Positions 1 through 64,000 of a stretch of 64,000 bases of DNA are shown piece by piece. Position 1 is the stretch's first letter; the number at the start of each line of letters is the position of its first letter. The notes under the pieces are model-generated. The model did no database searches, had not been told where the DNA came from, and saw only the letters and a program-made list of their open reading frames with translations. A program made the translations under genes and the position numbers. Location of the stretch: positions 37,424 to 101,423 of the IMG/VR virus record IMGVR_UViG_3300028364_000023; one strand, written 5' to 3'. Source of the DNA: a virus.

Positions 1-15
1 GTTAAGACTCAAATG

Positions 16-98
16 CTCCCCGGGTAGGCTTCGAACCTACAGCTCCTTGCGGAACCGGATTAACAGTCCGGCGACTTTACCATTTTGTCTACCGAGGA
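16..98 (-). tRNA. tRNA-Asn(GTT) with a long variable arm
   Basis: The minus strand folds into a cloverleaf. The acceptor TCCTCGG pairs with CCGGGGA and the discriminator is G. The anticodon arm is CCGGA-CTGTTAA-TCCGG, giving anticodon GTT. The T arm is GTAGG-TTCGAAG-CCTAC. The acceptor resembles bacterial tRNA-Asn. The variable region is 14 nt and forms its own hairpin, TTCC-GCAA-GGAG, although Asn tRNAs are normally class I with about 5 nt there. CCA is not encoded. Confidence 0.85.
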
Positions 99-112
99 AT
101 AAATTCTAAAAA

Positions 113-204
113 TGTTATTTGCTCCTAAGGCCGGGCACGATCCAGCGACATTCGGTTTAACAGACCGACGCTCTACCAACTGAGCTACTTAGGAGCAAAT
201 AACA
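113..204. repeat. 17-bp perfect inverted repeat enclosing a tRNA
   Basis: Positions 113-129 are the exact reverse complement of 188-204. The inner 9 bp form the tRNA acceptor and the outer 8 bp extend it. The precursor RNA would carry a long continuous helix ending in the tRNA, which could act as a processing signal. Similar repeats occur near 2.2 kb. Confidence 0.85.
121..196 (-). tRNA. tRNA-Asn(GTT), second copy, extended acceptor stem
   Basis: The D arm is canonical (GCTC-AGTTGGTA-GAGC). The anticodon arm TCGGT-CTGTTAA-ACCGA gives GTT. The T arm GCTGG-ATCGTGC-CCGGC has an atypical T loop. The acceptor pairs for 9 bp (GCTCCTAAG with CTTAGGAGC), and the pairing continues outside the gene for 17 bp in total. 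CCA is not encoded. The two adjacent Asn tRNAs are not copies of one another. Confidence 0.8.
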
Positions 205-227
205 CTTATCTTGCTTTAATGTATAAC

Positions 228-256
228 TATAATAACATCTGTGTTGTGTTTGTCAA
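228..256 (-). promoter_or_regulatory. sigma70-type promoter for the tRNA-Asn pair
   Basis: TTGACA at 256-251, then about 16-17 nt, then TATTAT/ATTATA. It reads leftward into the two tRNA-Asn genes just below it. Confidence 0.65.
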
Positions 257-260
257 TCCC

Positions 261-728
261 TTATTTCTGATACTGTAAAGTTACTTCTCGTCCGTTCTCA
301 ACAAATTTCACAATACTGTAATCATATTGCTGCTGATACGACGTAGAGTACGTGGTACTGTTAAAACAACGTTGCTCCTGTCTATAGCCTACTACTACTG
401 TGGAGGTAGAACCTGAGTGTCCTCTAGCGCCACCAATCAATGCACCTGCCGCAGTGGCTGCATCACGTCCACTTCCTCCGCCAAACTGCCTTCCTACTGC
501 TGCACCTATTACTGCACCTATCAGAGTGTCTGATGTGCTGCCCTGCTGTCGAACTGTACCGTAGACCGGAACCTGTTCGACACCACACTGCTGGCTCACA
601 TGAGGTGTCTGTACTGCTACATCTCGGTAGTGATGAACTACTTGTGCGTTAACTCGCTGTCCTGCAACTAAAGGAGCAGATAGAGCAATTGCAAGTACGC
701 CTGCTAACAGTTTGACCTTCATGTTCAT
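261..728 (-). CDS. Secreted glycine-zipper protein (17-kDa-antigen/SlyB-like)
   Basis: The 155-residue protein has an N-terminal signal peptide (KVKLLAGVLAIALSAPLVAG) with no obvious lipobox. A glycine-zipper segment lies around residues 68-105 (LIGAVIGAAVGRQFGGG, then AGALIGGARG). This arrangement is typical of the Rickettsia 17-kDa antigen/SlyB glycine-zipper 2TM family, which sits in or near the outer membrane. Two C-terminal cysteines could form a disulfide. The role in infection is unknown; envelope remodelling or superinfection exclusion are possible. The gene has its own sigma70-type promoter upstream. Confidence 0.7.
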   Translation of the reverse strand: MNMKVKLLAGVLAIALSAPLVAGQRVNAQVVHHYRDVAVQTPHVSQQCGVEQVPVYGTVRQQGSTSDTLIGAVIGAAVGRQFGGGSGRDAATAAGALIGGARGHSGSTSTVVVGYRQEQRCFNSTTYSTSYQQQYDYSIVKFVENGREVTLQYQK

Positions 729-754
729 TATCCTCTTTACTTTAATGTTTAACT

Positions 755-783
755 ACAATAGCAATGTATTTACTATCTGTCAA
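755..783 (-). promoter_or_regulatory. sigma70-type promoter for the glycine-zipper gene
   Basis: TTGACA-N17-TATTGT reading leftward, about 27 nt upstream of the start codon at 728. Confidence 0.7.
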
Positions 784-853
784 CTCCTCATTTACAATAT
801 GTGGAGTGTAGCAGCACCGCCCTGCTCAGTTATTGGACTAGGTCCTCACTATG

Positions 854-1027
854 CTAGCCTAATCTAGACACCCCGTAGTTGGCTGTACTATTTACTGCTC
901 TTTCTGTTCGTTTATAATAAACTTGACACTTACCGCATACAGCGTCATCCTGCATAATACGCAGTTTAAGAGCCTCTAGCGTGTCGTAGCTGCTGTCTTT
1001 AATGTTTCTGCATACACACGCTATCAT
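854..1027 (-). CDS. Bfd-like [2Fe-2S] protein
   Basis: A 57-residue protein beginning MIACVCRNI. The Cys pattern CVC ... CGKCQ, about 30 residues apart, is that of bacterioferritin-associated ferredoxin (BFD-like [2Fe-2S] domain). Bfd binds a redox cluster and helps mobilise iron from bacterioferritin. An upstream in-frame ATG at 1093 lies inside the tRNA-Trp-like gene, so I chose the ATG at 1027, preceded by GAGGAAG. It could serve iron release or act as a small electron carrier for the heme oxygenase/bilin reductase pair; that link is inference. Confidence 0.65.
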   Translation of the reverse strand: MIACVCRNIKDSSYDTLEALKLRIMQDDAVCGKCQVYYKRTERAVNSTANYGVSRLG

Positions 1028-1043
1028 AACACTTCCTCTAAAT

Positions 1044-1114
1044 TGGCGCGTCGACGAGGTTACGATCCTCACAAGATCGGTTTTGGAGACCAATCAGTAC
1101 CCAGTACCCGACGC
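1044..1114 (-). tRNA. tRNA-Trp(CCA)-like gene with reduced D arm
   Basis: The acceptor GCGTCGG pairs with TCGACGC, followed by discriminator G and an encoded CCA. The anticodon arm TTGGT-CTCCAAA-ACCGA gives CCA (Trp). The T arm TGAGG-ATCGTAA-CCTCG pairs but lacks the usual TTC loop. Only 14 nt separate the acceptor from the anticodon arm, too short for a normal D arm. The gene overlaps the 3' end of the HNH gene, whose last codons and stop lie in its 5' part. It is either functional with a minimal D arm or degenerate. Confidence 0.5.
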
Positions 1115-1789
1115 ATATAAAACTTCTTTAGCCCACTTGCCTACCCCGGACTTTAACGAATATGAATTGCCATATCCCATTTTGTCGAGTGCTGTCGAGA
1201 AGGCATAACCTTCTTCTATTAGGCTAATAAACTTGTCTTTTCTTTTCAAAAATTCTAATTCGTTTTTTGTTACACGACTTAGCTGTAATTTAGTAAGGCA
1301 TCCTTGACAATATTTTGCATGCTGTGAAGTAATTTTAACCAGACAACCAGTACAATGCTTCTGTGTTGATTTTCTCCCTTTAATCCAGCCTATTGGAACA
1401 TTTTCTTTAAGAAACTTCCCGTTTTCTAAAGTCTCAGGATTATAATACCAGGGCTTCCCGTACGACGAGTTTTCACTTCCTTTTCGTTTTCTACACTCGC
1501 TAATGTAACGTTTCTTTATCCATCCGTACTGTTTATTACTACGCAAATTCTTTCTACTACTAACAGTCATCATATTAGCAGCGTATACCAACTTATGTTC
1601 CTTTGGGTGCATCTTAACTAGTAACTGATGTGCTACATAGTGCTCTTCAGGAGTTAATGCTACTATATTCTCTCTGTCATCTGTGCCGCCTAAGCATCTA
1701 GGAACAATATGATGTTTCTCAGTGTAACCGTCAAATACTCGTGTTTTTGCTCGTTCAATCAATGTCGCATAATGTTTGTTATAGTTCAT
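1094..1789 (-). CDS. HNH homing endonuclease inserted at the tRNA-Trp locus
   Basis: The HNH core is KHHIVPRCLGGT ... ENIVALTPEEHYVAHQLL. Downstream, CTGC ... CQGC looks like a zinc-binding pair, and the C-terminus resembles a DNA-binding helix. I chose the start MNYNKHYATLIE because it aligns with the N-terminus of the HNH protein at 13750; the frame is open further upstream to 1861. Both ends of the element carry tRNA-Trp sequence: a 5' fragment upstream and the complete tRNA-like gene overlapping the stop codon. This is expected if it homes into that tRNA gene. Confidence 0.8.
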   Translation of the reverse strand: MNYNKHYATLIERAKTRVFDGYTEKHHIVPRCLGGTDDRENIVALTPEEHYVAHQLLVKMHPKEHKLVYAANMMTVSSRKNLRSNKQYGWIKKRYISECRKRKGSENSSYGKPWYYNPETLENGKFLKENVPIGWIKGRKSTQKHCTGCLVKITSQHAKYCQGCLTKLQLSRVTKNELEFLKRKDKFISLIEEGYAFSTALDKMGYGNSYSLKSGVGKWAKEVLYASGTGY

Positions 1790-1804
1790 ACGACTATTTA
1801 TCAT

Positions 1805-1859
1805 TTTGCGAACCCCGCTTACTGGTTTTGGAGACCAATCCGTACCCTGTACCTGAGGC
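1805..1859 (-). pseudogene. 5' fragment of a tRNA-Trp-like gene
   Basis: This segment repeats the 5' part of the tRNA at 1044-1114: GGTAC-x-GGGTAC followed by GATTGGTCTCCAAAACC, which includes the anticodon loop CTCCAAA. It continues into half a T arm (GGGGTTCGC) and then runs into the HNH gene; no 3' half follows. It appears to be the left-over target 5' half after insertion of the endonuclease element. Confidence 0.6.
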
Positions 1860-1867
1860 ATAAACTT

Positions 1868-1969
1868 TTACTTTATTTCTACAATAAAAAACTCTTGTTT
1901 GGATTCTGAGTCTTCACAAAAACTTTTCCAACTTTCTGCTGCTCCACGGTCTATTATTGTCCTAGACAT
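1868..1969 (-). CDS. Possible 33-residue ORF or remnant
   Basis: ATG ... TAA encoding MSRTIIDRGAAESWKSF and more. The frame stays open without ATG for about 20 codons further upstream. No clear ribosome-binding site and no recognised family. It may be the tail of a lost gene, possibly an earlier endonuclease. Confidence 0.25.
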   Translation of the reverse strand: MSRTIIDRGAAESWKSFCEDSESKQEFFIVEIK

Positions 1970-2075
1970 CACTTTCCGCAGTTCGTTCTCATTACGTAAA
2001 ATCCTGGATATGGATACATTATATTTCCTTGATTTACATTAAAATAGCGGAGAGCCCGGGGGTTGTCCTCCTAAA

Positions 2076-2166
2076 TGGCAGTAGATGAAGGATTCAAACC
2101 TTCGAGCCCACAATGTGAACTTTTCCGTTAGCAGCGGAACGCCTTAGATCACTCAGCCAATCTACT
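2076..2166 (-). tRNA. tRNA-Ser(GCT)
   Basis: A class II cloverleaf. The acceptor AGTAGAT pairs with ATCTACT, discriminator G, and CCA is encoded (ends GCCA). The anticodon arm TTCCG-CTGCTAA-CGGAA gives GCT (Ser AGC/AGU). A long variable arm follows, and the T arm is GAAGG-TTTGAAT-CCTTC. The most canonical tRNA in the window. Confidence 0.9.
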
Positions 2167-2172
2167 ATAAAC

Positions 2173-2257
2173 TTTATAGTAAAGCATACTATTGGGTGTA
2201 GGACCTAGTCAAACACGTTAAAAGTGTCTGTCATGCCTTAGTATGCTTTACTATAAA
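2173..2257. repeat. 19-bp inverted repeat enclosing a degenerate tRNA-like hairpin
   Basis: Arms 2173-2191 and 2239-2257 are perfect reverse complements. On the minus strand the 47-nt interior holds an anticodon-like arm GACAC-TTTTAAC-GTGTT; if it is a tRNA its anticodon would be TTA, complementary to UAA. The plus strand would read anticodon TAA (Leu). No full cloverleaf forms on either strand, since one side arm is missing. Its position in a tRNA cluster suggests a decayed or arm-less tRNA. Confidence 0.6.
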
Positions 2258-2376
2258 CTTTAAAGTAAAACACACTACCTGGTTTCGAAACCAGGATTTA
2301 CCATTACAGGTCTCGAACCTGTCTTCCCCACGTCTGGAGTGACATCCACGTCTTAGTGTGTTTTACTTTAAAGTTT
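2255..2376. repeat. 23-bp inverted repeat enclosing a tRNA-like sequence
   Basis: Arms 2255-2277 and 2354-2376 are perfect reverse complements and share the CTTTA-AGTAAA core with the neighbouring 19-bp repeat. The interior minus strand contains ACAGG-TTCGAGA-CCTGT, which reads as a T arm or as an anticodon arm with CGA, and CCTGG-TTTCGAA-ACCAGG, a T-arm look-alike next to an acceptor CACACTA/TAGTGTG. The total length would fit a class II tRNA, but the D arm region does not fold normally. Possibly a tRNA-Ser(CGA) relic. Confidence 0.55.
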
Positions 2377-2378
2377 GA

Positions 2379-2463
2379 GGAAGGTGGAGGAATCGAACCC
2401 CTACCTGTTTTGCAAATACCCTGGAGTTCAAATCCAGTTGCCATCCAATTAGCGGCACCTTCC
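2379..2463 (-). tRNA. tRNA-Ser(TGA)
   Basis: The acceptor GGAAGGT pairs with ACCTTCC. The D stem is GCC/GGC. The anticodon arm CTGGA-TTTGAAC-TCCAG gives TGA (Ser UCA). A long class II variable arm is present and the T loop is TTCGATT. CCA is not encoded and the discriminator would be T, which is unusual for Ser. Confidence 0.8.
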
Positions 2464-2530
2464 GATAAACTTTTGTTTTTACTTTCTATTGTTAAAGAGC
2501 GTGTTAGCTGTTTTGCTAACCTATGCACTA

Positions 2531-2559
2531 AGTATATGGCCTGTGCACTTGCCTGTCAA
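2531..2559 (-). promoter_or_regulatory. sigma70-type promoter for the tRNA-Ser cluster
   Basis: TTGACA-N17-TATACT, a consensus -35 with exact 17-nt spacing, reading leftward into tRNA-Ser(TGA). It starts directly after the stop codon of the alternative oxidase gene. Confidence 0.8.
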
Positions 2560-3267
2560 CTACTTTTTAAAATTAATTAAACTATCTGCAAAGCGGTGAT
2601 TGGTGTCTCGATGACCCACTTCGTCCATTCTGACCACTATAATGACATCGCGCAAAGTCGCATCGACGGGCAATTTCCAATAGTCAATTGCAATCTGCGG
2701 CGCGGCCACGTTTTCCAAACGGCCGCTGTCCACCTCAGCCAGGTATTCGCTATAGCTGTAAACCGCCTCTTCTTCAAAATAACCCACTAGCCGATGTGCG
2801 GTGCGGCCCGAAACAACATAGAGAAACAGAAAGCTGGTGAAGAAAATTCCCTGCGCCAACAAAATCAACACCCGTTCCAGAAAGCTGGGCTGAGCAATTT
2901 GCACAAACGTCATCAGGTGCATGCGCTCGTTTTCAGCCTCTTCCAGCAGCGTGTGAATCCATTCCCGATTGTCCTCCATCCGACGGAGGGAGCGCATGTG
3001 CCCCAGCATTCCTCCGACCATTCCCGGTACTGCGGCTACGGTTTCCAATACTACCGCACGATGGCCATAGCGTTTGGCAAAAAATAGGTCTGCAAAAAAC
3101 CGCAACAGCCTGGTTAAGCGAAAGGCCACGCGGTCAGAAAACCCCGACGGAGTATGATGCTTGCTCAGCGGATCACTATGTTTGTCCAAGTTCATTTTAC
3201 ATAGTCTAGCATGAGCAGACTCTTTGCTATCATCTTTAAATTTCTTTCCACAGTGTACACATTTCAT
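2560..3267 (-). CDS. aox: Alternative oxidase (AOX), zinc-finger fusion
   Basis: AOX is a membrane-bound diiron ubiquinol oxidase that reduces O2 to water without heme and resists CO and cyanide. Visible motifs: LETVAAVPGMVGG (first Glu ligand), ENERMHLM (Glu and ExxH), a hydrophobic stretch FFTSFLFLYVV, FEEEAVYSYSEYL, and RMDEVGHRDTNH (final ExxH). All six expected diiron ligands appear present. The first about 24 residues, MKCVHCGKKF ... HARLC, form a C2HC-type zinc finger not usual in AOX; an internal ATG at 3195 would give a plain AOX but lacks a visible ribosome-binding site. GC counted by hand is 36/60 in two lines of the AOX body against 23/60 in a nearby phage line, which suggests recent transfer from a bacterium. 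Confidence 0.9.
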   Translation of the reverse strand: MKCVHCGKKFKDDSKESAHARLCKMNLDKHSDPLSKHHTPSGFSDRVAFRLTRLLRFFADLFFAKRYGHRAVVLETVAAVPGMVGGMLGHMRSLRRMEDNREWIHTLLEEAENERMHLMTFVQIAQPSFLERVLILLAQGIFFTSFLFLYVVSGRTAHRLVGYFEEEAVYSYSEYLAEVDSGRLENVAAPQIAIDYWKLPVDATLRDVIIVVRMDEVGHRDTNHRFADSLINFKK

Positions 3268-3331
3268 ATTTATCAGCTCAGAATTGATAGTTGTTATTTT
3301 CAATACTAGTAATGCTACAAATTTCTTACAC

Positions 3332-3362
3332 AAAAAAAGCCCAGTGCGTGTGCAGTGGGCTT
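3332..3362 (-). terminator. Rho-independent terminator
   Basis: Leftward hairpin AGCCCACTGC ... GCACTGGGCT followed by seven T. It ends the 6.2-3.5 kb operon and separates it from the alternative oxidase gene. The remaining 3363-3530 stretch shows no gene. Confidence 0.8.
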
Positions 3363-3536
3363 GTAAAGTGTCGAACTGTTCTTTCGCTCTACACCAAACC
3401 CACCATAACACTATTACTCGAATTATTCCAAGTAGTTGTTAGTGATGACAGCAGTGTAGTAAGTTTCATTAAAAGCGTTAGTTCCTTTGTTATACGTTTA
3501 TTTATCTCTTTGCAGACTTTTTAACCTGCTAATGGT

Positions 3537-3848
3537 TTAATTTTGTCTATTTTCTAATGATACTACTTTTACGCGATTATAGTAAAAACTGCGCCATCCT
3601 TGTGCTGTGGTGTCCCACACGTTGATTAGTCCTTCCTTGGCAGCCTTAGTGTTGCCAGGGTGATTTTCTGTTGGTATCACAGCAAGACTCTTGGTACAGG
3701 TCATAACTCTCTCTGCGCCGTCCTTCTTGTCAAATGTAACTACCAATACGGTCTGTTCTAATTGATCAACCAATGCAGCATGTGTAGGGACTTCTTTTGA
3801 CACAGCCGGGTTATCCTGTAGATTGGTTTCTTCAGTCGTATATTTCAT
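3537..3848 (-). CDS. Small phage protein, SH3-like DUF2693 type
   Basis: A 103-residue protein with the pattern VTFDKKDGAERVMTCTKSL ... VWDTTAQGWRSFYYNRV, which I recognise as the small beta-barrel phage family often annotated DUF2693 or WYL-like. Those proteins are widespread in T4-like phages and of unknown role. I start at the second ATG, which has GGAG at good spacing; the first ATG lies inside the upstream gene. Overlaps the end of that gene by 17 nt. Confidence 0.5.
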   Translation of the reverse strand: MKYTTEETNLQDNPAVSKEVPTHAALVDQLEQTVLVVTFDKKDGAERVMTCTKSLAVIPTENHPGNTKAAKEGLINVWDTTAQGWRSFYYNRVKVVSLENRQN

Positions 3849-4593
3849 AGTGTTCTCCAATTATTTTCGCTAGTTTAAAATCGTGACCCGCAGTTATTCC
3901 AGTTAGTAGGTCTCCCTTAATCTTTATTTTTCCTTTTTTGGATATGTACTGCCATACTGCCTGCTCTGATTGTTTCACTTTTTTTGAGATTAGGTACTGG
4001 TCAACACTGAGCCAATAGTAGGTAGTATACACAGAATCTTTAGCTTTTCTATCCACAGACCCGATAAATGTTATTTCACCTTGTGGATTATAGAATTCAA
4101 GCCTTTGCGGAAGGGGTTTGGCTTTCTTAAAAATCTCTTCACTTGCTTTGTCCTCTAGATAGAAGTCATAAAGTTTGCAGAATGCTGCCACGTTGCTGCT
4201 GTGTATTACTAATGGCTGCTCTAACATTTTTTCTACGTCAACTTGAAATTGAGTAAGCAGCTTGGCATGCAGCCTAATTAACATAAATTTATTTTTGAAA
4301 TGGTTGCGCACTGCTTGTGCAACAGCATAGTGTTTTTCGCTAACTCGTTTAAAAGCATCAGCAGCTATATACGGGCCGTCGGGGGTGTTGACAATAGTTT
4401 GAAATATGTTGGGCGTAACATGCCCTAACTCTCTTAAGTTAATATATTCTGCTAATGGATCCTTATCGTAATACAAAGTCAATAATTCCTCGTCAAGACT
4501 GATCCAGTCCAGCGAGAATATGTCCTGCATCCTATCCTGTGCTGGAGCTCGATCAATGTCTGACACTCGGTTAATCTCACAAAGTAGAGCCAT
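3832..4593 (-). CDS. Phage protein of unknown function
   Basis: About 253 residues starting MALLCEINRVSDIDRAP. Mostly mixed alpha/beta with no recognisable catalytic motif; aromatic-rich in the C-terminal third (YTTYYWLSVDQYL). The start was chosen just after the upstream stop at 4598. An upstream in-frame ATG at 4659 would overlap that gene by about 60 nt. Confidence 0.6.
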   Translation of the reverse strand: MALLCEINRVSDIDRAPAQDRMQDIFSLDWISLDEELLTLYYDKDPLAEYINLRELGHVTPNIFQTIVNTPDGPYIAADAFKRVSEKHYAVAQAVRNHFKNKFMLIRLHAKLLTQFQVDVEKMLEQPLVIHSSNVAAFCKLYDFYLEDKASEEIFKKAKPLPQRLEFYNPQGEITFIGSVDRKAKDSVYTTYYWLSVDQYLISKKVKQSEQAVWQYISKKGKIKIKGDLLTGITAGHDFKLAKIIGEHYEIYD

Positions 4594-4597
4594 TTTA

Positions 4598-5242
4598 CTA
4601 ATCCCAAAGTGAAGTAAAATAGGTTCCAAAAAGCCTAAATCCGTTTTGGACCCTAGCACCGTATACCTTCATTCCTTCAAAGTCTATCTTGTAGGTGTTG
4701 TTGGGGCCTTCTTCCCAACGAAACAGATCAGCGTCTTTTTCGTCCACGATGTCTCCGGCAAAGTTGATAGGAATATCCAGCATGTGATGCACACCACTAG
4801 TAAACTCAGATTCCCACTCGTTGTAGATACTTTCAAACGCAAAGATCATTTCATCCAACACCCAATCCCAACGTTCAAAATGCGTATCGTCAGTGCTGCC
4901 ATCTAAACCAGCTTCAACTGTGGGACGAAGGTGCAGGGGCACGTCCTCTGGCTCTACATAAGGTGCTCCGTGCTTGGTAGTTTTTAGCTGGCGCAGCATG
5001 GGCAGCACGATATGTCCTAGCGTGTGATCCATGCTCCAAGTATCCCAAGGTGAGATTTTAACTTGAACTTTCTGATCACCATGATGCTTGTAGTACCACT
5101 GTGCTAGAGTATCAACCCAGGTTTCACCTAGCCACTCGCCTACTTTGTCGTAAGTGTCTTCTTTAACACCCACGTACTTGAGCAGTCCTGCAATTTGGTA
5201 TGGACCCCAAAATGTTTTGTACTTGCCTGTTATAAACTTCAT
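4598..5242 (-). CDS. Conserved phage protein with WDWVLDEMI signature
   Basis: 214 residues beginning MKFITGKYKTFWGPYQIA, with SPWDTWSMDHTLGHIVLPML, KTTKHGAPYVEPEDVP and RWDWVLDEMIFAFE. These signatures belong to a large family of T4-like and other environmental phages that remains functionally uncharacterised. Start chosen at 5242, where AAAAAAGGTAAG precedes the ATG; the preceding small zinc-ribbon gene ends 2 nt upstream. Confidence 0.75.
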   Translation of the reverse strand: MKFITGKYKTFWGPYQIAGLLKYVGVKEDTYDKVGEWLGETWVDTLAQWYYKHHGDQKVQVKISPWDTWSMDHTLGHIVLPMLRQLKTTKHGAPYVEPEDVPLHLRPTVEAGLDGSTDDTHFERWDWVLDEMIFAFESIYNEWESEFTSGVHHMLDIPINFAGDIVDEKDADLFRWEEGPNNTYKIDFEGMKVYGARVQNGFRLFGTYFTSLWD

Positions 5243-5243
5243 G

Positions 5244-5417
5244 CTACTTACCTTTTTTAAATTTAGTTTTGCAGTTTCCACTCATGCACATTGTACAATA
5301 GTGTTCTCGGTCTTGATGTTCAAATCCACGTGCTATAATAATTGAGCAGCCATTACACAACAGAGCACCGTTGCCGTTATCAAACTTTACAATAGCCTTT
5401 GTGTAGTTGTGCTGCAT
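5244..5417 (-). CDS. Small zinc-ribbon phage protein
   Basis: 57 residues (MQHNYTKAIVKFDNGNGALL ...) with two CxxC knuckles: CNGC near residues 21-24 and CTMC near 41-44. It belongs to a very common small phage family with the NGNGALLCNxC pattern, presumed zinc-binding and of unknown role. Its TAG stop is one base before the ATG of the next gene. Confidence 0.75.
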   Translation of the reverse strand: MQHNYTKAIVKFDNGNGALLCNGCSIIIARGFEHQDREHYCTMCMSGNCKTKFKKGK

Positions 5418-5426
5418 GCGGTTTCC

Positions 5427-5666
5427 TTATTTTAATGCGTCAAATGTTTTGTGATAGTCTTCTTTCCAACTACGTAACCACGGACTACGATCGCACTCTT
5501 TAACGTGCTGCATTACTCCTTTTCTGCCTGCGTTCTCTATAATTTCTCCTACAAACATACGCATTGCTGGTGCCTCATTAGCATCACGTGCTGCTTTAGT
5601 AAGCCATATGCCTACCATCATAGGTTCGTCTGGCATTACGTCCCATACCATGTCATGATTTCGCAT
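5427..5666 (-). CDS. Small protein of unknown function
   Basis: 79 residues, MRNHDMVWDVMPDEP ..., Met-rich in its first half and acidic/basic mixed, with WLRSWKEDYHKTF at the end. No recognised domain. Its ATG follows directly on the stop of the preceding gene, so the two are probably translationally coupled. Confidence 0.55.
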   Translation of the reverse strand: MRNHDMVWDVMPDEPMMVGIWLTKAARDANEAPAMRMFVGEIIENAGRKGVMQHVKECDRSPWLRSWKEDYHKTFDALK

Positions 5667-5852
5667 CTAGTCTCCAACTGAGTTTAGCAAGCGTAACATA
5701 GCATCGTGCTTGGTGTCAGCAGTTTGTTTTTGCCGAGTAGATTGTACTACAAGGCCGTAGAAGTATTGTCCATTCAGCGTTGAGGTCACCCACCCAATAA
5801 GAGTGTTGTTGAGGTATAATGCTGTGCCGCCGATTGTATGTAACCAATGCAT
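5667..5852 (-). CDS. Small protein of unknown function
   Basis: 61 residues, MHWLHTIGGTALYLNNTLIG ..., a beta-rich N-terminal half ending KHDAMLRLLNSVGD. No recognised family. It abuts the downstream gene with no gap. Confidence 0.5.
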   Translation of the reverse strand: MHWLHTIGGTALYLNNTLIGWVTSTLNGQYFYGLVVQSTRQKQTADTKHDAMLRLLNSVGD

Positions 5853-5879
5853 ATTTTCACCTGTTCGTAGCTAGTTGTT

Positions 5880-6227
5880 TTATTCTAAGTCTTGAAAATC
5901 CGCAATTGCGTTTTGTACAGCAGCTACCCAATTTAGAGCAGCTTGTTCTTTTAGCAGTATACCGTGTTCCTGGGTGTCAACCCCTTTGACTAGGATATTA
6001 TAAGCTTTTTTAATACGCTGCCACATGCCGTCTGCGCTCAAGCTGTAAGGAGTCCATGTTTTAACATAGAAAGTCACGTTGACTCCAAAGTCAGGCTCTG
6101 CATCAGCCTCTATCCAAGTATCAACAGCATGATCTTCACAAGTGCAGTCACACTCGATATGATAAATCTTTCCGTTATCCCAACTGCTTGATTCCGAAAT
6201 ACCTTTTGCTGGCGTCTGAGCTTTCAT
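5880..6227 (-). CDS. Conserved small phage protein
   Basis: 115 residues with CDCTCEDHAVDTWIEADAE and WQRIKKAYNILVKGVDTQ. This CxCxC-H-E pattern followed by WxRIKxAxxILxKG belongs to a small phage family I recognise by sequence only. Cysteines and His could bind a metal, but no function is known. First gene behind its own promoter. Confidence 0.65.
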   Translation of the reverse strand: MKAQTPAKGISESSSWDNGKIYHIECDCTCEDHAVDTWIEADAEPDFGVNVTFYVKTWTPYSLSADGMWQRIKKAYNILVKGVDTQEHGILLKEQAALNWVAAVQNAIADFQDLE

Positions 6228-6259
6228 TTACAACTACCTTAAGTGTTTAAGTTTTAACT

Positions 6260-6288
6260 AGTATAGTTTCGTACCCTGCAAGTGTCAA
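6260..6288 (-). promoter_or_regulatory. sigma70-type promoter
   Basis: TTGACA-N17-TATACT reading leftward, 33 nt upstream of the start at 6227. It overlaps the last codons of the MazG-like gene. Confidence 0.8.
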
Positions 6289-6626
6289 CCTATTTTTAAT
6301 ATATGTCCTTGGTAGAAACCACCCAGCTTGTGAGCTTTTTCGCTAGCCAGGTCCACAACATCTCTGCACCTATAAGCATCACTAATTGCAACTAGAACTT
6401 CGTGTACATCTGCTAGTTCATTTTCTATAGCATCCTGATTTCCGTGCCCTAGCGCTTCGTCCAGTTCAGCAACTTCTTCTTTAAGTTTACGATTAAGCAG
6501 CATCAAATATGCACTTTTGTCTAGTACACGTTCACAGGGTCGAAGTGGTTCGCTATTAGATAATCTATCAGATTTTACTAAAGCAGGAATTTTATCTCTA
6601 ACTAATTTATATTTGTCATAATTCAT
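6285..6626 (-). CDS. MazG-like nucleotide pyrophosphohydrolase
   Basis: 113 residues with YKLVRDKIPALVKSDR at the N-terminus and KLKEEVAELDEAL ... ENELADVHEVLVAI, the EExxE ... ExxD metal-binding arrangement of all-alpha NTP pyrophosphohydrolases (PRA-PH/MazG superfamily). Such enzymes hydrolyse NTPs or dNTPs to NMP and PPi. In phages they are thought to cleanse nucleotide pools or alter alarmone levels. Confidence 0.75.
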   Translation of the reverse strand: MNYDKYKLVRDKIPALVKSDRLSNSEPLRPCERVLDKSAYLMLLNRKLKEEVAELDEALGHGNQDAIENELADVHEVLVAISDAYRCRDVVDLASEKAHKLGGFYQGHILKIG

Positions 6627-7201
6627 AATTTTAATCCTGATGAGTGAGTCAGAGCATCACCAAACGCTCTATGTACTTATAGACTTTATAATAGTATACC
6701 GTTGACTAAGTCAACGTACTCGTTGCTAACGCATCTCGTGTTTTATTAGAATGAATAATTGTTGTTAGTTTAAATACTTTATATAGATTATACTAAAGTG
6801 AATAATTATTATTAGTTAGTAGATGATTCATGTAGATTGCAGAGCCATGAGTCACCTTACGCTAATAAGATGACAAAGGTTTCATGTGAGTTGTTCTCGC
6901 GCACGAATGTCAGCGGGCTTATATAGCTAGTCCTTGGGCTCTGTACCTAACCCTGCCGCTACGATTTTTAAGAATGCTTTCAGGTGACGATTACATTTCA
7001 TAGGACTTAAACGCTATTGGAATTTTTATTCTAACAACAAACTAGACATTACTCTAATCAGCAGCCCGTGAGGGTTAGTGTTGATAGTCTGACAGCAGAC
7101 AGCCAGTTCTAATGCATCGATCGCGCAAGCGGCAACATTACATAGCACAATTATATTCGGCGTGCAAACCTTTATACTCTGCTTAGGAAGCTAACTGATA
7201 G
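6627..7201. other. 575-bp intergenic region without a recognised gene
   Basis: Contains a sigma70-type promoter for the MazG-like gene on a 17-nt near-palindrome (6699-6715). It also holds two copies of AGTGAATAATTxTTxTTAGTT-like sequence about 50 nt apart (about 6749 and 6800), and a 24-codon minus-strand ORF (about 7001-6927) without good start signals. AT-rich on the left and balanced on the right. It could be a regulatory RNA or replication-related region; I see no fold I can name. Confidence 0.5.
6686..6714 (-). promoter_or_regulatory. sigma70-type promoter for the MazG-like gene
   Basis: TTGACT-N17-TTATAA reading leftward. The -35 lies in a near-palindrome CGTTGACT-A-AGTCAACG that could be an operator. 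Confidence 0.5.
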
Positions 7202-7522
7202 TTAGACCGGAAGTTCGCCTGTGTCTACAAAGTGCTGAAGGACAGGAATAATTTGTTTTACTTGTTCTTGTGTAAGGTGCATACGAGTAGTGAGCAATAC
7301 GTCTTCTGGAATTTTATAAGGTTGCCAACCACAGTTGTTTTGAGCTGGCACTCCGTTGCGTGCAGCGTTATTACACATAATCTTAGGATCTGCGTCATTC
7401 ACGCCAAACCAGATACAATCCTCGAATGCCAAGCTGCTTTTTTGAATGCTACACCTTGCACCGTATCTGTCTTCGAAACTGGAGTGTGCAAATCCGCGAT
7501 GTGTTAGAGTGTTATCAATCAT
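7202..7522 (-). CDS. Conserved phage protein (FxDRY-CSxQKSSLAFEDCIW family)
   Basis: 106 residues with GFAHSSFEDRYGARCSIQKS, AFEDCIWFGVNDADPK and TRMHLTQEQVKQIIPVLQHF. This is a frequent small protein of environmental phages with unknown function. I start at MIDNTLTHRGF; four further residues are possible. Overlaps the upstream gene by 8 nt. Confidence 0.7.
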   Translation of the reverse strand: MIDNTLTHRGFAHSSFEDRYGARCSIQKSSLAFEDCIWFGVNDADPKIMCNNAARNGVPAQNNCGWQPYKIPEDVLLTTRMHLTQEQVKQIIPVLQHFVDTGELPV

Positions 7523-7817
7523 AGTCATTGCCATTTACAATTGCATTGTGTATATCTAAGTATCCACAGTCCATTGCTCGCCCATACATATCTGGACCAA
7601 ATCCAAACACACCGTATATTGACCCGCGAAAGCTGCGTTGCTCCTTGAGATCGGCGGTGTGTATGCGTTGTGAGACGGCATAAAACGCACGTTCGCGGTC
7701 TTCCTGCGACAGTGCGTCCCACCATTGATCAACTTCTTTTTGGTGTTTAGCTGTTGCCTCTGCCATCCCCTGTGCAATGCCCCGCAGTGCTTGATTGAGA
7801 TCTTCGTTGTTTTCCAT
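7515..7817 (-). CDS. Conserved phage protein (WWDALSQEDRERAFYAV family)
   Basis: 100 residues, mainly helical, with WWDALSQEDRERAFYAVSQR and GVFGFGPDMYGRAMDCGYLD. A recognisable small family shared by many environmental phages, function unknown. The ATG overlaps the stop of the preceding gene. Confidence 0.7.
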   Translation of the reverse strand: MENNEDLNQALRGIAQGMAEATAKHQKEVDQWWDALSQEDRERAFYAVSQRIHTADLKEQRSFRGSIYGVFGFGPDMYGRAMDCGYLDIHNAIVNGNDYD

Positions 7818-8203
7818 TAGCTTAGCCCCGCAAGTATTTTATAATTCTCCCACGCCTTTTTAACAGCAGGATTCTTTTCAACATCTTCTTCAGGGGCAAG
7901 GGTCTCTAACCAATGGTACATTATCCTTGGAGGATGTGCACCGTACTGCCTTGGTTGATGCAGCTTGCCAGTTTTGTGTAGGTTTAATATAATTTGACGA
8001 AACTCTACTTCGTAAGCTGAGTGAAACCCCCAGATACCGAGGTAGCTTCCCTGATTAGCGTATCCCTGCCAGATAGATTTCCATTGCTCGTCGTTCTCTG
8101 GGTCAAAATCAGTGCGACTCACAATCACTATGACATCAGATTTGTCAACCTTTTTCAAGAAGATATCAAGCACACACAGGCTTAGGCTAAGTCCAATTTT
8201 CAT
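7817..8203 (-). CDS. Conserved phage protein (MKIGLSLSLCVxDI family)
   Basis: 128 residues starting MKIGLSLSLCVLDIFLKKVD, with VIVIVSRTDFDPENDEQW and WGFHSAYEVEFRQIILNLHK. This family is widespread in T4-like and other aquatic phages and uncharacterised. The N-terminal beta-strand/helix pattern is Rossmann-like, but no ligand motif is visible. Confidence 0.7.
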   Translation of the reverse strand: MKIGLSLSLCVLDIFLKKVDKSDVIVIVSRTDFDPENDEQWKSIWQGYANQGSYLGIWGFHSAYEVEFRQIILNLHKTGKLHQPRQYGAHPPRIMYHWLETLAPEEDVEKNPAVKKAWENYKILAGLS

Positions 8204-8212
8204 TTCTGATCC

Positions 8213-8434
8213 TTAATGTAGGTTTGTTGATATAACCATAGGTGTTTGTCCGTTAGGATTAATTCCGTAGTTCATCATGCAAAGTTGCGCAAGTGCTTCG
8301 GGTACTGGATCGTCATACAAATGATCTGGAACCCAAATTCCTTTAAGCTCTCCTTCTTCGCCGATAATTAGTCCGTAGTCGTTGTTTTCAAGTGCTTTTT
8401 CAAATTTTAAACTATGATTTTTGCTGTTGCTCAT
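8213..8434 (-). CDS. Small protein, paralogue of the gene at 30317
   Basis: 73 residues with DYGLIIGEEGELKGIWVPDH and PVPEALAQL. The gene at 30317-30535 has the matching DWALIINSKGDLKGVYIPHE and VPEAIVEIL, so the two are paralogues. Overlaps the preceding gene by 4 nt. Unknown function. Confidence 0.6.
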   Translation of the reverse strand: MSNSKNHSLKFEKALENNDYGLIIGEEGELKGIWVPDHLYDDPVPEALAQLCMMNYGINPNGQTPMVISTNLH

Positions 8435-8856
8435 GGTATCTCCTTTGATATAAATTCACCGTCTTTAACTTCAAAGAACTCATAACCCCAACCACGAGCA
8501 TATTGCCGACCACCATCAATGTGTTTATGATTGCCAGCACTGTCTGTGTGCATAATATTTTCGTGGTTGTAACGAGAGTAGATCCACTCACCGTCTACAT
8601 CAATCATGCCAAATTCTAAATCTTCGATCTTGTCAGCATCAGTGATCATAATTGTGTCGGTGCCCGGCTTAAGAAAAATAGCAAAGTATTTGTTCCCAAA
8701 CTCTGGGTGCGGAGTCTCACGATAGAAAATGTCCATAGGAACATCTCTGTTTACAAGTTCGCTCGTACACACGTACTTAACCAAAACGCCATCTTTTTTA
8801 CTGTAAATTTCTTCAAGTTTTTTGATATTAAAAATCGGGGCGTGTTTGATGTTCAT
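8431..8856 (-). CDS. Phage protein of unknown function
   Basis: 141 residues, MNIKHAPIFNIKKLEEIYSK ..., with a C-terminal GGRQYARGWGYEFFEVKDGE segment. Beta-rich with no catalytic motif recognised. First gene of an operon behind a consensus promoter. Confidence 0.6.
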   Translation of the reverse strand: MNIKHAPIFNIKKLEEIYSKKDGVLVKYVCTSELVNRDVPMDIFYRETPHPEFGNKYFAIFLKPGTDTIMITDADKIEDLEFGMIDVDGEWIYSRYNHENIMHTDSAGNHKHIDGGRQYARGWGYEFFEVKDGEFISKEIP

Positions 8857-8885
8857 ATTGTGACTCTTTTCGTTAGTGTTATTAA

Positions 8886-8914
8886 ATTATACGCTCAGAG
8901 TTGCAGAGTGTCAA
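8886..8914 (-). promoter_or_regulatory. sigma70-type promoter
   Basis: TTGACA-N17-TATAAT, a perfect consensus, reading leftward 30 nt upstream of the start at 8856. Confidence 0.85.
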
Positions 8915-9243
8915 TAGGATTCGATGTCTAAAATATAACCTACTTTTTCTTCACGGTCCACTCTACTCCTCAGCAACGGAGTAACAGTAGTGCCTTTCAT
9001 CCTAATTAGAGTGACGTGCTTGGGTTTTAGCCATCTTACTTCGTCTAGTAATGTGACTGTACCGTACATACTGCCAAGGCCAAGTTTGTAGTAATATGGG
9101 GGCATTGGCAGTTCTTCTATTACTGATTTATATAAACGATAAAGACTGTAGCCTGACCTCTTCAGTTGACGGGTATTCCTTGCATTAGCACTCTGTGCTA
9201 ACTTCTGACTAAATGTAGGATTCCAATATGATGAACGTTTCAT
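8911..9243 (-). CDS. Small protein of unknown function
   Basis: About 110 residues from MKRSSYWNPTFSQKLAQ. The N-terminal half is basic, followed by EELPMPPYYYKLGLGSMYGT and a C-terminal REEKVGYILDIESY. No family recognised. The chosen ATG overlaps the stop of the preceding gene, as is usual in this operon. Confidence 0.55.
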   Translation of the reverse strand: MKRSSYWNPTFSQKLAQSANARNTRQLKRSGYSLYRLYKSVIEELPMPPYYYKLGLGSMYGTVTLLDEVRWLKPKHVTLIRMKGTTVTPLLRSRVDREEKVGYILDIESY

Positions 9244-9566
9244 GATATAACCTGTTTGATTGGAGTATTTTCCCACAAACAATGTCCGTTCTCTCGAATT
9301 AGATCAACTAGTGCCTGTGGCTGTTCGTCCTTGATCTCTTGTAGAGTTGCGTCATCTACGGTGCTAGTAAAAATCCAAATTTCTGGCCTGCGCTGCGGGT
9401 TGTATCGCGCTCGCATCATCATAGAATTAAAGTTAAGATCGTCTTTGTACTCTTCGCCCTTTAGCGTGGTTATTAACCAGTCCTTTTCTCGCTTAGTAAT
9501 GTCAATGAGACACTCAAAACCTTCGCAGTCGAACATGGTTAGAAACTTATATAACTTTGCTTTCAT
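9240..9566 (-). CDS. Conserved phage protein (MFDCEGFECLIDIT family)
   Basis: 108 residues with FLTMFDCEGFECLIDITKRE, MMMRARYNPQRRPEIWIF and QPQALVDLIRENGHCLW. I recognise this as a small family common to environmental T4-like phages, uncharacterised. Coupled by a 4-nt overlap to both neighbours. Confidence 0.7.
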   Translation of the reverse strand: MKAKLYKFLTMFDCEGFECLIDITKREKDWLITTLKGEEYKDDLNFNSMMMRARYNPQRRPEIWIFTSTVDDATLQEIKDEQPQALVDLIRENGHCLWENTPIKQVIS

Positions 9567-9943
9567 TTACTACTCCATTTTAGTTGTAGAATAGATGCCC
9601 ACTTTGCCTTGCGTTTGTGTAGCCTAATCTCTAGTACTGCGTGATCTACATCATATGTGCCTAGTTCTGCGGCTTCTTTTGTGCCGGGGTGTACCTTCCA
9701 CATCCAGTCCTTTCCAAACTTGCCAACGTTCTTATCTAAAAACGGCCGATAGTGCCAATTCGGATCGTCGGTGTCTCTTGTAAGTGTTACAGCGCCACCG
9801 TAGTCTACCCACGCTAGGTCATTGTGGTCTACAGTAACTTCGCTCCACTCTGGCCAGGCTGCTATTACACAACTGCCCTTGAGCAGGTGCCACTTAACTG
9901 CGTTCACTATACCAAAGTGGCTCATTAATTCTAAATCAGACAT
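9563..9943 (-). CDS. Small protein, LFxLKW-type family member
   Basis: 126 residues beginning MSDLELMSHFGIVNAVKWHL and ending KWASILQLKWSSK. The terminal xxLKWS motif is shared with many small proteins here (9.5-11.3 kb and 60.4-64 kb). The middle, DLAWVDYGGAVTLTRDTDDP, is not shared. Unknown function. Confidence 0.6.
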   Translation of the reverse strand: MSDLELMSHFGIVNAVKWHLLKGSCVIAAWPEWSEVTVDHNDLAWVDYGGAVTLTRDTDDPNWHYRPFLDKNVGKFGKDWMWKVHPGTKEAAELGTYDVDHAVLEIRLHKRKAKWASILQLKWSSK

Positions 9944-10217
9944 TTTCTAGCTCGTTAATGAAATCTGAATATTTAAGCAAGAACCAAGTGTATTTTTTCT
10001 CACTGTAAAAGTCTAGCCTGACGCTGTAGTATGCTCTAGTAATGTCGTTACCGTGTTTATCTTTCTGATTCTCAATTATTCGATGTTTTCGGGGGACAAA
10101 TCCTAGAACTCGTTTCATCTTACTGCGTATCATAAACACGCTACGAGGGTTTTCTTCTTCTAACTTTGCTCTAAGAATATTCCATTCGTGTTGTGACAGA
10201 CTAATGGCTTTAGTCAT
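9936..10217 (-). CDS. Conserved small phage protein (WFLLKYS C-terminus)
   Basis: 93 residues with LSQHEWNILRAKLEEENPRSVFMIRSKMKRVLGF and RLDFYSEKKYTWFLLKYSDF described in parts; the HEW ... P-SVF-IRS-MKR-LGF pattern is a common small phage family with predicted alpha-beta fold. The C-terminal WFLLKYS resembles the LFxLKW motif of neighbouring paralogues. Function unknown. Confidence 0.65.
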   Translation of the reverse strand: MTKAISLSQHEWNILRAKLEEENPRSVFMIRSKMKRVLGFVPRKHRIIENQKDKHGNDITRAYYSVRLDFYSEKKYTWFLLKYSDFINELENV

Positions 10218-10590
10218 AGTTTCCTCGTACTAATTCTAGCAAGTTTTTGTATTTGTCGTATGCTATCTTAACTGCTGGCACTTGTTCACGTGTAATTAAC
10301 TCGTTAAGAAAAGTATCCCAAAAATAGTCTATAGGGTGTTTATTTGCTGTGCTGTGTTGCTTGAACATTTGCTCAAGCATACGCTCTTTTTCCATCATCG
10401 CCCGATATCTATCTTCTGGCATTTCGATCTGTACGATATTAACAGTTGTTGACATAACATCGCCAGGGTATCCGTCGGGTATATACCTAGATTCGGTAGT
10501 GTGCCGGTATATGCGTTGATTGGTGATGTTTACTTTTGCTTGATATTTTTTACAAAAAACTAGTTCTTGTTTATTCACGCTGTATCCCAC
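10210..10590 (-). CDS. Phage protein of unknown function
   Basis: 126 residues. Central VNIVQIEMPEDRYRAMMEKE and a helical C-terminus (IDYFWDTFLNELITREQVPA). No recognised family. Overlaps the frame-shifted gene upstream and the downstream gene. Confidence 0.55.
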   Translation of the reverse strand: MGYSVNKQELVFCKKYQAKVNITNQRIYRHTTESRYIPDGYPGDVMSTTVNIVQIEMPEDRYRAMMEKERMLEQMFKQHSTANKHPIDYFWDTFLNELITREQVPAVKIAYDKYKNLLELVRGNYD

Positions 10591-11023
10591 TTTAACAAAA
10601 ATATCAGGTAGTCACGCTCGTCCTGAAAGGCTATAAAGGCACTACCTTCTCCAAATGTGTTTATGTCCCAATCTACAAGTTTGGTTCCGTCGTTATATAG
10701 ATGTTCAAAACGGATAGTGTGGGCGATCGTTGCTCTAGCTTTGCCTCTGCATTCTGTAGATAACCATCCTCTGAGATGCAGGATCCCGCTTCCCAGTTAT
10801 CACATGTATTAGTTAATAACGCACTGACATCGTCTATCTCTGCAATAAACGGATAACCGTGAAACAATGTTCTTATGGTATTTGCTCGTTTATTGTAGTC
10901 ACGATCAAACTTTAGGTTGTATTCGGACCATGTAGATACGTTATGCTTCTTAAACAGCCGTGCAGTTTTCATATCTTGATATGCTGTTTTGACATTGCTA
11001 AGTATGCTCACTCTGCACCCCAC
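10575..11023 (-). pseudogene. LFxLKW-type family gene, apparently frameshifted
   Basis: The frame starting at 11023 (MGCRVSILSNVKTAYQDMKT ...) ends at 10673. The other frame, with no start codon, then continues IAHTIRFEHLYNDGTKLVDW ... FGEGSAFIAFQDERDYLIFL-LKWDTA to a TGA at 10575. That second part carries the family's conserved C-terminus, so the two frames look like one gene shifted at about 10690-10730. It may be a pseudogene, a sequencing error, or recoding. Confidence 0.55.
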
Positions 11024-11286
11024 TTTAGTGAAAATAGAAGTCTGTGCTTTTCACTAGGTACTTTCCAAACCAGTTGCATAGTTGTGTCGTTATCGAGCAT
11101 ATGAGCACCTAACAGATCTGCTTCGATGTTAGCGTCTGCGCACCAGGCGTGTATCTCGTTTCCTAGTGCTGCTACTGGAGTTTCACCGGGTTTTTTGTAA
11201 TCAGTTACTGGAACGACAAGTACTTGGTCTGCCTCTAACATAGGCACGACGTAGTATTGGGCGAGTCCCCAATTCTTATTTTTCAT
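11008..11286 (-). CDS. Small protein, LFxLKW-type family member
   Basis: About 92 residues from MKNKNWGLAQYYVVPML, ending SEKHRLLFSLKWGAE, the family's terminal motif. The middle has EIHAWCADANIEADLLGAHM and MQLVWKV, matching the helix-then-strand layout of the paralogues near 61-63 kb. An earlier ATG at 11325 would overlap the upstream gene heavily. Confidence 0.65.
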   Translation of the reverse strand: MKNKNWGLAQYYVVPMLEADQVLVVPVTDYKKPGETPVAALGNEIHAWCADANIEADLLGAHMLDNDTTMQLVWKVPSEKHRLLFSLKWGAE

Positions 11287-11464
11287 CGTGTTTGAGGATT
11301 TCAGTGTTGCCGTCGTCTTTAACACGAGTCTTAAGATACCCGCGTTCGATTAGTGAATCGATTGTATGACCGACTGTTTCTTCAGTTGATGATTGCATAC
11401 CAAACCACCAACCTACGCCAGTAAATATTACAGCAGTAATTGCGAACATTGCTTCGATAGGCAT
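11276..11464 (-). CDS. Small membrane-anchored phage protein
   Basis: 62 residues with one N-terminal transmembrane helix (AMFAITAVIFTGVGWWFGM) followed by a soluble tail, VGHTIDSLIERGYLKTRVKDDG. The TM-then-IDxLIxxGYxKTR layout is common in small phage proteins of unknown role. First gene behind its promoter. Confidence 0.65.
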   Translation of the reverse strand: MPIEAMFAITAVIFTGVGWWFGMQSSTEETVGHTIDSLIERGYLKTRVKDDGNTEILKHDEK

Positions 11465-11504
11465 ATTAAGTACTCTTTTTAATAAGTTAATTTAGTGTAA
11501 GTAC

Positions 11505-11533
11505 AGTGTAAAGTCAGTTGATGTCCTTGTCAA
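11505..11533 (-). promoter_or_regulatory. sigma70-type promoter
   Basis: TTGACA-N17-TACACT reading leftward, about 40 nt upstream of the start at 11464. It overlaps the end of the phosphatase gene. Confidence 0.75.
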
Positions 11534-12009
11534 CTGTTTTCTTTTCCGAGGCGCTTCTCTAGATCACCGTAATATTGTCGTTGGGTGGGTACTCCTGCTT
11601 GCTCTAACAAAGTGTAGAACACCCACAAGTTATGTCCTGCGTAAGTGTCTAAGTATACGTCATTTAGTCCGTAATACTCGTTAGCAAACTTAGCAACAGC
11701 ACCACTTCGTGAAATTCCAGCAAAGCAATGTACTATCACGTCTTTTTTCTTCCTAAAGGATTGCTCTAAGAAGTTGCAGATAGTTTCGGCTTTTTTAGAA
11801 TCAAATCCGCTGCTACTGTCGTCCATATCTGCAAACCGAAGAAACACAGCGGCGTTCGCGTGTTTTTTATTAGCTAGCCACAACTCCTTCATCTGTTCAG
11901 CTTCTTTATGGGTATCTGAAATACTAACTAAGTCGCAATCGGCGTCAGCGAAGTGATTTTTGCTGATGTACTTTTTGGCATCTCCTCGACTTACAAATTT
12001 AACGTTCAT
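11530..12009 (-). CDS. Dual-specificity/tyrosine phosphatase-like protein
   Basis: 159 residues with the CX5R active-site loop VHCFAGISRSGAVAKF and an upstream Asp-rich stretch (RFADMDDSS) that could supply the general acid. This is the cysteine-dependent protein phosphatase fold. Related predicted phosphatases occur in cyanophages and other T4-like phages, where the target (protein, RNA 5' end or lipid) is unknown. Encoded between the SLOG-like gene and a new operon. Confidence 0.75.
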   Translation of the reverse strand: MNVKFVSRGDAKKYISKNHFADADCDLVSISDTHKEAEQMKELWLANKKHANAAVFLRFADMDDSSSGFDSKKAETICNFLEQSFRKKKDVIVHCFAGISRSGAVAKFANEYYGLNDVYLDTYAGHNLWVFYTLLEQAGVPTQRQYYGDLEKRLGKENS

Positions 12010-12012
12010 ATT

Positions 12013-12483
12013 TTATTCCTTAATATTTGTTAGTTTGTTAGCAAGTTCACTAACATGGTCGTTGTTAAACATATTATATACAGTAATTCCAAAATCAGCA
12101 GCAATGCGCAGAGCTTGCCCTGTCCCACCACTTGCTTTTCCGTCTCTAGTCCAGCAAATTATAAAGTCAACGGGAGTGTCACCGTCTCGTCCTAGTATCT
12201 GCATTGCATTGCGGTTCATCAACATCCACGCCTTATCTGACAACGCACTAGGATTAGGATGAAAATGTTGAGTAAACACTAGTGTCCATGCAGGCGAATC
12301 TGCCCGAGGAAGAAATATTTCTGCTCGGTTTTTGGCTCCGTTTTCAAACGCACGATCTGCGCCAAGTGCTCCTCCACTGCGCAATATATACCCGTTGTCT
12401 GCTAATATACTAGCAATGTTGGTCATGTCGGTCTGTATATTATCAGGAGTTACCCGAGAGCCGATTCCGGCATAGTATTTCAT
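12013..12483 (-). CDS. SLOG-like nucleotide-binding protein
   Basis: 156 residues, starting MKYYAGIGSRVTPDNI, with LRSGGALGADRAFENGAK and GGTGQALRIAADFGITVYN. The GIGSRxTP ... SGGAxGAD ... GGTxQAxxIA pattern is the Rossmann-like SLOG/DprA-type fold, members of which bind nucleotides, often NAD- or ADP-ribose-derived molecules. Near the nicotinamide/ADP-ribose operon, a role as sensor or sponge is conceivable but unproven. Confidence 0.65.
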   Translation of the reverse strand: MKYYAGIGSRVTPDNIQTDMTNIASILADNGYILRSGGALGADRAFENGAKNRAEIFLPRADSPAWTLVFTQHFHPNPSALSDKAWMLMNRNAMQILGRDGDTPVDFIICWTRDGKASGGTGQALRIAADFGITVYNMFNNDHVSELANKLTNIKE

Positions 12484-12815
12484 TATTTGTTCCAGTCATG
12501 CTCCTTGCCGAATCCGCAACTATCTTCGCCTTGGGGCGGAATCTCTAGTTCGTAGTAAGAGTTTCCGCAAGGCCTGTCCTCGCATTCGAATTCCATTCTA
12601 AACCCGCGACTATTAAACAAATCGACAATCTCGGCAGGAACTTTGCCAGCAAACAGTGGGTTAATGATAAACACCGCAGTTGTTAGTTTAATCTTATTTT
12701 TTTGCGCTTTCTCAAATCGAGGAATAATAATTTGCTCTAGAAATCCGTCTAGCGCAGTATTGTCTACTTCACCTGCCTTAATCATCCGATTGTAAACATC
12801 GCCTGCTGTGATCAT
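12483..12815 (-). CDS. Phage protein of unknown function
   Basis: 110 residues, MITAGDVYNRMIKAGEVDNT ..., with a C-terminal segment containing ECEDRPCGNSYYELEIPPQG. No recognised domain. First gene of an operon behind a consensus promoter; its last base overlaps the SLOG-like gene start. Confidence 0.55.
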   Translation of the reverse strand: MITAGDVYNRMIKAGEVDNTALDGFLEQIIIPRFEKAQKNKIKLTTAVFIINPLFAGKVPAEIVDLFNSRGFRMEFECEDRPCGNSYYELEIPPQGEDSCGFGKEHDWNK

Positions 12816-12825
12816 TTTATTCTCC

Positions 12826-12885
12826 TAAAAAAAAGCGTGTTGTGTATTATACTCTAAGTATATACTACAACACGCTGATTGTCAA
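12826..12885 (-). terminator. Terminator hairpin with an embedded sigma70-type promoter
   Basis: Leftward hairpin AGCGTGTTGT ... ACAACACGCT followed by eight T terminates the nicotinamide operon. The same stretch holds TTGACA (12885-12880), N17, TATACT (12862-12857), a consensus promoter for the next operon. Terminator stem and promoter share bases. Confidence 0.8.
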
Positions 12886-12894
12886 CCTCTAAGA

Positions 12895-13704
12895 TTAACC
12901 CTGTATACGCTGCCTGATCTCACCCAAGCTGGTTTGGTTGTAGAGCTTGCTGTCCTTAAACACAGTCTTTAGCTCACCGCCTGCTTCTTCAGCCCACGTT
13001 ACTTGGTCTTGCATTACGTATTCTCCGTCTACTAGATCAACACGTAACAAACCTTTAGCACTCTTCTTTGTGCCGCTGTCTGTTGCTGGGTCTTTAAAGA
13101 TTTCACGTCCTACTCCGTTGACCTCACCATAGGTTGCCTTCATTGCAAACCCCATGCTGTCGCGTGTGTTGTACTGGTAAGTGTATGACCCCACTCCAAG
13201 AACAACGTTGCTGCTAGCAAAGCCTTTGTCTGCCAGTCTGCGTAGAATTGCGTGTGCGCGTTCTAGCGTAATGCTATCGCCATAGATTAAGCCAATATGC
13301 TCGTCTAATTCTCTATAACCACAGTCGGTTAGCGTACCACCAAAAGTGTCCCACAGGCATTCGATAGCGCCTTTGACTTCTGCAGGAGACAGTGTGATAC
13401 CGTCCTTGTAGCTAATGAGCTCACCGTCTTCTTCGATGTAATATTCGTCTTCAGTGTAGCCTGTGATGATCTTTACAGGGTCTCCGCTGTCTGGACGCAA
13501 CACTACCTTGTTAAGGCCAATGGCGTTTGGTTGGCGAGCCATAATAACGTCTTTGAGCGCAGGAATATACTCAGTAACCACAGTCCAAAAGTCCCACGTG
13601 TCACTAACAATAGATACAAGCCCTGTTGGATACAGGTCTTCGACCAAGTGCCGAAACAGTTCCTGCTCGCAGTAGTTCATGATTTCTTTTTCGGTATACG
13701 ACAT
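12895..13704 (-). CDS. Nicotinamide phosphoribosyltransferase, C-terminal piece
   Basis: 269 residues homologous to the C-terminal half of NAMPT/NadV: PTGLVSIVSDTWDFWTV, LRPDSGDPVKI, GLIYGDSITLERA, NVVLGVGSYTYQYNTRDSMG, IFKDPATDSGTKKSAKGL. These bind the ribose-phosphate/PPi side of the active site. The piece begins MSYTEKEIMNYCEQ with its own GGAAA site, so it can be translated separately. The N-terminal half lies at 14387-15238, beyond an HNH gene on the opposite strand. The enzyme family makes NMN from nicotinamide and PRPP. In NARP1 phage systems a related enzyme uses ADP-ribose pyrophosphate instead. Confidence 0.85.
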   Translation of the reverse strand: MSYTEKEIMNYCEQELFRHLVEDLYPTGLVSIVSDTWDFWTVVTEYIPALKDVIMARQPNAIGLNKVVLRPDSGDPVKIITGYTEDEYYIEEDGELISYKDGITLSPAEVKGAIECLWDTFGGTLTDCGYRELDEHIGLIYGDSITLERAHAILRRLADKGFASSNVVLGVGSYTYQYNTRDSMGFAMKATYGEVNGVGREIFKDPATDSGTKKSAKGLLRVDLVDGEYVMQDQVTWAEEAGGELKTVFKDSKLYNQTSLGEIRQRIQG

Positions 13705-13720
13705 AAAATTTCCTTTTTTG

Positions 13721-13728
13721 TATAAATA
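13721..13728 (+). promoter_or_regulatory. T4-type late promoter for the HNH gene
   Basis: TATAAATA on the plus strand, 22 nt upstream of the HNH start codon. It would make the endonuclease a late gene oriented against the interrupted operon. Confidence 0.55.
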
Positions 13729-13749
13729 CACATAACGGAGTGTAAAATA

Positions 13750-14475
13750 ATGAATTACATAAAAACTTATAACGCTATAATAGCACAGTTTGGGCAACGT
13801 GTCAAGCCAAAAGACGTTTATTCTGAAAGGCACCATATTGTTCCTAAGTCGATCGGCGGAACCAACTGTTCTACTAATTTAGTATACTTGTCTGCTCGTG
13901 TACATTTTATATGTCACAGGATGCTTTGTAAGATATATCCAGAATCTGATAAACTAAAATTTGCTTTCTGGGCAATGAACAATCAACTTAACGGTGATGT
14001 TCAACGATACTACAAAATTACTTCTCGAACATTTCAGACTGCTAAAGAGCAATTTGCTATTGCTAATTCTAACTTACATTCTGGAAAAACACTATCGCCT
14101 GAGCACATTAATATTATTAGACAACTTATTAAAACTAACAACCCTCATAAAGGTGGTAAAGAATCTCACTTATATAACATACCAAGAACACCTGACGTTG
14201 TCGACAAGATAAGAAATACAAAACTTGCGCATCCTGAAAGGAATGCTAACTTTAAGGGGCACTATGTAACCCCTAAAGGAACTTTCGGGTCTGCTCCGCA
14301 AGCAGCCCGAAGCACTCCTTATACCGCCGGAACAGTGCGCAACTTTTGCTCAAATCCTGACAGGATTGTTACTAAGCAAATGTTAACTAACCCTTGGCTA
14401 TCTGAAGAACACGTCGGTGCGCGTCTTCGAGACTTAGGTTGGGATTTTCTTCCAGCTGCTCGCCGATTAACTTAG
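13750..14475 (+). CDS. HNH homing endonuclease splitting the nicotinamide phosphoribosyltransferase gene
   Basis: 241 residues with the HNH core ERHHIVPKSIGGTNCSTNLV ... ARVHFICHRMLCK, a linker, and a C-terminal DNA-binding region (KGTFGSAPQAARSTPYTAGT) typical of phage Seg/NUMOD-type endonucleases. It lies on the opposite strand to the gene it interrupts, with a late promoter and AACGGAG upstream. Its last 89 nt overlap the 3' extension of the N-terminal piece. The insertion sits three codons past the catalytic Glu-His of the enzyme, a highly conserved site of the kind homing endonucleases choose. Confidence 0.85.
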   Translation: MNYIKTYNAIIAQFGQRVKPKDVYSERHHIVPKSIGGTNCSTNLVYLSARVHFICHRMLCKIYPESDKLKFAFWAMNNQLNGDVQRYYKITSRTFQTAKEQFAIANSNLHSGKTLSPEHINIIRQLIKTNNPHKGGKESHLYNIPRTPDVVDKIRNTKLAHPERNANFKGHYVTPKGTFGSAPQAARSTPYTAGTVRNFCSNPDRIVTKQMLTNPWLSEEHVGARLRDLGWDFLPAARRLT

Positions 14476-15238
14476 ATAAGTTTCCTACGTTACAGCTCAT
14501 GACCGAATGTTCGGTTGCAGGAATGCTACACCCAATCATTTCTTTAGCTGGATCTGCGTTGTAGTACTCTTCTAAATAGTCAATTGATGGAACACCGTCT
14601 GTGCCCACAAAGGACAGCAAGTGCCCGGCCCCTGAGCTTGCGGAATCGTGTAGTCCACTCATTCCCCGGAAGCTAAAGTCGTGACACTGAATAGGAACGC
14701 CATCGAGTGATGCGCCAGTTAGATTAGCATACTTTGTAAGTATTTCGCGATACTCTTTTGCGAGCGTAGCAACTACGCTTGGCTTCCACAGCTCTGAGCT
14801 CATCACGCTTTCAATGTAGTTAACCAGCCAGTAAAACTCTGGTACTGTATTCTTGACTGTAAGAACAGCTACTTTTTCCGGCACACTTACGCCTTCTGGC
14901 AGACCTTTAATCTCTAAAGGCAAATAGCCCAAGTCGTGTAATGCTTCGACGTGATCCATTGGCACAGCGCCGTCACCTAAGCTAGAGTCAAGTCTTCTTT
15001 GATACTTGGCTACAACTTCTGCCTTTGGCTTGTTGAAGAAAGTTTCGTTCCACATATCAATGAGGAACCATTTGCAGAATCCCTGTAGTCCGAACACTAC
15101 AGTCTCAGTAGCGTTGCCTTTGTACAGGCGCATACTGCGTGGTGTAAAGTTGCTGTAGACTAGCTCAGTACCTTCTGGGTACTGGCGTCTGTGATCTGCT
15201 TTGTAAAAGTCGATTGCTGAAAGGGCGTCTAATCTCAT
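14387..15238 (-). CDS. Nicotinamide phosphoribosyltransferase, N-terminal piece
   Basis: 283 residues. Family signatures: DFYKADHRRQYPEGTELVYS, FTPRSMRL, GLQGFCKWFLI, HDFSFRGMSGLHDSASSGAG, FVGTDGVPSIDYLEEYY, then SIPATEHSVM, whose EH corresponds to the catalytic Glu-His (His247 in human NAMPT). Homology stops right after SVM(S). About 35 unrelated residues from the HNH-flanking DNA follow before a stop. A functional enzyme would require association of the two pieces or RNA-level joining. Its role is nicotinamide salvage to NMN, or the NARP1-type transferase reaction. Confidence 0.85.
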   Translation of the reverse strand: MRLDALSAIDFYKADHRRQYPEGTELVYSNFTPRSMRLYKGNATETVVFGLQGFCKWFLIDMWNETFFNKPKAEVVAKYQRRLDSSLGDGAVPMDHVEALHDLGYLPLEIKGLPEGVSVPEKVAVLTVKNTVPEFYWLVNYIESVMSSELWKPSVVATLAKEYREILTKYANLTGASLDGVPIQCHDFSFRGMSGLHDSASSGAGHLLSFVGTDGVPSIDYLEEYYNADPAKEMIGCSIPATEHSVMSCNVGNLSKLIGEQLEENPNLSLEDAHRRVLQIAKG

Positions 15239-15251
15239 ATGTTTCTCCTAG

Positions 15252-15602
15252 TTATTTTTCGTCTGTAATTGATTTAAAGTGATGTGACATTGACTGCCAG
15301 CTAGTGAGTTCTTCGTATTTTAGACTCTGCTTCTGATTGCATTTAGGACAATTCCACATAATTCCGTCTCGATCCCAATAGTCTCCTCCAGTGCATCCGT
15401 GTGGTTCTACGTAGTAATTTTTTTGTATAGCATCAGTATCGCGCAGTGTTGAGAACTTTTTACATTCAGGACACTTGTACTTTAGCTTGCCCTGATTTAC
15501 TTTGATCTTTAAACGAAGCTTATCAATCTCAGTTTCAGCAGAGTCCATCTCGTCGATTAGTGTTCGATTTGATTTATAGTCTCTTAAACTCTCAGGTATC
15601 AT
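15252..15602 (-). CDS. Zinc-ribbon protein with coiled-coil N-terminus
   Basis: 116 residues: an N-terminal helical stretch (DEMDSAETEIDKLRLKIKVN) and then two zinc knuckles, CPECKK and CPKCNQ, flanking a CTGGDYWD segment. Looks like a nucleic-acid- or protein-binding zinc ribbon. Overlaps the macro-domain gene by 11 nt, so it belongs to the nicotinamide/ADP-ribose operon. Confidence 0.6.
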   Translation of the reverse strand: MIPESLRDYKSNRTLIDEMDSAETEIDKLRLKIKVNQGKLKYKCPECKKFSTLRDTDAIQKNYYVEPHGCTGGDYWDRDGIMWNCPKCNQKQSLKYEELTSWQSMSHHFKSITDEK

Positions 15603-16122
15603 CGCTGTCTCCGTTAAAACATACTACTGTAAGATCACTAAAGTTCATACTAGCAATAATGCTTTCTATTGTGGTCCAGTCTCCGTTTGCTGCTCCGCTT
15701 CCTATCATTGGAATGCCAATTCGCACAGGAGCCATTGGATTCATATCGTACAACAGTTTAATCTGCTTAAACACTTGTGATACAGCTTCGTAGTTAACAT
15801 ATATTGAGTGGTCGTAGCCGTAGTGATCCTGTGTGTATGCATTGAGTAGCGTAAACGAGTATCGGTATTGATATAAGCCACGACTTCCCTTTTCGGGTGG
15901 AAACATAGAGGTACCGTCAATGTTTGCTTGCGTGAAGCACCCTAGTTTGTCGCTGTCGCCTTTCTGTGTTAGCTGATCTGCCATATATGCTTTCGGGTAG
16001 CGATCACGAATTTGTTTAGCAATACCACTTTCCATTCTATTCTGGCAGCTACAACCGTGTACAATAATATCGAATTTGCCTTGCTCTGCTATGTCTAACA
16101 AATTGCCGTCTACGTATTTCAT
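15592..16122 (-). CDS. Macro-domain (ADP-ribose-binding) protein
   Basis: 176 residues starting MKYVDGNLLDIAEQGKFDII, with VHGCSCQNRMESGIAKQI, KLGCFTQANI and RIGIPMIGSGAANGDWTTIE. These match the macro-domain core (GDLL, VHGxNxxxxMGxGIA, IPxIGxGxxGxxW) of the Poa1p/ADP-ribose-1''-phosphate phosphatase type. It binds or dephosphorylates ADP-ribose derivatives. Start chosen 2 nt after the stop of the PRPP-synthetase-like gene. Its place between that gene and the nicotinamide enzyme argues for a role in NAD/ADP-ribose turnover. Confidence 0.8.
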   Translation of the reverse strand: MKYVDGNLLDIAEQGKFDIIVHGCSCQNRMESGIAKQIRDRYPKAYMADQLTQKGDSDKLGCFTQANIDGTSMFPPEKGSRGLYQYRYSFTLLNAYTQDHYGYDHSIYVNYEAVSQVFKQIKLLYDMNPMAPVRIGIPMIGSGAANGDWTTIESIIASMNFSDLTVVCFNGDSDDT

Positions 16123-16123
16123 A

Positions 16124-17008
16124 TTACGCCCTTGTAATGTCGAACACACTAACAGGAATGCTGGTGTGTTCTGGAATGTTATCTTTAAAAATATTGGTTG
16201 TAATCACTTGATCAATAACTTTAGCAATTTCAGTAAATCCTTTGCTGAAGATACCGTGCGGCACAGCTAGGATTACTTTACTAGCACCCTTTTCGCGTAG
16301 TGCTTCTGCCAGCTTAATAAACGTAAATCCACCGTCGCAGATGTCATCGTAAATGAGGCAAACTTTGCCTACAAGCTCTGGACCTGCGTGTACTGCTGTG
16401 CTAGTGATCTGTCCTGTGACCACATCACGCACCTTATCTGCCATTACAACGTCCACTTGCGGCAGGCGATGGTGTTTTGTAGTATTAAGCATTTGGGCAA
16501 ACCCAAGCGTTCGTTTCATTGCGCCTGCATCTGGCGATACAATAATGAGATCATTTTTCAAATCTCTTGGAATAGAGTCTGGAATAAAAAGATTCCAGTT
16601 TGAAGTATACAGGTTTTCGTCACAGTTGTTAAGCAATGCTGGAGCAACTTCACTGTGAGGCATTAGTACGTGTACGCGATCGAATTGCATAGCGTTGATT
16701 ATATCACAGAACACACGAATGCCGAGCGCTTCTCCTTCGACGCATACACGGTCTTGACGAGCGTAGGGAATGTAAGGCATTTTTAGTGTGATCTTTACAT
16801 TGTCTGCGTGTCTACGGATTGCGTCAGTGACCATAGCCAATTTGATAATCTCAGCTGAGCTGGTAAGGATAGCAGTAATATGCACATCCCACGCTGCGTG
16901 TCGCCTAGGACCACTAAATCGAATGTGCTCTTCACCGCCACTAAACGTAAACGATTCGTATGGAACGTTGTGTTTGCCGTTAGTATATGATGTCACTGTG
17001 ATTGTCAT
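16124..17008 (-). CDS. PRPP-synthetase-like enzyme (Prs/Adps family)
   Basis: 294 residues beginning MTITVTSYTNGKHNVPYESF. Family landmarks: MPYIPYARQDRVC (ATP-binding loop), MPHSEVAPAL, IVSPDAGAMKR, and CLIYDDICDGGFTF, which corresponds to the PRPP loop (usually VDDxxDTGGT). It makes PRPP from ribose-5-phosphate and ATP. In NARP1 operons the homologue (Adps) makes ADP-ribose pyrophosphate from ADP-ribose. Pairing with the nicotinamide enzyme and a macro domain fits either; I cannot separate them by eye. Confidence 0.85.
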   Translation of the reverse strand: MTITVTSYTNGKHNVPYESFTFSGGEEHIRFSGPRRHAAWDVHITAILTSSAEIIKLAMVTDAIRRHADNVKITLKMPYIPYARQDRVCVEGEALGIRVFCDIINAMQFDRVHVLMPHSEVAPALLNNCDENLYTSNWNLFIPDSIPRDLKNDLIIVSPDAGAMKRTLGFAQMLNTTKHHRLPQVDVVMADKVRDVVTGQITSTAVHAGPELVGKVCLIYDDICDGGFTFIKLAEALREKGASKVILAVPHGIFSKGFTEIAKVIDQVITTNIFKDNIPEHTSIPVSVFDITRA

Positions 17009-17009
17009 A

Positions 17010-17168
17010 CTATTTGCCTTCTTTGTTGTACATTTCGTAGGTACAGCAAGCTGCAAAGAATGCAAAGCCAACGACCCATCCGGTACCTTGGGTGAAGTAT
17101 GCTACTGCTGCCACTGCTCCCCAGATAGCAATGTTGCTAATGCCTTTGCCTAGTCCTTCAGTATCCAT
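17010..17168 (-). CDS. Small membrane protein
   Basis: 52 residues (MDTEGLGKGISNIAIWGAVA ...) with two hydrophobic segments, IAIWGAVAAVAYF and WVVGFAFFAACCTYEM. First gene of the nicotinamide operon. It starts behind AAAAAGGTAAG and ends one base before the PRPP-synthetase-like start codon. Confidence 0.65.
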   Translation of the reverse strand: MDTEGLGKGISNIAIWGAVAAVAYFTQGTGWVVGFAFFAACCTYEMYNKEGK

Positions 17169-17200
17169 TGTAACTTACCTTTTTAATTTAGTGTGTATAC

Positions 17201-17229
17201 AGTATAAGCTCAGTTGACGTCCTTGTCAA
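17201..17229 (-). promoter_or_regulatory. sigma70-type promoter of the nicotinamide/ADP-ribose operon
   Basis: TTGACA-N17-TATACT reading leftward, about 33 nt upstream of the start at 17168. Confidence 0.85.
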
Positions 17230-17239
17230 CTTGTTTTGT

Positions 17240-17770
17240 CTATTTTCTAAACTTGTTGAGCGTAGGAAGCTCGTCGACGCTGTTAAAGATATAATCCAAG
17301 TGCGCCATTTCAAGTTCTTTATGATACGCTGTGCCCACAGTGAAAGGTTTGCCTCCTACTGTGACTTCTACTTTATCAATGGGGCACTGTCTTGCCCAAA
17401 ATTCTACGTTACTGCCATCTGCTATTACATCGTTTAATCGTACTCGAATGTCCCAGTCAGTGTCTCCGTATGTTCCTACACGATAGTCGCCGGATCGGTA
17501 ACGACCCAGCCGTCCGCGTGTTCCGGTTAACGGTTGTGTTGCTTCTGGGTTCTTTGCACGAATGCCTAACGGGTTTCCTGTTTCGCCTACCTTCCAAACT
17601 TCTTCATCAACTACAATAAAATAGATCCATGATCTGTGATCTGCAAACATTAGGTCTGGATTAATATCAGTATAAAACCATTTATTGTCTACAGAATTGT
17701 CAGAAGTTACTGAGCAGACTTTTTGAAAGCCGTCACCAATATATGAATTGATATTTAGTGAAGCATGCAT
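17240..17770 (-). CDS. GIY-YIG-like nuclease-fold protein
   Basis: 176 residues. The core WIYFIVVDEEVWKVGETGNP, followed by GRLGRYRSGD, resembles the GIY-YIG motif (two strands, K-x-G-E/R-T) of small phage GIY-YIG proteins. NVEFWARQCPIDKVEV and AYHKELEMAHLDYIF complete the domain. No DNA-binding extension typical of mobile endonucleases is seen, so it may act on host or competitor DNA. Confidence 0.55.
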   Translation of the reverse strand: MHASLNINSYIGDGFQKVCSVTSDNSVDNKWFYTDINPDLMFADHRSWIYFIVVDEEVWKVGETGNPLGIRAKNPEATQPLTGTRGRLGRYRSGDYRVGTYGDTDWDIRVRLNDVIADGSNVEFWARQCPIDKVEVTVGGKPFTVGTAYHKELEMAHLDYIFNSVDELPTLNKFRK

Positions 17771-17803
17771 ATTGATCTCTTGTTGTGTTGTTAGTGTGTA
17801 TAG

Positions 17804-17832
17804 AGTGTATGACAGATTGTCAACCCTGTCAA
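17804..17832 (-). promoter_or_regulatory. sigma70-type promoter
   Basis: TTGACA-N17-TACACT reading leftward, 34 nt upstream of the start at 17770. A second TTGACA lies inside the spacer. Confidence 0.7.
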
Positions 17833-17838
17833 CTTGTA

Positions 17839-18129
17839 TTAATTATTCCAGGTGTTTTCGAAGGTGTTGTTATAGGTGTCACTGGGCGCTGGGTTACTAG
17901 TAGCTGAGTTACTATTGCAACTAATTCCGCGCCCGTCTTCACCGATAATTTGTGTAGGAGTGTTAGCTGTTGTAAACTTAACACCGTTGATACATTGTGT
18001 GTACTTTTGTTCTGATGTCGTGGGGTTGTTATGCTCTTGATAAGCCGGAATAGCAATTGCTGCTAAGATAAGAATAATAGCAACAACAATCATTAACTCG
18101 ATTAGTGTAAAACCCTGGTGCTTGTTCAT
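17839..18129 (-). CDS. Type IV pilin-like protein
   Basis: 96 residues beginning [18 protein letters not shown]. This is a textbook class III signal: short basic leader, G|F cleavage site, Glu5, then a hydrophobic helix to [11 protein letters not shown]. The C-terminal globular part has two Cys far apart (CINGVKF ... ISCNSNS), as in pilins with a disulfide loop. It would need the host prepilin peptidase. A pilin in a lytic phage genome is unusual; it may modify or poison host pili, or block superinfection. Starts 4 nt inside the upstream membrane-protein gene. Confidence 0.8.
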
Positions 18130-18494
18130 TTTACGCCCTTGGTGTAGCTGGAGTTATCTTTCCATTCTTCATCCGTTACTGTGTAATCTTTGCGTGTTCG
18201 ATCTTCAATAACTAGGTCAGTGCGTTCTTGTTCTTGCTGCTTGATTAGTTCGATTTGATAGCTTTCCTGGTCTGCATCAAACGTCTGGTGCTTGTACGAA
18301 ATACTAGTACTGGACGCAGTCATTACAAGTGCTATTAGCAAAAAAACACCAAGGTACCAGCTATTGTTTTTGTAGACTGGCTTACCCTTAAACTCTTTAA
18401 ACTGCTTCATTACTGCGCTGATTGCAACCCAAGCAAATAAACCAAACAACATTTTAGGCACAAATGTTTGCGCGAAGGCAATTACGTATTCCAT
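18126..18494 (-). CDS. Membrane protein with two TM segments
   Basis: 122 residues. TM segments around residues 8-26 ([19 protein letters not shown]) and 45-62 ([18 protein letters not shown]), then a charged, Gln/Glu-rich cytoplasmic or periplasmic tail. No family recognised. Overlaps the pilin gene by 4 nt, so the two are probably made together. Confidence 0.6.
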
Positions 18495-18552
18495 TTTATA
18501 ATCCTTATTAACAAAGAGTATGCTAGGGGAGCAAGTCCCCTAGCAGTTAAGT

Positions 18553-19443
18553 TTACTTGCCTAGTTGCATTTGTCCTGCTACTGTGCTAAGCATCTCTGC
18601 TGGCATAAACACCTTGTTACTGGAGCTAGCCATTGATTCCATTACTTGGAAGCTTTTGTACACCTTGTACTCTGGTGTCATTGACTCGCCCATGATCTTG
18701 TTGACTTGTGCTTCGGCCTCAGCTTTTTCAACGTCGATTTTTCGCTGCATGGTCTGTTCCTGTAGCTTACGATCAAGTTGTACCTTGCTGATTTCAAGCT
18801 GTGCAGCTTCTTGGTTAATCATCTCACGACGCTCTGCCGCATTTTCTTGCGCTTTCACAATAATTGTTGGGTATGCAAGGTCTGCAATGCCAATATATCG
18901 CACCATAAACGGAGTTCGTTCTGCGATGCTCTTAGATAGGCGTTCTGATAGCTGTGCGTTAATGGCCTCACGTGAGCTTGCAATTTCTGCAATAGTGTAC
19001 TGTGATAGGAACTCCCGTGCCTCGGCTCGGATGATATCTCGAGCGTAGGTCATATATACTTTTTCTAGCGGAATCATATACATACGCTCGCTATCGCCCA
19101 TTGGTGCCGGCTGTACTTTATTAAACACCTGCTCAAAGTCTTTAGACGCAAGTGACATAGTTGCCCGGATCTCGAACGTCATTAACAGCTTGTCTTGCGG
19201 CATAAACAGGTCCATGCTTTCTTTAAAGCTGCGGTCACTGGCATCAAGTACAACTAGCTTGTCACAATATGCATAACACATATCAAGTCGGAACTTGGAA
19301 GTTGGAATAATATTTGCTTTATATCCCGATTGAGACATAACCTTTGCAACTTGAGCAGGCCCTACCTCTACAACTTGGCCGCAGCCAACCATTGCAAGTG
19401 TAACTGCCATTACGGCAAATAGTTTCAGCATTGTCTTTTTCAT
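18553..19443 (-). CDS. SPFH/prohibitin-like lipoprotein
   Basis: 296 residues with a lipoprotein signal (LFAVMAVTLAMVGCGQ; lipobox VGCG). A SPFH/Band-7-like body follows (FEIRATMSLASKDFEQVFNK, YARDIIRAEAREFLSQYTIA, ERTPFMVRYIGIADLAYPT), then a long charged coiled coil (QENAAERREMINQEAAQLEI ... RKIDVEKAEAEAQVNKIM). This is the architecture of prohibitin/HflK-type membrane scaffolds, which often regulate FtsH or organise membranes. Related phage proteins occur in T4-like genomes. A role in envelope homeostasis is inference. Confidence 0.75.
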   Translation of the reverse strand: MKKTMLKLFAVMAVTLAMVGCGQVVEVGPAQVAKVMSQSGYKANIIPTSKFRLDMCYAYCDKLVVLDASDRSFKESMDLFMPQDKLLMTFEIRATMSLASKDFEQVFNKVQPAPMGDSERMYMIPLEKVYMTYARDIIRAEAREFLSQYTIAEIASSREAINAQLSERLSKSIAERTPFMVRYIGIADLAYPTIIVKAQENAAERREMINQEAAQLEISKVQLDRKLQEQTMQRKIDVEKAEAEAQVNKIMGESMTPEYKVYKSFQVMESMASSSNKVFMPAEMLSTVAGQMQLGK

Positions 19444-19545
19444 TGTATTACCTTTGGGTTCATTTTAGTTTAAGTTTAAGTTTTTAAAAGTAGCTTCTTG
19501 CTACAACAAGTACTACTTTACAGCCTTTTAGCTTAGCGTCAACCA

Positions 19546-20562
19546 CTATTTTGCAGTTAACGATTCTTTATGCTCAGTGTAGTCATAGAATCCGTCGTAA
19601 ACGTTTACAATAAACTGTTCCCAGTACTTGCGATTGACAGTTTCAGGTAGTACCACAATGGCTGCCAGCCGTTCAACTTTTGCAATTACGTCCTCTAACG
19701 CAGGTTGCACAGTAGCAGTAAAGTCTAATTTACCTTGCTTGACAGCAAGAACGAACTCACGATACTTTAACGGGTATTTTAGATCGCCAGTTTCGTAGAT
19801 TTCTAGTAACTGGTACCCTGCCCGCAAACTATGAGAAATGGCCTTCCAGTCAATATTTTCGTTGTTTTTGGCCAATTGCGCACGATGACCGTATGCGTCA
19901 TATTTTTTCTGTAGTGAGTCCACAACATATGATATTTTAGTAGTAAAGTCATACTTGGCGTCACACACTTCTACAATTTTCTTGTTAACGAATCTACTGC
20001 CTTTATAGAACCCGTCCTTAATAGTGACCTTTCCTGGGTGAGCTGCTTCGACAGCAAGCAACTGTGTTTCTGTGCTGGTAGACTCGTCCATTCTGGCTTC
20101 GGGGTTAACAAGTAATGCGCTGTGTAGCACTGTTAACACATCTTCCATGGACTTGAGCCTTGAACCTTTTACACCGTACTTTGACGCTTGCTTGCGACAG
20201 TAGCCTAAAAACGCCTTCATGTTCTTGGTGTAGAACAAGTGACGATTTGCTACAATTGCCTCCCATACAGGGCTGCTTGAGATAAGATGGGCATTGTCAC
20301 AGTGAATCATGTCTATCGCCACCGTGTCTCCGTCACAAGCCATTTTGATAAATTTTTGTAGACTAAAGAATACAGTGTCTACGTCTTCACTTGAGTTTTT
20401 TTGGTGTGCATCGCCTGTACTGTGTCGGATTTCGTGGCTGGCTGTCATTGTGACCATTTCGTCCAACGTGGGCAAGAACACACCTTTGTAGTCCATATCA
20501 CTGTTCTCGGTGTTTAAACCGTATAGGTGACTGCCGTGTACCATTTCACATAGCTTGTTCAT
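19546..20562 (-). CDS. Nucleotidyltransferase-superfamily protein (YcgL-like)
   Basis: 338 residues starting MNKLCEMVHGSHLYGLNTEN. The motif GSHLYGLNTENSDMDYKGVF is the GSxxYG ... SDxDxxG signature of the YcgL-type (COG3541) predicted nucleotidyltransferases common in phages. EDVDTVFFSLQKFIKM follows, then a helical C-terminal domain. Activity and substrate are unknown; RNA or protein nucleotidylation are possible. Confidence 0.75.
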   Translation of the reverse strand: MNKLCEMVHGSHLYGLNTENSDMDYKGVFLPTLDEMVTMTASHEIRHSTGDAHQKNSSEDVDTVFFSLQKFIKMACDGDTVAIDMIHCDNAHLISSSPVWEAIVANRHLFYTKNMKAFLGYCRKQASKYGVKGSRLKSMEDVLTVLHSALLVNPEARMDESTSTETQLLAVEAAHPGKVTIKDGFYKGSRFVNKKIVEVCDAKYDFTTKISYVVDSLQKKYDAYGHRAQLAKNNENIDWKAISHSLRAGYQLLEIYETGDLKYPLKYREFVLAVKQGKLDFTATVQPALEDVIAKVERLAAIVVLPETVNRKYWEQFIVNVYDGFYDYTEHKESLTAK

Positions 20563-20755
20563 TGTTTCTCCTCTTGGGGACGCATTTGTTAATCTCAGAG
20601 CAAGTGAAAACTTCTTTGCCCACGTAAAATTTTCCTAGCTTGTGGCACTCTCTTGCCACTTCTGAGTGCGCATCGATTGTGCCCTTGTGGTGCCCGCTTG
20701 AAAACCCGAGCATATAGCCTGCTATCAAAGCAAACATCATTAAAAAGAATTCCAT
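20546..20755 (-). CDS. Small membrane-anchored protein
   Basis: 69 residues with a single N-terminal helix (MEFFLMMFALIAGYMLGFSS) and a Cys-containing soluble tail (CHKLGKFYVGKEVFTCSEIN). No family recognised. Overlaps the nucleotidyltransferase start by 17 nt. Confidence 0.5.
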   Translation of the reverse strand: MEFFLMMFALIAGYMLGFSSGHHKGTIDAHSEVARECHKLGKFYVGKEVFTCSEINKCVPKRRNNEQAM

Positions 20756-20762
20756 ATTGTTC

Positions 20763-21104
20763 TCACTGTGGAAAAATTCGTGTTCCCCACTCGTCGCCGT
20801 AAACTGAATTTACTATTGCGCGACAAGCTGCTATTTCTGGCGTGTGTCCTGTACTAATCCCGTAGGGCTGCCAGCATTGCGACTGCCACATGCCGTCTGC
20901 TGTTGGTGATAGTTCTACCCTACGACTAGTAATATAACGCCATAACTTGGTTATGTCAACCGACGGTCGAAAAGGATGCCATTCGTCCGCCGGCCCTTCC
21001 TGTATCACTCCCTGCATAGAAGAGTACCTAACGTCAATATTAAGTGCCGAACAAAATGCAACATCTAACTGAGTGCCTGTTAACTCATCTGTTGGTGTTT
21101 TCAT
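20763..21104 (-). CDS. DUF2591-like phage protein
   Basis: 113 residues beginning MKTPTDELTGTQLDVAFCSA and ending GHTPEIAACRAIVNSVYGDE. The N-terminal TDELTGxxLDxAVA and C-terminal GxTPxIAAxRxxVxxxxGDE patterns are those of DUF2591, a small phage/prophage family of unknown function. Confidence 0.65.
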   Translation of the reverse strand: MKTPTDELTGTQLDVAFCSALNIDVRYSSMQGVIQEGPADEWHPFRPSVDITKLWRYITSRRVELSPTADGMWQSQCWQPYGISTGHTPEIAACRAIVNSVYGDEWGTRIFPQ

Positions 21105-21110
21105 ATTAGT

Positions 21111-21323
21111 TTACTCTTTTAGAAAGTAAGCGCCGCGGTAATATTCGCAGTGCTCTTTTACGAATGGAAGAAACGGTTCGTCGGGCAGTATAACAATGCG
21201 GCCAGTAGAATGGTCTACTCCGTGGCTAACAACCACGCTGCCAGCCCTCTCAACAATATTGTTGTTTTCGTCATACTCGTCTTCGGGGATTCTATAGGAA
21301 ATAACTTCTACGTTAGTGTGCAT
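21111..21323 (-). CDS. Small protein of unknown function
   Basis: 70 residues from MHTNVEVISYRIPEDEYDEN, with VVVSHGVDHSTGRIVILPDE. Start chosen at 21323 because AAAGAG precedes it. I know the SHGVDxxTGRxVILP pattern only as an uncharacterised phage family. Confidence 0.55.
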   Translation of the reverse strand: MHTNVEVISYRIPEDEYDENNNIVERAGSVVVSHGVDHSTGRIVILPDEPFLPFVKEHCEYYRGAYFLKE

Positions 21324-21351
21324 AAACTGCTCTTTAGTTTTGTAATTACAC

Positions 21352-21380
21352 ATTATGTAGTCAACGGACCTAGATGTCAA
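21352..21380 (-). promoter_or_regulatory. sigma70-type promoter
   Basis: TTGACA-N17-CATAAT reading leftward, 29 nt upstream of the start at 21323. Confidence 0.65.
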
Positions 21381-21416
21381 GAGGAATGTCTTTTTATGTT
21401 GCGAATATTCAACTGG

Positions 21417-22607
21417 TTAACTTGTTTCATGATTAAGTATTGTAAGTTTATACAACCGCTTAATATTTTCGTCACTAGTCATAGCAGCTTCACCTGCAGG
21501 GAATCTTCCGCCAATTACATTCTGTGCGTATTCTAAAGATATGTCTGGATCTTTTGCAATAGCTGCCTCGCCCGGTGGCCACGTACCGTCGACTACGTGA
21601 AGTGCATACGCAAGGGACAAATAGCTTTTGCTAGCTATATAAGCAAGCGCTTCTTTGGTAAGGTCTTGTAAATCCCCGAATATTTCGTAGTTGGGTCCAT
21701 CTTCATCTTCATCTTCGTCTTCATTATTTTGTTCTAGTTGTTTAATTGTCTTTGCAGTGACACCTTTCAAATATTTAATAGATCCCGTTACATTTGTAGC
21801 AACTAGAGTTTGTAGTTGTTGATCTAATTCGACTAGACCGTTGGCTTGATATAGTATTATTAAATATCTTTTTATTGACTTTGCGTCCTTAACCCTCAAC
21901 AGCATTGTTTCAATTTTTGCACTGCGCCGCGGAGCATCCATTTGTACTAATTTTTCAATAAGACTTTTTAGATTCTCTAAGTCGGCTTTCATTACGTCTC
22001 GACTAGCAGTGGCTTGTTGGCCAACCTCAGTTTCTCCTCCGACTAGTTCGGCGTACTTGTTGCTGTCTAGTCCTGTTTGTTGATTGAATTCTTCCATAGA
22101 TAATGATGTATCTTGCTGGTCAAAATACTCTGGCCCTTTCTTTGTACTAACTGTCATGGCCCACATAGCACCATCTGACTGACGAAAGAAATAGATTAAT
22201 GTAACGCTGAAGTCACGAAAGTATTGTTCAAAATGGTTTTGAGTGGGTTTGGTTGTGCACCAATCACTGTTCTTGCCGTGAAAGCAACTGGCGTCCTTGT
22301 CCAATGGTACTACAATTAGCCACTCGTCAGTTTCTTCTAATACGTAGCTATTTCCTTTTTTAGTGCGAGCTTTTTGTTCTGAAGAGCTAGGGCGTTCGTC
22401 AATGGCTGTTACGTATTCAGTAAATGCAGACCATCCCTGTTTGCCCCACCAATCAATATTTCTTTCTTGACCTGAGATGCGATTGGCACTTACTAATTTT
22501 TTGAAGATATCAAAAGCACTTGCTACCTCTGTAGGATCCGCCTCCTGGCTAAACTTCTGTTGTACTTCCTTGTAACCTTCGGTTAATTTAAACTCGTTAT
22601 ATCTCAT
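21417..22607 (-). CDS. WCT/GEAAI family protein 1, predicted head-packaged
   Basis: 396 residues and the shortest repeat region of five paralogues. The N-terminus MRYNEFKLTEGYKEV resembles the T4 capsid-targeting sequence (M-x-x-x-EF) with an L-x-E cleavage site at residues 8-10. The shared domain (residues about 15-180) has RNIDWWGKQGWSAF, VPLDKDASCFHGKNSDWCTT and VTLIYFFRQSDGAMWAM. A helical linker with an acidic NEDEDEDEDG run follows, then only two 27-residue repeats (WPPGEAAIAKD, FPAGEAAMTSD). Function unknown; see the paralogues at 22634, 23956, 25746 and 39804. Confidence 0.75.
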   Translation of the reverse strand: MRYNEFKLTEGYKEVQQKFSQEADPTEVASAFDIFKKLVSANRISGQERNIDWWGKQGWSAFTEYVTAIDERPSSSEQKARTKKGNSYVLEETDEWLIVVPLDKDASCFHGKNSDWCTTKPTQNHFEQYFRDFSVTLIYFFRQSDGAMWAMTVSTKKGPEYFDQQDTSLSMEEFNQQTGLDSNKYAELVGGETEVGQQATASRDVMKADLENLKSLIEKLVQMDAPRRSAKIETMLLRVKDAKSIKRYLIILYQANGLVELDQQLQTLVATNVTGSIKYLKGVTAKTIKQLEQNNEDEDEDEDGPNYEIFGDLQDLTKEALAYIASKSYLSLAYALHVVDGTWPPGEAAIAKDPDISLEYAQNVIGGRFPAGEAAMTSDENIKRLYKLTILNHETS

Positions 22608-22633
22608 ACTGGTCCTTTATTTTTGTATGCCTA

Positions 22634-23944
22634 TTAACCGATGCCAAACCGTTTTTTGTATGCATTCCACGCCGATTGTGCTTTACGTATTGCATTCTCT
22701 CCTTTTAAAAATCGATCTTCTAGTACTTCTGTAGCATATCGAAAAGAGTAATTAGTGTGCGTGGCAATTGCAGCTTCTCCAGGAGGCCATGCTTTGTTGA
22801 GTACTGCATGTGCATACATAAATGAACCGGAGCTATTGTTGGCAATAGCAGATTCGGCTTCGGGCCACTCGCGTTTTAATATATCTCGGGCGTATAACGC
22901 TGCATAATAACCATCTTGTGCAATTACAACTTCGCCCAGAGGCCATCTACCCTTTATTACTATAGCAGCATAAGCAACAGCCAATGCTCCTCTACTAGCT
23001 ATATAAGCAAGTACTTGTTTAGTAGGATTTCGGACATTATTTATTACTTCACCAGGCGTAGCATTTCTTTCCATTATTTTAACTGTCTTTATACTAACGT
23101 CTTGTAAATATCTAACAGCATCAGTAGAAATATTAGCAACAAGAGTTTGCAGTTGTTGATCTATTTCCACTGGCCCACTTTGCTTGTGTAATATTTTAAA
23201 ATATTCTTCTATTAATCTTGGATCCTTAACCTGTAACATCATTGTTTCTATTTTTGCACTTCGTTGCGGAGCATCCATTTGTTCTAATTTTTTAAGAAAG
23301 TCCTTTAGATTTTTTAAACTAGCTCGCATTTCTTTACGACTAGCAGCAGTTTTTTTACCTATCTCTGTTTTACCGCCTACCATCTCAATGTACTTGTTGC
23401 TGTCTAGACCTGTCTGCTTGTTGAATTCAATTACATCAAGCGATTGGTCTTTTTGATTAAAGTATTCTGCTCCTTTATTTGGAGCAACAGCCATAGCCCA
23501 CATGGCGCCATCTGACTGACGGAAGAAATAGATCAGTGTAATAGCTTTGCCACGGAAGTACGATTCGAAGTGTGCTTGCGTTGGCTTGGTGGTACACCAG
23601 CTACTTTTTTTGCCGTAGAAACAACTGGCGTCTTTGTCTAGTGGCACTACAATGAACCAGTCAGCAGATTCCTCTATTACGTGACTCGTGCCTTTGTTTT
23701 TTCGCATCTTTTGTTCAGAAGAACTAGGTCTTTCATCAATTGCAGTCACGTACTCACTAAATGCGGACCACCCCTGTTTGCCCCACCAATCAATATTTCG
23801 TTCTTGGCCTGAGATGCGATTGTCACTGACCAACTTTTTGAACACGTCGAAAGCAGACGCTACCTCAGTAGGATCTGCTTCCTGACTAAACTTCAGTTGT
23901 ACTTCCTTGAAGCCCTCGTTTAGTTTAAATTCGTTATATCTCAT
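22634..23944 (-). CDS. WCT/GEAAI family protein 2, predicted head-packaged
   Basis: 436 residues. N-terminus MRYNEFKLNEGFKEV with the L-N-E processing-like site, then the shared domain with DKDASCFYGKKSSWCTTKPT. Four repeats of the pattern W-P-x-G/A-E-x-x-I-A-x-D ... A-Y-A-x-x-V/I-L (WPLGEVVIAQD, WPEAESAIANN, WPPGEAAIATH, FLKGENAIRKA). The last residues KRFGIG also end the paralogue at 25746, indicating recent exchange. In tandem with genes 1, 3 and 4, spaced 12-27 nt apart. Confidence 0.75.
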   Translation of the reverse strand: MRYNEFKLNEGFKEVQLKFSQEADPTEVASAFDVFKKLVSDNRISGQERNIDWWGKQGWSAFSEYVTAIDERPSSSEQKMRKNKGTSHVIEESADWFIVVPLDKDASCFYGKKSSWCTTKPTQAHFESYFRGKAITLIYFFRQSDGAMWAMAVAPNKGAEYFNQKDQSLDVIEFNKQTGLDSNKYIEMVGGKTEIGKKTAASRKEMRASLKNLKDFLKKLEQMDAPQRSAKIETMMLQVKDPRLIEEYFKILHKQSGPVEIDQQLQTLVANISTDAVRYLQDVSIKTVKIMERNATPGEVINNVRNPTKQVLAYIASRGALAVAYAAIVIKGRWPLGEVVIAQDGYYAALYARDILKREWPEAESAIANNSSGSFMYAHAVLNKAWPPGEAAIATHTNYSFRYATEVLEDRFLKGENAIRKAQSAWNAYKKRFGIG

Positions 23945-23955
23945 AATAGATCCTG

Positions 23956-25719
23956 TTAATTGTTACGAATCGGATTTAAAAAGCTTGAATACGCCCTTCT
24001 AAAATCATAATCTTTATCAATAGCAGCTTCACCTGGAGGCCATTTGCCTTTTATCACATCCTTTGCATAGGCATACGCAGTTGCAGCCTCTGCGGCAATA
24101 ACAGCCTCACCTTGTGGCCATCTGCCTCTTATGACATTTCTTGCGTAGTCAATAGAAGTATATGCGTCTGTAAGAATAGCAGCTTCACCTTCTGGAAACC
24201 TTCCTTTAATTATCAGGTCAGCATATTTATAAGCTGTTTCGGCATCTTGGGCAATAGCAGCTTCTCCTTCTGGAAACCTTCCTTTAATTATCTCGCGAGC
24301 ATACTTATAGGCCGTATCTGCATCTGAGGCAATAGCAGCCTCACCTTGTGGCCATCTGCCTCTTACGACATTTCTTGCGTAGTCAATAGAAGTATATGCG
24401 TCTTGTGCAATAGCAGCTTCACCAGGCGGCCACCTAACACGATCGTTGCCAAAGGTACTTCTGTTGATTACTGCGCTGGCATATCTATAGGCTGATTGTG
24501 TATCGGTAACAATAGCAGCTTCTCCCGGGGGCCAGGGGCCTTTAATTATCTGGTCAGCATACATATAGGCTGCTTCTGCATTTGTGGCAATAGCAGCTTC
24601 GCCGGGCGGCCACCTAACTTTCTCGTCCCAAGGCCCACCACCGTCGTTGATTACTTCTCTAGCATAGCTGAACGCTGATTGTGCATCTGCGGCAATAGCA
24701 GCTTCGCCTAGAGGCCACTGACCCTCGATCACATATCTTGCGTATGCGACTGCTAGTCTACCTGTGTCGGTAATGTATTCCATCGCTTCTTTAGAAGGGT
24801 GCCGCAAGTTTTTCATCATATGCCTGAGATCTTCTTGCCTTCCTAGTATTTTAACTGTCTTTACACTAACATTGTTCAAAAATCTAATACCAACCGCCCC
24901 ATCACCGCCAGCAACTAGACTTTGTAGTTGTTGATCTACCTCCACTGGTCCGCTATAATTATATAGTGTCCTTAAATAATCTTTTATTAGTCTAGAGTCT
25001 TTAACTTTCAACAGTAAGGTTTCAATCTTTGCACTTCGGCGTGGGTTACTCATTTGTTCTAATTTTTTAATGTAACCTGTTAAGGTGTTAAAGTCGGTCT
25101 TCATGATGTCTCGATTAATAGTGGCCTTTTGTCCAACATCAGTTTTACCGCCAACTAGCTCGGTGTATTTGTTGGGATCCAGACCTGTTTGCTTCTCGAA
25201 TTCTTCATCATCAAGCGAATCATCCTGCTGATCAAAATACTCTGCTTTTTTATTGGGATAAACTGCCATAGCCCACATGGCTCCATCTGACTGACGAAAG
25301 AAGTAGATCAGTGTAACGTCATAGTCGCGAAAGTAAGATTCGAAATGGCCTTGTGTTGGCTTAGTTGTGCACCAATCGCTTTTTTTACCGTGAAAGCAAC
25401 TGGCGTCCTTGTCCAGTGGGACGACAATAAACCACTCGGCAGTTTCTTCTAGTACATGACTTTCACCTTTGCCTTTTCGAGCTTTTTGTTCGGCCTCGCT
25501 AGGTCGTTCATCAATGGCGGTCACGTATTCAATAAACGCAGGCCACCCCTGTTTGCCCCACCAATCAATATTGCGTTCGTTGCCTTTGATGCGATTAGCA
25601 CTTACTAGTTTTTTGAACACGTCAAAAGCACTTGCTACTTCAGTAGGATCTGCTTCTTGACTGAACTTCTGTTGTACTTCCTTGTATCCCTCGTTTAGCT
25701 TAAACTCTTGATATCTCAT
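23956..25719 (-). CDS. WCT/GEAAI family protein 3, predicted head-packaged, nine repeats
   Basis: 587 residues. N-terminus MRYQEFKLNEGYKEV, then the shared WCT domain and linker. Nine repeats follow, most exactly 27 residues (81 nt), each built as GRWPxGEAAIAxDAxTAYxYAxxVI. Two are lengthened by inserts (GGGPWDEKVRWPPGE; RSTFGNDRVRWPPGE). Neighbouring repeat units are nearly identical in DNA, for example around 24100-24180 and 24345-24420, showing recent duplication. Each unit is predicted to be two short helices, giving an alpha-solenoid suited to protein binding. Confidence 0.75.
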   Translation of the reverse strand: MRYQEFKLNEGYKEVQQKFSQEADPTEVASAFDVFKKLVSANRIKGNERNIDWWGKQGWPAFIEYVTAIDERPSEAEQKARKGKGESHVLEETAEWFIVVPLDKDASCFHGKKSDWCTTKPTQGHFESYFRDYDVTLIYFFRQSDGAMWAMAVYPNKKAEYFDQQDDSLDDEEFEKQTGLDPNKYTELVGGKTDVGQKATINRDIMKTDFNTLTGYIKKLEQMSNPRRSAKIETLLLKVKDSRLIKDYLRTLYNYSGPVEVDQQLQSLVAGGDGAVGIRFLNNVSVKTVKILGRQEDLRHMMKNLRHPSKEAMEYITDTGRLAVAYARYVIEGQWPLGEAAIAADAQSAFSYAREVINDGGGPWDEKVRWPPGEAAIATNAEAAYMYADQIIKGPWPPGEAAIVTDTQSAYRYASAVINRSTFGNDRVRWPPGEAAIAQDAYTSIDYARNVVRGRWPQGEAAIASDADTAYKYAREIIKGRFPEGEAAIAQDAETAYKYADLIIKGRFPEGEAAILTDAYTSIDYARNVIRGRWPQGEAVIAAEAATAYAYAKDVIKGKWPPGEAAIDKDYDFRRAYSSFLNPIRNN

Positions 25720-25745
25720 AATGGTCCTTTATTTTTGTATTCCTA

Positions 25746-27482
25746 TTAACCGATGCCAAACCGTCGTTTATACTTCGGCCATAAGAACGTGTCGGCACGT
25801 ATTGCATCTTCACCTTCTAGGAATTGATCTTCTAGTACGTCTATGGCATACTCGTATGCTGCATCAGATAAAGTTGCCATAGCAGCTTCTCCTTCGGGCC
25901 ATTCTCCTTCGATTATTCCGCGAGCGTATACTAATGCACCGTAAGCGTCCTGAGAAATAACAGATTCGGCTGCTGGCCACTCACGTTCTAATATTTCAGT
26001 AGCATACATTGCAGCGTTGTACCCATCCAGCGCAATAGCATCTTCACCGGGTTTCCAACGTCCTCTTATTACCATTCTTGCGTACTGATAAGCCGCAAAT
26101 GATTCAGTAGCAATAGCATCTTCACCAGGAAGCCATCTTTCTTTTTTATTTTTTCCTTGATTAAGCACTTCAATAGCATACCTACTGGATGTAGAAGGGT
26201 CTTGTGCAATAGTCTCCTCACCTGCTGGCCACTTGCCTTTAATTATCTCGCGAGCATATTCTAGAGATGTTTCGGCATCTTTTGCAATAGCAGCTTCACC
26301 TGGCGGCCATGGCTTGTTAAGTACATCACGTGCGTATATTAATGATCCTCTAGGGCTTTGTGCAATAGCTGCCTCACCTGGTGGCCACCTAACTGGTTGT
26401 TCTTTGTCTTTGTTAATGACATCCAGTGCATAAATTGCTGCTCCTAGGCCGTCTTCCGCAATAGCAGCTTCGGCTTCGGGCCACGGACCTTTTATTATTC
26501 GACGTGCATACGCAGCAGCCAATGCTCCTTTACTAGCTATATAAGCAAGTGCTTGTTCAGTAGGGTGTAGCATATTGCTCATTGATTGATTAGGAGGTAG
26601 GTTTCTTTCTAGTACTTTAACTGTCTTTACACTAACATTTTGTAGATATTTGATAGCATCTTCAGCAGAGTTAGCAACTAAAGTTTGTACTTGCTGATCT
26701 ACTTCTACCGGCCCGTCGACTTCATGCAGTATATAGAAATATTCTTCTATTGACGTCGGATCTTTAACAACCAGCATCAGTGTTTCAATTTTTGCACTTC
26801 GTCGCGGGCTCCCCATCCGTCTCAGCTTTCCAATGTAACCTTGAAGAGTCTTCAAGTCAGCTTTCATCACGTCTCGACTAGCAGTGGCTTTTTGACCAAC
26901 TTCTGTCTTGCCACCAACCATTTCGATGTACTTGTTGCTGTTTAGGCCTGTTTGCTTATTAAATTGAGCAGACGACAACGATTCATCTTGTTGATCAAAG
27001 TATTCTGATCTTTTATTTGGGCTAACAGCCATGGCCCACATGGCTCCATCTAACTGACGGAAGAAATAAATTAGCGTAATACTACTGTCACGAAAGTATT
27101 GTTCGAAATGTGATCGAGTGGGTTTGGTTGTACACCAATCGCTTTTCTTACCATGGAAACAACTGGCATCTTTGTCTAGTGGCACTACAATCAACCACTG
27201 ACTAGAATCTTCTAATACGTGACTTTCGCCTTTCTTTGTGCGCTTGTCTTGTTCTGAAGAACTGGGCCTCTCGTCTATGGCTGTCACGTACTCAGCAAAT
27301 GCAGACCACCCCTGTTTGCCCCACCAATCAATATTGCGTTCTTGACCAGATATACGATTTGCATTTACTAGCTTTTTGAACACGTCGAAGGCAGATGCTA
27401 CTTCTGTAGGATCTGCCTCTTGGCTAAATTTTTGTTGTACTTCTTTAAAGCCCTCGTTTAACTTAAACTCGGTATATCTCAT
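25746..27482 (-). CDS. WCT/GEAAI family protein 4, predicted head-packaged, nine repeats
   Basis: 578 residues. N-terminus MRYTEFKLNEGFKEV, with the L-N-E site at residues 8-10. Shared domain with DKDASCFHGKKSDWCTTKPT, then nine more divergent repeats (WPEAEAAIAED, WPPGEAAIAQS, WPAGEETIAQD, WLPGEDAIATE and others) and the KRRFGIG terminus. First gene of the four-gene tandem, preceded by a TATAAATA late promoter and AGGATC. Late expression agrees with a virion protein. Confidence 0.75.
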   Translation of the reverse strand: MRYTEFKLNEGFKEVQQKFSQEADPTEVASAFDVFKKLVNANRISGQERNIDWWGKQGWSAFAEYVTAIDERPSSSEQDKRTKKGESHVLEDSSQWLIVVPLDKDASCFHGKKSDWCTTKPTRSHFEQYFRDSSITLIYFFRQLDGAMWAMAVSPNKRSEYFDQQDESLSSAQFNKQTGLNSNKYIEMVGGKTEVGQKATASRDVMKADLKTLQGYIGKLRRMGSPRRSAKIETLMLVVKDPTSIEEYFYILHEVDGPVEVDQQVQTLVANSAEDAIKYLQNVSVKTVKVLERNLPPNQSMSNMLHPTEQALAYIASKGALAAAYARRIIKGPWPEAEAAIAEDGLGAAIYALDVINKDKEQPVRWPPGEAAIAQSPRGSLIYARDVLNKPWPPGEAAIAKDAETSLEYAREIIKGKWPAGEETIAQDPSTSSRYAIEVLNQGKNKKERWLPGEDAIATESFAAYQYARMVIRGRWKPGEDAIALDGYNAAMYATEILEREWPAAESVISQDAYGALVYARGIIEGEWPEGEAAMATLSDAAYEYAIDVLEDQFLEGEDAIRADTFLWPKYKRRFGIG

Positions 27483-27504
27483 AATAGATCCTGTCTGGTT
27501 CTAT

Positions 27505-27512
27505 TATTTATA
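27505..27512 (-). promoter_or_regulatory. T4-type late promoter for the WCT/GEAAI tandem
   Basis: TATAAATA reading leftward, 23 nt upstream of the start at 27482. The same context (AATAATAGAA ... CAGGATCTATTATG) precedes the fifth family member at 41222. Confidence 0.65.
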
Positions 27513-27551
27513 TAGAAAAGTCGTGCATCTCTAGGGGGCGTGTTACACCCC

Positions 27552-27797
27552 CTATAGCACAGATATTGCTTCTCGAATTGCTTCACGCAGGTCGTCGTTT
27601 TCGTCTTCGTCGTGGTTCCTTCGACCTTCGCGAGTATCTTCGTCGTAGTGTTCTTGTATAGTACCGTTATCTAGCATCTCAACGAATCACTTGACTAGTT
27701 CTGCTACTGTGTTAGCATCAAGGTTCTCTGTACGCTGGGCCTCGATAGCCAGTTCACTGTTGCTCAGTGAGCCTAACATTGCTGGGTTAAATACCAT
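27552..27797 (-). pseudogene. Small acidic phage gene with an in-frame TGA
   Basis: From the ATG at 27797 the frame encodes MVFNPAMLGSLSNSELAIEA ... VAELVK, then a TGA at 27689-27687. It continues open as FVEMLDNGTIQEHYDEDTRE ... EDENDDLREAIREAISVL to a TAG. Both sides read as one small acidic, helical protein, with the TGA where an Arg (CGA) or Trp (TGG) codon would fit. It is either a nonsense mutation, an error, or readthrough. A GC-rich hairpin (27535-27558) follows. Confidence 0.55.
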
Positions 27798-27831
27798 ATT
27801 TTATGCTCGTAAGTTAGTTTATGTTATCTAC

Positions 27832-27860
27832 AGTGTACGGCCATAGTAGGGCATTGTCAA
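27832..27860 (-). promoter_or_regulatory. sigma70-type promoter
   Basis: TTGACA-N17-TACACT reading leftward, 35 nt upstream of the start at 27797. Confidence 0.75.
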
Positions 27861-27863
27861 CTA

Positions 27864-28214
27864 TTATTTTCCGAAAAGTATCACGTGAGTTGCCCAGTTT
27901 GGAGGATCGGAGATAAAAGCACAGATATCAGAAACTCGACTTTCTGTTCCGTAGCATGCATCGCCGTCGTCGAAGGTAAAGTCATTTGATTCTTGTAATA
28001 ACTTCCAATCTTGTAATGTGATTATATCCTCTTTATAAATGTAGTCAGGAATGTCTCGACTAATTTCTGTAAGTGTAGACAACATATACAAGTCCCATAG
28101 GTTGTCGCGTAGCACTTGCGCAAATTCAGCATCTAGAGGCAGCATCTCTTCAGCAAACTCCACTAGCTTATTGCGGATTACGTCCTCTTGTTGTGTGCTT
28201 GGTCTTTGAGCCAT
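27864..28214 (-). CDS. Phage protein of unknown function
   Basis: 116 residues from MAQRPSTQQEDVIRNKLVEF. Helical N-terminal half, then an acidic DFTFDDGDACYGTESRVSDI segment. No family recognised. Overlaps the upstream gene; an earlier ATG at 28238 is possible. Confidence 0.5.
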   Translation of the reverse strand: MAQRPSTQQEDVIRNKLVEFAEEMLPLDAEFAQVLRDNLWDLYMLSTLTEISRDIPDYIYKEDIITLQDWKLLQESNDFTFDDGDACYGTESRVSDICAFISDPPNWATHVILFGK

Positions 28215-28489
28215 TCTTTTATCTCCGTTCCACTCCACATTTTACGCAAATCTGCCGGAAACCTTAGGTCTTCGATAGTCTGCGCCTGGATCTCTTTGAG
28301 TATGTCTGCACCTTTTGTTCGGTGTACTTCTAGTATCTTCTTTAGCTCAGCAACGGTCTCCCAGTCACCATGTTTCTCAGTGAGATACTCACTCTTGTAT
28401 ATTAAGGTATCTTGATATTCTATGATAGCCTCGTTTAGTGCCACAGTTAATGCTAGGTTAGCAGCTTCTAGTTCGCTTGGTGTTTTCAT
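28178..28489 (-). CDS. Helical phage protein of unknown function
   Basis: 103 residues, almost wholly helical (MKTPSELEAANLALTVALNE ... KSEYLTEKHGDWETVAELKK). No motif recognised. Followed by an overlapping downstream gene. Confidence 0.5.
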   Translation of the reverse strand: MKTPSELEAANLALTVALNEAIIEYQDTLIYKSEYLTEKHGDWETVAELKKILEVHRTKGADILKEIQAQTIEDLRFPADLRKMWSGTEIKEWLKDQAHNKRT

Positions 28490-28502
28490 TTGTGTTGTCC
28501 TG

Positions 28503-28718
28503 TTAACTTATGTATTCGTCAGTAACGCCGCTGTTCCATCGACTAATTGCTTGGTCGGCGCTGCTGCCGTATACTGTCCTGCCACACCCACAGTTATGTA
28601 TTTGACAGCATACATTCCACTCAGTGCGTTCTCTGTTTAACGGATACACACTGTCTATTCTGTCTAGTTCAGTATTGTTGTCTTTGCCACATACGCACAG
28701 TTTAAGTTTTTCTGTCAT
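28503..28718 (-). CDS. Lar-like zinc-ribbon protein
   Basis: 71 residues: LKLCVCGKDNN, then WNVCCQIHNCGCGRTVYGSS and DQAISRWNSG. The layout LKxCxxCG ... WxVxCxxCG ... AIxxWN is that of the restriction-alleviation (Lar)-like small zinc proteins found in many phages. A restriction-alleviation role is shown only for Rac Lar and its close relatives. Overlaps the macro-like gene by 4 nt. Confidence 0.6.
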   Translation of the reverse strand: MTEKLKLCVCGKDNNTELDRIDSVYPLNRERTEWNVCCQIHNCGCGRTVYGSSADQAISRWNSGVTDEYIS

Positions 28719-29200
28719 TTTTCAAACACTACTATGTTAACATCTGGTAGTTCGTTGTCGTATCGGTCTGCAATGTCATCAAGTACACTCATAAATTCAG
28801 TTTTGTCTAGTGAGTTAAAGCCAATGTGTTCAATTCCCATTACATGACCGCTTTCGACCTTTGAAATAATCTCAACCAAAGCATCGTTTACACTTGCCCA
28901 GTGTATAGCATCGCATCCGGCAGCCGGGTAGGTATACGAGCAGTAGAGATTAACTATGTCTACTGCGTGACCAGCAAACTCATAGCCGCCGCTAGTCCAT
29001 GTTCCTAACTTATTAATGTCGCCGTAGTCAGAGCCGTCAACATCTACAACTAATATATTATTGTCAGTTAGCTGTCTGAGACTATCGGATACAGGACCAA
29101 TCATCTTGTGGAAACAGTTACACCCGTGAACAATAACATTAACTTCCTTGTTGTTGACTAATTCTTTTATGCTTTTTTCGGTAACTTCAATATTGATCAT
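28715..29200 (-). CDS. Second macro-domain-like protein
   Basis: 161 residues with EVNVIVHGCNCFHKMIGPVS, INKLGTWTSGGY and VMGIEHIGFNSLDKTEFMSV. The VHGCNCxxxM motif matches the first macro protein (VHGCSCQNRM at 15592). The phosphate loop is less conserved (IGFNSLDKTE instead of IGSGAANG), so it may bind without hydrolysing. Likely ADP-ribose-type ligand; unproven. Confidence 0.6.
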   Translation of the reverse strand: MINIEVTEKSIKELVNNKEVNVIVHGCNCFHKMIGPVSDSLRQLTDNNILVVDVDGSDYGDINKLGTWTSGGYEFAGHAVDIVNLYCSYTYPAAGCDAIHWASVNDALVEIISKVESGHVMGIEHIGFNSLDKTEFMSVLDDIADRYDNELPDVNIVVFEK

Positions 29201-29233
29201 GTATTACTCCTAGAGCTGGGTCTTGTTAAGAGC

Positions 29234-29437
29234 TCACTGCTCTCCTGGCCAAATTACTACGTCGGCTTTTCCAGTAAATACCATAAGTGCTAGCTTGAGC
29301 CTATTCCGCAGCCCGTACATACCTAGTCGCCTAGCCGGCACCCATTGTCCACTTGAGTGCTCACTTAGAACTTCTGGGTCAACTGCTGCTTCTACAATAT
29401 CAGTTAGTGTATAAAGCGTTGGCGCGCGATTAAGCAT
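29234..29437 (-). CDS. Small conserved phage protein
   Basis: 67 residues ending [32 protein letters not shown] (in parts). WVPARxLGxxxLRxRLxxAxxVFTGxADxxxWPGQ is a common small phage pattern, uncharacterised. Overlaps the ClpP gene by 8 nt. Confidence 0.65.
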
Positions 29438-30056
29438 CTTTGCGCTCCACTACTTTGTCAGCAAGGCCTGCATCAACTGCTTCCTGTGCATTGTAGAAAG
29501 TATCAAACTTCATTAACTCGTAAAGTTCATCGTAAGTTTTTTCTTTGCTGTTGTGTTTAACATACAGCTCCGTAAGGCGCTTATTGACCTTACGAGATTC
29601 TTCATAGTGACGTCGAGCGTCTTCGAACTCAAGCTCTTGTACGTGGATACTGCCTTTGGTACCCGGTGTACCTGAACTAACGCGGTGTATCATTGTACGT
29701 GATTCCGGTAGTACTACTCGCTTGCCTGCTGTGCCTGCTTGTGCTAAAAAGCTGCCCATGCTACAGGCCTGTCCCATTACAATAGTGCGCACGTCACTCT
29801 TAATAAATTGCATAGTGTCGTAAATTGCCAGTCCAGCAGTTACTTCTCCACCACCGCTATTAATGTAAACACTGATTTCTTTGTCGGGGTTGTCTGCTTC
29901 CAAAAACAATAATTGGGCAACGATCGAGTGCGCCATTTCTGTATGTATTCCACCGTTGATCATAATAATACGATCCTGCAACAATCTCGAGAAAATGTCT
30001 TGGGCCCTTTCTCCGTTGCTTGTTCTTTCCACTACGAAAGGTACTAGATTACTCAT
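29430..30056 (-). CDS. clpP: ClpP protease subunit
   Basis: 208 residues, a normal ClpP length. Catalytic triad visible: Ser in [10 protein letters not shown], His in [10 protein letters not shown], and Asp near [15 protein letters not shown]. The oxyanion/handle region [20 protein letters not shown] is intact, and an N-terminal [19 protein letters not shown] matches the hydrophobic-loop region. ClpP forms the tetradecameric chamber fed by ClpA/ClpX. No ATPase partner is seen here, so it probably works with host ClpA/X; a ClpS adaptor lies at 33131. It could replace host ClpP or process phage proteins. Confidence 0.92.
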
Positions 30057-30317
30057 TCACTTCTCCGTTGAATTAGTTTTGTTTTCAAGCATAGCTTGGA
30101 ATGCTAGATTCTCTACTAGCAGCTTACACAAGGTTGCCATTGCAACAATTGCTCTATCGTCTTCGTTAATACTAGTAAGCTGATGTATAACCTTGTCTGC
30201 CATTAGATCGATGGCTTGCTCTTTTGTCATTCCGAGCATAGTCCAGTCAATATTATCAGCAAAGACAGCTTCTTCTTTTGTTAGTTGAGCTAACTGTGAT
30301 TTAGTATCATCTTTCAT
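30057..30317 (-). CDS. Small helical protein of unknown function
   Basis: 86 residues, helical and acidic (MKDDTKSQLAQLTKEEAVFA ... TMLGMTKEQAIDLMADKVIH). No family recognised. Its stop abuts the ClpP start, so the genes are coupled. Confidence 0.55.
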   Translation of the reverse strand: MKDDTKSQLAQLTKEEAVFADNIDWTMLGMTKEQAIDLMADKVIHQLTSINEDDRAIVAMATLCKLLVENLAFQAMLENKTNSTEK

Positions 30318-30535
30318 TAGTGTACTGTCTTTGGATGTTCATCTGTATTATCATCATTGTCGTAGAAGTCGATATTATAATATTGTTCTAATATCTCTAC
30401 AATAGCCTCAGGCACATCTTTCTCATCTGCTTCGTGGGGAATATAAACACCTTTAAGGTCTCCTTTTGAATTAATAATCAACGCCCAATCATCGTCTTCT
30501 AAGCTATCAGTAACAGTAGTTTTCTCTTTAGTCAT
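30317..30535 (-). CDS. Small protein, paralogue of the gene at 8213
   Basis: 72 residues with DDWALIINSKGDLKGVYIPH and VPEAIVEILEQYYNIDF, paralogous to the gene at 8213-8434. The C-terminus is acidic. Function unknown; one base of overlap with the next gene. Confidence 0.6.
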   Translation of the reverse strand: MTKEKTTVTDSLEDDDWALIINSKGDLKGVYIPHEADEKDVPEAIVEILEQYYNIDFYDNDDNTDEHPKTVH

Positions 30536-30546
30536 AGTGTCAATCC

Positions 30547-30699
30547 TTAAGAATAAATTATGTTGCTAGGAACTTCCATTCCTTTTCTAGTAAATTCTTT
30601 GGCCCGTTTTACTTGTGCAGTCTGTGATAATCGACTAGTTGACAAGTGTTGTTTCCATGCCCTAAACAACTTTGCTTTACTCTTATCGCGTTTAGACAT
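30547..30699 (-). CDS. Small basic protein
   Basis: 50 residues, MSKRDKSKAKLFRAWKQHLS ..., strongly basic in the first half, ending MEVPSNIIYS. Start preceded by GGTACAAGGT. Possibly nucleic-acid-binding; no family recognised. Confidence 0.5.
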   Translation of the reverse strand: MSKRDKSKAKLFRAWKQHLSTSRLSQTAQVKRAKEFTRKGMEVPSNIIYS

Positions 30700-30719
30700 A
30701 CCTTGTACCTATTTTTAGA

Positions 30720-31184
30720 TTATTCTATAGCCCACTTTCTGTTTTGCAACCCTTCTTTTTTAAGCCAGCTGCTCAATAATACTTTCTCTTTTTTGAAAGC
30801 TTCTTTTTCCCAGGGTTGTTGCCAATAGCTTATTCTATAGTTTATCCATTTTCCACACCATCTGTACTTGCGTTTAATTGGACTGTAGTATAATTCTCCT
30901 CGGGCGTATTGTTTTACATGTATCATCTCGTGGGCAACAGTTTCTAGTACCAGGCGCAGGTTGTTTCTTCGGTCTACTTCAATTATGAAGTCTCGAGGAC
31001 GATCTAATCTAGGACTGTCAGTGTAAGCCATACAATAGCCGTGCGCTTCCGTTGGTATTGATATAAGTTTTACAATAACTTCTAAAGACGTTAACCTCGG
31101 TACTAGTTGCCGAGCACAGAACTCAACCATGCTAGTAACTCGCTGCTTTTGTGACGCAGTACCACCTATCACAATGACCAACAT
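30720..31184 (-). CDS. SprT-like zinc metalloprotease
   Basis: 154 residues with VLETVAHEMIHVKQYARGEL, i.e. the HExxH zinc motif (HEMIH), and WCGKWINYRISYWQQPWEKE downstream, the spacing typical of SprT-like zincins in phages. The third ligand is probably the Glu in WEKEAF. Substrate unknown. Sits in the same operon region as ClpP. Confidence 0.75.
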   Translation of the reverse strand: MLVIVIGGTASQKQRVTSMVEFCARQLVPRLTSLEVIVKLISIPTEAHGYCMAYTDSPRLDRPRDFIIEVDRRNNLRLVLETVAHEMIHVKQYARGELYYSPIKRKYRWCGKWINYRISYWQQPWEKEAFKKEKVLLSSWLKKEGLQNRKWAIE

Positions 31185-31187
31185 TAA

Positions 31188-31565
31188 TTAGTCCTTAACT
31201 GGCATTATAAGATCATGTGCGATCGAAGAAGCATCGTTTCCTGTTAGTTCCGCATCATCGTCGTTAAGGCGTCCCAGCTGTCGAGCTCGACGACTTTGAT
31301 AGGTAAGGTTGATAATTTTGGGCATAGATCCAGGACCGTCCCACGCGTCATTTAGTACTTTGTTAATGTCACTCATAGGAACACGTGAAAGCTTAGTAGA
31401 ACTAAAGAACATTTCTGATACAAAATCCATTAGTGAAGATGGTATTAACTTGTAATCACTAATAGCCCAAGTTCCGTTAAACCCGTTGACTATACTAGGT
31501 ACGTCGGTGGCTTGAGTGCTCCAGTAGTCTACTGCCTGTTGTGCGGGTGCTTTCCAGTTTTGCAT
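31188..31565 (-). CDS. Phage protein of unknown function
   Basis: 125 residues, MQNWKAPAQQAVDYWSTQAT ..., with a central DFVSEMFFSSTKLSRVPMSD and a basic QSRRARQLGRL. No recognised domain. 3 nt from the downstream gene start. Confidence 0.5.
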   Translation of the reverse strand: MQNWKAPAQQAVDYWSTQATDVPSIVNGFNGTWAISDYKLIPSSLMDFVSEMFFSSTKLSRVPMSDINKVLNDAWDGPGSMPKIINLTYQSRRARQLGRLNDDDAELTGNDASSIAHDLIMPVKD

Positions 31566-31566
31566 T

Positions 31567-31761
31567 TTAGCTCTCTTTAGGTTGGTCTTCGATTTTGGTT
31601 AATACAATACGTCCTTCTTCGACGCTTACTTTTAGAACGTCACCTTCAATCCAGCCCATTCGCTGTGATACCTCAGGCGGAATATTCATTAACACATTGT
31701 TGGGATCATTTTTATCGTCTTCAAAGATGTCACTAACTTTGTAGGTAGTTATATCGGACAT
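31567..31761 (-). CDS. AbrB/MazE-like small protein
   Basis: 64 residues from MSDITTYKVSDIFEDDKNDP. The C-terminal half, NIPPEVSQRMGWIEGDVLKV followed by SVEEGRIVLTKI, matches the swapped-hairpin AbrB/SpoVT fold (IPxEVxxxLGxxxGDxLxV). Such proteins bind DNA or act as antitoxins. No toxin partner adjoins, so it may be a transcription factor. Confidence 0.65.
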   Translation of the reverse strand: MSDITTYKVSDIFEDDKNDPNNVLMNIPPEVSQRMGWIEGDVLKVSVEEGRIVLTKIEDQPKES

Positions 31762-31816
31762 TAGTGTTTCCTGTTGGTTCAAAATTTACGCACTTTTTCT
31801 TTTATGCGTTAACGCT

Positions 31817-31845
31817 AGTATAGCGTCGATTCAGTACTAGAGCAA
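31817..31845 (-). promoter_or_regulatory. sigma70-type promoter
   Basis: TTGCTC-N17-TATACT reading leftward, about 56 nt upstream of the start at 31761. Weaker -35 than the others. Confidence 0.55.
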
Positions 31846-31899
31846 GATATTTTTTTTAATTAATTTTTATATACACAATGCAAGACTAATAGCTTTTAA

Positions 31900-32592
31900 C
31901 TATTGCTGAACTTTAGGAAACAACATATCTTTACAGAACATATCTACTTCTTCGGGAGGAAGTCCTAAACTTTTCATTACTGCGGGAGTGTGTGGGTTTT
32001 TTTGCTGGTTGGTGCAGTAATAGTTTTGCGCTTTAAGACATTCGTTAGTATCACACATGTGATTGTACTGCGTGATTCTGTTAAGGTACAATCTTAAATT
32101 GTCTTCTACAATACTAATAATGTCTGCACTTTCTTCTTGCTTTACATTGCTTGCAGCTAACATTTTGTCAGTAAAGATGTTAGTGGCCCATTCCGGTAGT
32201 TCTCGTTGCTTCTTGGGAACAAAGTCTTCAACACTGTCGAAATATTGCTGTATCATAGGATGATCTAAATTAACACTTTTAGAGAAATCGTGAAATGCCC
32301 CAGTAATCTTATTCTTGCCGGCAATTACGTCGAATCCAAAGATAGGAGCATCATTGTGCAGTTGCGGAAAGATGCAGACGTGCATCATCCAGATTCCTTT
32401 AGCATCGCGAGCATCTACTACGTCGATGTGTGCTCTTCGTATGTAGTCATTGGTCCAGACTCGATTAATCCACCCATTTTCTGGTTGATTAAACGCAGAC
32501 AACCCTGGCTCCTCTATTTCTGTAGCAACCTCGTCGAACGCAGAAATAAAGTTATCTTTACATTTAATTAGCTGCGTCCAAATTTCGCTCAC
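31900..32592 (-). CDS. pcyX: Ferredoxin-dependent bilin reductase, PcyX/PcyA type
   Basis: 230 residues. FDBR landmarks: YIRRAHIDVVDARDAKGIWM, HVCIFPQLHNDAPIFGFDVI, GAFHDFSKS, and the C-terminal NYYCTNQQKNPHTPAVMKSLG. These enzymes reduce biliverdin with electrons from ferredoxin. PcyX, described from uncultured oceanic virus contigs, gives phycoerythrobilin. Overlaps the heme oxygenase gene by 4 nt (ATGA), so substrate-producing and -consuming enzymes are coupled. PcyX rather than PcyA is inferred from phage context, not from diagnostic residues. Confidence 0.85.
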   Translation of the reverse strand: MSEIWTQLIKCKDNFISAFDEVATEIEEPGLSAFNQPENGWINRVWTNDYIRRAHIDVVDARDAKGIWMMHVCIFPQLHNDAPIFGFDVIAGKNKITGAFHDFSKSVNLDHPMIQQYFDSVEDFVPKKQRELPEWATNIFTDKMLAASNVKQEESADIISIVEDNLRLYLNRITQYNHMCDTNECLKAQNYYCTNQQKNPHTPAVMKSLGLPPEEVDMFCKDMLFPKVQQ

Positions 32593-33134
32593 TTTTTTGC
32601 CTCATTCATCTGTTGGAACAGCTTAGTAGCAAAATCGAAGCATACCTTTGCCTCGTCGGCCATACTATCGTTTACTCGTTCTCTTATTAAGGTCTTTAGT
32701 TCGTCCTTATCTCGATCAAACTGGTACATCTTGCCAAGGCCAGGAACTTTTTTAGAAATCATCTGTCCGCCGAATAAGTCACCCATGTGCCTGACGTATA
32801 CATGCGCCATTAGTCTATCTGCATCTTCGGAGATAGACATTAAGTAATCCATGTATTCTTTTACGACCGGTAACAGCACAGGTGGTTCTTCAGTTCCCTT
32901 CATCAAGTCCTGATAGTCTTCATGAATTTTTGGAGCTCTGCGCAACTCCGGCATATCGTCAAACAACCCATGGATGTTAGCAAGTGTTTCTAATAAGTTG
33001 TATATCGGATGCTGATTAAACAAGAACTTCGCGTAACGCTCATTAGATATCGTTCCAGAGAACATCTCTTTCACAAACGCTTGTCTCTCAGCATTTCTGT
33101 GTTGCTCTGATGTTAATTCTTTTAAATTATTCAT
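32589..33134 (-). CDS. ho1: Heme oxygenase
   Basis: 181 residues. N-terminal LTSEQHRNAERQAFVKEMFS holds the proximal His, NERYAKFLFNQHPIYNLLE follows, and the distal helix HMGDLFGGQMISKKVPGLG matches the family GDLSGGQ. It cleaves heme to biliverdin IXalpha, CO and Fe2+ using ferredoxin-type reductant. Coupled by 4-nt overlaps to ClpS upstream and the bilin reductase downstream. Length is shorter than cyanobacterial HO1 (about 240) but similar to phage versions I recall. Confidence 0.88.
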   Translation of the reverse strand: MNNLKELTSEQHRNAERQAFVKEMFSGTISNERYAKFLFNQHPIYNLLETLANIHGLFDDMPELRRAPKIHEDYQDLMKGTEEPPVLLPVVKEYMDYLMSISEDADRLMAHVYVRHMGDLFGGQMISKKVPGLGKMYQFDRDKDELKTLIRERVNDSMADEAKVCFDFATKLFQQMNEAKK

Positions 33135-33439
33135 TTGTCCTCTTCTATTTTAGCTACTAACGGAAAGCCGTTATCTCGGCTAATGTTAATTGTTTCAGCA
33201 ATCTTTGTTTCGGCAATTTCAAAAGTATAGGTTCCTACTACGGCTGATCCTTGATTATGCACTTCCATAGTCAACGCTTCGGCAGTAGGCGTAGTGTGAC
33301 GAAATATTTCTTTTAAGATTCCTATAACCCAATCTATCGGAGTACTATCATCGTTTAGTAAGATTACCTTATACTTGTTAGGCGTTTTCTTTTTAATCTT
33401 AACCTTTTCGTCAGTGACTGGTTGCGCATTTGTGGACAT
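33131..33439 (-). CDS. clpS: ClpS adaptor
   Basis: 102 residues: a disordered N-terminus, then PNKYKVILLNDDSTPIDWVI, KEIFRHTTPTAEALTMEVHN and GTYTFEIAETKIAETI. This is the ClpS fold, with NDD of the N-degron pocket and the MExH-type Met-Glu-Val-His; the usual Tyr/Thr-Met positions seem kept. It delivers N-degron substrates to ClpA(P). A phage-encoded ClpP lies 3 kb downstream. It overlaps the heme oxygenase gene by 4 nt. Confidence 0.88.
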   Translation of the reverse strand: MSTNAQPVTDEKVKIKKKTPNKYKVILLNDDSTPIDWVIGILKEIFRHTTPTAEALTMEVHNQGSAVVGTYTFEIAETKIAETINISRDNGFPLVAKIEEDK

Positions 33440-33493
33440 TAAGTTCCTCCTATAAGTAGTAGGGGCAGTTTAACTGCCCCTACTAGTTTACTG

Positions 33494-33940
33494 CTATTTG
33501 TTAGCAGGACCGGTTATTGAAATCTTTCTTGGTTGTAGCTCTGCTGGAACATCTCTATGTAAGTGTACATTGAGCATTCCTAATTCAAGACTAGCACCTA
33601 CTATATCTACGTGTTCTGCTAAACGAAATTCTCTACGGAAGTTACGCTCTGCAATACCTTTGTGTATATAATTTGGTGTTTTTTCGTCGCTAAGTTTGGG
33701 CATTGCCCCTTCGATCGTTAGCACATTGCGGTCCTTAGTGATATCTAAATTATCCATAGTGAACCCGGCAACTGCAAGACTGATCATAAATTCGTCTTCG
33801 TTAATCTGCAAGATGTTGTATGGAGGATATCCCTGAGACTGACTATTAGTGAATGAACGATCTAGCTCATTAAATAGTCTGTCGAAACCGATTGAAGCTC
33901 TGTGTAGTGAAGGTAAATCTAAGGTATGTAGTCTTGTCAT
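33494..33940 (-). CDS. Small heat-shock protein Hsp20
   Basis: 148 residues with FDRLFNELDRSF, then an alpha-crystallin domain: PPYNILQINEDEFMISLAVA, GFTMDNLDITKDRNVLTIEG and ERNFRREFRLAEHVDIVGAS, ending LHRDVPAELQPRKISI, which carries the C-terminal I-x-I anchor. Very close to bacterial IbpA. T4-like cyanophages also carry Hsp20. Preceded by a late-type promoter and AAAGGAG. Confidence 0.92.
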   Translation of the reverse strand: MTRLHTLDLPSLHRASIGFDRLFNELDRSFTNSQSQGYPPYNILQINEDEFMISLAVAGFTMDNLDITKDRNVLTIEGAMPKLSDEKTPNYIHKGIAERNFRREFRLAEHVDIVGASLELGMLNVHLHRDVPAELQPRKISITGPANK

Positions 33941-33998
33941 ATTATTTCTCCTTTATTAAGCAAGATACTTTGTTGTGGACCCTTGCGGCATCCACATT

Positions 33999-34006
33999 TA
34001 TTTATC
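33999..34006 (-). promoter_or_regulatory. T4-type late promoter for hsp20-clpS-ho1-pcyX
   Basis: GATAAATA reading leftward, 59 nt upstream of the Hsp20 start. No other promoter is seen before the ClpS-HO-PcyX genes. Confidence 0.5.
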
Positions 34007-34021
34007 AAATATAGTTGTACT

Positions 34022-34315
34022 TTACTCCAAGATAACCGCTAGTATTTGGTGCTCATCAAGTACCAAATACTCTACGTTATCAATCTTAGTCTTTATTCCT
34101 GTGCCTTTTTGGTAAGCAACAATCTCACCCACTTCTACTAGCGGCTCAATTAGCTGACCTCCGCTAGTAGTTTTCCCTGGGCCGACCGCTATTACTTGTC
34201 CTTGTTCGAGTTCGTTTTTTTTATCAACTGATCCAGCAATAACTAATCCGCTGGCAGTTTTTTCTTCTAGCTTAGACGGCTTAATAATAACTCTATCTTG
34301 TACTGGGTTAATCAT
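34022..34315 (-). CDS. GroES-type co-chaperonin
   Basis: 97 residues starting MINPVQDRVIIKPSKLEEKT. Cpn10 features: DRVIIKP, TASGLVIAGS in the mobile loop, GQVIAVGPGKT and VEYLVLDEHQILAVI. Length matches bacterial GroES. T4 gp31 is the functional analogue needed for capsid folding, and this may serve the same purpose with host GroEL. 10 nt from bS21. Confidence 0.93.
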   Translation of the reverse strand: MINPVQDRVIIKPSKLEEKTASGLVIAGSVDKKNELEQGQVIAVGPGKTTSGGQLIEPLVEVGEIVAYQKGTGIKTKIDNVEYLVLDEHQILAVILE

Positions 34316-34324
34316 TGTTTTTCC

Positions 34325-34585
34325 TTAGCTATTACCTTGGCTGGTGTTTTCGTCTATCTTGGTTTCTTTCTTGAGCCAGCGAGAACGGGCAGCAGCTTTA
34401 GCCCGCTTACGTTTTTCACTAGGTTTGGTATAGAACTCGCGATCACGCAGTTCTTGCAAAAGTCCAGCTTCTTGCACTTTACGTTTAAATTTGCGTAATG
34501 CAAAATTTACATCGCCGTTTCGGACTTCGACACTGATCCCCTTGATAATCAGTGATTCTTGACTTGCTTTGTTATGTCTTTTCAT
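34325..34585 (-). CDS. Ribosomal protein bS21
   Basis: 86 residues with [40 protein letters not shown] and KAAARSRW, the full bS21 signature. bS21 sits near the anti-Shine-Dalgarno region of the 30S subunit. Phage homologues, first reported in SAR11 phages, are thought to bias ribosomes to phage mRNAs. Overlaps the upstream gene by 14 nt. Confidence 0.93.
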
Positions 34586-34970
34586 TCATTTCTCCGGTGT
34601 GTAATAAAAACTCTAAGTTGTATATTCTATTTTTACTGATATGATTATATACTGATTCCTCAGCGTTAGTCAACCAGTAAGTTTTATCTTTTGCAACTAT
34701 ATAAGACATCATGTCTTTAAAGAATGGTAATGTGTTATCAATATCTGCAATGCAGACATCAACGCATTTTAATGTGGTTAACACCCAATTTATTTCTTCC
34801 TTTACATATACTCCTTTGTCATATATATAGATGTTTGCATTATTTTCGTAATGCGCTAGAACGGTGTTTTGCAAATCTGCTAACACTTTTTGACTAGGGT
34901 AAACTAGGAGTATTTCGTAACTGTCATTGTGCAGTCTATCAGGATATGTAACTATGTGAATCTTGTTCAA
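34572..34970 (-). CDS. Conserved T4-like phage protein ([17 protein letters not shown] family)
   Basis: 132 residues beginning [60 protein letters not shown] and [20 protein letters not shown] identify a family I know from T4-like environmental phages. It looks like a small Rossmann-type response-regulator-like fold. Function unknown. Confidence 0.7.
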
Positions 34971-35037
34971 CTCTATTGCCTCTTACATTTAGTTATCGCT
35001 ATTGCTATTTTGGTGTAGCACAAAGTGATTATTCTCG

Positions 35038-35550
35038 CTAGCACGACCTACGCTGCAAATTATTTTTGTAAAATATATGATCATCGATGACTATTGTTTG
35101 AGTAAAACATTTTGCCCAGTAAGGGGAAACATAGCGGGCGTGGAAGAACAAAGCACCGCGTGTGATATTTGAGTTGACACCATCTATGTACCTTCTTGCT
35201 ATCAGCAAGGATCTTGTCCAGGCACGAGCATCTACTACGCTGTCTAGGTTTGGAGTGACTCGGTGCAAAGAACGATCACTTGTCCACGAAAATGCCCAAG
35301 CTCGGTATACTACTTGACATACATGGTTCCTAAACTTTTTACTTTTGACTCTATTCATTGTGACCTCTGCAACTGCCATTGCTCCTATAACTGATTGGCC
35401 TCTAGCTTCGTAGTATACGTTTAACGCCAAGCACTCTTCGGCTGGGTTATTGGCCATTATGGTATTGCCAATAATAGGACTGCTCATCAGTGTGCGTGAG
35501 TCTGCAAAAGTTGCAGTACAGACCAGCAGTATAGCAATAATATATTTCAT
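35038..35550 (-). CDS. SleB-type cell-wall hydrolase (endolysin)
   Basis: 170 residues with a signal peptide (MKYIIAILLVCTATFADS), then CLALNVYYEARGQSVIGAMA, VAEVTMNRVKSKKFRNHVCQ and ARRYIDGVNSNITRGALFFH. YYEARG-x-x-x-G-x-x-A-V-A-x-V-x-x-NR is the Hydrolase_2/SleB motif, with the Glu as probable catalytic residue. It cleaves peptidoglycan. The signal peptide would allow Sec export, as in signal-endolysins. Confidence 0.8.
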   Translation of the reverse strand: MKYIIAILLVCTATFADSRTLMSSPIIGNTIMANNPAEECLALNVYYEARGQSVIGAMAVAEVTMNRVKSKKFRNHVCQVVYRAWAFSWTSDRSLHRVTPNLDSVVDARAWTRSLLIARRYIDGVNSNITRGALFFHARYVSPYWAKCFTQTIVIDDHIFYKNNLQRRSC

Positions 35551-35816
35551 CGACGCATCTCCTTGATCTTTGCTTGGGCTTCGTGCGCTGCATGAAGTTG
35601 TTCGACATCTCGGCTAGGAGTCCATTCGCCAGTGTCTGTCCATACCCAAGAAGCTGATAGTTCATCTTTAAAAACCTGTCGTGTTACAGTCTCCGTCTTC
35701 TTCCATAACCAATATCCTGTAGTGGTAGTAACGTCTACCTCAGCTACTACTGAATGTAGCGAGTGATATTTCTTAGACTGTATGACTTCTACATTACGAA
35801 TATTTGAAATAATCAT
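35547..35816 (-). CDS. Conserved small phage protein
   Basis: 89 residues: a beta-rich front (VVAEVDVTTTTGYWLWKKTE) and a helical charged tail. A family of cyanophage-like genomes with unknown role. Overlaps the lysin gene by 4 nt. Confidence 0.6.
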   Translation of the reverse strand: MIISNIRNVEVIQSKKYHSLHSVVAEVDVTTTTGYWLWKKTETVTRQVFKDELSASWVWTDTGEWTPSRDVEQLHAAHEAQAKIKEMRR

Positions 35817-35817
35817 A

Positions 35818-36234
35818 CTAGCGTCTCATCCGTGCAATGTCGTTTATTTCTTCGTCACTGATCACGGGAACAGCGTTGCTCTTGTGTAGAACGGAGATCC
35901 CCTTGACCAAGGAGCCCGAATACATTATAGATTCTTTCTTGGGCGCAATTCCTGGGTCTTTGTCTAAGCTGGGTATATGCTGTGTCTCTCGACGGTACCT
36001 TGGTACTGTCTTGCGCTTCACAGGCTGCGCTAACTTAACCTTGCCTCTACCGTGTACGTAGTTATAATACTGGTCAAACGTAAGTCGCTCGTCATGTCGT
36101 CCCTGTTGTCTAAGCTGACGATTGTACACAGCAAGCTGGTCTCCGAGCTCTTTGCGTTTTGCTATAGTGATGGTTGCTTCTTTAGGCTTAGCAGTTCTAG
36201 TTGAACTCATTCCTCTAACAAGGTGCATAGTCAT
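35818..36234 (-). CDS. Conserved T4-like phage protein (LVKGISVLHKSNAVPVI family)
   Basis: 138 residues beginning MTMHLVRGMSSTRTAKPKEA, with LTFDQYYNYVHGRGKVK, PKKESIMYSGSLVKGISVLH and a C-terminal DIARMRR. The pattern HLVRGM ... FDQYxxYxxG ... KKExxxYxGxLxKGIxxxHKSNAVPV is conserved among environmental T4-like phages. Basic; function unknown. Own promoter upstream. Confidence 0.7.
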   Translation of the reverse strand: MTMHLVRGMSSTRTAKPKEATITIAKRKELGDQLAVYNRQLRQQGRHDERLTFDQYYNYVHGRGKVKLAQPVKRKTVPRYRRETQHIPSLDKDPGIAPKKESIMYSGSLVKGISVLHKSNAVPVISDEEINDIARMRR

Positions 36235-36264
36235 AATCTTTGCCTCTAATTACATTAAGCATAA

Positions 36265-36293
36265 ATTATAACAATAATTAAAAGGTCTGTCAA
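36265..36293 (-). promoter_or_regulatory. sigma70-type promoter
   Basis: TTGACA-N17-TATAAT, perfect consensus, reading leftward 31 nt upstream of the start at 36234. Confidence 0.85.
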
Positions 36294-36303
36294 CTGAATA
36301 TCC

Positions 36304-36331
36304 GTAAAAAAGAGCGCCGAAGCGCTCTTAT
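36304..36331 (-). terminator. Rho-independent terminator of the tmRNA
   Basis: Leftward AAGAGCGC-TTCG-GCGCTCTT followed by TTTT. Stable stem with a UUCG loop directly after the tmRNA coding piece. Confidence 0.9.
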
Positions 36332-36339
36332 CACTTTTC

Positions 36340-36640
36340 TGTTGCAGGATAGCGATATCCCCGAACTTGCTACGGTTTAGGCAGCTAGCAGTTGATCTTC
36401 GAAAAGACCTTCTACTGTTAGTTCTGTGGTAAATGATGTTTTGTCATTTCCTAGTTTTATGCGTTTACGGCCGTCATCTACCGAGTAGCCAACATTAGTA
36501 ATAGCTCCGAAAGTCGAATCTAGTACAGCCCCATCAAAAGCACGCTAGCAGTGTATGCAGACACTAGCAGTGCGCTTATGGTGGAGCTGGCCGGTACTGC
36601 CCCGGCGTGTTCCCGTGTTTTCCTAAGCTAGTTTACTACC
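36340..36640 (-). ncRNA. ssrA: Circularly permuted (two-piece) tmRNA
   Basis: Reading leftward, the acceptor half comes first. CCGGC-CAGCTCC-A-CCA (3' end at 36579) is preceded by a 5-bp T stem (GCCGG/CCGGC). A 46-nt spacer that folds on itself follows, and then the 5' half GGGGCTGTACTAGATTCGAC starting at 36532. GGGGCTG pairs fully with CAGCTCC. Downstream a frame encodes a tag ending EGLFEDQLLAA, stop at 36379-36377. Acceptor-before-coding order is the permuted gene type of alphaproteobacteria and some cyanobacteria, cut into two RNAs after processing. tmRNA rescues stalled ribosomes and tags the product for proteolysis. The T loop (GGCAGTA) is non-canonical. Confidence 0.8.
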
Positions 36641-36670
36641 ATTATTACTATTTATTCTTACAGTGTGCAT

Positions 36671-37027
36671 TCACTCTTTGTCATGAGCATGCTCTTCTTT
36701 TTCTAAGTCTGCCATCATATTATGCAATGCGTGTTCGGCCATTGCGTCTTCAATCTCGACGTCGATGTTATCACAGCGGACTTCTGTACCATCAACGCTC
36801 CAAAACGCATCAAGGTGCCCGCTGTCACGTAGCCAACGATATCGACCAGCATCTTCAATAGCCACATTGTACTTGGTCACAAGATGTAGCGGGCAGTATC
36901 CGTGTTCCTTGATGTTATTGCGTCGCTGTTGTTCGAATACATAGTCGGCTAACTTTTGTTTATAGTCGAATACACAGTCGGCTAACTTTTGTTTATAGTA
37001 ATAAAAATATACTTGGCCTGTGTTCAT
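36671..37027 (-). CDS. Phage protein with DAGRYRWLR motif and a tandem repeat
   Basis: 118 residues. EDAGRYRWLRDSGHLDAFWS is a motif common in phage proteins of unknown function. The N-terminal YKQKLADCVFDYKQKLADYV comes from a 33-bp direct repeat in tandem (about 36937-37002), with a single difference between units. C-terminus acidic with HALHNMMADLEKEE. Confidence 0.6.
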   Translation of the reverse strand: MNTGQVYFYYYKQKLADCVFDYKQKLADYVFEQQRRNNIKEHGYCPLHLVTKYNVAIEDAGRYRWLRDSGHLDAFWSVDGTEVRCDNIDVEIEDAMAEHALHNMMADLEKEEHAHDKE

Positions 37028-37083
37028 GTTATTTTCTCTTTGTTTAATCTATTGCGAATGATTATTTCTTATCTCACATATAC

Positions 37084-37112
37084 ATAATACTATCAATCTA
37101 TCACTTTGTCAA
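37084..37112 (-). promoter_or_regulatory. sigma70-type promoter
   Basis: TTGACA-N17-TATTAT reading leftward, 57 nt upstream of the start at 37027. Confidence 0.7.
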
Positions 37113-37117
37113 CTAGC

Positions 37118-37438
37118 TTATGCTTCTTTCACATAGCTAAGAATTTCTTCAAGTGTCCATTCTTTCATTTCGGGCATCAGCTTGATTGCAACATCACCCT
37201 TCTTTACATCGGTTGCACTAACGTTTAAGAACAAACACACATCTTGCTCATCCAGTGTGTCGCCGCGGTTAGCTGCGCACCAAAGTATACTCATTAATAC
37301 ACAATTAGTAGCGCTGCGTATTTGTGTAATTTCGTTTTCTATTACATACTTTTTGCCAGTTACAAAAGCATTGTGATATTCCTGTGTCTTTTTAGAAATC
37401 TCTTCAAAGTATTTTTGTGTTGCTACTGTTATTGCCAT
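37118..37438 (-). CDS. Phage protein of unknown function
   Basis: 106 residues, helical, MAITVATQKYFEEISKKTQE ... LDEQDVCLFLNVSATDVKKG ... WTLEEILSYVKEA. No domain recognised. Confidence 0.5.
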   Translation of the reverse strand: MAITVATQKYFEEISKKTQEYHNAFVTGKKYVIENEITQIRSATNCVLMSILWCAANRGDTLDEQDVCLFLNVSATDVKKGDVAIKLMPEMKEWTLEEILSYVKEA

Positions 37439-37459
37439 AGTTATATCCTCTTCCTGTAT

Positions 37460-38047
37460 TTACAGTTTTTTATCATTTAGGATAATGTCAACCACTTGAG
37501 CCCAAGTAGTTACTCGAAAGATCTTAGGATGGCTGTACCATCGGTTATATGGATGATCGATTAGTATTGGTTGCAGACCAAATTCAAGGCCTGCTTCAGC
37601 GTTTTCGATTTTGTCTTCCAACCAGTAGTAGCCTGTGCCTGCATACTGTGCCAGTGCTTTTTCTTTACTAGCGCCCTGTGGCAAATACGTATATTTGTCA
37701 AACGCTTCAATACCAAAGTGGTTGTTTAGGTTCATTGTGCGCAGTTGCGTGGTACATGGGTCGGTACTCAAACTAGTGATGACGTCAAAGGTGTACCCTT
37801 GAGCTACTAATGCTGCAATGCCTGTCTTAGCGTCTCTTAGAGGGTCTAAGAAGCCTATCCAGCTACTGTTGCAGAATTCTCTCATAGTACGTACAGCTTC
37901 TTGTTGACTCATACTTGGATACATTTCGTGTACATTGTATGTGTCTTGTCGGTCCAACGGATGCTGTTCTCGTCGTGCCATCCAGTGATGAAATGCTGGT
38001 TCCCACCAGAGACACACGCCGTCTACATCTGTCAATATTTTTTTCAT
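37460..38047 (-). CDS. HAD-family phosphatase
   Basis: 195 residues starting MKKILTDVDGVCLWWEPAFH. DVDGV is HAD motif I (nucleophile Asp in LTDVDG), VITSLSTDP fits motif II (S/T), and YYWLEDKIENAEAGLEFGLQ carries the acidic motif IV. Small phage HADs of this kind are often called 5'(3')-deoxyribonucleotidases, but the substrate is uncertain. Confidence 0.75.
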   Translation of the reverse strand: MKKILTDVDGVCLWWEPAFHHWMARREQHPLDRQDTYNVHEMYPSMSQQEAVRTMREFCNSSWIGFLDPLRDAKTGIAALVAQGYTFDVITSLSTDPCTTQLRTMNLNNHFGIEAFDKYTYLPQGASKEKALAQYAGTGYYWLEDKIENAEAGLEFGLQPILIDHPYNRWYSHPKIFRVTTWAQVVDIILNDKKL

Positions 38048-38075
38048 AACTACCTCTTTTGCCGCGTTAATCTAT

Positions 38076-38104
38076 ATTATATGCTCGCTAACGTGGATTG
38101 TCAA
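38076..38104 (-). promoter_or_regulatory. sigma70-type promoter
   Basis: TTGACA-N17-TATAAT, perfect consensus, reading leftward 29 nt upstream of the HAD gene. Confidence 0.85.
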
Positions 38105-38109
38105 TCACG

Positions 38110-38421
38110 CTATGAGGTAGTCGAAGCTGGAGAGCCAGTAATTATAACAGCGTTGTATATTCCTCGTCCGCCTGTTTTGTCGCCAACTCTAGCAACTCCA
38201 ATGTTGCCGGCCAGCACACTAGCACTGCCTGAGATAATCTGATCGAGATGTCCGCAGTCAGTTATTACCATATCACCTATTCTGGCGCTGGCCATCTTGT
38301 CAACTGTAACAGATGGAGAACCTGTTATTATAGTTCCTGCTATCTCTATTGGTTTATTGTGACTAGGATGTTTGCAGGTACCAAATGTACGATCTCCAAA
38401 TCTAGCCAGTCCTCTGCTCAT
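38110..38421 (-). CDS. PAAR-repeat spike tip protein
   Basis: 103 residues with repeated beta motifs: RFGDRTFGTCKHPSHNKPIE, GSPSVTVDKMASARIGDMVI, CGHLDQIISGSASVLAGNIG and VARVGDKTGG. This PAAR fold sharpens the tail-tube spike (T4 gp5.4 equivalent). It overlaps the next structural gene by 4 nt, as in T4-like cyanophages. Confidence 0.88.
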   Translation of the reverse strand: MSRGLARFGDRTFGTCKHPSHNKPIEIAGTIITGSPSVTVDKMASARIGDMVITDCGHLDQIISGSASVLAGNIGVARVGDKTGGRGIYNAVIITGSPASTTS

Positions 38422-39194
38422 TCTGCTGCTATCGCTTGTAGTTGATCCAAATTAGCATCTACTGTGTCTACACCCGCTGAGATGTTATCAGCTTGAATGT
38501 TAGTAGCATCAGCACTTGCTTTTACAGCATCTGATTTGGCTTTAACTGCTCCACTATTTCTTTCTTTGATTATGTCTTGTGGGCTCTTATCGTCAGAAAG
38601 TGATTCTGCCATACTGTTAAATGCTCCGCCGAGTCCACTACCTATTGCGCTTAGAGCAGCGTTTGCGCCGCCACACGCCATGATACGTGCGTCATTTGCA
38701 ATTTCCAGGACAGTAGTGATGATGTCACTAACAAAGGCACTAACTTTATCATATGCGTCTTTTGCAAAAGCAGACACTGCTGCAAAGGCTGAACCTATAG
38801 CCGCTGTCACAGACGCTACTTTTGCTAAAAATTTGTCTAATATACTTTGTTTTTCTGGGTCACCCTGAACAGCATCAAACAATTGTTGTATCTTAGTGTT
38901 TATAGCAGCAACAGCGCTGTCTAATTTTGCTCGAGCCGCCGAGACAGCTCCTTCAGCAAAGTCATTAACTTTTTTAGATATATTACCAACTGATTCTATA
39001 GTTTTATTAATTGCGGCATCGGCCGCATTCGCAGCGCCAGCAGCAATTTCGTCAACTGCTGACTGAGCAGTACCTAATAGTCCACAGCTATCGGCAGCCA
39101 CTAGTATAAGGTCATCAGTGAGCCCCGAAGTACTTGCAACTTGGTTATCTACTAGAGTTTTAACATTTATTAGAGGTGCTGTTGCGGTTGTCAT
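38418..39194 (-). CDS. Ala-rich coiled-coil structural protein next to PAAR
   Basis: 258 residues, rich in Ala and Ser, long predicted helices (AANAADAAINKTIESVGNIS ... ARAKLDSAVAAINTKIQQLF), and a central hydrophobic segment (ASVTAAIGSAFAAVSAFAKD). T4-like cyanophages carry a similar Ala-rich protein beside PAAR, sometimes annotated DUF7217. Probably a virion component injected or linked with the spike. Confidence 0.55.
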   Translation of the reverse strand: MTTATAPLINVKTLVDNQVASTSGLTDDLILVAADSCGLLGTAQSAVDEIAAGAANAADAAINKTIESVGNISKKVNDFAEGAVSAARAKLDSAVAAINTKIQQLFDAVQGDPEKQSILDKFLAKVASVTAAIGSAFAAVSAFAKDAYDKVSAFVSDIITTVLEIANDARIMACGGANAALSAIGSGLGGAFNSMAESLSDDKSPQDIIKERNSGAVKAKSDAVKASADATNIQADNISAGVDTVDANLDQLQAIAAE

Positions 39195-39482
39195 TTATAG
39201 TTTAATCCCTGTGGTACCTTCTGTGTACTGCTTGGAGAAGTCCACATGAGTCTTGGCAATACACGTCACGGAATTCATGCTGATCGTAGCCTTTTGATCT
39301 ACTCCTACACTAAACATAAATGGTCCTAGTCCTAGGCCTTGTTCCATCATGGTAATCATTCTTGGTTTTTCGATAATAACCTTGTCACTCTTTTCTTCAA
39401 CAAGCCTTCCGATCATCTCCTCACCAGACGATAGTTTAATACTAACAACATCGCCATGCTTATAGGGTACGTCTATTAACAT
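39195..39482 (-). CDS. Sm-like small protein
   Basis: 95 residues beginning MLIDVPYKHGDVVSIKLSSG, with EEMIGRLVEEKSDKVIIEKP and GLGLGPFMFSVGVDQKATIS. The VxIKLxSGEExxGRLVE pattern is a five-stranded Sm-like barrel seen in T4-like cyanophages. May bind RNA or form rings in the virion; unknown. Confidence 0.6.
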   Translation of the reverse strand: MLIDVPYKHGDVVSIKLSSGEEMIGRLVEEKSDKVIIEKPRMITMMEQGLGLGPFMFSVGVDQKATISMNSVTCIAKTHVDFSKQYTEGTTGIKL

Positions 39483-39721
39483 TATGCTTGCTTCCTTTTG
39501 TTGAAATGGTTTGCTAGTTCTGTAAACCCACCGATGAATTCACCTTCTAAGAAAATCTGAGGAACTGTTGTTGCGCTAGGAACTGACTCTAGTAGCTGCG
39601 CTCGGGTCCAGCCTTCACCGATTGTGCGAAGTTCGTATTCAATACCTTTTCCGGCCAGCAGTGTAATTGCTCTCTCGCAAAACGAACATCCTTCTTTACT
39701 CCATACAATTGCTTTACTCAT
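39482..39721 (-). CDS. grx: Glutaredoxin
   Basis: 79 residues. Active site WSKEGCSFCERA (CxxC), TVPQIFLEGEFIGGFTELAN with the cis-Pro and GG loop. It reduces disulfides, most likely those of the phage ribonucleotide reductase encoded upstream. One-base overlap with the next gene. Confidence 0.9.
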   Translation of the reverse strand: MSKAIVWSKEGCSFCERAITLLAGKGIEYELRTIGEGWTRAQLLESVPSATTVPQIFLEGEFIGGFTELANHFNKRKQA

Positions 39722-39803
39722 GTCTTCGCCTCTTTGTTTGGTTGTTTGTATTATATATCTATCGTTAATTGCAAACGTTACAATTATGAATCTTTTAGTC
39801 AGA

Positions 39804-41222
39804 CTATATTTTATAAGGTTCTACATCTTCACCATTAACGAACTTCACGTACTGTTTCCACAGCGTATCGTCCCAGAAATTTTTCATAGCCTCTTCGCCC
39901 TCAGGCCATCTCTTTTTTAGTACATCAATTGCATATCTGTATGCATAATATCCATTACTAGCAATAGCAGCTTCTCCGGCAGGAAATGGGCCTTCTAGCA
40001 CTTCATTGGCATATCTATATGCGCTACGGTAGTCTTTAGCTATAACCTCTTCGGCCTCGGGCCATCGGTCTTTTATTATGTCGCGAGCATATTCTAGAGC
40101 TGTTTCTGAGTCTGTAAGAATAGCAGCTTCGCCCGGCGGCCACAGACCTTGCATAGCATCCTTTGCATAACGAATTGATGAAGTGGTATCTTGGGCAATA
40201 GCAGCTTCGCCAGGCGGCCAAGGACCTTCTATTACGTTAATTGCATACGACGCTGCTAGCTCTCCTACAGTTGCGATATATGATACCGCTTCTTTAGAGG
40301 GGTATTGTATATTTAGGATCTTCTTCCGAACGTTGGTTTCTTGCTTTTGAAGTATCCGAATTGTCTTTGAAGTAACTCCCTTTAAAAAGTTAATAGCAGA
40401 GCGTGCGGTGGTAGCAACTAGCGTTTGTAATTGTTGGTCTACTTCTACTGGACCGGTAGCGTCGTGTAATAACTCAAAATACTCTCCTAATAACTTCTGG
40501 TGTTTAATTTTTAGCAGCAATGTTTCTACCTTTGCGCTTCGTCTAGGGGTAGCCATTTGTTCTAATTTTTCAATGTAGTCTTGTAGAGTCTTCAAATCAG
40601 CATTCATGCTGTCTCGACTAGCAGTGGCTTTTTGTCCAACATCAGTTTCACCGCCGACCATTCTAATGTATTTGTTGTAGCTTAGTCTTGTTTGCTCGAG
40701 GAACTCCTCATCATCAAGCTGTTCATTTTGCTGATCAAAATAATCTACATCGCCTTCTGGATAAACAGCCATGGACCACATTGCTCCATCTGACTGACGG
40801 AAGAAGTAGATTAGTGTAATACCATCGTCACGAAAGTATTGTTCAAAATATGCTTGTGTTGGCTTAGTTGTGCACCAATCGCTTCTCTTGCCGTGAAAGC
40901 AACTGGCGTCTTTGTCCAGAGGCACCACAATCAGCCACTCGGCAGTTTCTTCTAGTACGTAGCTATTGCCTTTTTTAGTGCGAGATTTTTGTTCTGCTTC
41001 GCTAGGTCTTTCGTCAATGGCGGTCACATATTCAATAAATGCAGGCCACCCCTGTTTACCCCACCAATCAATATTGCGTTCATTGCCTGAGATGCGATTA
41101 GCACTGACTAGTTTTTTAAACACATCAAAGGCACTCGCCACTTCAGTAGGATCTGCCTCTTGACTGAACTTCTGTTGTACTTCTTTGTAGCCTTCGTTTA
41201 GCTTAAACTCTTGATATCTCAT
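39804..41222 (-). CDS. WCT/GEAAI family protein 5, predicted head-packaged
   Basis: 472 residues. N-terminus MRYQEFKLNEGYKEV with the L-N-E site, shared domain DKDASCFHGKRSDWCTTKPT, and five 27-residue repeats (WPPGEAAIAQD, WPPGEAAILTD, WPEAEEVIAKD, FPAGEAAIASN, WPEGEEAMKNF). Lies alone between glutaredoxin and NrdB, over 12 kb from its four paralogues, with the same upstream late-promoter context. Probably moved or copied as a unit. Confidence 0.75.
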   Translation of the reverse strand: MRYQEFKLNEGYKEVQQKFSQEADPTEVASAFDVFKKLVSANRISGNERNIDWWGKQGWPAFIEYVTAIDERPSEAEQKSRTKKGNSYVLEETAEWLIVVPLDKDASCFHGKRSDWCTTKPTQAYFEQYFRDDGITLIYFFRQSDGAMWSMAVYPEGDVDYFDQQNEQLDDEEFLEQTRLSYNKYIRMVGGETDVGQKATASRDSMNADLKTLQDYIEKLEQMATPRRSAKVETLLLKIKHQKLLGEYFELLHDATGPVEVDQQLQTLVATTARSAINFLKGVTSKTIRILQKQETNVRKKILNIQYPSKEAVSYIATVGELAASYAINVIEGPWPPGEAAIAQDTTSSIRYAKDAMQGLWPPGEAAILTDSETALEYARDIIKDRWPEAEEVIAKDYRSAYRYANEVLEGPFPAGEAAIASNGYYAYRYAIDVLKKRWPEGEEAMKNFWDDTLWKQYVKFVNGEDVEPYKI

Positions 41223-41244
41223 AATAGATCCTGTATGTTTCTAT

Positions 41245-41252
41245 TATTTATG
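41245..41252 (-). promoter_or_regulatory. T4-type late promoter for WCT/GEAAI protein 5
   Basis: CATAAATA reading leftward, same distance to the ATG and same flanks as the promoter at 27505. Confidence 0.55.
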
Positions 41253-41262
41253 ACCGTATACT

Positions 41263-42372
41263 TTAGAATCCAATGTCGAAGTCTTCGTTTTCGTCATCTC
41301 TACGCATGATGCTCACTTTATACTGACCATTGTCCTGCTCTTGTGGAGATGCCTGCGTTTTAGAAATGTCAAGCCAATTTTCCATAAACTTTAACGGATT
41401 TGACTTTGGCAGTGTATGCTCGCTTTTAACTTTCAAGAACCTGTACACTGGCTTTGAACAAAAAAGTGCCCATTGAGATAGAAGTGATTTATTCAATCCT
41501 ACCAGTTCTCGCCCTTCTGAGAACAAATACTCAGTCCAGTCCAGTTCACCATTCACAACCTCATCAACCAAATCTTTGATCTGATCAGCGCATTGCTCCA
41601 TGGCAATTTGTCCACGCTCGGTTTTTAGTTCTGCTGTGATAACACGCTTGTCAAATTCAGCATGAACTTCTAGTTCGTCCTGTGCAATCTTTTGAACAGC
41701 TTTCCCAATAGGCCCAAACATGCCAGTGTCGCAAATAGCAAACGTCACAGCAAAACTAGATGCAAACTGAATGCGCTCAAGACATAACAGTGCCACAAAC
41801 ACCATGAAAGCCTTGTTATAGGTATCTTGATTGTTCTCAATCATACCCAGAGCATACATGTGTGAAGCTTTGTACGCTTCACTAAACACTCTGGAAACAG
41901 AAGTCATGCGAGCCATAGCCTCTTCTACTTTCAACACTTCGGCTATGATCTCTGATGGATCATCAAAGCTGCTGCGAACAATTTCAGAATAGGTTGCAGA
42001 GTGCAAAACTTCTTGGTCGCTAATTCTTTGGATTGCAGCCCATAATTCGGATGATGTAATAAATGGAGCCATAACAGGAGCGATTGAACGACACGCTACA
42101 CTATCCGCTTCCCATTGCCATGCCAGAGTCTTAATCATCATCTCATAAGTTGATTTTGAGCATGTTTTAAATTCTACGTTGCATGAACTGTAGTCGAACT
42201 CATTTTCATCCCAGTCAAGAGATTTACAAACTTTGTACAACTCCCATATTTCAGGAAATTTTTTATTAACAGTATCAAACAATCCATTTGGTTGATCCCC
42301 CATTAGAAGGGAAACATTATTGTAATCCGTCTTTTTCGTGTTAAATATAGTATCTTTTATAGTATCTTTCAT
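41263..42372 (-). CDS. nrdB: Ribonucleotide reductase class Ia, small subunit NrdB
   Basis: 369 residues. Diiron ligands visible in WQWEADSVACRSIAP, ISDQEVLHSATYSEIV, EVLKVEEAMARM and DELEVHAEFDKRV; the radical Tyr is probably in the LHSATYSE helix. C-terminal NEDFDIGF would contact NrdA. It converts NDPs to dNDPs with NrdA. The first about 35 codons (MKDTIKDTIFNTKKTDY ... NGLFDTVN) duplicate, in diverged form, the N-terminus of the HNH protein just upstream, indicating a replacement 5' end. KDTI is itself a tandem 12-bp duplication. Confidence 0.92.
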   Translation of the reverse strand: MKDTIKDTIFNTKKTDYNNVSLLMGDQPNGLFDTVNKKFPEIWELYKVCKSLDWDENEFDYSSCNVEFKTCSKSTYEMMIKTLAWQWEADSVACRSIAPVMAPFITSSELWAAIQRISDQEVLHSATYSEIVRSSFDDPSEIIAEVLKVEEAMARMTSVSRVFSEAYKASHMYALGMIENNQDTYNKAFMVFVALLCLERIQFASSFAVTFAICDTGMFGPIGKAVQKIAQDELEVHAEFDKRVITAELKTERGQIAMEQCADQIKDLVDEVVNGELDWTEYLFSEGRELVGLNKSLLSQWALFCSKPVYRFLKVKSEHTLPKSNPLKFMENWLDISKTQASPQEQDNGQYKVSIMRRDDENEDFDIGF

Positions 42373-42384
42373 GCTTTCTTTTCC

Positions 42385-43440
42385 TTAGTTAGTAAATAAT
42401 TTAAACTGATATATTCCCATTTTTTCTAGTCTTCTTGTGTCATTGTATTTTAAATTTTGGGAAAGCGAAGAATAGCATAAATTTAACCTTTTAGCAGCAT
42501 CTTTTATACAACCATATAGTGTGTTATTTATTTCGACTGACTTTGCTCTAGGATTTTTGCTTCCTGTTATGTTATCTTTGTACTCTTTAGATCGCTTCTG
42601 TCCATAATTCGGATTTTCAGCCCCCATCTTTCCAAACATCCCATTCCCTTCACCTTTGGCCTTTTCACTTATTAGATTTTTTGTTTCCTCTGAATGGCTT
42701 TTTCCGTAAAACGGATTATTAACTCCTGAATGATTTTCGCTTTGAAGTTTTCTAGTTTCATCAGAATGCTTTTTTCCATAAAAAGGACAATTGGTTGGTA
42801 TACTACAACGCTTTCTAGCTTCTATTTTAAATTTTATAACATTCTCTGGATTTGCTCTCCATAAATTTCCACCATCCAATAGCTTTTGTTTGTGAGCTTC
42901 TGATATAGGTTTCCCGAATAGTGGGTTATTCTCTGCTGTTCGAGAAATTCTAATTTCCTCTATTCTCCACGGATTATTCTCATAATAAATTTTCATCTTT
43001 TTAGATTGTGTTCGCCTGCCCTGCACAACGAGAGATTGGTATGATTTGGAATTTAATCTATTTTCATATCTCCCAAAATTGTTCATCCCTTTGAAGGCTA
43101 TTGTCATATCCCCACCATACGTTTTCCATAATATATGGTGGGCTATAAAATGCTGCCTAAGACTCAATTCTGCACCATTCCAAGGGTTTATTTTTAAATT
43201 GGTATATTCAGGAAACATATTTTTTGATTTTGGGCATATATGATGCAATTCATACTTAACATTATATTTGTTGTAATTAACACAATAATAGATAAATCTA
43301 ATATACCTATTAAGATAATGTGCATTATTTGGGATTGTATTTAAGATATCAAACAAACCAGATTCCTGTTCTCCAAGCAACAGCTTAGGCTTTTCGTAGT
43401 CTGTTTTTTCTGTGTTAAAAACGTTTTTATCAATTGTCAT
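42385..43440 (-). CDS. HNH homing endonuclease with an NrdB N-terminal leader
   Basis: 351 residues. Residues 1-35 (MTIDKNVFNTEKTDYEKPKL ... ESGLFDILNT) are the original NrdB N-terminus. Then comes an HNH nuclease: VKYELHHICPKSKNMFPEYT ... LSLRQHFIAHHILWKTYGGD. NUMOD3-type repeats follow (NCPFYGKKHSDET, NNPFYGKSHSEET, NPNYGQKRSKEY), with a C-terminal IENR/NUMOD1-like helix (LYGCIKDAAKRLNLCYSSLS). AT-rich against its neighbours. The mobile gene sits in nrdB's 5' end and is expressed through the nrdB start signals. Confidence 0.88.
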   Translation of the reverse strand: MTIDKNVFNTEKTDYEKPKLLLGEQESGLFDILNTIPNNAHYLNRYIRFIYYCVNYNKYNVKYELHHICPKSKNMFPEYTNLKINPWNGAELSLRQHFIAHHILWKTYGGDMTIAFKGMNNFGRYENRLNSKSYQSLVVQGRRTQSKKMKIYYENNPWRIEEIRISRTAENNPLFGKPISEAHKQKLLDGGNLWRANPENVIKFKIEARKRCSIPTNCPFYGKKHSDETRKLQSENHSGVNNPFYGKSHSEETKNLISEKAKGEGNGMFGKMGAENPNYGQKRSKEYKDNITGSKNPRAKSVEINNTLYGCIKDAAKRLNLCYSSLSQNLKYNDTRRLEKMGIYQFKLFTN

Positions 43441-43454
43441 TTATTCTCTCTTAG

Positions 43455-45707
43455 TTAAAGTATACATCCGCCGTCAGGACCACAAGCGTCGTCGCCTGTG
43501 TCCAGTTCTATTCCGTCACTTGTTTTGCTATTCACATAATAGCGAGTCTTTAAACCCATTTTTGTCATATAGAAATAATCACTCAACATTTCTGTTGAAC
43601 CAATAGATGCATCACCAACAAGTTTTTTATATAAATCAGCACTAATTCCTTGGTCAGTAAACTTTTGCACAATAGCGTAGCAGTCAATTAAATCTTTAGT
43701 TGGTACGTCCCAAACAATTTCATACTTTTTCGCCAGCTTTTCGCCATCTGGCGCACACCAGTTTATAATAATGTTGTCGTCGGATTTTAGCAAAGCAAGA
43801 TCACGTATAGGATATAATCCATTTGTGGTTCCGGATGCCTTCGAGCTAGATTCCGAGGGCATCATCGAAACTAGGGCAGAGTTACGAATGCCGCCGTTGA
43901 GAATAACTTCCTGTCGCAGCGCTTCCCAGTCATAGTTTAATTCAGTCCCAACAATTGCATCGACATTTTTATTGTATGTATCAATAGGCAACCAACCTGC
44001 CGGCCACTTTGTTTTGTGTATCCATGGCGCATTACCTAGTTCTTTTGCCAATTGCAAGCTTGCTTTAATCATGTAGTACATGTGCTTTTCTGAGAGGTCG
44101 TGAATCTCTTTCTTGCCTTCGCTGCTGCTGTAGCGCAGGTCTTTCTTGGCCATATGGTGAGCTAGTCCAATAATACCAACCCCAGCATTTAATCTACTCT
44201 TAGCAGTAACAGACAAGTGTGGTAGTTCGTAGTGAGTTCTATGAATGCATTTATCGATCATCAGCAACGAGTAATAACACGCTTTTTTGTAGTGCTCGTC
44301 ATCTTTAATATTTCCAACTACAATACCGGCCAAACTACACAGTGCAATCTCGCCCCGGCCATGATCCTCTGTAGAATACAGGTCGGCCATGCTTTCATAT
44401 CCCTGTGTGGGCAAGGATATTTCCGCACACAAGTTTGAACTAAAAATAGTGTCATGGAACGGAGTATGTCTGTTCATTTCGTCGGGCCAATGCAAGTAGG
44501 ACCGGCCCGTTTCATAAGCTTCGTTTAATGACACTAGCAGGGCTTTTCTAGCGTTAACATAGGTTTTCTTGAAACTATCATCAGCTTCATACTTTGCATA
44601 TAAAGTAGCAAACGTCTCTTCGTCTTTACCATAGAATGCTGCGTACAGGTCTGGTGCAGTAAAGCTATTAAACAAAAATACATCTTCTTTCTTAGCTACT
44701 TTTCTAGCATAGAATTTGTTTGTTCCTGCATTGTAATCCATGCCACGAATCTTTTTGTCTTCTGTTGACATTGGATTCTTTAATTGAGATATAACATTTA
44801 CTTCTGGGTCAAACATGGAATAGTATGTTGTTGCAGCGCCACCTCTACCATTTTGTAAGTTTGCTTTAATAGCACCGACTAACTGTCTATAATACGGAAG
44901 TTTGCCTTGGTGTTTAATAGCACCGCCTCGAATTGGATCGCCAAGTGAGCGGATTTGATGGTGGGCGCCGATACCTGCACTCATGTATGTCATTGTGTAT
45001 GCGATATGATCACCAACGCCGATAGACTTGGCACTGTCATCAACTGTATATAAACAACAAGATGCGAATCCTCTTAGTGGTGTTCCAAGATTCACATAGT
45101 TGGGAGTAGGAGCGTTGATCTCTTTGTTAGATAGAAGTTCGTAAAATGCTGCTACATCATCCATACGGCGTTCTTTTGGCTGGTCTTCTGACAAAGCCAT
45201 AGCCATACGCATATACACAAACTGTTGTGTCTCATATTCTTCACCAGTAACTCTATTCATTAAAGAATACTTTTCACGAATCTGTTTAAGTTCAAAGTGT
45301 GTTGCTTTTAGGTCTTTACTGTGGTCAATTAACTTTTCAACGTGTGCATATTCCTGATCACTATAGTTCAGGTATTCCATCATGCCGAGTGCTTTTAGTT
45401 TTTTATGTAATTCAACTATACTTGGAATAACGTCATTAAATACGTTTTTGTAAAGTAGAGCCGCGTACAGTCGTCCGGCCATGCGATTATAGGACCAGGC
45501 GTTGTACTCAAGACACGTTTTGATTAAACGTTCCTGTAGAACCTGTGATTTACATTCTTTTGGAAGAGTGTTTACTGTGTATAACACCACACTTGACCAA
45601 TCAACTCTGGTTCCTAGAGTTTTTGCAGCCCACTCACCCCACTGATTTACCTTAGTAGGTGAAAATGGTTGCTTATCTCCGTTGCGTTTAATAATTGTTT
45701 CTATCAT
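43455..45707 (-). CDS. nrdA: Ribonucleotide reductase class Ia, large subunit NrdA
   Basis: 750 residues. NrdA landmarks: INAPTPNYVNLGTPLRGFAS with a redox Cys, SSNLCAEISLPT carrying the thiyl-radical Cys, MPSESSSKASGTTNGLYPIR, and a C-terminal swinging-arm pair DACGPDGGCIL for glutaredoxin. The N-terminal region (IIKRNGDKQPFSPTKVNQWG) is an ATP-cone-like start. Works with NrdB, and grx lies in the same block. Confidence 0.95.
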   Translation of the reverse strand: MIETIIKRNGDKQPFSPTKVNQWGEWAAKTLGTRVDWSSVVLYTVNTLPKECKSQVLQERLIKTCLEYNAWSYNRMAGRLYAALLYKNVFNDVIPSIVELHKKLKALGMMEYLNYSDQEYAHVEKLIDHSKDLKATHFELKQIREKYSLMNRVTGEEYETQQFVYMRMAMALSEDQPKERRMDDVAAFYELLSNKEINAPTPNYVNLGTPLRGFASCCLYTVDDSAKSIGVGDHIAYTMTYMSAGIGAHHQIRSLGDPIRGGAIKHQGKLPYYRQLVGAIKANLQNGRGGAATTYYSMFDPEVNVISQLKNPMSTEDKKIRGMDYNAGTNKFYARKVAKKEDVFLFNSFTAPDLYAAFYGKDEETFATLYAKYEADDSFKKTYVNARKALLVSLNEAYETGRSYLHWPDEMNRHTPFHDTIFSSNLCAEISLPTQGYESMADLYSTEDHGRGEIALCSLAGIVVGNIKDDEHYKKACYYSLLMIDKCIHRTHYELPHLSVTAKSRLNAGVGIIGLAHHMAKKDLRYSSSEGKKEIHDLSEKHMYYMIKASLQLAKELGNAPWIHKTKWPAGWLPIDTYNKNVDAIVGTELNYDWEALRQEVILNGGIRNSALVSMMPSESSSKASGTTNGLYPIRDLALLKSDDNIIINWCAPDGEKLAKKYEIVWDVPTKDLIDCYAIVQKFTDQGISADLYKKLVGDASIGSTEMLSDYFYMTKMGLKTRYYVNSKTSDGIELDTGDDACGPDGGCIL

Positions 45708-45786
45708 TGTTTCCTCGTGTATTAATATTTTTATAGGCCAGGCACCCTTTATGGGTTGTGGATCTAGTGTGTTGTTAGTATGATAT

Positions 45787-46212
45787 TTAGTGAAGCAGTG
45801 GCATCACATGTGTGTATTCAGAGTATGCAGTTTCGGGTAGTTTATCTTTAATTACACACTTTCCTTGCGATGTTCCTAGTATTAGATCATCGACATACAA
45901 CAGATATTCAGTTGTTGATAAAGATCGATCCTTTATAATATGTATCTCAAAATTGCTGTTCGAAAAACGAGCAGTTAATTGCAAAGTATAGCAAATTGCT
46001 AAAATCCTTACAAAAGGACAGAAACTATTTTCATGTATCAATTCCCAAGGATCAGGCCACGTGCTAGAGTCGTATGGATCAGCGGCATATAACCGTATAG
46101 GCGCTGCGTTAAATAAGGCAATAGTATCCTCAACAGGAGTTGCGGAAGTTTCTAGAGAGGTGCGAAAACCACTCCAATAGACCAGGCGGTCGGCGTACTT
46201 TTTATTGAACAT
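45787..46212 (-). CDS. Conserved phage protein near the tail fibre
   Basis: 141 residues with DPWELIHENSFCPFVRILAI, CYTLQLTARFSNSNFEIHII and TEYLLYVDDLILG. The DPWxLI-EN-C pattern recurs in T4-like environmental phages, role unknown. 6 nt from the tail-fibre stop, so probably transcribed with it. Confidence 0.55.
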   Translation of the reverse strand: MFNKKYADRLVYWSGFRTSLETSATPVEDTIALFNAAPIRLYAADPYDSSTWPDPWELIHENSFCPFVRILAICYTLQLTARFSNSNFEIHIIKDRSLSTTEYLLYVDDLILGTSQGKCVIKDKLPETAYSEYTHVMPLLH

Positions 46213-46218
46213 AGTTGT

Positions 46219-47835
46219 TTACGTTTTGTACCTTACTGTGTAAGTAAATTCAGCATCGTCATCAATAGTAGAGTTCAACATACTAATAACCACAGTGTCA
46301 ACTTCTCCGTCACTATTCTCATCAAAAAGTATTGCATTAAGCTCGATGTTATCGCTATACGTAGGATCACCAGCATAGTCATATTCGTCGCTAAAGCTAA
46401 CGTTATCGTTTACAGGGTCGACTATTATGGTTATAGCTCCGCTTCTTGCTGCGTTTATAAACGAGCTGCGATAGAAATAGTCAATTACATATCCCCTCTT
46501 GTTAGATGCAGCCGGAAGCTTGAATAGTCTTAGGGGTTCCCCTGATTGTCCCACATTCAACGTATGTGAGGTGTTTAACTGCGTAATTTGCGATCCTTCT
46601 ATTTCAGTAGTGTAGGGAACATTAGTAATAAAGTCTTGGCTATATCCTAATTCTGTTGAACGAAGGAACCAATCATTGTGACTAGTTCCGGCATTTTTTG
46701 AAAACTCTACAATCGGGTATACATTAAATTCTGAACTACCTTGATTATTGCCTACATTGTAGTACTTGTTGGACTCGCTCAGATTACCTGATCCAGACAG
46801 TGCCTTAAAGCCGGATTCAACAATGCCGTGTTCTTTGCCAAAGCTGCTGTTTCTTACACAGTTGTTCTGAGGTCCAGTAATCTGAACGGCTTCACCAAAC
46901 ATCACTCCGCTCTGCAGGTTATCAAAGATACAGTTGTCAAATGTATTATCACTAATATCGTCATCTCCTATTGCAGCGTATACGTAGTTATAGATTTCAA
47001 CTCTACTGAACTGGTTGTTGCTAGTAGGAGCTAGCCCATTAGGCATGCTTAACTCTATAGCAGTATTACTTTCATTAGGGGTCTCTAAGTCGGAGTCTTC
47101 AAACTCCCAAGTACCACGAAGAACCAAGTCGTCAAACATGCTGTCCTTACAACTTATAAGTTTAAGAGCAGGTGCTCCTTGTGTGTTAATAGTAAGTCCT
47201 TTGAACGAAATGTCTCTAGATTGATTTGTCCCGCTAGTTGGTTCGATGTCATAGTTTCCAACTGTGCTGCTACTGTTTACGGTTTCAAAAGCAATGTTAT
47301 CACCTGTGTTAAATATAGTCTTTTTTGACCCTGCGCCGCGTAGGGTAACATATGGAGGCACCTTTACTGTGGTTAGCAGTGTGTACTCACCAGGTTCAAT
47401 TATTAATTCTACTCTGGCAGCAATGTTTGAACCAGAGTTGGTGTTTAGATATAGCTGATCAATTGCTTGCTGTAGTAAAACAGAGTGATCAGTATTATCT
47501 CCACTAGCTCCAAATGCTCTTAAACTAACCCTATCGTCCAGTCTTTCCTGTAATGACCGTTGAACTGGCAAGCTGGGAGACAGTCCTGTCTGTACATTGC
47601 CTGCTGTCCCAGCGTAGATATAGCCGGTTGCAAGAGCAAACAAATCGTCGGACTCACTAAGCAGCCGAGTATTGCCAATGTAGGGAGCTCCTTCTGATAC
47701 CGATCCGTTGCCGATATACAGTTCTTGGGAGTCTATTGCCCAACCAAGTTCTCCGCTTGCTAGTTGTGGCAATCCAGTTCCTTGGTTCTTTCTGCCTCTA
47801 CGAAGCTGTATTCGTGAAATTGATACAACGGCCAT
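46219..47835 (-). CDS. Tail fibre/spike with right-handed beta-helix
   Basis: 538 residues. The N-terminus RIQLRRGRKNQGTGLPQLAS then GELGWAIDSQELYIGNGSV is the adapter/Mtd-type N-terminal motif of phage fibres. From about residue 100 a pectate-lyase-like beta-helix follows: SLRAFGASGDNTDHSVLLQQ, VPPYVTLRGAGSKKTIF, then many short N-rich coils (NQFSRVEIYNYV, NTFDNCIFDNLQSGVMFG). C-terminal beta domain. Probably binds or degrades host surface polysaccharide. Confidence 0.8.
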   Translation of the reverse strand: MAVVSISRIQLRRGRKNQGTGLPQLASGELGWAIDSQELYIGNGSVSEGAPYIGNTRLLSESDDLFALATGYIYAGTAGNVQTGLSPSLPVQRSLQERLDDRVSLRAFGASGDNTDHSVLLQQAIDQLYLNTNSGSNIAARVELIIEPGEYTLLTTVKVPPYVTLRGAGSKKTIFNTGDNIAFETVNSSSTVGNYDIEPTSGTNQSRDISFKGLTINTQGAPALKLISCKDSMFDDLVLRGTWEFEDSDLETPNESNTAIELSMPNGLAPTSNNQFSRVEIYNYVYAAIGDDDISDNTFDNCIFDNLQSGVMFGEAVQITGPQNNCVRNSSFGKEHGIVESGFKALSGSGNLSESNKYYNVGNNQGSSEFNVYPIVEFSKNAGTSHNDWFLRSTELGYSQDFITNVPYTTEIEGSQITQLNTSHTLNVGQSGEPLRLFKLPAASNKRGYVIDYFYRSSFINAARSGAITIIVDPVNDNVSFSDEYDYAGDPTYSDNIELNAILFDENSDGEVDTVVISMLNSTIDDDAEFTYTVRYKT

Positions 47836-47860
47836 GTAAATGATACTCCTGTGTTAGCTA

Positions 47861-47872
47861 GTATTATTTATC
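47861..47872 (-). promoter_or_regulatory. T4-type late promoter for the tail-fibre gene
   Basis: GATAAATAATAC reading leftward, 26-37 nt upstream of the tail-fibre start. It contains the TAA stop of the preceding gene. Confidence 0.6.
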
Positions 47873-48154
47873 CGGGAATGGCATGCCTTTGCTATCGCAA
47901 CTTGCCGGGAACGGAAATGCTTCTAAGTTCCAATAGGCGTCGGTGCCGCACTGTCCGCAATGTATATGACTGTTCCATTCGGGCTGTGGCTCTACTCTTG
48001 AGTGTTTGTGATTGATACCGGATATGCTCATCCACTCGTTACATCCTGGGCATTTGATGTCATTATGGAACATACTAAGGTGTGTGTCTCTATACTTTTT
48101 GTATGCCCACTTATATAGTTTAGTGTAGTACTTTTTCTTAGTTTCCAGTTTCAT
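47864..48154 (-). CDS. Zinc-ribbon phage protein
   Basis: 96 residues from MKLETKKKYYTKLYKWAYKK. Two zinc knuckles: CPGCNEWMS and CGQCGTDAYWNLE. The true start is at 48154, just after the exonuclease stop; earlier in-frame ATGs lie inside that gene. Function unknown, probably nucleic-acid- or protein-binding. Confidence 0.6.
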   Translation of the reverse strand: MKLETKKKYYTKLYKWAYKKYRDTHLSMFHNDIKCPGCNEWMSISGINHKHSRVEPQPEWNSHIHCGQCGTDAYWNLEAFPFPASCDSKGMPFPDK

Positions 48155-48155
48155 A

Positions 48156-48839
48156 TCAACTTCCTGACATTGAATAGAACTGATGTACTCTTTCATACCA
48201 CTCGTGCCGCCAGTTATCAAACTCATTAGGCCACACGTCAAACTGCTGGTACTCCAAATCTCTTGTACACATGAATATATGGCCTTCGCGTATATCGGTG
48301 CCGTGTACCGCGTTGTGAGCGTCAGCATACGCTACTATTTGAAGTCGATAGTCACTGACCCACTCAGGCTTCTTTAATCGGTTTGATTGCTTGAAATCAC
48401 AAATAGACGGTTTTTTTTTGTACTTTCCTACTAGGTCAGTAGTGCCTGCATATATTTTAGGTACGTACAAGCTAACCTCTGTGCCCCAGATTTCATCCAT
48501 ATGAACCAGTGCTTGATCTCTGATTACAGTTGCCATAGCGTGTGCTTTAATTGCATAAGGATTGCTACCCGGGGTGGGCCATTCGCCTGTTACTATAAAA
48601 TCTTCCAAATACTTGTGCATTCTTGTGCCTACACCGGCGGCTTCTGTAGTGATCTCTTTTGCTTTAGCGTGTCCTACCCTGTTGCGCCATGCTACTAAGT
48701 GACTCTTGTCTGCTGTCTCACTTAGAATGGTTGTTACACTGGCTACTGCACTGCCGTCAGGAGTAAGATAGCGTCTCGCGCCATTACACTCTGTGCGGCT
48801 TAGTTTTGTGTAGTTGTATTTGGTGATTACTAAACTCAT
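48156..48839 (-). CDS. PD-(D/E)XK exonuclease (RecB/Cas4-like)
   Basis: 227 residues: VTTILSETADKSHLVAWRNR, GVGTRMHKYLEDFIVTGEWP, YAGTTDLVGKYKKKPSICDFKQS in parts with the D ... DxK core (TTDLVG, ICDFKQ), and YRLQIVAYADAHNA with the Q-x-x-x-Y motif IV. This is the RecB-like nuclease fold used by many phages for recombination or host DNA degradation. Confidence 0.8.
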   Translation of the reverse strand: MSLVITKYNYTKLSRTECNGARRYLTPDGSAVASVTTILSETADKSHLVAWRNRVGHAKAKEITTEAAGVGTRMHKYLEDFIVTGEWPTPGSNPYAIKAHAMATVIRDQALVHMDEIWGTEVSLYVPKIYAGTTDLVGKYKKKPSICDFKQSNRLKKPEWVSDYRLQIVAYADAHNAVHGTDIREGHIFMCTRDLEYQQFDVWPNEFDNWRHEWYERVHQFYSMSGS

Positions 48840-49150
48840 TCAAAGCCCCATTGCGGGTCATCGTCAAAGTCGGTAAAATAAGGATCAACTGTTGAATTAG
48901 GGTCGTCGAATCCCTGAATGCTTTTAACTTCGGGAACCATTTCAGTAAGAATGCTTTGTATGCCAAACTGTAGAGTAGCGGCTGACCCTGCGCATCCACT
49001 GCAAGCTCCGCTCATTTCTAGAACCACGTTGCCATCGTTGTAGCTTACAAACCGAACGTTGCCTCCATGTTGGACCACTGCCGGAGCTACGAAGGTGTCC
49101 ATTGTTTCTTTAATACTAGTTTCTATTTCTTGTGGTGTACGAGTTGTCAT
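48836..49150 (-). CDS. NfuA/NifU C-terminal-like Fe-S scaffold
   Basis: 104 residues. VAPAVVQHGGNVRFVSYNDG, then LEMSGACSGCAGSAATLQFG with the CxxC that binds a [4Fe-4S] cluster between subunits, and ILTEMVPEVKSI. Related proteins occur in some cyanophages. It could assist Fe-S assembly for ferredoxin-type partners; the C-terminal acidic tail is phage-specific. Consensus promoter upstream. Confidence 0.85.
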   Translation of the reverse strand: MTTRTPQEIETSIKETMDTFVAPAVVQHGGNVRFVSYNDGNVVLEMSGACSGCAGSAATLQFGIQSILTEMVPEVKSIQGFDDPNSTVDPYFTDFDDDPQWGFE

Positions 49151-49174
49151 TGCTGCTCCTGTAGAATATACTTA

Positions 49175-49203
49175 ATTATAATATATATTCTACAGGATGT
49201 CAA
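49175..49203 (-). promoter_or_regulatory. sigma70-type promoter for the NfuA-like gene
   Basis: TTGACA-N17-TATAAT, perfect consensus, reading leftward 25 nt upstream of the start at 49150. Confidence 0.85.
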
Positions 49204-49211
49204 TAACTATA

Positions 49212-49466
49212 TTAGAGGGTGTCGTCTAGGTTGGTTGCACGGTTAGCCATGGCTGCTACTTTACTGTCGCCCATGTCATCGCTACCGACAGACAGTTCGT
49301 CCGTATCGTGTTGTTTCAGCTCAATTTTTTTGTCATCAAAGTTAGTAACAATTTCTTGTAGCCGATCGTCTTGGTCGTATGCTGCTTTGAACACTTCAAA
49401 ATCAAAGTGTCCTTGGCTTTGGTTCTGCATGTATTTGTTTAGCTTGCTCATAGACAAAGCAGCCAC
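49212..49466 (-). CDS. Small protein beside the prohead-core gene
   Basis: 84 residues from MAALSMSKLNKYMQNQSQGH, with FEVFKAAYDQDDRLQEIVTN and an acidic, disordered tail. Position next to a prohead-core-like gene suggests a head role. No family recognised. Start could be the second Met. Confidence 0.5.
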   Translation of the reverse strand: MAALSMSKLNKYMQNQSQGHFDFEVFKAAYDQDDRLQEIVTNFDDKKIELKQHDTDELSVGSDDMGDSKVAAMANRATNLDDTL

Positions 49467-49525
49467 ACCAGCTGCTTGTTGTTGCCTTAGCGTACTATAA
49501 AGAAAGGTAGCATCAATAGCTTCGT

Positions 49526-50275
49526 TTACTTTTTTTTTGAGCGATTGCGATCTATTGATTCACGCTTTTCACGACCCATTGGCACGTCACCGCCGGCAGC
49601 GGCGTCAGCAGCACCAAAGTCTTCGTCATCTAATGAGTCGATTCCGTCTTCTGAGCTGCTGTCGTCCATTGGATCTCCCATTTCATCGTCCATCGGATCA
49701 CCCATTGGTACTACAGGATCACCTTCGCCGGTCAACATGCTCACTCCTTGAGTTAGTGCAGTACGAGTTGACTCCAATGCAGTGTAAAGTGACTCAAGAG
49801 ATTGTTTAACTAATGCAACAAATGCTTCGCTTTTTTCTGAACCCATTTCGTCACGAATTGCATCTGCTAGTTCCAGCATGCTTTCTGTTTCCATTTCAGA
49901 CGTGTCTTCCATCCAGCCCGTAACACGATCAACCATGTCTTTAGAAGCCATTACGATCTGAGCAGTGTCTTCTGCACCTTCATTGACCTGCTTGACAGCT
50001 TCGTCTAGCGCATCAGAAATGTTGTCGTCACGCTCAGCAAGAGCAGTGTTTAACACTTCTAAGAACAATTTGTTCTTTTGAAATTCTGCTGTTTGTACAC
50101 TGTTGAAGCTTTCAGTAGTCTCAACGTTGAACACTTTGGTGCGCAGTTTGTTCCGAACATTCATTAACTGTTCTGTAGTAAACGCGTCGATATCAATCTT
50201 TGCGCCGAATTTCTTAGCAAGACTTTCATTTAAAGTCTTGGCTGTCTTTGGTTTTGAGAATTCTCTAATGTTCAT
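49526..50275 (-). CDS. Prohead core/scaffold-like protein
   Basis: 249 residues. N-terminus MNIREFSKPKTAKTLNESLA resembles a capsid-targeting sequence with an L-N-E site at residues 15-17. Long acidic helices follow (ISDALDEAVKQVNEGAEDTA), then a Met/Asp/Pro-rich linker (MGDPMDDEMGDPMDDS) and a basic tail (REKRESIDRNRSKKK). Helical, acidic, with disordered ends, like T4 prohead core components. Late promoter upstream. Confidence 0.6.
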   Translation of the reverse strand: MNIREFSKPKTAKTLNESLAKKFGAKIDIDAFTTEQLMNVRNKLRTKVFNVETTESFNSVQTAEFQKNKLFLEVLNTALAERDDNISDALDEAVKQVNEGAEDTAQIVMASKDMVDRVTGWMEDTSEMETESMLELADAIRDEMGSEKSEAFVALVKQSLESLYTALESTRTALTQGVSMLTGEGDPVVPMGDPMDDEMGDPMDDSSSEDGIDSLDDEDFGAADAAAGGDVPMGREKRESIDRNRSKKK

Positions 50276-50306
50276 TGTTGGGTCCTAAATGAAAGTATAT
50301 GTATTT

Positions 50307-50318
50307 GTATTATTTATC
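50307..50318 (-). promoter_or_regulatory. T4-type late promoter for the prohead-core-like gene
   Basis: GATAAATAATAC reading leftward, identical to the tail-fibre promoter, overlapping the TGA stop of the gene above. Confidence 0.6.
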
Positions 50319-50742
50319 AAAAGCTAAATATAAATCTGTCTATTTTCTTGCGTATCAATCGAGACTTCTCAAGAGAAACATCAACTCGCACCTTTCTAAC
50401 CTGCTTTACAAAATCGTCGCTAGTATTGTTTAGCATGTTTTTGTAGAACATAATGTCATTCTGATGCTTACTAAGTTCACAGTCATAACGCAATATAGTA
50501 GATACTGAATTTTTGCCAGCAGCTAGAGTCTTGGCAATTGCAATTGCTGACGATTTAAACTGCGTTCTTGCTGTCTGCACATTAGTTACAGTATCGTAAA
50601 TTAAATAGCCTTTGTTTGGGTTGGACCTAATCACGTAGTTTTTGATTCGTATACTATTGCCGCGCACCATTGGTAAAAAGCTAGTCTCTAGTCCTTTGTT
50701 TATGATGTTCTCAAAATCTCTAGCCAGTGTCTCAGTACTCAT
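50317..50742 (-). CDS. Conserved phage protein of unknown function
   Basis: 141 residues: MSTETLARDFENIINKGLET ..., IRIKNYVIRSNPNKGYLIYD, AIAIAKTLAAGKNSVSTILR, and a basic helical end. I know the GYLIYDxxxNxxxxxTxxKxxAIAxAK pattern from T4-like environmental phages, function unknown; likely virion-associated by position. Confidence 0.6.
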   Translation of the reverse strand: MSTETLARDFENIINKGLETSFLPMVRGNSIRIKNYVIRSNPNKGYLIYDTVTNVQTARTQFKSSAIAIAKTLAAGKNSVSTILRYDCELSKHQNDIMFYKNMLNNTSDDFVKQVRKVRVDVSLEKSRLIRKKIDRFIFSF

Positions 50743-50935
50743 TGCGCATTACCATTGGTTGTTGTTTGTACATAACTTTACTTACCACACTCTTGCGGAT
50801 TAGGTTTCCTATAATGACTTGCTGCCTTTCTTCAAACCCATTTAGCGGCATTACTCCGTCAATTGATTCTAGCACGAACTTTTCTTCGTTAGTAAGATAT
50901 ATTGAAAACTCGCCTACTAGTTCGTTAAGTCTCAT
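50732..50935 (-). CDS. Small protein, possible capsid-targeted
   Basis: 67 residues starting MRLNELVGEFSIYLTNEEKF. LTNEEKFVLESIDGVMPLNG and RQQVIIGNLIRKSVVSK follow. The MRLNEL start is similar to the capsid-targeting-like N-termini in this block. Overlaps the next gene by 11 nt. Confidence 0.5.
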   Translation of the reverse strand: MRLNELVGEFSIYLTNEEKFVLESIDGVMPLNGFEERQQVIIGNLIRKSVVSKVMYKQQPMVMRNEY

Positions 50936-50936
50936 A

Positions 50937-51173
50937 TTATCTCACACTCACTTTGTCGCCTGGCTTGATGCCCCTACTAACTGAACCTTTATCCTGCTTG
51001 TTCATTGTGAGTTTGCCTTGGGCATCTTTGGCAATTGCGCCGGGCATCTTTGGATCTTTAGGAACAATAGTTTTAACTTTTGTTTTTGGATCAACTAGCT
51101 CAGTTTCTCTGGGAGTATCCTTAACAACTTGTAGTTCCTGTTGATTTTTATTTATTACTTCGTGTATCTTCAT
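50937..51173 (-). CDS. Small Lys-rich protein of unknown function
   Basis: 78 residues, MKIHEVINKNQQELQVVKDT ..., Lys/Pro-rich and probably extended, ending RGIKPGDKVSVR. N-terminus similar in style to neighbours (M-K-I-x-E). Possibly a minor head protein. Confidence 0.5.
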   Translation of the reverse strand: MKIHEVINKNQQELQVVKDTPRETELVDPKTKVKTIVPKDPKMPGAIAKDAQGKLTMNKQDKGSVSRGIKPGDKVSVR

Positions 51174-51487
51174 ATTCTCCCCTTTGATCCTGTACGCTTC
51201 TTAGGCCTTATAGTCCTACGTCCGGTGTTGATTCGACTTAGTCTCTGAGTCGAAGGATTTGTACGTTTGGTTCTTGATCGTTTGATATCAATAGACGATC
51301 CACGGCTGCGTCTAGTCTTTTTTAGAGTATTAGATGCCTTCATATTTTTAGGTGCTGTACAAGTTGCAGGCTTGGCCACAATTCGTCCTTTTCGGCTACC
51401 GCTAGTACAACGGTACTTGCGCACAGTCTTGCCTTTGTTGGTACCAAACACTGTGGCTACACCTTCGAACAGCTCTCGTAAAAACAT
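51170..51487 (-). CDS. Basic internal-protein-like paralogue A
   Basis: 105 residues, strongly Arg/Lys-rich. N-terminus MFLRELFEGVATVFG resembles T4 Alt (MELITELFDE). Then KTVRKYRCTSGSRKGRIVAK, shared with the adjacent gene, and a low-complexity basic tail. Two Cys in each paralogue could form a disulfide. A DNA-condensing or packaged protein is plausible. Confidence 0.6.
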   Translation of the reverse strand: MFLRELFEGVATVFGTNKGKTVRKYRCTSGSRKGRIVAKPATCTAPKNMKASNTLKKTRRSRGSSIDIKRSRTKRTNPSTQRLSRINTGRRTIRPKKRTGSKGRI

Positions 51488-51488
51488 T

Positions 51489-51779
51489 TTAGACTCTCCT
51501 TGATGCTTTGTTCATAGATTGAACTCTACGACTAGCAGGATTTATCTTTTTAGTCTTCTTAGATTTACGAATCATTCTTGAACCCAGTCTTGCTTTGGTT
51601 CGTTTCATTGTTTGGCGTTTTTTGATATCCGGTGCTGCAAAACATTGTGCAGCTTTGGCCACTACTCTTCCTTTTCGTGGTCCACTGCCGCATCTGTACT
51701 TGCGCACGACCTTTTTTCCGGATCGAGCCCATGTCTGTGATTCGTCTAGTAGGTTAGTAAAAAGTTCACGTAGTAACAT
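51489..51779 (-). CDS. Basic internal-protein-like paralogue B
   Basis: 96 residues, Arg/Lys-rich. N-terminus MLLRELFTNLLDESQ with an L-D-E site, then KVVRKYRCGSGPRKGRVVAK matching paralogue A. Its ATG is directly preceded by GATAAATACAAT, so a transcript from that late-type element would be nearly leaderless. Confidence 0.6.
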   Translation of the reverse strand: MLLRELFTNLLDESQTWARSGKKVVRKYRCGSGPRKGRVVAKAAQCFAAPDIKKRQTMKRTKARLGSRMIRKSKKTKKINPASRRVQSMNKASRRV

Positions 51780-51797
51780 ATTGTATTTATCGTGTTC

Positions 51798-52037
51798 TCA
51801 AAAGGTAACTAATATTACAACTATAGTAGATAACAAACCGGCAACAATAGTGCCAGCAGTTCCTATTAATACCTTAATTAAGGATGACTGCCCTTCCTTT
51901 ATATCAGTGCGTATATTCATTAGAGTTGTTTCTACGGTGGTAATACGATCATTTAGGTTTTTATATCTTAGAGCACATAAATCAACATGCGCTTCTAGAC
52001 TAGATCTTTCTAATGCTGTAGGTTCTATCCCTGACAT
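51798..52037 (-). CDS. Membrane-anchored coiled coil, holin/XhlA-like
   Basis: 79 residues. A coiled coil (SSLEAHVDLCALRYKNLNDR, ITTVETTLMNIRTDIKEG) is followed by one C-terminal TM helix (VLIGTAGTIVAGLLSTIVVI). This layout is that of XhlA-type hemolysin/holin accessory proteins found in phages. A holin function is inferred. Confidence 0.55.
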   Translation of the reverse strand: MSGIEPTALERSSLEAHVDLCALRYKNLNDRITTVETTLMNIRTDIKEGQSSLIKVLIGTAGTIVAGLLSTIVVILVTF

Positions 52038-52071
52038 GTAATCTCCTTACGGTGAACCGCGTTGTATAGTC

Positions 52072-52470
52072 TTATTTATATTCAACTAGTTCAAAGACGA
52101 TATTTCGATACTGTGTATTATGAGTAACAAAGTGTGCGTTTTCGAACTCAGCAGTTTCGTCTAGATGATCTATTATTGGCACTAGATTAAAATCGTTTAC
52201 CAGTGTGTCAATAGACATTGCGTCTTCGTGTTCTATGTCGAATTCAAACACCCATACGTTCTGTCTATTTTTAAAATTAGTACCTAGATTAAACTCATCA
52301 GCAGTAGCGTAAAACAGCACAGGAGCTTGGTCGTATGCTGGATTAACTCTCAGCCCAATTGTCTGTAAAATAGTAAGGAAGTTTTGTTGCTGTTGTATCT
52401 TTCTGGGATCATCACCTTTGCGGCCACCCGTTTCTGTTATATCGATCAGTGTGTATAGTTTGAATTTCAT
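52072..52470 (-). CDS. Conserved T4-like phage protein (YTLIDITETGGRKGDD family)
   Basis: 132 residues beginning MKFKLYTLIDITETGGRKGD, with QQQQNFLTILQTIGLRVNP and QNVWVFEFDIEHEDA. This pattern is conserved in T4-like marine phages, usually unannotated, and near structural genes. Function unknown. Confidence 0.65.
   Translation of the reverse strand: MKFKLYTLIDITETGGRKGDDPRKIQQQQNFLTILQTIGLRVNPAYDQAPVLFYATADEFNLGTNFKNRQNVWVFEFDIEHEDAMSIDTLVNDFNLVPIIDHLDETAEFENAHFVTHNTQYRNIVFELVEYK
52073..52080 (-). promoter_or_regulatory. T4-type late promoter for the holin-like gene
   Basis: TATAAATA reading leftward, 36 nt upstream of the start at 52037, formed by the last codons and TAA of the preceding gene. 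Confidence 0.55.
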
Positions 52471-52486
52471 AGTGTATTTACAGTCA

Positions 52487-52520
52487 TAAAAAAAGAGCTC
52501 AGTAAAAACTGAACTCTTTT
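52487..52520 (-). terminator. Rho-independent terminator
   Basis: AAAAGAGTTCAGT-TTTT-ACTGAGCTCTTTTTTT read leftward, with one internal mismatch. It follows the gene ending at 52545 and would also work rightward. Confidence 0.8.
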
Positions 52521-52544
52521 GCCTAAACTAGGTAGGGATACTAA

Positions 52545-52922
52545 TTAAGCAAGCTTTAGACCTACTTCAGTAACTGTTACTTGTGGTGGGGAAGCTGTGC
52601 CATCGTCTACGAGGTGCTCTAGTCTACGTTCTAGACTAGCTATATCTACGTGGTGAAATTCAGTAACAAACCCAACAGTAGTACCGTCACCATTGCTTTC
52701 AAACACCAATGCATTTAGCTCGTTAGCTACTAGGCGCAACGTACCAGTGGTAATAGGGCCGCGAATTGACCCAGGTTCGCCGTCGTCGCCGGCCGCACGT
52801 GTGTCGGAAGTTAGTGCTGTTCCAAATACTGCCTTATATGCACGTACTTGACCTGTTCCTACTAGTGTACCTAGTGTGTATAGGTTACTGTTTACTTTTG
52901 CAAAATCTAATGTTACCGCCAT
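52545..52922 (-). CDS. Small virion-type protein
   Basis: 125 residues, beta-rich: MAVTLDFAKVNSNLYTLGTL, GTGQVRAYKAVFGTALTSDT, GVNALV-like stretch LVANELNALVFESNGDGT and VTVTEVGLKLA at the end. Monocistronic, with late promoter and strong terminator, as expected for an abundant structural protein. Exact role unknown. Confidence 0.5.
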   Translation of the reverse strand: MAVTLDFAKVNSNLYTLGTLVGTGQVRAYKAVFGTALTSDTRAAGDDGEPGSIRGPITTGTLRLVANELNALVFESNGDGTTVGFVTEFHHVDIASLERRLEHLVDDGTASPPQVTVTEVGLKLA

Positions 52923-52979
52923 TTTATATTCTCCTGTATCTAAATGGTAAGTTCATGTTCTAATGAACTTGTATGAAAG

Positions 52980-52987
52980 TATTTATG
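52980..52987 (-). promoter_or_regulatory. T4-type late promoter
   Basis: CATAAATA reading leftward, 58 nt upstream of the start at 52922. Confidence 0.45.
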
Positions 52988-53007
52988 TCTTTTTAAGATT
53001 TACGGGG

Positions 53008-53877
53008 TTAATTGCGTTTTTTAGCTCTATTGTGAAGTGCTTTTAGGTTTTGTACGTATGCCGGGCCGCCTTGCACTATATCGTCTATAATATCTATCAC
53101 AGGAATATATGCTTTCAACATCTCCGCGCTCACTGCGTTGCCGTTCTTGGCCATATCAAGGAATCGTTTGGTCTGTGCTATGTTTGACGGGCCTACTAGA
53201 TAACTGTAGAGTGCTATGTTGGCGGGACTGGTTTTAACATCAGGCGTGCTCAGTTCGGGCTCTGGGTCTCTAGCATTGGGATTCTCTAGGTTTTTAACAG
53301 TTGCAAACTTTTCGAAGCTGTTGATGAAGTCTGAGCTTCTCAGTTTTGCTCTCACGGCAAATATAAGTCTAGTGACCAGTGTTTGTCTTTCTTTGGCAGT
53401 TAACCGAGGAAAGTCTTTAATTCCACGGCGTATCTTCTTGTAGTCTTGTGTGGGCAGTCGAATAGCGCCTTCGATATCTATAAACAATTTAGTAACCAAG
53501 CTGGGCTCTCGTCCCTGTGCCAGTGCTTCCATATGTCTGCTCAGCGCTATCAACGGAATGCGTGTTTTCTGTTTTAGTGCTGTGGCTGCCTGTGGATCTT
53601 TAAGCTTGGCTTGCGCACTGTTGTCGCCTACTAAAAAGTAGATAAAATTATAAAGGTCTGTTCCTGAGCTCAAGTAGTACTTGTAGTTGTCGAACATAAC
53701 AGTGCTCTTAGCGTAGCGTTGTACTATGGGCCTAAATGCAGGATACAACCGCATGACTTCGAGGGCCAGCAGCAATAGATACATTCTTTCGCCGCAGTCT
53801 GTGTATGTCAACTGGGCAACGTTGCTGCTGCCCTTGGTCATACGTGCTTCGTGCAGTTCCTTTATAAATTCCATCAT
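53008..53877 (-). CDS. Helical phage protein, possible capsid-targeted
   Basis: 289 residues, largely helical. The N-terminus MMEFIKELHEARMTK looks like a capsid-targeting sequence with L-H-E|A. The body contains CGERMYLLLLALEVMRLYPA and FIYFLVGDNSAQAKLKDPQA. One base overlaps the nucleotidyltransferase-like gene, so the two are coupled and may be packaged together. No family named. Confidence 0.55.
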   Translation of the reverse strand: MMEFIKELHEARMTKGSSNVAQLTYTDCGERMYLLLLALEVMRLYPAFRPIVQRYAKSTVMFDNYKYYLSSGTDLYNFIYFLVGDNSAQAKLKDPQAATALKQKTRIPLIALSRHMEALAQGREPSLVTKLFIDIEGAIRLPTQDYKKIRRGIKDFPRLTAKERQTLVTRLIFAVRAKLRSSDFINSFEKFATVKNLENPNARDPEPELSTPDVKTSPANIALYSYLVGPSNIAQTKRFLDMAKNGNAVSAEMLKAYIPVIDIIDDIVQGGPAYVQNLKALHNRAKKRN

Positions 53878-54743
53878 TAGGCTAGTTTTTCCAGTAGTGC
53901 TTTAATACGTGCAAAATGCTTGTCTGCTAGAGTTTCTGTTACTGTTAGTTCGCTGGGAATACCAATGTCTTGTACTGTGCTGTTGGCTATAAAGTTTTGT
54001 TTGATAGTTTTAGCTAATGGTCCAGCATGGTTTTTATTAACAGCAGCTATTAGACTTTCAAAAGAATTCAAGTCTAATGCACTATCTAGTCCTAGTGCTT
54101 TGGCAATCTCTTGAGGATTTTTAATACCGTCCTGTAACTTTTTATTAGCGTTCTTTTTTGTATACCCGTTGCTACTTTTCTTGGGCACAGGAGTTCGAAT
54201 CACACGTACAAGTCCGTCAGTAGGAGAAAACATCCACCGCTGGCTGCGCAGTGGTCTTCCGTCATCTAGTGTTTCGTCTGAGTCTTGCCTATCATACGCA
54301 CCAGCAATAGACGCAATCATTAGGTTGCGAAACACACCTTTATACTTTGATTCTTTATCAGTCGGGGAATGATAATATGTTTTCATCCATTCAGGCTCGC
54401 CCAGCATAAAGTCTAGCTGTACGAATCCTGTCCTTGGTTCAGTTGTCTGCTTTTGTGGATCGTATCCTACAATTTTTACTTTGGTCATGATCACACTAGT
54501 TTTAGCAATATCTAGTACCTCGGGTGTTTTTTTGAGGCGTTGCATAAACTCTGTAATCTTATCAGTATCTATTTGGAGAGCAACATCAATGTCCCCCGAG
54601 AACTCTTTCTTGCCTACGCTGCCCAGCACGTTGTTTTTAAGATCAATGCCTAGTACTTTTTCTAATGCGCTGAGAGTGGGCTCTATTTCTGAAATGTGTA
54701 TTGCTCCTACACCTGACATTGCGCCGCCTTCACTTAGGATCAT
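53877..54743 (-). CDS. Nucleotidyltransferase-fold protein
   Basis: 288 residues: MILSEGGAMSGVGAIHISEI, then GSVGKKEFSGDIDVALQIDT (the GS ... DxD core of the nucleotidyltransferase fold), RTGFVQLDFMLGE as a possible third acidic residue, and RSQRWMFSPTDGLVRVIRT. Conserved in T4-like environmental phages. The start MILSE|G could be an L-x-E processing site. Substrate unknown. Confidence 0.65.
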   Translation of the reverse strand: MILSEGGAMSGVGAIHISEIEPTLSALEKVLGIDLKNNVLGSVGKKEFSGDIDVALQIDTDKITEFMQRLKKTPEVLDIAKTSVIMTKVKIVGYDPQKQTTEPRTGFVQLDFMLGEPEWMKTYYHSPTDKESKYKGVFRNLMIASIAGAYDRQDSDETLDDGRPLRSQRWMFSPTDGLVRVIRTPVPKKSSNGYTKKNANKKLQDGIKNPQEIAKALGLDSALDLNSFESLIAAVNKNHAGPLAKTIKQNFIANSTVQDIGIPSELTVTETLADKHFARIKALLEKLA

Positions 54744-54993
54744 TGCGTTTACTCTCTTTTATCTTTTGCATAGACCGTTGAAACTTTTTAGGGTCACCGT
54801 TCTTTATGCTGTTTAAGAATCGCCTTTCAAGCTCTGATGCAGTGTCAACGTCATAGAGACTGTGCACTCTGGTCAGCAAGTTGATAGCGCTTTCAATAAT
54901 ATTGTTAGCAGTAGCGTCAATGAATAAATCACTATCTCGCCCGCCGTGGATTTGATTTAGTTCTTCGAGAATGCTTCGCGTGCGCTTTTTCAT
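54730..54993 (-). CDS. Conserved T4-like phage protein (RTRSILEELN family)
   Basis: 87 residues from MKKRTRSILEELNQIHGGRD, with ATANNIIESAINLLTRVHSL and ELERRFLNSIKNGDPKKFQR. This small helical family is widespread in T4-like cyanophages. Unknown role. Start placed at 54993; an upstream ATG at 55038 has no clear support. Confidence 0.65.
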   Translation of the reverse strand: MKKRTRSILEELNQIHGGRDSDLFIDATANNIIESAINLLTRVHSLYDVDTASELERRFLNSIKNGDPKKFQRSMQKIKESKRNDPK

Positions 54994-55100
54994 ATAATAG
55001 AAATTCCTTGCTGTGGCAGTATTTAGTTCACACTTCACTACATTATACTACCATAAGGTCAAGAGATAAATAGTTTTCTACAATGAGACGATGGTCTTTT

Positions 55101-55165
55101 AAAAAAAGCATAGCTTTTACAATAAAATGAAACAACTGCCCCTGACTGTAGCAATACACCAGGGG
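55101..55165 (-). terminator. Two hairpins, probable terminator
   Basis: Downstream of the gene ending at 55180, reading leftward: CCCCTG ... CAGGGG (55165-55139), then AAAAGC-TAT-GCTTTT followed by TTT (55119-55101). The rest of the 55039-55179 gap shows no gene. Confidence 0.55.
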
Positions 55166-55179
55166 TAAATCATCTATAG

Positions 55180-55581
55180 CTAATTAATTGGTTGATCCTG
55201 CTCTACCCGCGTCAGCCCTAGCGCCGCTATGTGATCCTGCGGTGACTCTTTACGGTCGCCCAGTATCACCGCGATAACATCCGGGCTTGCAATGCCGCCG
55301 TTAATCTGTAGCAGAGCCTGTGCCCTTGTAGCCGCTTCTATGTCCATATCCGGTGCATGGTCAGGGGCTTTTAACGGCTGGCCTGCTAGCTCTGCAAAGA
55401 TGGGCTTAGTGACTGTTGAGGCTACTGCGTACAAATTGCCGGATGCGTCTTGGTACGATGCCGTGTTGAATGTCTGATCGTCTTGTGTTGACTCGCCGAG
55501 GCATAGGGCTAGTTGGTTGGCGTCGGGGATGTGGTTGATGGGGGCGGCGATTGTGGCGCGCTGGACATAAGAGGTGGTCAT
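55180..55581 (-). CDS. Tail-module accessory protein (imported, GC-rich)
   Basis: 133 residues, MTTSYVQRATIAAPINHIPD ..., no recognised domain. GC counted by hand is 38/60 at 55201-55260, far above neighbouring phage genes. It overlaps the larger protein upstream by 4 nt, so the two form a module. It might be a tail-fibre assembly or virion decoration protein. Confidence 0.45.
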   Translation of the reverse strand: MTTSYVQRATIAAPINHIPDANQLALCLGESTQDDQTFNTASYQDASGNLYAVASTVTKPIFAELAGQPLKAPDHAPDMDIEAATRAQALLQINGGIASPDVIAVILGDRKESPQDHIAALGLTRVEQDQPIN

Positions 55582-56564
55582 GGAGTTATCCCTGATAATC
55601 CGGCAAGATAGGCATTGGTATTAGTAAGCTCCGACTCTGTTGGCGTACGAGATAGCCATACATAGCCAAAAAGCACAAGCGGCCCTAAACTTTGCGCAAA
55701 TCCAGATCCCAATCGAAGATTCGCATTAAAAGACTCTAGCGACTTACTCCCTACATCAACAGCACTCAGGGTGTCAATTACGCCAATCTTTCCGACGGTG
55801 CCCTGAGTAGACCATGACACAAAAGGAGTACCCCTTGGCGGATAAGCGGGGCTTTCATTTGCAAAAATAGTGCCACGCGGGGATTCTTCTAATAAAACTT
55901 TGCGTGCGCTCTCATCGAAACTGTTTAAATACTCTACAAAATACTTATTGCTTCCAACTTTTAAGAAATTATATCCTGGCCTACCCGATAAGCTAGAGTC
56001 TGTTGGGTTTATCCCGCCCCAGATAAGAAGAAAGGCGTCACCATCGAATGCGACTTGTCCAGTTACTAGCAAGTCATCTACCCCATCAAACTTTAGCCAA
56101 TGCAACGTCCCATCAGTTCTATATATCGGCCTTCTCCCGCTAACAGTCTGAAAGGCGTGATTCCCATTCCCAGATTGATCCAGCATTAGCCCAACGGGAT
56201 CGCCGTCCGCAGTCACCGGCACAGTGCCTGCCGCATCTTGAAAGAGCGACTGCACGCCGTTGACGATGGGCCGAGGGATGTAGAATGCGCCCTGTTCGCC
56301 TGCGCCGAAGAGCGAGGTAATTAGGGCTTGCAACAGTGATAGGTCAGTCCACGGTCGGCCCACTATCAATCCACCCAGGTTTGGATTATTAATGACAGTA
56401 TTGTTAGTCGGGCTATAAACTGTAGGAAGCTGTGATATATCCAGGTTACTACGTCTTCCACTAATACCTCTGTTAGCTGCTGCCAATGCCAGTTTTGCGT
56501 TTTGTCTATCACGTTTAAACTCTAGTGTTGAAATTCCATTAGCTGCCACAATATGTTCCTGCAA
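55578..56564 (-). CDS. LamG/concanavalin-like tail protein
   Basis: 328 residues. LYDQSGNGNHAFQ-like motif (LMLDQSGNGNHAFQTVSGRR), then GTLHWLKFDGVDDLLVTGQV and FGYVWLSRTPTESELTNTNAY: the jelly-roll LamG-type carbohydrate-binding domain (residues about 130-325). The N-terminus is phage-like and AT-richer, the C-terminal two thirds GC-richer, suggesting a grafted receptor-binding domain. Late promoter and AAAGGAG upstream. Confidence 0.65.
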   Translation of the reverse strand: MQEHIVAANGISTLEFKRDRQNAKLALAAANRGISGRRSNLDISQLPTVYSPTNNTVINNPNLGGLIVGRPWTDLSLLQALITSLFGAGEQGAFYIPRPIVNGVQSLFQDAAGTVPVTADGDPVGLMLDQSGNGNHAFQTVSGRRPIYRTDGTLHWLKFDGVDDLLVTGQVAFDGDAFLLIWGGINPTDSSLSGRPGYNFLKVGSNKYFVEYLNSFDESARKVLLEESPRGTIFANESPAYPPRGTPFVSWSTQGTVGKIGVIDTLSAVDVGSKSLESFNANLRLGSGFAQSLGPLVLFGYVWLSRTPTESELTNTNAYLAGLSGITP

Positions 56565-56596
56565 TCTTAATCATTTTATACTCTCCTTTATACTAG

Positions 56597-56605
56597 ATAT
56601 TTATC
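56597..56605 (-). promoter_or_regulatory. T4-type late promoter for the LamG-like gene
   Basis: GATAAATAT reading leftward, 33 nt upstream of the start at 56564. Confidence 0.6.
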
Positions 56606-56659
56606 GTAATTATTAATGATACAAGGAATAGCCAATCAGCGTTTTAATAAATACAATTG

Positions 56660-57859
56660 ATGATAAACCTAACACCTTTTCAAAAAACAACTGACTCCTT
56701 AAAAGCCTCCGGTGCCTATCGAGTATTTAATGACGTACTTCGCGAACGCGGGTTATTCCCTAAAAGCCTCTGGTACGGGCCTTATGCTATAAAGAACATA
56801 GTCAACTGGTGCAGTAACGATTATCTAGGTATGGGGCAAAATAAAGTAGTTATTGACGCAATGCATACCGCACTTGATCAAACAGGAAGTGGATCAGGTG
56901 GAACTAGAAACATTAGCGGCACAAGCCACTATCATGTAGCGTTGGAATCTGAGCTGGCACGTCTGCACAAAAAAGGCAGCGCACTGCTCTATACCTCTGC
57001 TTATGTTGCTAATGAGTGGACACTGATCGCTCTCAAACAAATCATTCCCAATATTGTGTTCCTGTCTGACTCAATGAACCATGCTTCATTGATACAAGGT
57101 ATACGACACAGCGGTGCTGACAAATTAGTATGGCAACACAATGATATGAGCGACTTAGAAGAGAAACTAAAGAATACCGTAGCCCGAGGACTCACACCCT
57201 GTATTGTCTTTGAATCTGTGTATAGCATGGATGGTGATATATCTCCTATTTCTCAAGTCTGCGACCTGGCCGATGCCTATGGTGCAATTACATATATCGA
57301 CGAAGTTCACGCTGTGGGCCTGTACGGGAGTACCGGTGCAGGGTGGTGTGAAAAGCTTGGACTTGAAGACAGGATCGATATTATTAATGGCACCCTAGGT
57401 AAAGCCTTTGGAGTGCAAGGCGGATACATAGCAGCCCATGGAAGCGTCATAGATGCAGTGCGCAGTGTAGCCAGTGGATTTATATTCACTACCAGCACAA
57501 GTCCGGTGATTTGTGCAGGGGCCTTGGCATCCATAAAATATCTTAAGGACCATAACGAACTACGAGACAAGCACCAAGAACGTGCTAGCCGTCTCAAGAA
57601 GATGCTAGCCGACGCAGGCATAAGCGTACATCCGGCATCGTGCACTCACATCGTACCTGTAATGATAGGCAATGCAGTTAGATGCAAGATGCTGAGCGAT
57701 AGGTTATTAACAGATTACGGAATCTACGTTCAAAGCATTAACTTTCCTACAGTTCCTGTCGGCCAAGAACGTCTTCGTATTGCTCCTACTCCCTTGCACA
57801 CAGACGAGATGATGAGCTATCTAGTAGCATCACTCAAGGAGATATTAGATGAACATTAA
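56660..57859 (+). CDS. hemA: 5-aminolevulinate synthase
   Basis: 399 residues, a PLP-dependent alpha-oxoamine synthase. [20 protein letters not shown] and [20 protein letters not shown] are typical. [20 protein letters not shown] and [20 protein letters not shown] hold the Asp/His of the PLP site, and [16 protein letters not shown] carries the PLP-binding Lys. YSMDGD and the [10 protein letters not shown] signature favour ALA synthase over AONS/KBL. It condenses glycine and succinyl-CoA (C4/Shemin pathway), the first step of heme synthesis in alphaproteobacteria. Plus strand; ATG taken at 56660. Confidence 0.88.
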
Positions 57860-58265
57860 AAAAGCACTTTGGTTTACGCTGGGCATTATACTTGTAGGAG
57901 TAGCCTTTGTAGGGATTTATATGCCTATGTTACCGTGGAGCACACCTGCGGTAGGTGCAGCATACTGCTTTGCTAAAAGTAGCAAGCGTATGCACAAGTG
58001 GATCTATAATCATAAGATCTTTGGACCGTTTTTAAAAAACTGGACAGAGAAACGTATCTTCCCTACTAAATTTAAATACCTAATGGTAATTACAATGTCA
58101 ACTAGCCTAGCTGTGCTTTGGTTTACCACAGGCAATATTGCTGCGATTGCGTGGAGTGGAGGATTTATGTTCTTGGTTAGCATATGGGGGTGGCGCTACC
58201 CTGGAAGCCACCAAGAACACCAGCGCCGTATAGACGCTGGTAAACGTATTGCTTGGTTTAAGTAG
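57849..58265 (+). CDS. DUF454/YbaN-like inner-membrane protein
   Basis: 138 residues: a first TM ([20 protein letters not shown]), then [40 protein letters not shown], and two more hydrophobic stretches. G-x-x-G-x-x-x-P-x-L-P-x-x-P-x-x ... FAxSSxRxHxWxxxHxxFGPxxxxW is the DUF454 (YbaN) signature. Function unknown. Overlaps the ALA synthase gene by 11 nt, so a link to heme or iron is suggested. Confidence 0.8.
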
Positions 58266-58266
58266 C

Positions 58267-58776
58267 TTATTGTAGGTAGGTGTTCCAAGACGGGTGTTTT
58301 ACTTCCCATGATGACAGCTTGCGCTTACTTACTAGCTCATAGTAATCAGGCTTGTAGGGCTGCCTAATAGGTTTAGGACTAAGCCGATTGCCCTTGTTAT
58401 GGTTACATGGACCGCATGCTGTTGCTATATTTTCCCAGGTAGTTTTACCGCCGAGGCTTTGTGGCCTCACGTGATCCAATGTTGCTTCGTTTCGCGTTAC
58501 CTTAGTCTCGCAATACTGGCAAGTGAATAGATCTCGTAGAAATATATTTCCCTTTGAGAATCTCGGCTTGGTCTTGGACTTCATCATTTCTTTCATCATG
58601 ATGACTGCGGGAACTCGCGTTTCCCAAGTTTCTGCGTGTACTATCCAGTCATCATACCAATCTAGTACAATGCATTTGTCCAGCCACATATAAGTAACAG
58701 CATCTTTCCACGTTATTGCACTTAACGGAAGATAAGACACTGGTTGTCCGTTAGCATTTAACAGCAAGCAATCCAT
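58267..58776 (-). CDS. HNH endonuclease (McrA-like zinc type)
   Basis: 169 residues. FTCQYCETKVTRNEATLDHV, RPQSLGGKTTWENIATACGP and CNHNKGNR give the CxxC ... DH ... N ... CxxC HNH fold. The N-terminal half (LNANGQPVSYLPLSAITWKD) matches the stand-alone phage HNH family seen in many tailed phages, not the homing type. Own promoter. Might take part in packaging or host-DNA attack. Confidence 0.8.
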   Translation of the reverse strand: MDCLLLNANGQPVSYLPLSAITWKDAVTYMWLDKCIVLDWYDDWIVHAETWETRVPAVIMMKEMMKSKTKPRFSKGNIFLRDLFTCQYCETKVTRNEATLDHVRPQSLGGKTTWENIATACGPCNHNKGNRLSPKPIRQPYKPDYYELVSKRKLSSWEVKHPSWNTYLQ

Positions 58777-58839
58777 GTTATCTCCTCTTTTTCCTTAATC
58801 AGTAGTCATACCGTTGTATGACTTCATAGTACAACTGCC

Positions 58840-58868
58840 ATTATAGCAGTGTTTTATTTAGCTGTCAA
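58840..58868 (-). promoter_or_regulatory. sigma70-type promoter for the HNH gene
   Basis: TTGACA-N17-TATAAT, perfect consensus, reading leftward 64 nt upstream of the start at 58776. Confidence 0.85.
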
Positions 58869-58877
58869 TCGCTTTGT

Positions 58878-59438
58878 CTAGAGCCAACTGTTTACTGCTT
58901 GTTTGGTGCAATATTCAATAGCTATTCTCCATTGGCTGTCGTTATCCTTTGACGAGAATAACATCTCTTCACACGCCGTAGCACACAGCCAAGCGCCTGC
59001 TGCTATTTCCTGTTCTATCTCTCCAGGCTCCCATTCACACTTGCCTGCGCTCATCAACCAGTTAGCAGGTGCATTGCCGTCTAAGAGCTTTTCTATCATA
59101 AACTTATCTGAGCTAATACTAATATCGCTTGTCACTGCACAAGTGTTGGAAGAGTACCATTCACTAGTATGTACCATGGCAATACCGTTTTCTTCAATAG
59201 GTCCGCCGTGATACAATGGAAAGTCTAGTTGTGGGTCTTGAGAGAAAAGCTCCATTTTCTCTAGTAAATCTAATACCGTTAGATCAGTAGTTCTGTTTAT
59301 CACAATGCCCTGTGTGCCCCATCTAGAGGAATGGTCGTATATATAAATTACACACTCCTCAAAAAGACGGTCTACAAGTAAAGGAGTGCTAACTATAATT
59401 GATCCTTTTAAACATTCGACTGTTTTTATTTCCAGCAC
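58878..59438 (-). CDS. YqgE/AlgH (DUF179) protein
   Basis: 186 residues. GSIIVSTPLLVDRLFEECVI, GTQGIVINRTTDLTVLDLLE, LYHGGPIEENGIAMVH and GAWLCATACEEMLF-like end. P-x-L-x-D-x-x-F-x-x-x-V-I-Y-I-x-x-H ... G-x-x-x-NR ... GGP is the DUF179 signature. Bacterial AlgH/YqgE is functionally obscure. Phage copies occur in T4-like marine genomes. Confidence 0.85.
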   Translation of the reverse strand: MLEIKTVECLKGSIIVSTPLLVDRLFEECVIYIYDHSSRWGTQGIVINRTTDLTVLDLLEKMELFSQDPQLDFPLYHGGPIEENGIAMVHTSEWYSSNTCAVTSDISISSDKFMIEKLLDGNAPANWLMSAGKCEWEPGEIEQEIAAGAWLCATACEEMLFSSKDNDSQWRIAIEYCTKQAVNSWL

Positions 59439-59441
59439 TGA

Positions 59442-59693
59442 TTAGCTCCCGCTACCATAATTCGGTATAGATCCTCCATAGGGAGCGCCGCGAATTTTCT
59501 TTCCGCCCATCTTAACTCTTTTCTTGCCAATCTTGTGACTCTTGTTCCCGTCGCGACTGCGATAGCCTTGTGACTTACAGGACGCTAGTGCACTTGCACC
59601 TATTGCGCTGTCTGGCTTAGAACTAGTGCAAAGCTTTTTAGAGGCTTTCCACTCTGTAACTGTGTCTATAATTTCATTTATCTTCATATTCAT
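59442..59693 (-). CDS. Small basic protein, possible capsid-targeted
   Basis: 83 residues. N-terminus MKINEIIDTVTEWKAS (after a first Met-Asn), then AIGASALASCKSQGYRSRDG and a Lys/Gly-rich tail (KIGKKRVKMGGKKIRG). Looks like a small DNA-binding or virion protein similar in style to those at 51.2-51.8 kb. Confidence 0.55.
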   Translation of the reverse strand: MNMKINEIIDTVTEWKASKKLCTSSKPDSAIGASALASCKSQGYRSRDGNKSHKIGKKRVKMGGKKIRGAPYGGSIPNYGSGS

Positions 59694-59915
59694 TTACCTA
59701 AATTTGTCAGCAGGATTAGTATTTTCTTCTTGGTCAGATTGCTCGCATAGCCTAAATGTTAAAACCTTGCGAGGACCTCTTGTAGTGTTTATGTCTATCT
59801 CTCCGCTCTTTTCATGAAACTCAATTTTTGTTATTTCGGCTGTTTCGTTGTTTGGGCCTACTAGTATCTTTTGACCTAACTCTAGGTTTAAAGATATATT
59901 GCGCATTCTACTCAT
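59694..59915 (-). CDS. Small protein of unknown function
   Basis: 73 residues, beta-rich: ISLNLELGQKILVGPNNETA, EITKIEFHEKSGEIDINTTR, GPRKVLTFRLCE, then an acidic disordered tail. An SH3-like barrel is plausible. Late promoter upstream; abuts the next gene. Confidence 0.5.
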   Translation of the reverse strand: MSRMRNISLNLELGQKILVGPNNETAEITKIEFHEKSGEIDINTTRGPRKVLTFRLCEQSDQEENTNPADKFR

Positions 59916-59946
59916 GGCAAGTCTCCTTTAAGTAACGGTTCAAATA

Positions 59947-59954
59947 TATTTATC
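59947..59954 (-). promoter_or_regulatory. T4-type late promoter
   Basis: GATAAATA reading leftward, 32 nt upstream of the start at 59915. Confidence 0.55.
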
Positions 59955-60002
59955 ACTTGTGCCTCAATGAGATAATTAAATAGTATACAAGGGGATAAAG
60001 AT

Positions 60003-60278
60003 ATGCAGCTAATTGATATTACACCAGGCAAGCCTTATGCTTGCGAATTCAAAGTAACTACGTTTGTAGACCCAGCAGGAGTGCCGATAAAAGCAGCTCC
60101 TCAGGTTGGGCAAGCTCATCCAGGCAAGCCTGGAATATACGAAAGCACGGGTATTATACAAATACGTGATCAGAAGAATCAACTGGTTCAATTAATAGAC
60201 GTTGTGACAGAGCAGGAGTTTGTAGTATCATGGGATAACTGTTGGAACATTGATGATGTAGAGTATGCTACTCCATGA
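60003..60278 (+). CDS. Small phage protein, plus strand
   Basis: 91 residues, MQLIDITPGKPYACEFKVTT ..., VTEQEFVVSWDNCWNIDDVE. Beta-rich; resembles small uncharacterised proteins of marine phages. Coupled by a 4-nt overlap to a membrane protein. Preceded by AAGGGGAT. Confidence 0.6.
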   Translation: MQLIDITPGKPYACEFKVTTFVDPAGVPIKAAPQVGQAHPGKPGIYESTGIIQIRDQKNQLVQLIDVVTEQEFVVSWDNCWNIDDVEYATP

Positions 60279-60439
60279 TAGTATATTTCTTTGGACTGCT
60301 GCTGTGCATGTTATTTGTGCTGTTCTATCGATTCCGACGTTTTAAAATAGTACTAATATCATGGACCTTACTAACAATAATAGCATGGACAGTAATCTAT
60401 ATATTTGCTCAAGGACTACTGGCATTAATGGCGTGGTAA
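60275..60439 (+). CDS. Small membrane protein, plus strand
   Basis: 54 residues, MIVYFFGLLLCMLFVLFYRF ..., two TM helices separated by a basic RFRRFK turn. ATG overlaps the previous TGA. Unknown function; its 3' end forms one side of a terminator-like hairpin. Confidence 0.6.
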   Translation: MIVYFFGLLLCMLFVLFYRFRRFKIVLISWTLLTIIAWTVIYIFAQGLLALMAW

Positions 60440-60450
60440 TTAATGCCAGT
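60418..60450. terminator. Bidirectional terminator-like hairpin between convergent genes
   Basis: ACTGGCATTAAT and ATTAATGCCAGT, a 12-bp perfect stem with a 9-nt loop, between the plus-strand pair and the minus-strand cluster. No T-run. Confidence 0.6.
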
Positions 60451-60462
60451 AGAGAGTTAATC

Positions 60463-60696
60463 CTAATTTACTTCCTCTAAAATATATAATCTATCGGCCC
60501 AGCGTAGTTTAAATAGCATTCCGTATACTGGTCCGTCGTAGTGGACTATAACAGACGTTGTTGAATAACAGTTGTTAGATTCTTGTCCGTAATGCTGAAA
60601 CCACTCCCCTAGTGAATAGTTGGGATTGGTTTCGATCCATTCAATTAACGGCGTTGCTTGCTCAAATTTTCTAAACCCTGCAATTATGTAGCTCAC
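60463..60696 (-). CDS. LFxLKW family member, last gene of the cluster
   Basis: 77 residues. TPLIEWIETNPNYSLGEWFQ and a C-terminal GPVYGMLFKLRWADRLYILE. This LFxLxW motif after a beta-strand is shared by the ten genes upstream. The 60.4-64 kb run of such small genes is read as one operon with short overlaps. Function unknown. Confidence 0.6.
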   Translation of the reverse strand: MSYIIAGFRKFEQATPLIEWIETNPNYSLGEWFQHYGQESNNCYSTTSVIVHYDGPVYGMLFKLRWADRLYILEEVN

Positions 60697-60998
60697 AGGG
60701 TAGATGTCTCATCTGTCACTGCGTACCCGAGCAGACTGCCCGATACCGGACGCGGGCTGGGCCCTTGCCCTAGACTCGGCATCACGCGCATACGATTATC
60801 GTTACCCCATTTAAGATCAAACAATAATTTGTGTCGCTCGTCCTCAAACTCAACAGCCGCCATGTCTACTCGAAGGTAGTCGTCTTTGATCTGCCACCGG
60901 CCCCCTTCGGGCCCAAAGCTGAGAGCCAGCCAGTGTTCCATCTTAAGTAGAGTAGTGTGGCTTGTGCGAAAGATTGTGTGGTAGTTGCGTTTCATCAT
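60693..60998 (-). CDS. LFxLKW family member
   Basis: 101 residues. HTIFRTSHTTLLKMEHWLAL, SFGPEGGRWQIKDDYLRVDM, AAVEFEDERHKLLFDLKWGN: the clearest copy of the family plan (strand, helix with W-L, FGPEG-x-x-W, strand, LFDLKW). C-terminal tail MRVMPSLGQGPSP resembles that of the next upstream gene (MRILPTSGAGPAP). Confidence 0.65.
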   Translation of the reverse strand: MMKRNYHTIFRTSHTTLLKMEHWLALSFGPEGGRWQIKDDYLRVDMAAVEFEDERHKLLFDLKWGNDNRMRVMPSLGQGPSPRPVSGSLLGYAVTDETSTL

Positions 60999-61001
60999 AG
61001 C

Positions 61002-61319
61002 TTACAGACCTGCTGTTGTGATTTTAGTATGCTGTTTATTTGATTGTGCACCGAGCTCAATTAACAACTTTACAAAACTTGGAGCAGGACCTGCTCCAGA
61101 TGTTGGCAGAATACGCATTTGTTCAGACCATCGTATGTCGAAGAGGAACTTGTCTCGATTAGACATAAATTCTACAGTTGCAATGTTTCCTAAGGGGCGG
61201 TTGCATTGCCATTTGATATCCTCCGGCCCCATGCGAGCAGTCAACCAATCCAACGCTGTTTGAAGAGGAATTTTTGTGTAGCTAAACACAGTGTGGTGTT
61301 TGAACTTTGATAGTTTCAT
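61002..61319 (-). CDS. LFxLKW family member
   Basis: 105 residues. HHTVFSYTKIPLQTALDWLT, ARMGPEDIKWQCNRPLGNIA, TVEFMSNRDKFLFDIRWSEQ and then MRILPTSGAGPAP, shared with the gene at 60693. This pair is the most recently duplicated in the cluster. Confidence 0.65.
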   Translation of the reverse strand: MKLSKFKHHTVFSYTKIPLQTALDWLTARMGPEDIKWQCNRPLGNIATVEFMSNRDKFLFDIRWSEQMRILPTSGAGPAPSFVKLLIELGAQSNKQHTKITTAGL

Positions 61320-61582
61320 GTTAACGAGTCCGTAAGTTCAATGAAGTCTATTTCTCCTGCGAATCGCAATTCAAATAGTACTCGGTGTCTTGGGTTCTTA
61401 AACTTTATAGAGTATATTTCAAACGGTTTGGTCCATAGATCAATACTCCACTTATCATCCTCAGCTGACAATTCGCATAGCCAGTCTATTACTTTGCTCA
61501 ACTGTTTAGTATTATAACGTATGTAGGCCATGTGTTCAGGGACCAGCATTCGACTACTCACTATATGATTACCCATTAACAA
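61316..61582 (-). CDS. LFxLKW family member
   Basis: 88 residues. MAYIRYNTKQLSKVIDWLCE, LSAEDDKWSIDLWTKPFEIY and FKNPRHRVLFELRFAGEIDF. Family plan kept, with R-F in place of K-W at the motif. Overlaps both neighbours. Confidence 0.6.
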   Translation of the reverse strand: MLMGNHIVSSRMLVPEHMAYIRYNTKQLSKVIDWLCELSAEDDKWSIDLWTKPFEIYSIKFKNPRHRVLFELRFAGEIDFIELTDSLT

Positions 61583-61931
61583 CGTGCCTCCCTTTCTCGA
61601 TCTTTATTTGCGTCCTTGCACTAGTATCTCGAGCAATACCAAGCACTGTGTTACTGGCGTTTAATATGCCTTGGTGGTAGCTGTTAGTCCAATAATGATT
61701 AGCTGCTTCTGCACTAGCATGTATCGAATACTCACTTTCCCATTTCATATCAAACAATGTCTTATACTTGTCTGATTCAAACATGACTATAATTAGTTGA
61801 GGATACCCTCGAGTTACTTCAGTGTCCCATTTGATCCCACGACGGCCCAAGACTGTAGTCATCCATTCGCTGATACCAATAAGAGCTAGTATGTCCATGT
61901 TTATTACAGAAATGTAGTCGAACTCTTTCAT
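61569..61931 (-). CDS. LFxLKW family member
   Basis: 120 residues. DYISVINMDILALIGISEWM, TVLGRRGIKWDTEVTRGYPQ and FESDKYKTLFDMKWESEYSI, followed by a longer unrelated tail (SYHQGILNASNTVLGIARDT). Coupled by overlaps. Confidence 0.6.
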   Translation of the reverse strand: MKEFDYISVINMDILALIGISEWMTTVLGRRGIKWDTEVTRGYPQLIIVMFESDKYKTLFDMKWESEYSIHASAEAANHYWTNSYHQGILNASNTVLGIARDTSARTQIKIEKGRHVVNG

Positions 61932-62281
61932 TCTATATCCTCGGTGTATGAGAATAGGTTACGGTATTTTTTACGGTATTGTTCTATCCTAGTCGCCGCG
62001 TTGGGGAACTTTGCCTCTTGTGCCTCTCGGTCTGCTGCTCTACCTATTTCAAACTCAGCAATGCTAGCGTAACACTTTGCGGAGTCACTAAACCGAAGTT
62101 CGAACAGCATCTGATGCGTTACTTGAGAAAACTCAATAACATAGGCATAGGTGCTTCGTGGTTTGAGATAAGCGACCCAAAGTTCGCCCTCGGAGCCAAA
62201 GTGTTTGACTAACCATTCCTCCATCTCCGCCGACTGGTCATAACTAAAATCTATTACTGATTGGTTACTAAATTTAATCAA
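61928..62281 (-). CDS. LFxLKW family member
   Basis: 117 residues. VIDFSYDQSAEMEEWLVKHF, GSEGELWVAYLKPRSTYAYV and FSQVTHQMLFELRFSDSAKC, then a helical tail ending YRNLFSYTEDIE. A good copy of the shared layout. Confidence 0.6.
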   Translation of the reverse strand: MIKFSNQSVIDFSYDQSAEMEEWLVKHFGSEGELWVAYLKPRSTYAYVIEFSQVTHQMLFELRFSDSAKCYASIAEFEIGRAADREAQEAKFPNAATRIEQYRKKYRNLFSYTEDIE

Positions 62282-62495
62282 GTTTGTTCTCCTCTACTAT
62301 TCCAAAATGTGTTGAGTACTTGAGAAAAAAGAACAGCATACCGTAACGGTCTTTGAAAATAAATGTCAATCGGTTTGACCCTGCTCGAGATTCGTCAACT
62401 CTAGCAATCTTACACTTGGGATCGTCGAAGGCCAGCTTGATCCACGTCCAGTAATGCATGTTGGTTTCGTATACTGTACAGGTTAGTTGGCTCAT
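62274..62495 (-). CDS. LFxLKW family member, short
   Basis: 73 residues. CTVYETNMHYWTWIKLAFDD, RVDESRAGSNRLTFIFKDRY and GMLFFFLKYSTHFGIVEE. The helix segment is shorter than in the others. Promoter directly upstream. Confidence 0.55.
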   Translation of the reverse strand: MSQLTCTVYETNMHYWTWIKLAFDDPKCKIARVDESRAGSNRLTFIFKDRYGMLFFFLKYSTHFGIVEENKLD

Positions 62496-62524
62496 AGTGT
62501 TGCCTTGTGTTTTAATATACTTAG

Positions 62525-62553
62525 AGTATACAGTCAGACAGCAGAGGTGTCAA
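62525..62553 (-). promoter_or_regulatory. sigma70-type promoter inside the LFxLKW cluster
   Basis: TTGACA-N17-TATACT reading leftward, 30 nt upstream of the start at 62495. Confidence 0.8.
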
Positions 62554-62556
62554 TCT

Positions 62557-62850
62557 TTAAAGCCAATTGTGAAAGGCATGTGCAAGGCAAGAATAGAATT
62601 CATGTATATTATCACTCCAAGCTAGCTGAAACAATGTTCGATGTGACTCTTTGTTAAATGATATCATAGCGGCAGCATGACCACAATAGTATGCTTTCTT
62701 GTAGCTCCACTGTTTGTTAGCAGCACCTAACCGATGTTCAAGCCAGCAGATTACGTCCTCAGTGAATTGATCCGTGCCGTTATAGTTAACAATCTTAAAC
62801 ACACTCACGTAGAGGGCGACTTGATCTTCACCGTTTGTTTTACACATCAC
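62557..62850 (-). CDS. LFxLKW family member
   Basis: 97 residues. YVSVFKIVNYNGTDQFTEDV, WLEHRLGAANKQWSYKKAYY and FNKESHRTLFQLAWSDNIHE. Close to the next upstream gene (QLAWSD in both). Confidence 0.6.
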   Translation of the reverse strand: MMCKTNGEDQVALYVSVFKIVNYNGTDQFTEDVICWLEHRLGAANKQWSYKKAYYCGHAAAMISFNKESHRTLFQLAWSDNIHEFYSCLAHAFHNWL

Positions 62851-62859
62851 AACATTCCT

Positions 62860-63129
62860 CTATTGATCGTTAAAGCACTCTTCTGCTGTGTCGTAGAATC
62901 TTTTAACCGTGTCGCTCCAGGCCAGCTGAAAAAATGTTTGCTGTGATTCTTTAGCAAACGATATCACAGCAGCCATCCTAATAGAGTAACCTGGAGACAC
63001 ACTCTTAATTGCCCATCGATCACCGTAGGGGCCGAATCTTTCATGTAGCCAATTGTGTATTGTTGTGATTTGTCTCTCAGTGACCAAAAACGCACAGCTA
63101 TAGGGTTTGATTGGATCCGGATCTTTTAA
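62860..63129 (-). CDS. LFxLKW family member
   Basis: 89 residues from MLKDPDPIKPYSCAFLVTER. TTIHNWLHERFGPYGDRWAI and FAKESQQTFFQLAWSDTVKR. Start taken at 63129 to limit overlap with the gene above; earlier ATGs at 63156 or 63255 cannot be excluded. Confidence 0.6.
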   Translation of the reverse strand, partial: LKDPDPIKPYSCAFLVTERQITTIHNWLHERFGPYGDRWAIKSVSPGYSIRMAAVISFAKESQQTFFQLAWSDTVKRFYDTAEECFNDQ

Positions 63130-63409
63130 CATTGCTACACCATATAATATATTCATTAAACGTGTCGAACACTGCGCAGCCTGACATTTGCGCGAATAGA
63201 ACAAACGCTCGTTTGTGTTTGTGTACTCTAAAGCTGAATACTGTGCTGTTAGCATACTTGCGCTCTAACTCATTACTCCAATCGAAGTGTGCCGGGCCTA
63301 TATTTTTGTATAGCCATTGCTCAAGAATCTTGAAGTGTTCATGTTTCATTCTTATATAACTCACGTGTTCAAACGCATAACGATTAATGTCCGTAATCAT
63401 ATTGTCCAC
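63098..63409 (-). CDS. LFxLKW family member, divergent
   Basis: 103 residues. FEHVSYIRMKHEHFKILEQW, LYKNIGPAHFDWSNELERKY and VHKHKRAFVLFAQMSGCAVF; the terminal motif has drifted (FVLFAQMSG) but the W-L/GPxxxxW pattern is clear. Overlaps the following gene. Confidence 0.55.
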   Translation of the reverse strand: MDNMITDINRYAFEHVSYIRMKHEHFKILEQWLYKNIGPAHFDWSNELERKYANSTVFSFRVHKHKRAFVLFAQMSGCAVFDTFNEYIIWCSNVKRSGSNQTL

Positions 63410-63699
63410 CGTGGTTGTTTAGGACTAAATTTTGCACGTTCTACTTTATTATAGTAATCGTTTAAGCTGTCATATATCTCATAGTGTCCAAAGCGTATGT
63501 CGAACATAAACTTGTCGCATGCCCTTGGAAAGGAAAACGTATTCACATGATAGTTACTAATTCGGTTAATGCGATGAGACCAACCATATGTGATTCCCTC
63601 GCATTCACCGTTCTGCCACGTGCCTAGCACTTGTTTACACCAAGCAAACATCTCTAGTCGTTCACTGGTGGTTAATGGTTTTGTTACGCTGTTGTACAT
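63397..63699 (-). CDS. LFxLKW family member
   Basis: 100 residues. TTSERLEMFAWCKQVLGTWQ, GITYGWSHRINRISNYHVNT and FPRACDKFMFDIRFGHYEIY. FMFDIRF aligns with LFDLKW. 1 nt from the next upstream gene. Confidence 0.6.
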   Translation of the reverse strand: MYNSVTKPLTTSERLEMFAWCKQVLGTWQNGECEGITYGWSHRINRISNYHVNTFSFPRACDKFMFDIRFGHYEIYDSLNDYYNKVERAKFSPKQPRWTI

Positions 63700-63700
63700 A

Positions 63701-64000
63701 TCATACCTCGTGTGTTGTGCTGACTATTACAATGTTTGTGAAGGTAGCCCAAAGAACAAATTGTCTCAGCAGACGCTGGCTATCAAAGTCTATCTGATAG
63801 AAGAAAGCCATGCTGTGCATAAACTGGTGCTGCTCATTCCGGTCCATATGCTGATAGGTGAATATGTAGGGATTGTTGAAAGGCATTGCGCCAGCCGCTA
63901 TATTGGATACTACCCACTGAGTGACCTTGAGTCGCTGATCAGTATCCAGTTCGATCAAGCAGGCAAATCCGCTAGGTGTTTTTCTCTGCATTATCAGCAC
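63701..64000 (-). CDS. Probable LFxLKW family member, may be cut by the window edge
   Basis: At least 96 residues from MQRKTPSGFACLIELDTDQR, with LKVTQWVVSNIAAGAMPFNN and MAFFYQIDFDSQRLLRQFVL. The helix-with-W then strand plan fits the family, but the terminal motif is weak. The frame stays open to the window edge (GTG at 64000), so the start is uncertain. Confidence 0.45.
   Translation of the reverse strand: MLIMQRKTPSGFACLIELDTDQRLKVTQWVVSNIAAGAMPFNNPYIFTYQHMDRNEQHQFMHSMAFFYQIDFDSQRLLRQFVLWATFTNIVIVSTTHEV

Follow-up and report, generated by a model that had tools for sequence, protein, structure and literature searches.

Does a phage NARP1 operon still provide a working Namat when the gene for it is divided by a homing endonuclease? 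NARP1 is a recently described two-enzyme phage route that restores NAD+ after NAD+-depleting immunity, and the question arises from a 64,000-nucleotide stretch of an IMG/VR virus record (IMGVR_UViG_3300028364_000023; "the window" below) in which homologues of its two enzymes, Adps and Namat, are encoded together. An earlier note on this DNA had proposed an expanded NARP1 pathway, in which a single consensus promoter serves Prs-like, macro-domain, zinc-ribbon and nicotinamide-enzyme genes and a SLOG-like gene belongs to the operon that follows; the split of the Namat gene by a homing endonuclease was absent from that note.

Operon layout and identity of the enzyme pair

The operon is read on the minus strand from a promoter (TTGACA-17-TATACT; 17201..17229) that matches 11/12 consensus positions and is one of just three sites at this consensus level in 7.6 kb. 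It is headed by a small membrane-type open reading frame (ORF) of 52 residues (17010..17168, from the ORF list), which had no relatives in the first set of NARP1 loci, followed by an Adps-like gene of the ADP-ribose pyrophosphate synthetase family (16124..17008, 294 residues; phrog_619, E 3e-79), a T4 Tk.4-like macro-domain gene with a Poa1p/TARG1 fold (15592..16122, 176 residues; phrog_335, E 1e-45) and a zinc-ribbon-like ORF recognized by its Cys positions (two CxxC pairs) and by weak Pfam matches only (15252..15602, 116 residues). Thus far the genes are those that had been named. The nicotinamide enzyme is of the expected family (nicotinamide phosphoribosyltransferase by sequence) but is not a single gene: it consists of a Namat N-half (14387..15238, 283 residues), with the NAM pocket and the catalytic His244 in residues 1–244, and a C-half (12895..13704, 269 residues) with its own ATG and ribosome site (AAGGAAA). 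Between them, on the plus strand and antisense to Namat, lies an HNH homing endonuclease gene (HEG; 13750..14475, 241 residues; phrog_655, E 2e-41). Inside the HEG, and directed at the C-half, is a promoter-like site (TTGACA-17-TATTAT with TG before the −10; 13777..13805, minus strand; 11/12), so the single promoter of the earlier note accounts for only part of the operon. The SLOG/DprA-like gene (12013..12483, 156 residues; phrog_768, E 3e-47) does belong to the next unit, which has a separate promoter (TTGACA-17-TATACT; 12857..12885; 11/12) and also contains a 110-residue ORF (12483..12815, from the ORF list) for which Pfam and PHROG searches gave no match; a neighboring gene of 159 residues is dual-specificity-phosphatase-like (11530..12009; PF00782, E 5e-8, slightly below the cut-off). 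The genes and the promoter of this unit, and the phosphatase-like gene, are on the minus strand. A search of phage records for the same operon found nothing near-identical.

The residues point to a putative NARP1-type pair. The Adps-like enzyme has the catalytic residues H118, D160, K192, R194, D221 and D222, and its PRPP loop reads DDICDGGFTF, compared with DDMIDTGGTL in E. coli Prs; in the family, the loop is DGGxTF where Prs has DTGGTL (G in 60/63 and F in 63/63 members), a trait derived in this analysis and not a published criterion, and ICP1 NrsA carries a variant of it (DDICDGAASF). The Namat signature is the SCH motif GSxPhi..TRD (PMC12774641), found in the C-half as GSYTYQYNTRD (residues 172–182) together with the active-site residues R70, D72 and GDS 142–144. 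Taking both halves together, 19 of 21 ligand and catalytic positions are identical to those of SpbetaL1 Namat, and the two that are not (A362S and F392Y) are both common among 63 relatives. The SCL stacking residue (Arg/Lys/Tyr) is kept, with R37 of the N-half aligning with the selectivity-loop R40 of SpbetaL1, and the core positions D13, Y15, F189, R192, D215, the catalytic His, R306 and D308 are identical here and in 63/63 relatives. The modeled N-half has its best structural match in Namat (9w5x; Z 26.4, rmsd 2.1, 251 aligned residues, 51% identity), ahead of NadV and Nampt.

These comparisons support the assignment to NARP1-type Adps and Namat, in agreement with what had been proposed, and the plain Prs and NAMPT residues that the earlier note had named as its refutation did not turn up. 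It is highly improbable that the pair is an ordinary Prs and Nampt with PRPP and NMN as its only products: the Pfam and NCBIfam names are indeed those of Prs and (nicotinate/nicotinamide) phosphoribosyltransferase, and Namat retains some PRPP activity in vitro (PMC12774641), but the selectivity-clamp motif and the R40 equivalent are present, the loop is of the Adps type and the nearest solved structure is a Namat. Like the NARP1 systems of SpbetaL1, ICP1 (NrsAB), DyoEdafos and Adele, the window has the gene pair in one operon, the Namat clamp and NAD+-contact residues, and the Adps-family loop. It differs from them in that macro-domain and zinc-ribbon genes separate Adps from Namat, and in that its Namat, uninterrupted in all characterized cases, is encoded as two ORFs on either side of a homing endonuclease gene. 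The core adds a new example to a known type. A contiguous Namat is not among the criteria stated for the pathway, and we have accordingly lowered the claim to that of a NARP1 operon whose Namat gene is split.

The divided Namat gene

In relatives, Namat is contiguous. The insertion point here is a length-variable surface loop (8–60 residues in relatives) right after the catalytic-histidine segment, and the insert comprises ∼0.8 kb (about 800 bases), 726 of which are the HEG, with a G+C content of 0.39 in the HEG and 0.47 in both Namat halves. Predicted order in the model of the N-half stops at residue 244, and the last ∼23 residues of this half are the antisense of the endonuclease C terminus. 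We considered whether the tail might be native Namat, given that alignments to long-loop relatives extend to residue 278; the tail alone, however, has no significant match, and since it is antisense to a genuine endonuclease C terminus, most of it appears to be insert-derived. The catalytic and NAD+-contact positions are all intact, distributed over the two ORFs. Neither half contains a stop, a frameshift or a lost active-site residue, and both diverge from their relatives at the rate seen between intact genes. The phage split has been seen in one genome only; Staphylococcus phage A3R, examined as another possible case, is an annotated deletion fusion instead.

The closest full-length relative of the HEG is from Salmonella phage allotria, where it sits antisense within the gene for DNA polymerase, and a search of IMG/VR for an endonuclease relative at the same Namat site found none. 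An intein was ruled out because the Namat halves are in different frames and a stop closes the N-half. A group I or II intron was ruled out by an Rfam search that gave nothing intron-like at E up to 10 across 961 bases, with no match to the group I core RF00028 in the insert; of four comparable positive controls, the two T4 matches (td and nrdB, E 1e-6) and one in the related Nampt gene L144 (E 2e-6) were found at ∼1e-6. A self-splicing element of a type outside Rfam's reach, from which an uninterrupted Namat would be made, is very unlikely. The gene family does host such elements (the group I intron in L144 and, in the phage Namat L015, an intein beside the same catalytic histidine), and low-scoring introns can escape detection; against this stand the null search with its working controls, the HEG, which is antisense and takes up nearly the whole insert, and the promoter and start of the C-half, which would be needless.

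Free-standing HEGs that turn a phage enzyme gene into two ORFs at a functionally critical region are known from nrdA/mobE of Aeh1 and gene 39/60 with mobA of T4 (PMC2988022). In Aeh1, the HEG-split nrdA retains full activity, and some HEGs contain promoters serving downstream genes (PMC2988022), as does the HEG here, in which the candidate promoter for the downstream half is embedded; the antisense orientation is shared with the allotria HEG. The host gene here differs in coding for a counter-defense enzyme and not a replication enzyme, and the activity of its split form is putative. A second divided Namat is found in the planctomycete Zavarzinella formosa, where an HNH gene splits the same post-catalytic-histidine loop, the active-site motifs are intact, an Adps gene lies immediately upstream and the C-half has its own ATG and ribosome site, being preceded by AAGGAGGAGG-ATTC-ATG. 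In contrast to the phage case, this locus is on a bacterial chromosome, and its endonuclease, unrelated and of another family (named by PHROGs and not by Pfam), is encoded on the same strand and overlaps both halves. A search of the Zavarzinella family for a conserved split found intact Namat genes only.

The reading we favor, with a probability of about 0.6, is a phage NARP1 operon with a free-standing HNH HEG antisense in Namat, in which a two-chain Namat is the likeliest state and a recently killed gene the main rival. Against a two-chain enzyme stand the restriction of each split to a single genome, the intact relatives in the Zavarzinella family and the need for the half-barrel domain B to reassemble from two chains. 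According to the rival, a recent endonuclease insertion killed Namat, leaving two ORFs that are decaying as a pseudogene and a phage without NARP1. The insertion is seen in a single record, a degenerate Namat remnant is present in L129, and NARP1 is dispensable, with nrsB often inactivated in ICP1 isolates (PMC11559045), so that loss of Namat is evidently tolerated. We nevertheless consider this rival unlikely, if far from negligible: both halves are free of lesions and diverge no faster than intact genes, the C-half is equipped with a ribosome site, an ATG and an 11/12 promoter, and a bacterium has independently acquired this split, there with an even better ribosome site.

Macro-domain, zinc-ribbon and SLOG genes

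The macro protein finds its best PDB fold matches in Poa1p (Z 17.6) and TARG1 (Z 17.1). It shares the fold and the conserved His with Poa1p, TARG1 and T4 Tk.4 (H22, Poa1p His23) but has Ser at position 25, where Poa1p has N26 and 85/85 scored macro relatives have Asn, and Arg at the position of Poa1p S30 (or Thr). The fold is that of the Poa1p-type ADP-ribose-1''-phosphate phosphatase branch, with the His23, Asn26, Ser30 set incomplete; because the conserved Asn is missing, the protein may bind its ligand instead of hydrolyzing it. KptA/Tpt1, as a source of ADP-ribose phosphate for a macro enzyme, was dropped, as PF01885 had no match in the record.

Macro genes were found within 3 kb of Namat in 7/11 groups, compared with 0.85 expected; near-duplicates were grouped by eye, and this direction of the test is unbiased and gives the count to trust. 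It should be noted that a first count (32/80 macro loci near NARP1, P 1e-10) is biased, because its query alignment was derived from NARP1 loci. The macro gene is therefore a recurrent NARP1 neighbor, as the earlier note's partnership implied, but the link had already been proposed for the Pakpunavirus Adele (PMC12846349), and the window's copy has lost the Asn. A role of the SLOG gene as an ADP-ribose-binding partner is not supported: it is in another transcription unit, and it lies near NARP1 in only some phages and far away in others.

That the macro, zinc-ribbon and SLOG genes provide accessory steps of an expanded NARP1, for instance with the macro protein freeing ADP-ribose for Adps, is a possibility that we hold only tentatively. 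The above-chance proximity, the Poa1p/TARG1/DarG fold, the Adele proposal, the Adps-Namat-macro-SLOG clusters in Pakpunavirus and similar contigs, and the precedent of RyDEP, which is encoded in a NARP1 operon and releases ADPR (PMC13232231), speak for it. Weighing against it are the two substitutions in the macro protein, the inclusion of T4-type phages in most phage macro genes (2512 records), the SLOG genes distant from NARP1 in other records and a zinc-ribbon gene without relatives at other NARP1 loci.

A possible two-chain route to NAD+

In the proposed mechanism, Adps would convert ADP-ribose to ADPR-PP, and the two Namat chains would come together as a single nicotinamide ADP-ribose transferase, with ADPR-PP and nicotinamide as substrates and NAD+ as product, whereby the phage could reverse NAD+ depletion by TIR/SIR2-type defenses. 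The macro protein probably acts on an ADP-ribose derivative; SLOG is a neighbor of uncertain relevance. More generally, we see even odds that Namat is workable as two chains, each transcribed and translated on its own, that such a layout has evolved on more than one occasion (phage and planctomycete) through the homing of mobile elements to the DNA of the catalytic-histidine loop, and that NARP1 phages may so gain independent control of the halves.

New here is the Namat split by a homing endonuclease; the NARP1 pair and the speculation on a macro link were already known. The controlled macro-NARP1 co-occurrence makes the published guess of ADP-ribose recycling testable over many phages, and the widespread Adps-Namat pairs in bacteria cast doubt on bacterial NARP1 being rare. 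Counter-defense genes are themselves targets of homing elements, and keeping both suggests a cost to the phage or a gain in control. How much of the enzyme's architecture is required can be tested directly on a naturally split Namat.

A probable NARP1 pair and its neighbours

The window, taken from a 101,423-base IMG/VR virus record, carries two adjacent minus-strand transcription units, each headed by a consensus-match promoter. The first, behind a strong promoter at 17229–17201, comprises a 52-residue ORF, an Adps (Prs-like) gene (17008–16124), a macro-domain gene (16122–15592), a zinc-ribbon-like ORF (15602–15252) and, last, a nicotinamide phosphoribosyltransferase-family sequence (Namat); the second (promoter 12885–12857) comprises a 110-residue ORF, a SLOG/DprA-like gene (12483–12013) and a phosphatase-like gene (12009–11530). 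The earlier note listed these genes correctly but overlooked that an endonuclease gene splits Namat into an N-half and a C-half. Beyond the first unit lie a type IV pilin-like N-methylation ORF (17839–18129, minus strand) and an SPFH/Band 7 protein (18553–19443, minus strand).

Namat is recognized by a selectivity clamp: the motif GSxPhi1xPhi2xPhi3TRD, in which positions 3 and 7 are aromatic, together with an Arg, Lys or Tyr in the SCL (PMC12774641). The clamp of the C-half reads GSYTYQYNTRD, and in alignment the SCL residue R40 of SpbetaL1 Namat corresponds to R37 of the N-half. SpbetaL1 Namat has 21 positions that contact ligand or take part in catalysis (nine fall on the N-half, 12 on the C-half). 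Nineteen are identical in the window, and the two that differ, A362S and F392Y, are common among 63 relatives. The modelled N-half finds its best solved structure in a Namat (9w5x; Z = 26.4, rmsd 2.1, 251 residues, 51% identity), above NadV and Nampt. The NARP1 literature searched offers no residue criterion for Adps. Across 63 aligned family members, each adjoining a Namat or Namat-like gene, the E. coli Prs loop DTGGTL becomes DGGxTF (Gly in 60, Phe in all 63), the catalytic residues (His, Lys, Arg, Asp) are invariant, and the window protein conforms; ICP1 NrsA, which restores NAD+ in vivo (PMC11559045), carries a variant of this loop. Because the clamp, contact residues, structure match and Adps loop all fit, the pair very probably belongs to NARP1, as the earlier note had proposed, judged by sequence.

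The macro gene is a recurrent neighbour of Namat. A search of 45 whole records for phrog_335, with Namat alone as the starting point, found a macro gene in 14; in 7 of 11 groups this gene and Namat were no more than 3 kb apart, where chance would give 0.85 (P ∼3e-6; at 6 kb, P = 1e-4). A macro-first search found Adps or Namat within 6 kb in 32 of 80 loci, all on the same strand, with a query built from NARP1 loci and thus biased. Closest in fold to the modelled window protein are Poa1p (Z = 17.6), TARG1 (17.1) and the DarG macrodomains (16.1). A macro enzyme that releases ADP-ribose for NARP1 was suggested earlier in the case of phage Adele (PMC12846349), and RyDEP is a demonstrated example of an ADPR-releasing partner within a NARP1 operon (PMC13232231). 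The macro partnership put forward earlier therefore holds as gene proximity, but in the window protein Ser replaces the Asn found in all 85 scored relatives, and the Poa1p Ser30 position holds Arg; these substitutions disfavour simple transfer of the releasing role to this phage, and binding or an altered role appears as likely as hydrolysis. The suggested SLOG partner is of uncertain relevance, the gene having its own transcription unit here and lying near NARP1 in Pakpunavirus and similar contigs and far from it in other records. The zinc-ribbon gene has no relatives at the other NARP1 loci examined. A second, divergent macro-like protein is encoded at 28715–29200 (minus strand; phrog_335, E = 2e-7).

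A Namat gene in two halves

The N-half (15238–14387, minus strand; 283 residues) ends in a stop, and the C-half (13704–12895, minus strand) opens with an ATG of its own, preceded by an AAGGAAA ribosome site. Between them, on the plus strand and thus opposite to Namat, runs an HNH homing-endonuclease gene (13750–14475; phrog_655, E = 2e-41), whose 726 bases account for most of an insert of ∼0.8 kb with a G+C content of 0.39, against 0.47 in both halves. IMG/VR relatives are contiguous at this point, a loop of 8–60 residues that comes straight after the catalytic-histidine segment. About 23 residues at the end of the N-half are antisense of a genuine endonuclease C terminus; the AlphaFold model of the N-half (mean pLDDT 87) is ordered up to residue 244, with pLDDT below 50 for residues 245–276.

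An intein is excluded, since the N-half stops and the endonuclease runs in the opposite direction. An intron is unlikely: when the insert was put through a permissive Rfam search, nothing intron-like appeared at E values up to 10, whereas the same tool recovered two T4 introns, td and nrdB (E = 1e-6), and a group I intron within the Nampt-type gene of L144 (E = 2e-6). In L144, a jumbo-size phage record, that intron is accompanied by an endonuclease (L144:1569–4128).

The insertion may instead have left a pseudogene, which we consider the main rival but the less probable reading; both halves lack signs of decay, and their rate of divergence from relatives does not exceed that between intact genes. 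We favour, with a probability of about 0.6, a Namat functional as two chains, which would be expressed separately, would assemble and would then be active. A promoter-like site facing the C-half (13805–13777, minus strand) lies within the endonuclease gene; it matches 11 of 12 consensus bases and has a 17-base spacer and an extended −10. The 7.6 kb scanned hold only three sites of this quality, all of them consensus matches, the other two heading the two operons. The single promoter of the earlier note is thus matched by a predicted site at the head of the operon but is not the only candidate for the C-half. With a functional two-chain Namat, the phage would use the counter-defence in its own host.

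Mobile elements at the catalytic-histidine loop

Among the best 80 bacterial matches, the Namat of Zavarzinella formosa is convergently interrupted in the same loop by a same-strand HNH gene of another family (phrog_1035). Its C-half start is preceded by a near-perfect ribosome site, AAGGAGGAGGATTCATG; Adps lies directly upstream, no intron was found in the gene, and the genes of other members of the Zavarzinella family are intact. The phage record L015, nearest to the window in gene order (Adps, macro, Namat), has an in-frame intein in the PATEHS segment of its Namat, inserted between the Ala and the Thr (L015:1263–3968) and similar to inteins of phage ribonucleotide reductase and PhoH families. 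In another record, a truncated Namat copy is followed by an HNH endonuclease and then by an intact Namat (L061:3429–6711). Three or more mobile elements of differing kinds thus occupy or adjoin this loop. Homing elements often target conserved active-site DNA.

A duplication like that of L061 is seen at nrdB in the window, where an endonuclease joined to the first nrdB codons (42385–43440, minus strand) lies directly upstream of intact nrdB (41263–42372, minus strand), whose start appears duplicated.

Endonuclease insertions split Aeh1 nrdA, with a fully active product, and T4 topoisomerase, and inserted endonuclease genes can hold promoters for downstream genes (PMC2988022). The best-covered relative of the window endonuclease is found in the DNA polymerase gene of Salmonella phage allotria, where it separates two CDS in antisense orientation, with no intron detectable at that insertion. 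Given these precedents, the way of splitting is known; as far as our searches show, Namat is a new target.

Bacterial pairs and other genes of the window

Adps lies within 5 kb of Namat in 75 of the best 80 of more than 560 bacterial stretches listed for Adps–Namat, nearly all with the clamp motif; by these matches, such pairs are common in bacterial chromosomes, more widely than the "limited number" of PMC12774641. L073 (CAKLQF020000015.1), labelled Acinetobacter phage MD-2021a, resembles a bacterial contig (transporters, an AraC regulator) and carries Adps, Namat and an NMNAT/Nudix-like gene.

The window further encodes five paralogous MRYxEFKLxEG genes with internal repeats (21417–27482 and 39804–41222, minus strand; the one tested had no Pfam match), a heme oxygenase (32589–33134, minus strand; PF01126) and a 5-aminolevulinate synthase (56657–57859, plus strand; TIGR01821, E = 3e-168, above cut-off); such phage alaS genes have been described (PMC11480375). 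It also encodes an alternative oxidase (2560–3411, minus strand; PF01786, E = 1e-82), which has no PHROG match and no phage report in the literature searched. This enzyme would reoxidise quinol, and its presence in the phage therefore bears on NAD balance.

What the first reader, a model, noticed from the sequence alone, without database searches (positions are those of the whole stretch)
21417..27482. Paralogous WCT/GEAAI proteins with capsid-targeting-like N-termini: a candidate set of injected effectors
Seen: five proteins (four in tandem here, a fifth at 39804) start MRY-x-EFKL-N/T-E-G, matching the T4 capsid-targeting pattern (M-x-x-Y-x-EF) followed by an L-x-E site as cut by the T4 gp21 prohead protease. 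They share a about 170-residue domain with DKDASCFHGKKSDWCTTKPT and carry 2, 4, 9, 9 and 5 C-terminal repeats; two have TATAAATA/CATAAATA late promoters. Known: T4 Alt and IPI-III use such leaders to enter the head and are injected. Inference: a diversified injected protein family, perhaps against host defences.
Basis: partly seen in the sequence, partly recalled or inferred. Interest (0 to 1): 0.88.

Follow-up and report, generated by a model that had tools for sequence, protein, structure and literature searches.

The report
Head-packaged modular repeat proteins of phages
Five related proteins in this large-phage fragment belong to a widespread, undescribed phage protein family that probably rides inside the virus head behind a short cut-off tag, and may be injected into the host, with a swappable repeat region that looks made for binding targets.

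Summary
In detail: five paralogs (A-E) at the stated coordinates, each with an MRYxEFKL[NT]E|G start, a ~190-aa domain and 2, 4, 9, 9 and 5 C-terminal repeats. They belong to a large family with no Pfam or NCBIfam name and only unknown-function PHROGs; I found 115 members at a 60% identity cut. A short leader ending in [LI]xE, the T4 gp21 prohead-protease motif, occurs in 83% of representatives, against 45% of neighbouring ORFs and 20% of internal windows. In several lineages the gene lies beside or between head genes; in one it sits between portal/core67 and core68/protease/scaffold/capsid. A distant homolog in phage PA5oct is annotated as a virion protein by ESI-MS/MS. AlphaFold gives a confident model in which only the leader is disordered; the domain has no significant PDB match; the repeats form an alpha-solenoid. 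In relatives the C-terminus is DUF4116, LRV/LRR, GYF or GH19. Copies expand independently; a sister phage has one copy where this one has four. Head packaging with leader removal is well supported by inference. Ejection and any anti-host or anti-defence role remain untested.

The parts
21417..22607 (-). Paralog A, 396 aa: leader MRYNEFKLTE, WCT domain, linker, 2 GEAAI repeats
   Evidence: ORF; repeats; PHROG 17056 E 3.8e-40, unknown function
22634..23944 (-). Paralog B, 436 aa: leader MRYNEFKLNE, WCT domain, linker, 4 repeats
   Evidence: ORF; repeats; PHROG 17056
23956..25719 (-). Paralog C, 587 aa: leader MRYQEFKLNE, WCT domain, linker, 9 repeats; closest to E in the tree
   Evidence: ORF; repeats; tree
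25746..27482 (-). Paralog D, 578 aa: leader MRYTEFKLNE, WCT domain, linker, 9 repeats; first gene of the tandem array; modelled structure
   Evidence: ORF; AlphaFold2 pLDDT 92.7
39804..41222 (-). Paralog E, 472 aa: leader MRYQEFKLNE, WCT domain, linker, 5 repeats; dispersed copy about 12 kb from D
   Evidence: ORF; repeats
27453..27482 (-). Leader of D, residues 1-10, predicted capsid-targeting propeptide; predicted cleavage after E10 (LNE|GFK). The corresponding 10 codons begin A (22578-22607), B (23915-23944), C (25690-25719) and E (41193-41222)
   Evidence: E10 is at least 90% conserved in 29 divergent homologs; residues 1-7 are the only segment with pLDDT below 50
26913..27452 (-). WCT domain of D, residues 11-190 (helical part, then a 5-strand alpha/beta part; G111, W116, C117 invariant in the 68-member family alignment)
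25746..26582 (-). C-terminal alpha-solenoid of D, from residue 301, two-helix units of about 26 residues (WPxGEAAIA-D)
27505..27512 (-). TATAAATA, T4-type late-promoter octamer 22 nt upstream of D
41245..41252 (-). CATAAATA, late-promoter-like octamer 22 nt upstream of E; D and E share ATAAATAATAGAA and ACAGGATCTATT upstream of ATG

Best explanation
The five proteins are internal head (ejection) proteins of a T4-superfamily large myophage. Steps, with status. (1) Expressed late, at least D and E, from T4-type late promoters: weakly supported. (2) The 10-residue leader docks each protein onto the prohead core, and the prohead protease (gp21, Peptidase_S77) cuts after [LI]xE, leaving a mature protein that starts GYK or GFK: strongly inferred from conservation, family-wide position, head-operon location in some relatives and a virion-proteome homolog, but not shown in this phage. 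(3) The mature protein is packed with the DNA and leaves with it during infection: inferred from T4. (4) In the host, the alpha-solenoid binds host or defence proteins, and duplication plus recombination at the domain/repeat boundary vary the target range: inferred from structure, unequal evolutionary rates, tandem expansion and the exchange of the C-terminal module among relatives. What the conserved WCT domain does (core docking, DNA or lipid binding, or an enzyme built around C117) is open; I think it most likely a common delivery or DNA-associated module with exchangeable C-termini. My odds: packaging with cleavage 0.85; ejection 0.65; target-binding host-takeover or counter-defence role 0.4.
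For: Leader: [LI]xE ending at residues 5-24 in 76 of 92 representatives, against 45% of 589 neighbouring ORFs (Fisher p about 1e-11) and 20% of internal windows; 27 of 29 close homologs carry [LI]xE at the aligned boundary although leader length varies; leader dN/dS 0.07 with saturated dS. Head context: in L013-L017 the single copy lies between gp20 + a 70-aa core67-like gene (itself MRFTEILKE or MKSREFLKE) and core68-like, Peptidase_S77 (E about 1e-24), scaffold and major capsid genes; between gp20 and the protease in L161/162; next to gp20 in L174 and L187/188; a few kb after gp23 in L130/132/134/137, L170, L056, L176/181, L180. T4-type protease present in 7 of 12 and 18 of 50 records searched. 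Virion: PA5oct EST35_0205 (MKLFEVFTLYE|D...) is annotated 'structural protein, ESI-MS/MS' in the record; homology by tblastn 3e-22 from L012b, profile 9e-11, Foldseek probability 1.00 from D itself. Fold: leader disordered, domain and solenoid confident. Modularity: DUF4116 in 8/68 members, LRV/HEAT (L184), GYF_2 (L074), GH19 (L066). Expansion: tree 100/100 for the window clade, 100/99 for SCTP-2; sister phage L009 lacks A, B and C at the locus. Literature: first 10 residues of T4 IPIII suffice for targeting, residues 8 and 10 matter for processing (PMC9026906); T4 IPs are a diverse injected set sharing only the CTS (PMC3012670).
Against: No gp21 on this 101-kb contig (a fragment). In many long relatives the gene is 13-130 kb from the protease (positions), so the family as a whole is not shown to be enriched near head genes. 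Neighbouring ORFs also carry [LI]xE in 45% of cases, so the motif alone is weak. Some members lack it (L173, L184, L185), and L076/L078/L079 have D at the cut position. PA5oct presence in the virion concerns a distant homolog with a different C-terminus and rests on the record's annotation. No direct evidence for ejection or for any host target.
Confidence: 0.62

Rival explanations
1. Internal head proteins needed for prohead assembly or DNA condensation (core or scaffold helpers, as T4 IPIII partly is), packaged and cleaved but without a function in the host.
For: Single-copy homolog inside the core/scaffold operon in L013-L017; T4 IPIII loss slows head assembly (PMC9026906).
Against: Copy number differs between sister phages at this locus (1 vs 4), independent tandem expansions, fast-evolving binding-type repeats, and a GH19 hydrolase in place of repeats in L066 fit a payload better than a structural helper.
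Confidence: 0.22
2. Intracellular late or middle proteins that are never packaged (decoys, regulators or toxin-like proteins); the leader is an amphipathic start with a chance [LI]xE.
For: Not in a head cluster in this contig; neighbouring ORFs also show [LI]xE in 45% of cases.
Against: PA5oct homolog annotated as a virion protein; head-operon copies; conservation of E10 across leaders of varying length and leader dN/dS 0.07.
Confidence: 0.1
3. The WCT domain is itself a catalytic effector (thiol chemistry at invariant C117, or a distant PcfJ-like fold), with the solenoid as its substrate receptor.
For: G111, W116 and C117 are invariant in 68 divergent members; weak Foldseek similarity to PcfJ-like models, probability 0.6-0.8.
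Against: No Pfam PcfJ match; local hhalign to phage PcfJ sequences gave probability 0.2% (four sequences including one near-duplicate pair); no significant solved-structure match. Compatible with packaging rather than exclusive of it.
Confidence: 0.25

Closest known systems
T4 internal proteins IPI, IPII, IPIII and Alt (CTS-bearing ejected head proteins)
   Same: 10-residue leader with a hydrophobic residue at 8 and E at 10, gp21-type [LI]xE motif, diversified set sharing the leader, late-promoter octamers upstream of D and E
   Different: Much larger proteins (396-587 aa vs about 8-20 kDa IPs); share a ~190-aa domain and solenoid rather than the leader alone; aromatics at 3 and 6 instead of 4 and 7; no sequence match to IPs or Alt seen
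Pseudomonas phage PA5oct EST35_0205, structural protein (QCG76086.1)
   Same: WCT-type domain, leader MKLFEVFTLYE ending LYE, annotated as detected in the virion
   Different: 482 aa with an unrelated C-terminus, about 34% identity to the L012b branch, not the window branch
Salicola phage SCTP-2 proteins 34, 37, 45, 46, 48 (and 40)
   Same: 32-36% identity over the first 190 residues, leader ...LFE|SYK, tandem multi-copy cluster
   Different: Independent expansion; C-termini of other repeat types (DUF4116 in 45)
PHROG 17056 and PHROG 28193
   Same: E 1e-27 to 1e-40 over the domain
   Different: Unknown function, no domain or role described
SPN3US/phiKZ-type ejection proteins
   Same: Cleaved by a gp21-related prohead protease after a short motif ending in E; packaged in large numbers in giant phages
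   Different: Propeptides there are mostly over 100 residues (PMC5694885)

Membership tests
T4-type CTS internal head proteins | Short N-terminal propeptide ending in the gp21 motif [LI]xE | tested here: met
   LNE or LTE at residues 8-10 in all five; 83% of family representatives. Motif only; cleavage not shown
T4-type CTS internal head proteins | Targeting residues at positions 4 and 7 (IPIII) | tested here: inconclusive
   Aromatics at 3 and 6 instead; spacing to E10 differs by one; literature PMC9026906
T4-type CTS internal head proteins | Phage encodes a gp21 (Peptidase_S77) prohead protease | tested here: inconclusive
   Absent from this fragment; present in 7/12 and 18/50 relatives' records
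T4-type CTS internal head proteins | Present, processed, in the virion | not testable with these tools
   Only a distant homolog (PA5oct) is annotated ESI-MS/MS
T4-type CTS internal head proteins | Ejected into the host | not testable with these tools
   No data
T4-type CTS internal head proteins | Sequence homology of the mature part to IPI-III or Alt | tested here: not met
   No such Pfam, NCBIfam or PHROG match; T4 IPs share little beyond the leader anyway
PHROG 17056 / 28193 | Profile match over the domain | tested here: met
   window; 52 and 51 of 68 family members
PcfJ (PF14284) | Pfam or profile match | tested here: not met
   No match; local hhalign probability 0.2%; only weak Foldseek similarity
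DUF4116 repeats (PF13475) | Pfam match of the repeats | tested here: not met
   No match in the window proteins; met in the SCTP-2 homolog
Known anti-phage defence families | PADLOC match | tested here: not met
   None for D and three relatives; one weak match (LmuB, E 0.0056) for a fourth relative, L096. PADLOC covers defence systems, not anti-defence proteins

The most novel reading that the evidence does not exclude
The leader plus WCT domain is a general head-borne delivery chassis of T4-superfamily large phages: a packaging tag and a common carrier module onto which phages mount exchangeable C-terminal payloads (GEAAI and DUF4116 solenoids, LRV/LRR, GYF, a GH19 hydrolase), duplicate them in tandem and inject them at infection, much as bacteria mount effectors on a secretion signal.
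Probability: 0.4. Interest if true: 0.82.

Novelty: new variant of a known kind. Interest (0 to 1): 0.66.

Why it matters
Which proteins large phages carry in their heads and what they do on entry is a long-standing open question; T4 IPI shows such proteins can decide host range. This family gives a sequence handle (leader + WCT domain) that predicts packaged, probably injected proteins in over a hundred phage contigs, and a direct test: N-terminal mass spectrometry and leader-fusion packaging. If the chassis reading is right, it is a modular protein-delivery system with naturally swapped payloads.

Tried and rejected
PcfJ homology for the WCT domain: suggested by weak Foldseek hits, not supported by Pfam or by a local hhalign to four phage PcfJ sequences taken from relatives. 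Pfam HTH_35 matches in the repeats: sub-threshold or borderline and placed on the repeats, judged chance. Solved-structure relatives: none significant for the whole protein or the domain. Cellular homologs: none in genome contigs with the D query. Known phages: only SCTP-2 by direct tblastn of D; the repeat region alone found nothing; PA5oct, MIJ3-type and CcrBL9 phages were reached through the L012b branch. Atu_ph07, which has virion proteomics, encodes no family member by profile search. Overall enrichment near head genes: distances in long contigs are scattered, so I claim adjacency only for named lineages. Late-promoter octamers: no excess in the window. Supplementary tables of proteomics papers could not be read.

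Full report
WHAT IS THERE. The window is positions 37424-101423 of a 101,423-base virus record. Five minus-strand ORFs, A 21417-22607, B 22634-23944, C 23956-25719, D 25746-27482 and E 39804-41222, start MRYxEFKL[NT]EG. They share a 190-residue region at 78-83% identity to D and end in 2, 4, 9, 9 and 5 copies of a WPxGEAAI unit, mostly 26 residues apart. The two late-promoter octamers lie just upstream of D and E, though the octamers are not over-represented in the window.

THE LEADER IS UNDER SELECTION. Between the five paralogs synonymous sites are close to saturation (dS 1.2-1.4 in the first 190 codons), yet dN/dS is 0.07 in the leader (10 codons), 0.05 in residues 11-60, 0.12 in the domain core and 0.31 in linker and repeats. 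So the leader is old and constrained, not a fresh copy. D compared with its ortholog in a sister phage (L009, about 87% nucleotide identity around it) has dS below 0.1 over the first 190 codons but 0.56-0.58 beyond; I read this as recombination with a breakpoint near the domain/linker boundary.

A LARGE FAMILY. Profile searches give only PHROG 17056 and 28193, both of unknown function; there is no Pfam match above threshold apart from borderline HTH_35 scores on the repeats, and no NCBIfam family at E below 0.02. Two viral-contig scans with family profiles returned the best 80 of 180 candidate loci and 66 loci. An iterated profile search over these gave 162 distinct complete N-termini, 115 at the 60% identity cut. 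G111, W116 and C117 are invariant in a 68-member alignment. No cellular genome contig matched the D query. A tree of the close branch puts the window copies plus the sister phage's copy in one clade (100/100) and four SCTP-2 copies in another (100/99), so expansions are independent; C and E are sisters although E lies about 14 kb away. Tandem or clustered copies recur in other phages, for example L074 (6 in the stretch), L152 (6), L184 (5), L173 (4), L130 (3). The sister phage L009 runs straight from its D copy into sequence matching the region below A: A, B and C are missing there.

HEAD LINK. (a) [LI]xE ends within residues 5-24 in 76 of 92 ATG-start representatives, against 45% of 589 neighbouring ORFs and 20% of internal windows. 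In 29 close homologs the leader length varies but the aligned E is at least 90% conserved, and 27 have the full [LI]xE. The raised rate in neighbours (45%) shows the motif alone is weak; some neighbours may themselves be core or head proteins. (b) In L013-L017 the gene sits between portal gp20 plus a 70-aa core67-like gene (MRFTEILKE or MKSREFLKE leader) and a core68-like acidic gene, Peptidase_S77 protease, scaffold and major capsid genes. In L161/162 it lies between gp20 and the protease; in L174 and L187/188 beside gp20; in L130/132/134/137, L170, L056, L176/181 and L180 a few kb after gp23. Head-gene labels other than the protease come from my own profiles seeded on these operons by position and resemblance to T4 order, not from curated models. 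In many long records, however, the gene is tens of kb from the protease (positions), so I claim no general enrichment. (c) A distant homolog, PA5oct EST35_0205, is annotated 'structural protein, ESI-MS/MS'; its start, MKLFEVFTLYE|DKAEL, fits the leader rule. Homology rests on tblastn from L012b (3e-22), a family profile (9e-11) and Foldseek from the D model (probability 1.00). (d) [TC]ATAAATA occurs within 80 nt upstream in 19 of 93 representatives against 70 of 788 controls, p = 0.0015.

STRUCTURE. AlphaFold2 on D with 37 sequences: mean pLDDT 92.7, pTM 0.82; residues 1-7 are the only segment of three or more residues below 50. After the leader come a helical part, a five-strand alpha/beta part that holds the WCT motif, a linker and an alpha-solenoid. 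Foldseek finds no significant PDB match for the whole model or for the 190-residue model, and a sequence profile finds none either. So the domain has no recognisable solved relative in this copy.

MODULARITY. Among 68 members the C-terminus matches DUF4116 in 8, and LRV, LRR, HEAT, GYF_2 or GH19 in one or two each; the GH19 case is L066, LRV/HEAT is L184, GYF_2 is L074. PHROG endolysin or chitinase matches agree for single members. A conserved leader and domain with exchanged C-termini looks like a carrier with payloads.

MECHANISM. [quoted passage not shown] T-even IPs are described as a diverse set of defence proteins with only the CTS conserved (PMC3012670). By analogy the present proteins would be taken into the prohead core, cut after E10, packed with DNA and ejected. 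Shown: sequence, conservation, context, model. Inferred: cleavage, packaging in this phage, ejection, host target. Not tested: any anti-defence effect; PADLOC is a defence library and its silence says little.

WORKS LIKE versus IS A. It works like a CTS-bearing internal protein; by sequence it is not a member of the IP or Alt families. I file it as a new variant of a known kind.

LIMITS. The record is a fragment without gp21. PA5oct evidence is a database annotation for a distant relative; I did not see the spectra. E-values from iterated profiles on a pre-selected set are optimistic. Some branches lack [LI]xE (L173, L184, L185), and L076/L078/L079 carry D at the cut position; in T4, D10 allows targeting but inhibits processing (PMC9026906).

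Noticed in passing
window 38110-38421 (-): PAAR-motif spike-tip protein (PF05488, E 2.3e-12) about 1.4 kb from paralog E; a structural neighbourhood for the dispersed copy.
   Followed up: partly
window 42385-43440 (-) and 41263-42372 (-): ORF whose first ~31 residues resemble the start of the next gene (by eye the ribonucleotide reductase small subunit, NrdB) and which continues into a NUMOD3-containing homing-endonuclease-like protein (PF07460), directly before the intact-looking copy. Looks like an endonuclease gene that carries a duplicate 5' end of its neighbour.
   Followed up: no
window 49526-50275 (-): Protein starting MNIREFSKPKTAKTLNES matches PHROG 14154, a virion structural protein (E 5.3e-9), and also has an REF start and an LNE motif.
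   Followed up: partly
L005 14932-15480 (-): 182-aa protein MKIKDLLKE|GLSPVLFHATS... with a leader of the same kind and no Pfam or PHROG match; a possible further packaged protein.
   Followed up: partly
L076, L078, L079: Leader ends L[VI]D|GYK, aspartate at the cut position; in T4 IPIII D10 allows targeting but inhibits processing (PMC9026906). A natural test case.
   Followed up: no
L173, L184, L185: Tandem family arrays in very large phages whose N-termini lack [LI]xE; perhaps another protease specificity.
   Followed up: no
L066 9001-11271: Family member with leader MRVTEFIAE|GYKE and a GH19 chitinase-class domain at residues 446-589 in place of repeats.
   Followed up: partly
window 25746-27482 against L009 10001-11737: Sharp change from near-zero to about 0.56 synonymous divergence at about codon 190: recombination boundary between domain and linker.
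   Followed up: partly
window 18553-19443 (-): Band 7 / SPFH-domain protein with a lipoprotein-like start (PF01145).
   Followed up: no
window 38418-39194 (-): Ala-rich 258-aa protein next to PAAR with a weak, sub-threshold match to Baculo_PEP_C.
   Followed up: no
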